DNA of 15,294 bases from an uncultured SAR116 cluster alpha proteobacterium (GTDB lineage: Bacteria; Pseudomonadota; Alphaproteobacteria; Puniceispirillales; Puniceispirillaceae): NCBI GenBank assembly GCA_902520575.1, contig CABYOG010000025.1, forward strand, positions 1 to 15,294, given 5' to 3'. The translations under genes were made by a program, and so were the position numbers. Position 1 is the stretch's first letter. Every line of letters begins with the position of its first letter. The notes below the pieces were generated by a model, which did no database searches, had not been told where the DNA came from, and was given only the letters and a program-made list of their open reading frames with translations. This document shows positions 1 through 15,294 of this stretch, piece after piece.

Positions 1-1
1 T

Positions 2-286
2 GAAGCTGAATTAGAGTTATTCCACGATGATTGGGAATTTAAGTTTCACTCCTCCGGGAAGATTATGAAAAAAGGTGATATCACCACAGCTGACAGAAAA
101 AAGATGATGGAGAATATCCGTCAGTCTGAACGCAGATGCATTTATGAGAATGATGACATCCTAGTGATGCACTCAATTAGTCATTTCCCGAATGATACAT
201 CCGATGCTGTGATGATGGTTCACATAAAGAAAGATGGTCTGTTGTGGAGAACTGAAACAGGTTCTACACCTCTCAGCAAAGATTAA
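2..286 (+). CDS. NTF2/SnoaL-like protein, 3' portion (5' end outside window)
   Basis: The reading frame is open from base 2, upstream of the first in-window ATG (65), so this is the C-terminal ~94 residues of a gene that starts before the window. The translation has a short Asp-Asp-Trp/His-Ser-Ser-Gly-Lys segment, then a helix, then alternating beta-strand-like stretches ending in TETGSTPLSKD. This pattern resembles SnoaL/DUF4440 (NTF2-like) small alpha+beta barrels, a family that includes enzymes and ligand-binding proteins; no catalytic residue can be assigned. Two small-protein genes follow on the same strand, the first about 60 nt downstream, so the three may be co-transcribed. The family call is from pattern only and no function is claimed. 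Confidence 0.55.
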   Translation, partial: EAELELFHDDWEFKFHSSGKIMKKGDITTADRKKMMENIRQSERRCIYENDDILVMHSISHFPNDTSDAVMMVHIKKDGLLWRTETGSTPLSKD

Positions 287-345
287 CAGATGAATTAAAC
301 AGATTTTAGCAAAACCAATTAGCTTATGTCTAAATGGAGGACGCA

Positions 346-603
346 ATGAACACTTGTATAAGGTCCACTTTTACATGCACTTTTGAAGTTTTTAAGGCAA
401 AAGTTATGGAAGATGAGCCGAAATGGTCACAGTTTGTTGATGATTATCAAATTGCAAAAGTAGACGAACATAATTCAATTATGGTTATGAACGTGCTTGA
501 TTTTGAAGCGATGGAGGCTTTTATGACAACTGATGAAATGAAAGCATGGGATGCTGAACATGGCTGTATAGACACTGTTTACGCCTTGTCCGAAGCAAAC
601 TAA
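346..603 (+). CDS. small ferredoxin-like alpha/beta protein, paralogue 1
   Basis: 85-residue protein of unknown function. GGAGG at 336-340 sits 5 nt before the ATG at 346, so that start is preferred to the in-frame ATG at 334, which has no ribosome binding site of its own. The predicted order is strand (residues 5-12, STFTCTFE), helix, strand around KVDEH and IMVMNVLD, helix (EAMEAFMT), then a final strand near DTVYAL, the pattern of small dimeric alpha/beta-barrel domains. FTC, KVDEH, ME..M and the terminal D..Y.L recur in the protein at 14735-14995, so the two are probably homologous. No signal peptide or membrane segment is visible. The next gene begins 30 nt downstream and looks like a more distant relative. 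Confidence 0.7.
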   Translation: MNTCIRSTFTCTFEVFKAKVMEDEPKWSQFVDDYQIAKVDEHNSIMVMNVLDFEAMEAFMTTDEMKAWDAEHGCIDTVYALSEAN

Positions 604-633
604 AATTTAATTCTATCCATAAGGACAATTGAA

Positions 634-909
634 ATGCCGACATTAATTATCAAAGGAAAAATCACAAAAGGTTATGACCATTGGCTCGCAGCCTTTGACG
701 GCTCAGAAGATTTGCGAAACAGTAAATACGGTATCAAAACCATATACCGTGGTCAGGATTTGAACGAGCCAGACACTATACATGTGGTAATGCATACACC
801 GACTATGGAAGCAGTTCAGACCCATATGGAGAATGACGCTGAATTGATTTCTGAAGCTGGTGGTGACCCAAGTCCAGAAGCTAACACAATGTTTATGGCA
901 TCAGATTAG
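634..909 (+). CDS. small ferredoxin-like alpha/beta protein (DUF3764-like)
   Basis: 91-residue soluble protein of unknown function. AAGGA at 621-625 precedes the ATG by 8 nt. The layout is an N-terminal strand (LIIKGKI), helix (YDHWLAAFDGSEDLR), strand with GIKTIYRGQDLNEPDTIHVVMH, helix (MEAVQTHMENDAELISEAGG) and a last strand. The W..AFDGSE / GIK..YRG...P..I.VVMH pattern resembles the DUF3764-type alpha/beta-barrel families of marine bacteria, from memory and without a search. It lies in tandem with the gene ending at 603 and is probably in one transcript with it. Its C-terminus ends cleanly, and about 125 nt without a gene separate it from the GFA gene. Confidence 0.65.
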   Translation: MPTLIIKGKITKGYDHWLAAFDGSEDLRNSKYGIKTIYRGQDLNEPDTIHVVMHTPTMEAVQTHMENDAELISEAGGDPSPEANTMFMASD

Positions 910-1035
910 GTATATAGACTTCCCCGGGCCTGAAGCTTGCTAATCTATGTTGCCCAAGCCCCACTGAAGTCAAAGTACTCAAGCTAATTATTCCCGCTTC
1001 TACTTCCCACTTAATTGAGGTAAAGGTTTTTTGAA

Positions 1036-1500
1036 ATGAATGAAAAACATCAAGGTGGATGCTTCTGTGGTAAACTAAGGTATGAAACAGTTGGCGAGCC
1101 AGCCCGGACTGCTGTTTGTCACTGTCGTTATTGCCAATTGAGAACCGGCACAGCATTTGGTATTTCCGTCTATTTCGACACAAATCAAGTGACTTTCAAT
1201 GATGCTCCCTTTGACACCTATTCTTATGACACTGAGGGTGGCAATACCGGAGTAATAACTCGTTGTGCCAATTGCGGCACAAACGTTTCTTGGAAAATAT
1301 CTTTAGAAGCGCTGAAAGATACAATTGGCATTGCTGGCGGAACTTTTGACCCACCCACCTTTTGGTATGAGGTTGAGAGAGAAGTTTTTGCCCGTTCAAA
1401 GGCTGACTTTTGTCAAATTTCATCCCCACAATCTTTTGATACAAGCCCTATTTCTAAGCCGGTGAGAGAAGATGGTGGGCGGCTAAAAGGCAGCAATTAA
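1036..1500 (+). CDS. GFA/CENP-V family zinc-binding protein
   Basis: 154-residue protein of the glutathione-dependent formaldehyde-activating (GFA) superfamily. All expected metal ligands are visible: C9-x-C11 in GGCFCGKLRY, C28-x-C30-x2-C33 in CHCRYCQLRTGTAF, and C77-x2-C80 in RCANCGTN, the pattern that binds two zinc ions. Length is normal for stand-alone GFA proteins (about 120-160). Founding members were proposed to help S-hydroxymethylglutathione form, but most family members have no proven reaction, so a formaldehyde role is only a possibility. AAAGG at 1022-1026 supports the ATG. The last four bases overlap the stop of the convergent integrase gene, so there is no space for a terminator between them. 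Confidence 0.85.
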   Translation: MNEKHQGGCFCGKLRYETVGEPARTAVCHCRYCQLRTGTAFGISVYFDTNQVTFNDAPFDTYSYDTEGGNTGVITRCANCGTNVSWKISLEALKDTIGIAGGTFDPPTFWYEVEREVFARSKADFCQISSPQSFDTSPISKPVREDGGRLKGSN

Positions 1501-2654
1501 GAATTGTGAAGCACCAATATTGTTGGGATAAAATATGATTGAATAACATTAAGGCCATACCCCTCACCATAGCCTTGCCCAACACCTGCAGTAGTCCATC
1601 CGCCTATTTGGTCTATCATGTCTGAAGGACATTGAACGGCTCTGAGCCTGTCACGCATTGAATGCCTGAAGGAATGAATGACACACCCATCTGGCACATA
1701 ATCCTGAAGCCACTTATTTAATGCGCCACTAGCTGAGTTTGCATTAGCGGTCTTCTCATTACAGTATCTAGGAAAGGCAAAAATACTATCATCATTTGCC
1801 TCTAGAAGCCTCTTGCAAGCCCACAGAGACGCACCCACAAGAGGAATGTCTCTTTGGCTGCCTTTGGTCTTTAAGCGCCTCCATGAATGAGGAACGAGCC
1901 TTACATGAGGCACTTCATCTTCAAGGATAATGTCTTCCTTAACCAGCCCAACGGCTTCTCCAAGCCTCATGCCAGTATCAGATATAAGGGCTATCAGCCA
2001 CCTTATGTCGTCATCAATCTCCATACATTTTGATTGAATGGTTCTGATGTCCTCAATTGGTATAGGTTTCCGCTTGGATACATTTTCTTCTTCTGGGAAG
2101 AATGTCTTTGAGAAGGCATTAGAACAGTCATAACCATGTTCTGTAATAGCTATGTTTAGGATGGCTCTTATAGACGCAAAGACACGCTTCACTGTCCTTA
2201 CGGTCATTCCTTGCTTTAAACACCAATCACGGAACTGTGCAGCTTCTGAGGAGGAATAAGAGCCTATTGGTCTATCTCCTAAGAGACTAATCACATAGTC
2301 AGTGTTACGAGTAGCTGTTCTTATGAACACCTTGTCCTTACCACCAGCTTTCAGCCGTAAGTATAACTCACGTGCTTCAGATAAAAGGCAACTGTCATCA
2401 GACACATCATCTGACTTCACTAAGTCCAATGCTGGTATGTCTATCTTTTGTAATCTCAGACCAAGCCAATAATCCTCAAGTCTTTGAGACACAGATTTAG
2501 AGGAATGAATAGCTGATTTATAGGATTTGGTTCGTAAGCTGAAACACAGTCTCTTAACACTGTAATGTTCAGCTAAATCTAAAGGCACACGCCTCACATA
2601 ATAGAACACACCATCACGTAATAGCACATGATTTGCTGCATATTTGTTTTTCAT
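1497..2654 (-). CDS. tyrosine recombinase / phage-type integrase
   Basis: 385-residue site-specific integrase. Residues 1-50 resemble the short N-terminal domain found before many proteobacterial integrases (LLRDGVFYYVRRVP). Residues ~85-190 form the core-binding helical domain and ~200-375 the catalytic domain. Catalytic residues can be placed: R230 in SDTGMRLGEA, a Lys near 262-264, H327-x-x-R330 in HSFRH, W353 in IGGW (in place of the second His) and nucleophile Y362, nine residues later, so the enzyme appears intact. The ATG at 2654 is 78 nt from the 3' end of tRNA-Thr and the gene points away from it, the classic position of an integrase whose element sits in that tRNA. The element would then extend leftward past base 1. 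No strong ribosome binding site is seen. Confidence 0.92.
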   Translation of the reverse strand: MKNKYAANHVLLRDGVFYYVRRVPLDLAEHYSVKRLCFSLRTKSYKSAIHSSKSVSQRLEDYWLGLRLQKIDIPALDLVKSDDVSDDSCLLSEARELYLRLKAGGKDKVFIRTATRNTDYVISLLGDRPIGSYSSSEAAQFRDWCLKQGMTVRTVKRVFASIRAILNIAITEHGYDCSNAFSKTFFPEEENVSKRKPIPIEDIRTIQSKCMEIDDDIRWLIALISDTGMRLGEAVGLVKEDIILEDEVPHVRLVPHSWRRLKTKGSQRDIPLVGASLWACKRLLEANDDSIFAFPRYCNEKTANANSASGALNKWLQDYVPDGCVIHSFRHSMRDRLRAVQCPSDMIDQIGGWTTAGVGQGYGEGYGLNVIQSYFIPTILVLHNS

Positions 2655-2684
2655 CTTGTTTCACACCAATCGCCATGCAGACAC

Positions 2685-2720
2685 ATGAAGTGAAGCAATT
2701 CAATTGGTTGTATGAAGTGA
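2685..2720. repeat. two direct copies of ATGAAGTGA between integrase and tRNA-Thr
   Basis: The nonamer ATGAAGTGA occurs at 2685-2693 and 2712-2720, spaced 27 bp, in the 78-bp gap between the integrase start and the tRNA-Thr 3' end. Short direct repeats in this position often are arm-type binding sites for the integrase or sites for an excision factor. That role is inferred from position only. Confidence 0.35.
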
Positions 2721-2732
2721 TACAAGGAAGAA

Positions 2733-2808
2733 TGGTGCTGGTGGAGAGACTCGAACTCCCAACCGCCCGATTACAAATCGGGTGCTCTACCAATTGAGCC
2801 ACACCAGC
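2733..2808 (-). tRNA. tRNA-Thr (anticodon TGT)
   Basis: A 76-nt cloverleaf on the minus strand. The acceptor stem GCTGGTG pairs with CACCAGC, the D-arm is GGCTCAATTGGTAGAGC-like, the anticodon loop reads TTTGTAA with anticodon TGT, the T-arm contains GTTCGAG, and the 3' CCA is encoded (2733-2735). It reads ACA-type threonine codons. It lies 48 nt downstream of the rlmB stop on the same strand. Its 3' end faces the integrase and is the likely integration target. Confidence 0.97.
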
Positions 2809-2856
2809 ACTCGGTCGATGATTTAGATCATAAATATTGTTTATGTCAAGCAGATT

Positions 2857-3744
2857 TCACCCTGGGAATTGGGTGGCGTAAAGCGCAATCGCGGCCGCAA
2901 CAGATACATTTAGACTTTCAGAACTTTCTGCCATATCGATAGAAGTCATAATATCACAGGCCTCGCGGGTGAGGCGACGCAGTCCACTGCCTTCAGAACC
3001 CATGATGAGCCCCAGATGTGTGGTTGTAGCTAGCTGGTTTATGTTTGTAGGGGCTGTGGCCTCCAGGCCGGCTAATGTAACAAAATGTTCTTTGAGGGTT
3101 GCCAGTGCACGGGCCAGGTTATTCACCCTTACAAGTGGAACATCTTCAAGCGCTCCTGCAGCAGCTTTGGCCAAAGCACCGGTTTCATCTGGGGCATGCC
3201 GGCTGGTTAGGATGATCGCATCTGTGCCAAAGGCACGAGCTGACCTCAGAATGGCGCCGATATTGCGGGGGTCTGTGACCTGATCCAGGATCAGAAATCT
3301 TCTATGTGGCTTTCCAGAATGCAAAAGATTAACAAGATCGCTCAAGTCAGGCTGATCTAGAGGTTTTGTATGCAGAATTAGACCTTGATGTGGCAGGATA
3401 GTCTGCTCAGACTGTTTTGATTTTAGCATCTGCGTCAATTGGGTTCGTGACAAGAATGTTATTGGGGGGAGGGGCCGAGTGCTGACGGTACGAAGCTTGT
3501 CTGCTGCTTCTTCAGTGGCAAAAAGCTGAATAGGGTCACGCTGAACGTTGGACAGGGCAGCTATCACGGAATGGTAGCCATATAAAAGCAATCCGGAACG
3601 GGCTTTTACTGCATTGTCTGGTAAGGTGGTCAGCACCGTTTTACTTGCCAGAGAAGTCTTGTCGGGCTGATTTCTATGGAAATTGGTCTGATTCAATGTT
3701 TTTTTTGGTTTTTTTGGCCGCATCTGGTGTTTCACTGTTGACAA
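2857..3744 (-). CDS. rlmB: TrmH/SpoU-family 23S rRNA (guanosine-2'-O-)-methyltransferase RlmB
   Basis: 295-residue SPOUT methyltransferase. Residues ~1-48 are a basic, Lys-rich, low-complexity tail. Residues ~50-130 match the SpoU substrate-binding domain (LLYGYHSVIAAL). Residues ~148-290 are the trefoil-knot catalytic domain with motif 1 DPRNIGAILRSA (158-169), motif 2 GSEGSGL (249-255) and motif 3 SLNVSVAAAI (277-286). In E. coli RlmB methylates G2251 of the 23S rRNA P-loop; the same reaction is assumed. The start is TTG at 3744, with AAAGG about 9 nt upstream; a GTG (3735) and an ATG (3723) follow in frame but lack a good ribosome binding site. rlmB divergent from tRNA-Tyr and tuf is common in alphaproteobacteria, which supports the assignment over other TrmH paralogues. 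Confidence 0.9.
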   Translation of the reverse strand: MSTVKHQMRPKKPKKTLNQTNFHRNQPDKTSLASKTVLTTLPDNAVKARSGLLLYGYHSVIAALSNVQRDPIQLFATEEAADKLRTVSTRPLPPITFLSRTQLTQMLKSKQSEQTILPHQGLILHTKPLDQPDLSDLVNLLHSGKPHRRFLILDQVTDPRNIGAILRSARAFGTDAIILTSRHAPDETGALAKAAAGALEDVPLVRVNNLARALATLKEHFVTLAGLEATAPTNINQLATTTHLGLIMGSEGSGLRRLTREACDIMTSIDMAESSESLNVSVAAAIALYATQFPG

Positions 3745-3828
3745 TTTGGCTGACCTTTCTTAATTCGCAGAACCGCCTTTTTTTCGCAAGCGTTATAGCT
3801 AAGGAAAATTAGGAATAATTGAAGTTTC

Positions 3829-3913
3829 GGTGGGGTGGCCGAGTGGTTAAAGGCAGCAGACTGTAAATCTGCCCGCGTAGCGTACGTAGGTTCGAATCCT
3901 ACCCCCACCACCA
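3829..3913 (+). tRNA. tRNA-Tyr (anticodon GTA)
   Basis: An 85-nt class II tRNA with a long variable arm. Acceptor strands are GGTGGGG and CCCCACC, the anticodon loop is CTGTAAA with anticodon GTA, the variable arm covers roughly CCCGCGTAGCGTACG, the T-arm has GGTTCGAATCC, the discriminator is A and CCA is encoded. It is 85 nt upstream of tuf on the same strand and is likely processed from the tuf transcript. In many alphaproteobacteria tRNA-Gly lies between this gene and tuf; it is missing here. Confidence 0.97.
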
Positions 3914-3923
3914 TATCAACCCG

Positions 3924-3970
3924 GCCTGTCCTCACCGGAGATACAGTTGAGGCTGTAAAACGGGACAGGC
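3924..3970 (+). promoter_or_regulatory. nested hairpin in the tRNA-Tyr/tuf spacer
   Basis: Between tRNA-Tyr and tuf, GCCTGTCC (3924-3931) pairs perfectly with GGACAGGC (3963-3970). Inside it TACAG (3942-3946) pairs with CTGTA (3953-3957). The hairpin ends 28 nt before the tuf start and does not cover its ribosome binding site (AAGGA, 3986-3990). Possible roles are a processing signal separating the tRNA from the tuf message, a weak attenuator (TTTA follows) or an mRNA-stabilising leader. The pairing is seen directly; the role is inference. Confidence 0.45.
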
Positions 3971-3998
3971 TTTATGTGCGAGATGAAGGACAAAAACC

Positions 3999-5189
3999 AT
4001 GTCTAAGGAGAAGTTTGATCGTTCGAAGCCTCATTGTAACATTGGGACTATTGGCCATGTTGATCACGGTAAGACGACACTTACAGCGGCGATTACGAAG
4101 GTTATGGCTGAGGCTGGTGGAGCTGAGTTCAAGGCGTATGATGAGATTGACGGTGCGCCAGAGGAGCGTGCTCGTGGGATCACGATTTCGACAGCCCATG
4201 TTGAGTATGAGACAGAGAATCGTCACTATGCGCATGTAGATTGTCCTGGCCATGCTGACTATGTAAAGAACATGATTACAGGAGCAGCACAGATGGACGG
4301 TGCCATTCTTGTTGTTTCAGCAGCAGATGGACCAATGCCACAGACCCGCGAGCATATTCTTCTTGCGCGTCAGGTTGGTGTGCCAGCGCTGGCTGTGTTT
4401 ATGAACAAGGTTGATCAGGTTGATGATGAAGAGCTGTTAGAACTTGTTGAGATGGAGATCCGTGAGTTGCTGTCATCTTATGATTTCCCTGGCGATGACA
4501 TTCCGATTGTAAAGGGCTCAGCTCTAGCTGCTCTTGAAGGTGGTGATGCCGCAATTGGCAATGATGCAATTAAAGAGTTGATGGCACAAGTCGACAGCTA
4601 TATTCCGCAGCCTGACCGTCCAAAGGATCAGCCTTTCTTGATGCCGATTGAAGATGTTTTTTCAATTTCAGGTCGGGGCACTGTTGTAACAGGTCGGATT
4701 GAGGCTGGTGTTGTGAATGTTGGTGAGGAGATTGAGATTGTTGGTCTGAAGGAGACTACCAAGACGACCTGTACTGGCGTTGAGATGTTCCGCAAGTTGC
4801 TTGACCAGGGTGAGGCTGGCGATAATGTGGGTGTTTTGTTGCGGGGTACGAAGCGTGAGGAAGTTGAGCGAGGTCAGGTTCTGGCTAAGCCTGGTTCGAT
4901 TACACCGCACACGAAGTTCAAATGTGAAGCTTATGTGCTGACTAAGGAAGAAGGTGGCCGTCATACGCCATTTTTCTCGAACTATCGTCCACAGTTCTAT
5001 TTTCGGACTACAGATGTGACTGGTTCAGTTGAACTGCCTGATGGCACAGAGATGGTGATGCCAGGTGATAACATTGCGATGACCGTGACCTTGATTGCGC
5101 CAATTGCGATGGATGAAGGCCTGCGCTTTGCTATTCGTGAAGGTGGTCGTACTGTTGGAGCTGGCGTAGTCGCATCTATCGTCGATTAA
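3999..5189 (+). CDS. tuf: translation elongation factor Tu
   Basis: 396 residues, full length for EF-Tu, the GTPase that delivers aminoacyl-tRNA to the ribosome. G1 is GHVDHGKT (19-26), switch I carries the conserved RGITI segment (about 59-63), G3 is DCPGH (81-85), G4 is NKVD (136-139), and domains II and III follow in full through the C-terminal [12 protein letters not shown]. The start is fixed by AAGGA 8 nt upstream. tRNA-Trp begins 11 nt after the stop, so tRNA-Tyr, tuf and tRNA-Trp are probably one transcription unit ending at the terminator at 5307. There is no sign of damage. In many alphaproteobacteria this cluster continues into secE-nusG-rplK, which does not happen here. Confidence 0.99.
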
Positions 5190-5200
5190 AAAGAGCTTAA

Positions 5201-5276
5201 AGGAGTGTAGCTCAATTGGTAGAGCACCGGTCTCCAAAACCGGGGGCTGGGGGTTCGAGTCCCTCCACTCCTGCCA
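5201..5276 (+). tRNA. tRNA-Trp (anticodon CCA)
   Basis: A 76-nt cloverleaf. The acceptor strands AGGAGTG and CACTCCT pair fully, the discriminator is G, CCA is encoded, the anticodon stem is CCGGT/ACCGG with loop CTCCAAA (anticodon CCA), and the T-arm is GGGGG-TTCGAGT-CCCTC. It follows tuf by 11 nt. A degenerate copy of its 3' half is found at 14097-14150, so this gene probably served as the attachment site for the DNA that now lies downstream. Confidence 0.98.
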
Positions 5277-5306
5277 TTATAAAGTAAAACAAAATCAGTG
5301 TTTTAG

Positions 5307-5347
5307 TAGCCCTCGGCGTTAACGTGACGGGGGCTATTTTTTTATTT
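5307..5347 (+). terminator. intrinsic terminator after tuf/tRNA-Trp
   Basis: TAGCCC (5307-5312) pairs with GGGCTA (5331-5336), and weaker pairing continues inward (TCG with CGG-type pairs, one G-A mismatch). A run of seven T then ATTT follows at 5337-5347. It sits 30 nt past tRNA-Trp, a suitable end for the tRNA-Tyr/tuf/tRNA-Trp transcript. Confidence 0.75.
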
Positions 5348-5365
5348 GTGCAAACTTTTGTGCAA
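5345..5365. repeat. direct repeat TTTGTGCAA x2 near tRNA-Trp 3' end
   Basis: TTTGTGCAA occurs at 5345-5353 and 5357-5365, 12 bp apart and about 70 bp past tRNA-Trp. Helically spaced repeats just inside an island end fit arm-type recombinase sites. No recombinase gene is adjacent, so the role is inference. Confidence 0.35.
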
Positions 5366-5481
5366 GTTTTTTGCTCCACCCCTTGGAATATATGACGTAA
5401 AGCGTGTCATCAAGGCATAATGAACAGTTTTTGAACTCTAGGCGTCAAGTTGGTTTTCAGAGTAACCTCGGAGCTTTAAAA

Positions 5482-6597
5482 TTATTGATTGACACTCTCT
5501 TTTGTAATTTTAATTTTCCTAGAATTGGGGGTTATTTCAACCTTGAGAATTTCGTTTTGAGTTCCAATCCGCATTCTTGGCCCCCATGTTCCACTGCCTG
5601 AGGATACAAATAATCTGGATTGTTTTTCTTTGAACAATCCGTAGACGGTTTTAAATTGCATCCGGACTAGAAAATTAAAAGGAAATATTTGTCCATTATG
5701 AGTATGGCCTGATAACATAAGGTCTGTAAATTCTCGCGCTCTCTCCCAGATAGATGGTTTGTGAACTAACAATAAGTTGAATAAATTTTTTTTAATCATA
5801 CTTTGCGCTAATAGAAATTGGCGCTCAGGCGACTGATTATCACTAATGCCGATTAAATTTATTCCACCTAAAATTATATTTTCATTATCCAACATTGATA
5901 TATTTTGCATGGGCAGTGCTTGCAATTTTATCTGATAATCTTTGACATAATATTCATGATTACCAGTAACGAAGTAGATCGGAGATTTTATCCGTTTTAG
6001 GGGGGTGAGGTCCTTTGAATTAAATGAACTTGAGTCGAAAAGGTCGCCACCGATTAATAAAAAATCAAAGTCTAAATTTTCTATAATGGTGCAAATCTTT
6101 TCCAAGTGGCTTCTGGGATTTGAGCCTAGATGAACGTCACTCAGAAATAGAAATTTTGCTGTTGCATTAATCTTAGCACTTTCAAATTTTAAAACTTTTA
6201 ATTTAATAAGCCGACCTTGAATTAGGCTATGTAGGCTCAACAAGAAAAAAAGGAAAACGGATGAACAACCAATTTCATATTTATAATCCTTCTGAAAAAT
6301 TGAGAATAATAGACCGAAGTTGAAAACCCAGAAGCCGATAAAGCCGAGTCCCATGCCATTATGAATAAAACTTCTAATTAAAGAATTAGTGAAGTGTGTC
6401 TTTAAATGAATTAACGTTACACAAGTAATTATTAATGATGGAATGATTAAATAAAACAGACTCGTTTTAAAATCAAAAATTAGGTAGCTACTTAAAAACA
6501 CCGGATGAACGTAGAGTAGATAGCTTAATAACAGAATTAGAAGAGCAAAAATTATAAATCTCACGGATTGCGCTAAGTATCTATTAAATAAAATCAC
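5482..6597 (-). CDS. membrane-anchored metallophosphoesterase (YkuE/YaeI-like)
   Basis: 371 residues. Four hydrophobic segments (about 12-32, 47-65, 82-102, 110-127) form an N-terminal membrane domain, followed by a calcineurin-like phosphoesterase domain (~147-360). The dinuclear-metal motifs are complete: SDVHLG (D154, H156), GGDLFD (D185), GNHE (N213, H214), VHKP (H279) and GHTHNG (H298, H300). Relatives include membrane-linked phosphoesterases and lipid-phosphate or UDP-diacylglucosamine pyrophosphatases, but the substrate cannot be read from sequence. The start is GTG at 6597 with only a weak AGGG upstream. The gene is strongly AT-rich compared with tuf and rlmB, consistent with transfer. 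It is alone on its strand here, with a 150-nt gap to the cyclase gene. Confidence 0.85.
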   Translation of the reverse strand: MILFNRYLAQSVRFIIFALLILLLSYLLYVHPVFLSSYLIFDFKTSLFYLIIPSLIITCVTLIHLKTHFTNSLIRSFIHNGMGLGFIGFWVFNFGLLFSIFQKDYKYEIGCSSVFLFFLLSLHSLIQGRLIKLKVLKFESAKINATAKFLFLSDVHLGSNPRSHLEKICTIIENLDFDFLLIGGDLFDSSSFNSKDLTPLKRIKSPIYFVTGNHEYYVKDYQIKLQALPMQNISMLDNENIILGGINLIGISDNQSPERQFLLAQSMIKKNLFNLLLVHKPSIWERAREFTDLMLSGHTHNGQIFPFNFLVRMQFKTVYGLFKEKQSRLFVSSGSGTWGPRMRIGTQNEILKVEITPNSRKIKITKESVNQ

Positions 6598-6689
6598 TAT
6601 TGAAAAAGCCCTGATAATAATTGTGCGCGGTGATCTGGATTACTCTACATCTCTAGCTTGAACGGTGGTGTGAGCCTTTCAATTCTTTT

Positions 6690-6718
6690 AAGGTTGAGTG
6701 CATTTTTTTCTCCCAAGA
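6690..6718. repeat. direct repeat of the gmaS 3' end, left copy
   Basis: This stretch matches 9280-9309 (the last codons of the glutamine-synthetase-like gene) at about 26 of 30 positions. GAGTGCATT and TTTCTCCCAAGA are exact, with a one-base gap between. The reading frame is not kept, and similarity stops on both sides, so it is a short repeat and not a longer gene remnant. Together the copies bracket the cyclase gene. Confidence 0.5.
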
Positions 6719-6747
6719 GAGTTTTTCCCAGGAATATTGAGTAAAGA

Positions 6748-8604
6748 TCATAGCTCAGAGTTTAGCCTTTCCAGAACAACTGACACATCTTCACGCAAGC
6801 TTTTTAAATAAAGAAGTTGGTCTAACGCTTTATTTGTAAACCCTGACTTTTTTGCTCTAACAAAGAAAGTTTTTGCTAATTTTTCTTCGCCAACTTTGTA
6901 TTTATCGTAGGCAATGAATGCAAGTAATGGTGCTGGGAGATCTATTGCGTCTAGCACGTCCTCGAGGAGAATATACATTTCCTTTTTCTGTTGATTTTCG
7001 TATAATCTGAAGGCAAGGCGAGTTGTTGAGCGCCAATTCGTATCAATTGGTGTAACGTCGAATTGGTTTCGAGCATGTGTTGCTGCCTCATGAGTTTTGC
7101 CGCACCTGCCATAGACAACACTTGCGTAGCCATAACTATCAGCATTGCCCGCTTTTTGATGAGCAAGCCTCAAATCATTGAAAGCTTGCTCACATCCTGT
7201 GATTCCCATACTCAAGCTTAATAATGCTCTACTGGCATAGTTCTCAGGACTTGGTTTAATACTTATCGTCAAGTCCAGTTCTTTTCTAAGCTTGTCAAGG
7301 TTCTCCGGTGTTTTAGGAAGTTTGTTCATGGCCATTCCAAAAAAATCCAACCAGGTATCCTGAACCAACCAATCTTTCTGTTTATTTGGTCCTGGCCACC
7401 TTTTCATTTCAACAAGAATTCTGCTCGCATTTACAAAACCTTCCTCCGTCCATTTCGCCATTTCGGACCTAAAATTCGCATATTGAACTAGCTGCCGAGG
7501 AGTAATAGGGGTTTTTCGCCAACTAAAGTAGCTTTCATAGAGCCCTTTTTGATTTAAAACATTCACAAGAAATTCACTTAGGATATGCTCTCCTACCTGA
7601 TCTTGAAAACTGAATTTATTGGTGAGCTCGAAATCTTTGATAGCGGAAACAACAACCTGTTTCTTTTCAAGATCGGATATCTCAATGTTTATCCTTGCTA
7701 CAGATCCGAAAATTTGCATGGACGGTGAAACTAAAAATTTTACGCCATTCAAACTAGCTAATTTTTCATTTTCAATTTTTAGTTCCTCAAGGCGAGTTGC
7801 CGTTTTTCTTGGAACGATTCTAATTGAACCTGATTTTGATAATTGAGAAGTAATAGCCTCTGTTAGTCCTTCCAAAAATTGTTTTTCTTCGCTTTTAAAA
7901 TTTGCCCCCTCAACCCTAGAGATAAAAACTAGCGGCTTCGAGGACAAAGCTATTTCAGCTTCATCCTCTGTTTGTTTTGAGAAGAAAAAAAATGATGCTA
8001 GCCCAATAATTAAAAAAACAGATACACCCCCCGCCATAGAAAACCTCAACCTATTACTCGACTTGATTTTTCTTCTGTGCTTCGGGTCTAGAAGAATATC
8101 AAAAGCATGAAATTCATTTTGCTTTATCTTTTGAATGCCAAGGTCGTGAAATTCATATTTAGTCTTTCCCTTTACAAAGTCATAAATGACTTTGGAAATG
8201 CTTATGCCGCTAGTTTGGGCGAGAGCTTCGAGCCTCGCGGCTATATTCACTCCATCACCCATTAAATTACCTTTTTCTATGACTACATCACCGGAATTTA
8301 TTCCTATGCGGAACTCTAGTTTCACTGATGTATCTGATAGGGAATTTCGCTTTGTGATCGACTGCTGGAATTCTACCGCGCACTCAACTGCCGATACAGC
8401 ACTGGGGAACTCTGCCAAAAAAGAGTCGCCACCAGTATTAAATAAGCGACCTTTATGCTTAGCGAATAATTTCAAAAGTATCTTTTCGCAGGAACGCAGA
8501 TTTTTAAGAGTATTACTCTCGTCAATCTCTACATGTTTGCTGTAACTGACCACATCAGTTGCAAAAATTACCGCTACTTTGCGTTCAATTTCTTCCGCAG
8601 ACAT
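6748..8604 (-). CDS. class III adenylate/guanylate cyclase with membrane segment and TPR-like C-terminus
   Basis: 618 residues from the ATG at 8604; the preceding TTG at 8607 is also possible. Residues ~9-172 are a class III cyclase catalytic domain with metal-binding Asp 17 (FATDVVSYS) and Asp 60 (NTGGDSFLAEF), the RIGINSGDV strand, and the transition-state residues N120 and R124 (GVNIAARLEA). It should make cAMP, or cGMP, from the nucleoside triphosphate. One hydrophobic helix (~187-209) follows. The region ~222-340 resembles the TolB-N/FlgO-like domain often coupled to such cyclases. The rest is helical and TPR-like, with repeated Ala/Tyr patterns, and may be a sensor or partner-binding domain. 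The gene is AT-rich and alone on its strand between two copies of a short direct repeat. The nucleotide product and the signal sensed are unknown. Confidence 0.88.
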   Translation of the reverse strand: MSAEEIERKVAVIFATDVVSYSKHVEIDESNTLKNLRSCEKILLKLFAKHKGRLFNTGGDSFLAEFPSAVSAVECAVEFQQSITKRNSLSDTSVKLEFRIGINSGDVVIEKGNLMGDGVNIAARLEALAQTSGISISKVIYDFVKGKTKYEFHDLGIQKIKQNEFHAFDILLDPKHRRKIKSSNRLRFSMAGGVSVFLIIGLASFFFFSKQTEDEAEIALSSKPLVFISRVEGANFKSEEKQFLEGLTEAITSQLSKSGSIRIVPRKTATRLEELKIENEKLASLNGVKFLVSPSMQIFGSVARINIEISDLEKKQVVVSAIKDFELTNKFSFQDQVGEHILSEFLVNVLNQKGLYESYFSWRKTPITPRQLVQYANFRSEMAKWTEEGFVNASRILVEMKRWPGPNKQKDWLVQDTWLDFFGMAMNKLPKTPENLDKLRKELDLTISIKPSPENYASRALLSLSMGITGCEQAFNDLRLAHQKAGNADSYGYASVVYGRCGKTHEAATHARNQFDVTPIDTNWRSTTRLAFRLYENQQKKEMYILLEDVLDAIDLPAPLLAFIAYDKYKVGEEKLAKTFFVRAKKSGFTNKALDQLLYLKSLREDVSVVLERLNSEL

Positions 8605-9276
8605 CAATTGTTCCAGCCAAATTGAAAATACTAAAATTATGCATGAGGGTTTGTCGATGTCCAGAATAACATAGGAGTTTAATATGCCCGGCCCTTATTC
8701 CTCATGTCAAAGAGTTGGAAAGAGCCATCGAAAAAGTATTTGAAATTTAAATTCAAGCTTGTAAGATTTGGGTTGGAGACTGGCAATATGGAAATTTACT
8801 TTCCCCATTTATCGAATGGGCAACCCAATTCGCGTCGGAATGAGGGATTAACCACACATAATCGACTGCGATTGGCTGCAGACAGAATAGCACTAGCCCC
8901 TACTGCTATGGTGATATTAGTTATAACTTTACGCGTGATTTTTAAGCGATGGTTTATCGGCATCTTTGCACTTTTGAGGCTGAAACCTAATCAAAATACA
9001 AGAAGCGCGTAACGGCATTAATTAAAAGAAGACCAAATGCTAATTTAATCTCATTGTGCCTAAGCTGCGTGTCTTCCCATAGAAGGAAAACACCACACTT
9101 TTTTACATTTGAAGGTTTAAATGAAACGATTTCTCTTCTCTAAAAGATGGTCAGAAAGGGCCCAGTTAAATAAAAAGGACTGGAATAAAGATGGTTTGTA
9201 TATGTCCTAAATACCAAAAGTTCGCTCAAGATTATCGTGAAATGCTGAACAATTGGATTTCAGATTCGACTTAAAT
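8605..9276. other. 672-bp interval with no intact gene
   Basis: This gap lies between the divergent start of the cyclase gene and the 3' end of the gmaS-like gene. Its left part holds a probable gene relic (8684-8843). A 102-codon plus-strand frame (8704-9012) overlaps the relic in another frame and resembles no family I know. A 29-codon frame at 9121-9210 is too short to support. No convincing terminator was seen, only a 7-bp AT-rich hairpin just after the gmaS stop without a T run. The stretch reads as decayed DNA. Confidence 0.5.
8684..8843 (+). pseudogene. relic of a small gene (frameshift plus nonsense)
   Basis: AGGAG (8673-8677) precedes ATG (8684), but after two codons the frame must shift by one base to read a protein-like, helical segment (ALIPHVKELERAIEKVFE). 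That frame hits TAA at 8748-8750 and then continues in the same frame with another protein-like segment (KIWVGDWQYGNLLSPFIEW) up to TGA at 8843. The Trp/Tyr/Phe-rich second part and the amphipathic first part look like former coding sequence. I do not recognise the family. It may be chance, but two good segments in one frame behind a proper ribosome binding site favour a relic. Confidence 0.35.
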
Positions 9277-10584
9277 CTAAAGGTCGAGTGCATTCGCTTT
9301 CTCCCAAGATGAGAAATGTGAAACATAAGAATTCCACTCAGACATTTTCAATTTGAAGAAAGCAGAAGAAAATTCATGCCCTAGTGCAGATTTTAATGTC
9401 TCGTCAGCGTCAAAACCGCGCAAAGCATCAAGCAAGTTAAGGGGTAGTTTTTTGTCATTGCCAAGCTTGCTGCTAGAGGAATACATGTCAATATCAGAAT
9501 GCTGCCCTGGGTCAGCTTCCGTTTGAATTCCATTTATTCCTGCTGCAATGATAACGGCCTGTAGTAAGTAGGGATTAGCTGCTCCATCTGGAAGCCTAAA
9601 TTCAAATCTGCCAGGACCAGGCACACGCACCATGTGAGTTCGGTTATTACCAGTCCAAGTTACAGTATTTGGGGCCCATGTTGCCCCGGAAAGCGTCTGG
9701 GGTGCATTGATTCGTTTGTAGCTGTTTATAGTCGGGTTGGTAATTGCCACCATTGATGGTGCGTGATTTACAATTCCACCGAGAAAATTTTTTCCTGTTT
9801 TTGAAAGGCCAAAATCCATATTTTCGTCTGCAAAAATATTTTTATTGCCCGCTGTGTCCCAAACTGAGATGTGAGTGTGACAACCGTTACCGGTTAGCCC
9901 TTCAATAGGCTTAGGCATAAAAGTTGCGCGAAAACCATACTTTTCAGCCACTGATTTTGTCATAAATTTAAAAAAGCTGTGCCTATCAGCAGTTTTGAGC
10001 GCGTCGTCAAATTCCCAATTCATTTCGAATTGACCATTTGCATCTTCATGGTCATTCTGATAGGGGCCCCAGCCCAACTCCAGCATGTAATCACAAAGTT
10101 CTGCGATCATATCATATCTACGCATTACCGCTTGCTGGTCATAACAGGGTTTATCGGCAATATCGTATTGATCAGCAATTTGTTCTCCATCAGAGGTGAG
10201 CAGAAAAAACTCTGCCTCAACCCCAGTTTTGATTCTCATGTTGTCCTGAGCAGCCTTGGCAACTTGCTTTTTAAGCACATTGCGCGGTGCCTGTTCGACT
10301 AGGTTTCCTTCCATGATACAGTCGCTCGCAACCCAGGCAATTTCCGGTTTCCAAGGAAGTTGCACAATAGAATCAGGGTCTGGGATAGCCAACATGTCTG
10401 GGTGCGCTGGTGTTAAATCCAACCAAGCTGCAAAACCTGCAAAACCAGCTCCTTCTTTCTGCATATCAGATATAGCTTGAGCAGGTACAACCTTGGCTCG
10501 CTGATATCCAAATAGATCGGTGAATGAAATCATGAAATATTTTATCCCCTTGTCTTTGGCATATCCAACTAAATCCATAGTCAT
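9277..10584 (-). CDS. gmaS: gamma-glutamylmethylamide synthetase / type III glutamine synthetase-like ligase
   Basis: 435 residues, the length of GmaS/GlnT proteins (about 430-450) rather than GlnA (about 470). The N-terminal beta-grasp domain (~1-100) is followed by the catalytic domain, with E123/E125 (GVEAEFF), E180 and E187 (NDHEDANGQFEMNW), ATP-site GNGCHTHIS (232-240), NPTINSYKRIN (283-293), NNRTHMVR (313-320) and RFEFRLPD (326-333), so the active site looks complete. GmaS ligates methylamine to glutamate with ATP to give gamma-glutamylmethylamide, the first step of the N-methylglutamate route. GlnT proteins of the same family sit in identical operons in rhizobia, so ammonia or another amine is possible. 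AGGAG lies 7 nt before the ATG. It is the last gene of a four-gene operon, 81 nt after mgsC. Confidence 0.85.
   Translation of the reverse strand: MTMDLVGYAKDKGIKYFMISFTDLFGYQRAKVVPAQAISDMQKEGAGFAGFAAWLDLTPAHPDMLAIPDPDSIVQLPWKPEIAWVASDCIMEGNLVEQAPRNVLKKQVAKAAQDNMRIKTGVEAEFFLLTSDGEQIADQYDIADKPCYDQQAVMRRYDMIAELCDYMLELGWGPYQNDHEDANGQFEMNWEFDDALKTADRHSFFKFMTKSVAEKYGFRATFMPKPIEGLTGNGCHTHISVWDTAGNKNIFADENMDFGLSKTGKNFLGGIVNHAPSMVAITNPTINSYKRINAPQTLSGATWAPNTVTWTGNNRTHMVRVPGPGRFEFRLPDGAANPYLLQAVIIAAGINGIQTEADPGQHSDIDMYSSSSKLGNDKKLPLNLLDALRGFDADETLKSALGHEFSSAFFKLKMSEWNSYVSHFSSWEKANALDL
9280..9309. repeat. direct repeat at the gmaS 3' end, right copy
   Basis: These are the final coding bases of the gmaS-like gene, repeated in the same orientation at 6690-6718. 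If the segment between was inserted here, the gene's 3' end was preserved or rebuilt, as happens when integrases target gene 3' ends. Confidence 0.5.
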
Positions 10585-10665
10585 TTCACCGCTCCTAACT
10601 TGTATGTGCTTTCAAATTTTATAAGATATAGTTCAAAAGAGATAAGCGTCTCTAGTACTCTGATT

Positions 10666-12006
10666 TTAATAATGATTTATTCCAGGCACCCAACTCGTGC
10701 CAGCTAATGGAACTCTGGCCATTGCTGCAGCCTCTATTGAGATTGCGCATAGGTCTTCTGGCTCGAGATGCAACACATGATTTTTCCCACAAGCGCGAGC
10801 AATTGCTTGGGCTTCCATTGTCATGACTTGCAAATAATTTTTTAATCTTCGACCACCTTCTATTGGGTTGAGCCGCTTCATTAATTCTGGGTCTTGTGTT
10901 GTTATTCCTGCTGGATCGTTACCCTTATGCCAAGCATCGTAAGCACCTGCAGTGGTTCCGATCGCACGATAGTCTTGTTCCCATTTAGGGTCATTATCAC
11001 CAAGCGCTATTAATGCTGAAGATCCTATGGATGCAGCGTCTGCTCCCAGAGCCAATGCTTTAGCAACATCAGCTCCGTTTCGAATACCACCTGAAATAAT
11101 AAGCTGGACTTTGCGGTGCAAATTGAGTTCCTCTAGGGCTTGAACTGCGGGCCGAATGCAGGCCAATGTGGGCTGCCCAACATGCTCAATAAAGACGTTC
11201 TGGGTAGCTGCAGTCCCACCCTGCATCCCATCCAGAACAACAACATCTGCACCCGCCTTAACCGCTAAGGTGGTATCATAATAAGGACGAGCTCCGCCAA
11301 TTTTCACATAAATAGGTTTTTCCCAATTCGTAATTTCTCGCAGCTCAAGGATCTTGATTTCGAGATCATCAGGCCCCGTCCAGTCAGGATGTCGGCAAGC
11401 AGACCTCTGATCGATCCCAGCGGGAAGGTCGCGCATTTTTGCTACTCGTTCATCAATTTTTTCACCCAAGAGCATGCCGCCGCCTCCAGGCTTAGCACCT
11501 TGACCTATAACTATTTCGATGGCATCGCAGCGTCGAAGGTCGTCAGGATTCATGCCGTAACGGGAGGGTAGATATTGATAAACAAGTTTTTCTGAATGAC
11601 CTCTTTCTTCCTCAGTCATCCCTCCATCACCTGTGGTTGTTGAAGTTCCTGCTTGAGTAGCTCCCCGGCCAAGTGCTTCCTTAGCTGGCCCGGACAAAGC
11701 ACCAAAACTCATACCTGCTATGGTAATCGGAATATCAATTTCTACAGGGCTTTTAGAAAACCTAGTTCCTAATGTAACGTTGGTTTCACATTTTTCACGA
11801 TAACCTTCCAAAGGGTATCGCGACATTGAAGCGCCTAAAAAAAGAAGATCGTCAAAATGCGGTAGCTTACGTTTAGCTCCACCGCCCCGAATATCATAAA
11901 TACCAGTTTCTGCAGCTCGCCTAATTTCGGCGTTAATTTCACTTGTAAAGGTTTGTGAGCTACGCGGTAGACCTTGAGCAATTTCACTCAATGCTTTATT
12001 TTTCAT
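10666..12006 (-). CDS. mgsC: N-methylglutamate synthase subunit C (FMN-binding glutamate-synthase domain)
   Basis: 446 residues, corresponding to the FMN-binding domain of glutamate synthase as a stand-alone subunit (MgsC/GlxD type). It shows GMSFGALS (98-105), QGAKPGGGGML (169-179), the flavin/substrate-site DGMQGGT (259-265), and the phosphate-binding SGGIRNGADVAKALALGADA (305-324). The C-terminal region contains ACGKNHV, EPEDL and ARVPLAGTS, typical of this subfamily. The Cys-x5-Cys-x4-Cys pattern that holds the 3Fe-4S cluster in large glutamate synthases is not seen. In the methylamine pathway MgsABC exchanges the amide of gamma-glutamylmethylamide to form N-methylglutamate. GAGGG lies 7 nt before the ATG and overlaps the end of mgsB, 10 nt upstream, indicating tight coupling. 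Confidence 0.85.
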   Translation of the reverse strand: MKNKALSEIAQGLPRSSQTFTSEINAEIRRAAETGIYDIRGGGAKRKLPHFDDLLFLGASMSRYPLEGYREKCETNVTLGTRFSKSPVEIDIPITIAGMSFGALSGPAKEALGRGATQAGTSTTTGDGGMTEEERGHSEKLVYQYLPSRYGMNPDDLRRCDAIEIVIGQGAKPGGGGMLLGEKIDERVAKMRDLPAGIDQRSACRHPDWTGPDDLEIKILELREITNWEKPIYVKIGGARPYYDTTLAVKAGADVVVLDGMQGGTAATQNVFIEHVGQPTLACIRPAVQALEELNLHRKVQLIISGGIRNGADVAKALALGADAASIGSSALIALGDNDPKWEQDYRAIGTTAGAYDAWHKGNDPAGITTQDPELMKRLNPIEGGRRLKNYLQVMTMEAQAIARACGKNHVLHLEPEDLCAISIEAAAMARVPLAGTSWVPGINHY

Positions 12007-12016
12007 TTTTCAACCC

Positions 12017-12700
12017 TCAGTAAGCATTCCTGTTATCAATATCAAAGTGGTAGAGCTTACGTGCTGAGCCGTATCGAGTAAATTCTTCTGGTTCAGCGTT
12101 TGCCCCGGACTCCTTTAACAACGTTCGTAGTTTTACTAAGTCATCCGGCCGCATTTCTTTTTTGACACAGTCAGCACCAAGGCTTCTCACACTTCCTCTT
12201 ACAAAAAGTGTTGCCTCATAAAGCGAGTCACCTAACGCTTCCCCAGCATTACCCAGCACAACTAGCGTACCTGCTTGGGCCATGAAAGCTGACATGTGAC
12301 CAACGTTGCCGTGAACAACAATATTAATACCCTTCATTGAGATACCACAGCGAGACGCTGCGTTGCCTTTGACTATTAAAAGACCTCCTCGTCCGGTGGC
12401 GCCGGCATATTGGCTGGCATCACCTTCAACAATAACAGTTCCTGACATCATGTTTTCAGCAACACCTGGACCGGTTGATCCTGAAACAGTCACTGTCGCT
12501 TTCTTATTCATACCGGCACAGTAATAACCGGTGGAACCTTTAATGTTAATTTCAATTGGCGCGTCAACGCCGACAGCGATTGCATGGTTACCCCGCGGGT
12601 TTATAATTTCCCACTTCAAATCAGTTTCTTTCTTTGCTTGGTCGTGGAGGGCTTGATTTAAAGCCCGTAGTCCTTTGCTTTCAAGATCAAAAGTGCGCAT
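12017..12700 (-). CDS. mgsB: N-methylglutamate synthase subunit B (GXGXG beta-helix domain)
   Basis: 227 residues, equivalent to the C-terminal GXGXG domain of glutamate synthase (MgsB/GlxC). After an N-terminal ~45-residue part, about seven right-handed beta-helix turns run from ~55 to ~175. They show repeated Gly-containing strands such as GYYCAGMNKKATVTVSG, GTVIVEGDASQYAGATG, GLLIVKGNAASRCGISM, INIVVHGNVGHMSAFMA and GTLVVLGNAGEALG. In glutamate synthases this domain is structural and links glutaminase and FMN sites. The ATG directly follows the mgsA stop (TGAATG), so translation is probably coupled. The gene ends 10 nt before mgsC. I am sure of the domain; MgsB or GlxC depends on what the operon acts on. 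Confidence 0.86.
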   Translation of the reverse strand: MRTFDLESKGLRALNQALHDQAKKETDLKWEIINPRGNHAIAVGVDAPIEINIKGSTGYYCAGMNKKATVTVSGSTGPGVAENMMSGTVIVEGDASQYAGATGRGGLLIVKGNAASRCGISMKGINIVVHGNVGHMSAFMAQAGTLVVLGNAGEALGDSLYEATLFVRGSVRSLGADCVKKEMRPDDLVKLRTLLKESGANAEPEEFTRYGSARKLYHFDIDNRNAY

Positions 12701-13597
12701 TCAGTGGCTCCAGAAATAGACTGTTGCAGGCTCAGGTTCCCATACACGAGCATTATCTATGCCCGGCAGGTTGACTAGTGCTCGGTACTCTGACCCGAAT
12801 GCAACAAATTGTTCCGTTTCTGCCATAACAGCGGGTTTGCAGGCAATTGGATCACGTAAAACAGCAAATCCATCTCTTGTTCCAACAACGAAAGTATAAA
12901 ATCCGTCCAAGTCTTTCAGAGCGTTGTTCAAAGCAATTTCGAGACCGGCGCCCAACTTCATCTGATGGGTTAAGTATGCCGCAGCAACCTCACTGTCATT
13001 ATCTGTGTTGAGAGAAACACCGTTCCGTGTGAGTTCTCGTCGTAAATTATTGTGATTTGAAAGAGAGCCGTTATGAACCAAGCACTGGTCAAGACCTGTA
13101 GAGTAGGGATGGGCGCCCATCGTATTTACAGCGGATTCAGTAGCCATTCGAGTATGACCAATGCCATGTGTTCCTTCTTTCGTCTGAAGTGAAAATCGAT
13201 TAGCCACTTCTGCAGGCAATCCGGTTTCCTTATAAATTTCTATGCTGTTTCCCAAACTCATTATGCTGAACGAGGGTGCAATCGTTTTCAGAAGATTTAA
13301 CACATTGTGCATATCTCCGGATGGCACCATCAAGACAGCGTGGGTATCATTCAAATTCAGTTTTACGGTTGTATCGAGTTTTTGATTAATTCTGTTTACA
13401 AGATCTTCAAAGCCGCTTTCAGGAGAGTTTGAGCGCAACGTAATTTTTTTAAATTTATCATTGCCATTGCTGTAAATCGCTACGCCAGAGCTGTCAGGAC
13501 CACGCTCAGACATGGTAACCAGCATTTCGGTTAATAAGGTTCCAAGACTGCTTCGCAAGCTCGGATCTTTTATAAACAATCCAACAATGCCGCACAT
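12701..13597 (-). CDS. mgsA: N-methylglutamate synthase subunit A (class II glutamine amidotransferase)
   Basis: 298 residues of a class II (Ntn) glutaminase, the amidotransferase part of a split glutamate synthase (MgsA/GlxB). The catalytic Cys2 follows the initiator Met (MCGIVGLF) and is exposed by Met removal. Other site elements are SERGPDSSG (30-38), GHTR (147-150), HNGSLSNHN (175-183) and NTDNDSE (197-203). It would release the amine or ammonia from the gamma-glutamyl amide. The start is fixed because Cys must be residue 2; GGGGCGG lies about 10 nt upstream. It is the first gene of the operon, with about 500 bp of gene-free DNA upstream where the promoter must lie. Confidence 0.87.
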   Translation of the reverse strand: MCGIVGLFIKDPSLRSSLGTLLTEMLVTMSERGPDSSGVAIYSNGNDKFKKITLRSNSPESGFEDLVNRINQKLDTTVKLNLNDTHAVLMVPSGDMHNVLNLLKTIAPSFSIMSLGNSIEIYKETGLPAEVANRFSLQTKEGTHGIGHTRMATESAVNTMGAHPYSTGLDQCLVHNGSLSNHNNLRRELTRNGVSLNTDNDSEVAAAYLTHQMKLGAGLEIALNNALKDLDGFYTFVVGTRDGFAVLRDPIACKPAVMAETEQFVAFGSEYRALVNLPGIDNARVWEPEPATVYFWSH

Positions 13598-13709
13598 TAT
13601 GTGTTACCGCCCCGCTTTCAAATAAATTCTAAGTCAACTAAATCAATGCCTGAATTATTGTAAAATAAGATTCATTAAACCGCTGCTAGACGGATTTTCA
13701 ATAGTTTTA

Positions 13710-13725
13710 CTAAATGTGCATTTAG
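13710..13725. promoter_or_regulatory. inverted repeat CTAAATG-TG-CATTTAG upstream of mgsA
   Basis: Perfect 7-bp arms separated by 2 bp, centred about 120 bp upstream of the mgsA start. The size suits a dimeric repressor or activator site for the mgsABC-gmaS operon. No regulator gene is adjacent, so function is inference. Confidence 0.35.
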
Positions 13726-13798
13726 CTGATGAGTATTCAAGTGATCAAAAATCAGTATTTTAAAAATAGTGGCGTGTCGAAGAATTTAAGAGGCTTTT

Positions 13799-13876
13799 CC
13801 CACGGATAAAAAAATATTCTTTCAAAAAGGGAACTGTGCACTCTGTCCACTTTTTGGAATTTTCAGTTTTTGTGGG
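13799..13876. repeat. nested inverted repeats
   Basis: CCCAC (13799-13803) can pair with GTGGG (13872-13876). Inside, TTTCAAAAAG (13820-13829) pairs with CTTTTTGGAA (13850-13859) through ten positions including one G-T, with a 20-nt loop that contains GTGCAC. It could be a structured RNA, a protein-binding region or an island-end feature. Confidence 0.35.
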
Positions 13877-13995
13877 CACATCGAGGGAAACCAATCGCTT
13901 GCAATAAGCCCTGCAGGCGCTGGAATTTGGCTGCAAGGGAACAAAGCTAACTTTGCAGCGCGATGCAAAAAAGCATGATGGGACGTTACAGCTAG

Positions 13996-14023
13996 TGCAT
14001 ACATTCTGCATACAAAACTGCAT
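13996..14023. repeat. three helically phased TGCAT repeats
   Basis: TGCAT occurs at 13996, 14007 and 14019; the first two copies extend to TGCATACA. Spacings of 11 and 12 bp put them on one DNA face. They lie about 75 bp inside the right tRNA-Trp repeat, as arm-type recombinase sites or an operator might. Confidence 0.35.
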
Positions 14024-14096
14024 GGGAATAGGTGGTAAACGATGGGCAGTATTTAGCGCAAATGCTACCAATTTAGGCTACATTACCCTTAAATAA

Positions 14097-14150
14097 CGGT
14101 CTCCAAAACCGGGAGCTGGGGGTCGAGCCCCTCTACTCCTGCCATTATAA
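14097..14150 (+). repeat. degenerate 3' half of tRNA-Trp (candidate attachment site)
   Basis: From CGGTCTCCAAAACCGGG through the encoded GCCA and on into ATTATAAA this matches tRNA-Trp 5228-5283. In the tRNA part there are three substitutions and one lost T in the T-loop. The 5' half (acceptor strand and D-arm) is absent, so it cannot be a tRNA. The form is what an island end at a tRNA leaves behind, with mutations because no function is conserved. Confidence 0.85.
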
Positions 14151-14176
14151 AAAGTAATAAGAACAATGGTATGAAG

Positions 14177-14208
14177 ACCCTTTCCCTATATTATGGGAGG
14201 GGTTTTAT
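14177..14208 (+). terminator. hairpin followed by T-rich tract, overlapping a ribosome binding site
   Basis: ACCCTTTCCC (14177-14186) pairs with GGGAGGGGT (14195-14203) with G-T pairs, loop TATATTAT, followed by TTTATTG. It looks like a weak intrinsic terminator. The 3' arm is also the GGAGGGG sequence before a possible TTG start at 14208, so it could instead hide that ribosome binding site. Confidence 0.4.
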
Positions 14209-14531
14209 TGGTCAAAATCGATCCACAAATAATTACATTTTTTACACCTTTTATGAAGTTGGAAATTTACAGAAGCCCTCGCAATGATGACGTTTGGATC
14301 AGTTTTTACACATTTGATGATGAATTGTTAGAAACCAAAATCATTCTGGACAAAGATACAACTCCCTTAAAAATAGAAAGCATATTTGAAGAGGGTTGAA
14401 AAAAACTTTTCCACTCTATAAAAGCCAAAAAAATTGAAGATGGGTTTCTAACAACTTACGCCAAAATGAAAAATATTTCAGATAAAGAAGACACCTCAAT
14501 TGAAGAGCTTTGTCGCAATCTGAGCAAATGA
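14193..14531 (+). pseudogene. small unknown gene interrupted by in-frame TGA
   Basis: A frame of 113 codons in which codon 69 (14397-14399) is TGA. Sequence on both sides is protein-like in the same frame: a beta-rich first part (LEIYRSPRNDDVWISFYTF, then LLETKIILDK) and a helical, Lys-rich second part (LFHSIKAKKIEDGFLTTYAK, then EDTSIEELCRNLSK) up to TGA at 14531. Reading Trp at codon 69 gives EEG-W-KKLFHS, so one TGG-to-TGA change explains it. The ATG at 14193 has no ribosome binding site; TTG at 14208 follows GGAGGGG by 5 nt and is the better start. I recognise no family. Readthrough is possible but less likely than simple decay. Confidence 0.5.
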
Positions 14532-14598
14532 TTTAATCACTCTCAGAACGGGCTGCCTTGAGCAAGAGACTGTTGTGTGAATTCTTTGATATTGGAAG

Positions 14599-14628
14599 AA
14601 AAAAGCCCTACTGGAAAACCAGCAGGGC
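14599..14628 (-). terminator. intrinsic terminator, minus strand
   Basis: GCCCT-A-CTGG-AAAA-CCAG-C-AGGGC (14605-14628) is a 9-bp stem with one mismatch and a tetraloop. On the minus strand it is followed by six T (14599-14604). It ends the transcript of the small gene at 14735-14995 and contains the stop of the possible small ORF at 14608-14742. Confidence 0.8.
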
Positions 14629-14742
14629 ATGATTCTTGCTTAAGAGAGGAAGCGTGTCATCTTGCCACCTTACCGCAAGCCGTTTGTTCTCTGCCGGCAA
14701 CGGCATGATTTGACGTTTATTAATTTTTCCTGCCTCAATCAC
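14608..14742 (-). CDS. possible translationally coupled 44-residue ORF
   Basis: A GTG at 14742 overlaps the stop of the preceding gene (TGA at 14737-14735) in the -1 arrangement. The frame runs 44 residues to TAG at 14610 and includes an internal ATG at 14706. The part KRLAVRWQDDTLPLLSKNHALLVFQ is protein-like and its codons are richer in G+C than the flanks. The stop lies inside the terminator stem, so the ORF would use nearly the whole transcript tail. No family is recognised. It may be a relic of a longer gene or a real small protein. Confidence 0.3.
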   Translation of the reverse strand: MIEAGKINKRQIMPLPAENKRLAVRWQDDTLPLLSKNHALLVFQ

Positions 14743-14995
14743 TCTCTATTTTTGTAAGTGTGTACATGTCATGTGTTAACCCAAGCTCAGGGGCAATTTG
14801 CGGCATCCGCTCAGCCATTGTTTTTTCCATTTTTTCGGGGTCAGTGATGGTCGCTTTTATCATTGCTGTATGCTCATCCACTTTTCCAACCAAATCATCT
14901 TTCATGAATGTTTTTCTCAATTCCAAATCGCCATCATATACAGATTTCCATTTATCATAACTACAAGTGAATTTCGCTACTAAAAACATTTCCAT
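14735..14995 (-). CDS. small ferredoxin-like alpha/beta protein, paralogue 2
   Basis: 86-residue protein of unknown function with GGAGG 6 nt before the ATG at 14995. The layout is strand (FLVAKFTC), helix (YDKWKSVYDGDLELRKTF), strand (DLVGKVDEHTAMIKATI), helix (PEKMEKTMAERMPQIAPELG) and a last strand (YTLTKIE). FTC, KVDEH, ME..M and the terminal Y.L match the protein at 346-603, and W..VYDG resembles W..AFDG in the protein at 634-909. No membrane or export signal is seen. Its transcript ends at the terminator at 14599-14628. The function is unknown; the fold suggests a small dimer that binds a ligand or makes a compact enzyme. Confidence 0.75.
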   Translation of the reverse strand: MEMFLVAKFTCSYDKWKSVYDGDLELRKTFMKDDLVGKVDEHTAMIKATITDPEKMEKTMAERMPQIAPELGLTHDMYTLTKIESD

Positions 14996-15183
14996 CTGTT
15001 ACCTCCATTTCAAATTTGTTGATAACTCAAACAAATGACCTCATTGCATCCTTTATCTGCAATCATACTACCAACGCCAGTGTAAAAAAACCTGTTCAAA
15101 ATGGGCATTTGGTGCGCTCTTGCTTACCAAAGTTTCACCTTTTTTAGATGTGCTCTAGACCCATTTATGATTTACAATTCTAG

Positions 15184-15294
15184 TTATTCAACTGGGGTCA
15201 TTATTTTTTGTCCCTCAATACCCATTGCAACTACAAGAGCTTTTACTGGAACATTTCCAATATTTTTTGACTCATGAACAATACCTACATCCTC
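15184..15294 (-). CDS. cupin-like protein, C-terminal end (5' part outside window)
   Basis: The minus-strand frame is open from the right edge to TAA at 15184-15186, giving the last 36 residues. The sequence VGIVHESKNIGNVPVKALVV followed by a Gly-Glu-Gly turn and TPVE fits the end of a single-domain cupin, where H-x-(3)-N-x-G-x-x-P-(V/A)-(K/R)-x-L-x-V is common. The His may be the last metal ligand of the barrel. Substrate and start cannot be judged. The 187 nt between this stop and the next gene's start (14995) should hold that gene's promoter. Confidence 0.5.
   Translation of the reverse strand, partial: EDVGIVHESKNIGNVPVKALVVAMGIEGQKIMTPVE

Follow-up and report, generated by a model that had tools for sequence, protein, structure and literature searches.

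A putative integrase-less cargo island docked at tRNA-Trp in a SAR116 alphaproteobacterium, with a methylamine-type operon that looks nested

Introduction

Cis-mobilizable elements (CIMEs) and their tandem accretion have been defined in PMC5704250; in the excerpt used here, such elements keep att-like ends, lack integration and transfer genes and stack at one target. The ssrA islands of Dehalococcoides, as covered by an extract of PMC3146451, are arranged in tandem between short repeats of the 3' end of an RNA gene, and only some of them have an integration module; they use a serine recombinase and target the tmRNA. In Shewanella putrefaciens, tRNA-Trp is the integration locus of a 48 kb composite island (excerpt of PMC8978831). 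Tycheposons, which occur in Prochlorococcus and Methylophilaceae, are tRNA-bounded elements of 4-200 kb with nitrogen-function cargo that are described with a tyrosine recombinase (excerpt of PMC10872708).

Here, we analyse a 15,294-nt stretch of DNA (the window; contig CABYOG010000025.1, positions 1 to 15,294) from an uncultured SAR116 cluster alphaproteobacterium. We conclude that positions 5277-14096 (element A) very likely represent an integrative element without an integrase, that is, a CIME-like cargo island, with the 3' half of tRNA-Trp as its docking site. The locus bears on the gain and loss of nutrient genes in small ocean bacteria.

Results and discussion

The intact tRNA-Trp(cca), the docking site, is located at 5201-5276 on the plus strand (ARAGORN; Rfam RF00005). 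Local alignment with this gene identifies a 48-nt repeat of its 3' half, from the anticodon stem to the CCA, in unchanged orientation at 14097-14144 (plus strand). The intact tRNA is thus found at one edge of the island and its 3' repeat at the other. This repeat, reported 8.9 kb downstream by the first-pass annotation of the window, is real: the best local score between 5201-5300 and 5301-15294 is 50, compared to a mean of 13.3 and a best of 20 in 200 dinucleotide shuffles. The fragment differs from 49 nt of the intact tRNA-Trp by three substitutions and one deletion, and the alignment extends weakly into the flank. One of the substitutions is a C where the tRNA-Trp of the window has a T; since the intact tRNA-Trp of most relatives also has a C, the fragment has decayed less than the comparison within the window suggests. 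ARAGORN called no tRNA at 14097-14144, and Rfam at gathering scores detected three tRNAs and nothing else in the window.

We compared the edges of element A to a family of 61 genomes, which probably belong to SAR116. Matches to the island ends of G446 and G447 delimit a left end with a hairpin and a T-run (5277-5423, plus strand) and a right end immediately 5' of the tRNA fragment (13969-14096, plus strand). Both match the ends of a tRNA-Trp island in G446 (93% identity for 5277-5378, 88% for 14019-14096), the cargo of which is unrelated. Furthermore, 5202-5423 is 79% identical to the edge of a tRNA-Asp island in G447, and 13969-14144 is 78% identical to the end of that island together with its Asp fragment. 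By alignment, the termini are conserved in relatives, and islands with the same termini differ in cargo. In the viral contigs, neither a 22-mer of the left end (exact match) nor a 33-base pattern of the right end was found.

These ends also bear on whether the fragment could have remained after the tRNA-Trp region was locally duplicated, with no mobile element involved. Terminator-like hairpins are seen in the flanks of both copies, as might be expected from such a duplication. However, the two flanks belong to different families, and the bases 5' of the fragment are the conserved element end, which occurs also before tRNA-Asp fragments. We thus rejected the duplicated relic, which is highly improbable.

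A repeat search revealed arm-like repeats inside the left end of element A (TTGTGCAAA at 5346 and TTGTGCAAG at 5358). Over ten ends, the arm motif has 16 matches, compared to a mean of 1.17 and a maximum of 6 in 2000 shuffles. The middle three bases match between both ends of the G446 tRNA-Trp island and of the G447 tRNA-Asp island. The two copies in the G446 Asp end disagree in these bases, and no copy was detected in the right end of the window or in one of two G444 right ends.

The first-pass annotation had proposed integration at the 3' end of tRNA-Trp and an alignment of the tuf-tRNA-Trp loci of relatives. Integration is strongly supported by the conserved ends at both edges and by pairs of filled and empty sites in relatives. 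At tRNA-Trp, the fragment is present in G455 and absent from G460; G437 and G467 have an insert, whereas G464, G429, G468 and G469 have none, and the three genes that come next encode proteins that are 62-85% identical between these loci. At tRNA-Asp, the G446 locus corresponds to the pre-insertion state of G447 (2.3 kb at 89%, starting from tRNA position 30). The alignment thus yielded sibling pairs but none for the island of the window itself: among the relatives, we found no tRNA-Trp site with the same flank that lacks element A. An RlmB search of genome contigs returned only distant relatives among the matches listed, and two of 385 genomes searched across the class matched at E 1e-55.

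To the right of the fragment, the DNA appears not to be plain core. Similarity of the adjoining flank extends over about 70 bp only. Positions 14145-14219 (plus strand) resemble a left end by their similarity to flanks in G437, G467 and G424, with 77-83% identity of 14151-14219 to the flanks beside the intact tRNA-Trp (G437, G467) and beside an integrase (G424). Because this DNA looks like a left end of another element type, two elements are probably stacked here, and element B, which starts at 14145, is probably the older one.

Pfam detected no integration or transfer genes among the six main ORFs of element A, and no integrase was recognised at 5277-14096, where small overlapping ORFs were partly scanned. 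We thus claim the element only as an integrase-less derivative. A tblastn search with the G424 integrase revealed no significant integrase remnants in the window. The window encodes a tyrosine integrase of the DUF6538 type at 1497-2654, outside the region 5228-14150; it adjoins tRNA-Thr and was rejected as the integrase of element A. Its relatives L193, L195 and L197 adjoin tRNA-Leu, tRNA-Leu and tRNA-Gly, respectively, on pieces that have no element-A ends. Among 16 PF00589 matches in G444, G445, G446, G447 and G454, none is on a contig with element-A ends, and no autonomous parent ICE or IME with these ends was found among the relatives searched. A parent-like state is known for the second type of element at tRNA-Trp: G424 retains the integrase, and G437 and G467 have only tails of such a gene. 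In the remaining 60 genomes of the family, nothing matches the G424 integrase at E 1e-20, and viral contigs yielded no relatives of it.

The cargo of element A includes a calcineurin-type metallophosphoesterase (5482-6597, minus strand, PF00149) in AT-rich DNA and a class III adenylate/guanylate cyclase domain protein (6748-8607, minus strand, PF00211). In the sibling G447, the same cargo aligns at tRNA-Asp with 93% DNA identity both over 5430-6694 and over 6687-8056, where the G447 contig ends. This Asp island is spread over two contigs, on which it is delimited by a left and a right end and by a 3' fragment of tRNA-Asp. By itself, the phosphoesterase is widespread, with matches at E 1e-25 in 58 of 136 genomes of the order; the G447 copy is the only close one (94%), all others being at 59% or less. 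The island had been described as old and immobilised; the lack of a recognisable integrase agrees with this, whereas the presence of the same cargo at another tRNA in a sibling, at 93% identity, does not. A second case is an AtuA-type cargo of 7.0 kb (92.6%), which G446 carries at tRNA-Trp and G444 at tRNA-Asp.

How might cargo change its dock? One possibility, which we consider rather unlikely, is an integrase that uses tRNA-Asp as a second target, instead of recombination between the ends of two resident islands. Trp and Asp elements have their arm repeats at nearly identical positions, the middle bases of these repeats agree at both ends in the two islands noted above, and the 3' ends of the two tRNAs share 84% identity over 37 nt. 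Yet the 7-bp anticodon loops differ (CTCCAAA in Trp, CTGTCAC in Asp), and tyrosine integrases as a rule require matching overlaps. Moreover, the AtuA pair is aligned throughout the cargo and the inner ends, and differs only in the outermost bases and the arm repeats, as expected from recombination between ends. A more speculative reading, less likely than not, is that this marine lineage moves blocks of cargo between several tRNA docks (Trp and Asp, Thr and Leu), with a terminal module specific to each dock, and that the arm repeats TTGT-NNN-A[AG] might serve as a three-base address, equal at both ends and different between elements.

The methylamine-type operon consists of four genes on the minus strand: a gmaS-type glutamylmethylamide synthetase (9277-10584; TIGR03105, 646 bits, cut-off 470), an mgsC-like glutamate synthase domain (10666-12006, PF01645), an mgsB-like GXGXG domain protein (12017-12700, PF01493) and an mgsA-like glutamine amidotransferase (12701-13597, PF13522). 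GmaS of the window is identical to 7cql at 261 of 428 residues and keeps all 14 checked residues (numbering fixed by Asp177), including Asp177, Glu186, Arg312 and the pocket residues, with Trp300 and Ala48 replacing GS residues; the residue roles were taken from a portion of PMC7948447. The operon most likely lets the cell convert monomethylamine into gamma-glutamylmethylamide and N-methylglutamate, as predicted from these proteins.

In the family, 10 of 61 genomes contain the operon, and the MgsC-like protein is 80-85% identical to copies in nine relatives. In a tree of 41 chosen MgsC rows, in which many forks are weak, the copies of the G403 family are scattered over several places. An HTH-cupin gene adjoins the operon in five relatives. 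The first-pass annotation had linked the patchy occurrence of the pathway to integration at tRNA-Trp; as none of the 11 operon regions fetched from relatives holds a tRNA, this event is not a general explanation.

We compared base composition to a background of 4-mers from seven contig pieces of close relatives. The phosphoesterase part has a GC content of 0.337, and 0.7% of background windows are equally far out; the cyclase part (0.389, 2.4%) and the DNA on the right-hand side of the fragment (0.367, 2.2%) follow. The gmaS-mgs part (0.449, 60%) is comparable to the rlmB-tuf core control (0.493, 56%). The left part is therefore more AT-rich than tuf and rlmB, as had been noted, and the predicted deviation across 5200-14200 holds for the phosphoesterase and cyclase parts but not for the operon, whose composition is host-like while the remaining cargo is AT-rich.

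The operon does lie inside the ends of element A, as had been claimed, but it is missing from the island of the sibling G447, which shares the phosphoesterase-cyclase cargo. On G447 contig L172, only 103 bp separate the match to 8637-8696 from the one that covers 13969 onward, which leaves 8697-13968, with gmaS-mgsCBA, as an extra segment of the window. Because the G447 island has the same cargo and lacks the operon, this segment looks nested. A single event, in which the whole old island, operon included, was inserted in one step and its integrase disappeared afterwards, is consistent with the position of the operon within both conserved ends and with its four genes, which are open and of lengths near those in relatives; loss from G447 rather than gain in the window may also fit. 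The operon-free sibling island and the host-like operon composition argue against a single event, which we regard as unlikely. Instead, the operon probably represents a nested insertion that the island acquired later.

With regard to mechanism, element A would have inserted in front of element B by site-specific recombination in the anticodon loop, with CTCCAAA between CCGGT and ACCGG. The enzyme might have been a tyrosine integrase that would have bound the terminal TTGTNNNA[AG] repeats and that either acted in trans or has been lost in the meantime. If the shuffling of cargo among docks is true, the lineage would trade accessory genes by way of standardised ends, without every island encoding its own integrase. 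This one locus combines conserved ends and exchangeable cargo, the same cargo being present at two different tRNA genes among siblings, with a one-carbon nitrogen operon that appears to be nested within the island. Its definite end sequences can be used to seek circular intermediates, the missing integrase and further cargo in the clade.

Comparison with known systems

In the open-licence literature searched, we found no published account of cargo that switches docks; PMC12421898, retrieved with Puniceispirill and genomic island, does not contain the words tRNA and integrase. The operon is similar to GmaS-MgsABC of the N-methylglutamate pathway in its checked GmaS residues and in the split glutamate-synthase subunits within one operon. 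In contrast to systems of that pathway, no mgdABCD was detected among the window ORFs scanned with Pfam, and tblastn did not reveal the HTH-cupin gene in the window. Tycheposons share the tRNA boundaries and the nitrogen-function cargo, but a tyrosine recombinase was not recognised in element A, which we thus do not assign to them. The island of S. putrefaciens shares the tRNA-Trp locus and belongs to another lineage; it is likened here by its description. The Dehalococcoides islands share the tandem arrangement, the short 3' repeats and the partial occurrence of integration modules, whereas here the targets are tRNA-Trp and tRNA-Asp and no recombinase was seen. As in CIMEs and accretion, putative attL and attR are kept as conserved ends plus tRNA 3' parts, no integration or transfer genes were recognised among the six main ORFs, and elements are probably stacked at one target. 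Unlike in CIMEs, the same cargo occurs at a second tRNA with the termini of that dock, and no autonomous parent with these ends was found among the relatives searched. The locus belongs to a known class, that of tRNA islands, CIMEs and accretion, within which the exchange of cargo between tRNA docks is unusual.

The tRNA-Trp island and its ends

The island at tRNA-Trp is an integrase-less cargo element (5277–14096). It lies between the intact tRNA-Trp gene (5201–5276, with tRNA-Thr and tRNA-Tyr close by) and a second copy of the tRNA 3' part at 14097–14144. This downstream repeat, claimed in the first-pass annotation, is present, with a top local score of 50 compared to at most 20 in 200 shuffles. 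Six minus-strand genes lie between the tRNA and its fragment, namely a metallophosphoesterase, a class III cyclase protein, gmaS, mgsC, mgsB and mgsA.

The comparison of the window to its relatives covered the 61 genomes of the G403 family and the 136 of the order to which it belongs, where many genomes are split into many contigs and counts are thus lower bounds. The window RlmB matches G403 at 72%, and the tuf DNA matches genomes G444, G445 and G447 at 97–98%. A further RlmB match, at 53%, bears the name Candidatus Puniceispirillaceae, thus an origin from SAR116 is likely. The flank right of the intact tRNA-Trp has its best match in G446 (z 24.5). Both island ends recur at the two ends of one G446 island, with 93% (5277–5378) and 88% (14019–14096) identity. 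That island holds a cargo unrelated to the window cargo, with an AtuA-type gene among others. Weak likeness to the left end is found at the intact tRNA-Trp of G415 (82% over 55 bp).

On the right side of the fragment, the flanking DNA resembles that of G437, G424 and G467 (z 18.9, 15.8 and 10.6, respectively), and the window element is probably stacked on another element. This second end type has a conserved left stretch of ~253 bp that contains a tyrosine integrase in G424 and the tail of such a gene alone in G437 and G467. Thus, integrase loss with retention of the ends is seen in relatives for the second end type. A small ORF at 14735–14995, without a Pfam match, resembles by eye two ORFs at 334–909.

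The motif TTGTNNNA[AG] occurs in 16 copies in ten ends (2000 shuffles: mean 1.17, maximum 6), a descriptive test as the motif was picked after the alignments had been viewed. The copies are mostly paired, with a spacing of 10 or 12 bp, and their middle bases match between both ends in the two comparable elements (GCA in the G446 Trp island, TGT in the G447 Asp island); the two copies in the G446 Asp end disagree. A pair is present in the window left end, and the motif is absent from the window right end and one G444 end.

The integrase domain PF00589 was matched 16 times in G444, G445, G446, G447 and G454, never on a contig carrying ends of the window island type. Such ends were also not found in the surroundings of seven of these matches; five of the seven fetched pieces carry tRNA-Leu, Ser, Gly, Pro or Arg genes.

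tRNA-Trp as a recurrent dock

tRNA-Trp is a recurrent dock in relatives. We surveyed 40 regions from 38 genomes, taken from among the tuf-DNA matches listed. Contig-internal fragments without the 5' half occur in at least five of the 38 genomes (G446 with two, G447, G437, G467 and G455); further copies in G446, G424, G426, G443 and G481 are cut by contig ends, where intact genes and fragments are not distinguishable. Intact tRNA-Trp is present in 29 regions, 15 of which extend, without a fragment, to an ORF that we take to be nusG-like from its motif. An insert between tRNA and fragment is found in G437 and G467 and is absent in G464, G429, G468 and G469, and all six share three downstream genes (62–85% identical proteins). 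In G455, the flank after the fragment corresponds to that after the intact tRNA-Trp of G460. None of the ORFs in the 40 regions resembles the window gmaS, mgs, phosphoesterase or cyclase (blastp, 1e-5). A 1.2-kb stretch flanked by two fragments in G446 (L092, oriented 7163–8394) may be one more stacked element of very small size.

The same cargo at tRNA-Asp

Searches with the left end (matching G447 and G454) and the right end (matching G446, G447 and G444) led to sequences that adjoin tRNA-Asp(gtc) or its fragments. One G447 contig runs from chromosomal DNA through tRNA-Asp, the left end and a further cyclase to the window-type phosphoesterase and cyclase, which are 93% identical to those of the window. 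Its chromosomal part matches G446 at 91.7% over 5.0 kb, and the G446 tRNA-Asp locus is the pre-insertion state of the G447 island. Another G447 contig opens with window-like DNA from 8637, about 30 bp beyond the cyclase gene, and then passes through the right end and an Asp fragment to the chromosome; we infer that the two contigs are neighbours. On the second contig, only 103 bp separate the matches to window 8637–8696 and 13969 onward, thus G447 lacks gmaS-mgs at that place. Another cargo of 7.0 kb is shared, with 92.6% identity, by G446, where it lies beside tRNA-Trp sequence on a contig that begins within the tRNA, and G444, where it lies at tRNA-Asp. In G454, a stretch of 171 bp separates the intact tRNA-Asp from an Asp fragment; this stretch includes a left end and is too short for cargo.

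In G444 (L175, oriented 1–10942), two elements appear to be stacked at tRNA-Asp fragments; genes for a Cons_hypoth698 protein and an aldehyde dehydrogenase lie in the first. Window 14606–14773 has 76% identity to G447 DNA between the left end of the tRNA-Asp island and the first cyclase gene, thus parts of the element right of the tRNA-Trp fragment also occur at tRNA-Asp.

Near the window start, two small ORFs (one matching DUF3764) and a further ORF (332–1531) are 88–98% identical per 200-bp bin to G447 (L193). Their G447 counterparts adjoin a DUF6538 integrase at tRNA-Leu(gag), and those in the window adjoin a 59%-identical integrase (gene to 2654) at tRNA-Thr(tgt), with DNA of the integrase genes aligning over 1532–2015 only (67–75%). 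This region (332–2654) may represent a third instance in which one cargo is found at two tRNA genes.

The gmaS-mgs operon

The methylamine operon looks nested within the window element. The window GmaS has 61% identity (261/428) to the solved Rhodovulum enzyme and retains all 14 residues checked. It had been proposed that the island explains the patchy occurrence of the operon. The patchiness holds, as MgsC is found in at least 10 of the 61 family genomes (80–85% copies in nine; in G421, one partial copy at 81% together with a paralogue at 51%). The island does not explain it in general, with no tRNA in any of the 11 regions fetched around 11 MgsC matches. The proposed AT-richness of the left part applies to the phosphoesterase and cyclase, and the operon is host-like in composition. 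Next to the operon, five relatives have an HTH-cupin gene (Pfam on one member) that finds no match in the window. The MgsC tree does not single out a donor.

Elements of this kind are already known; the exchange of cargo between tRNA docks is unusual.
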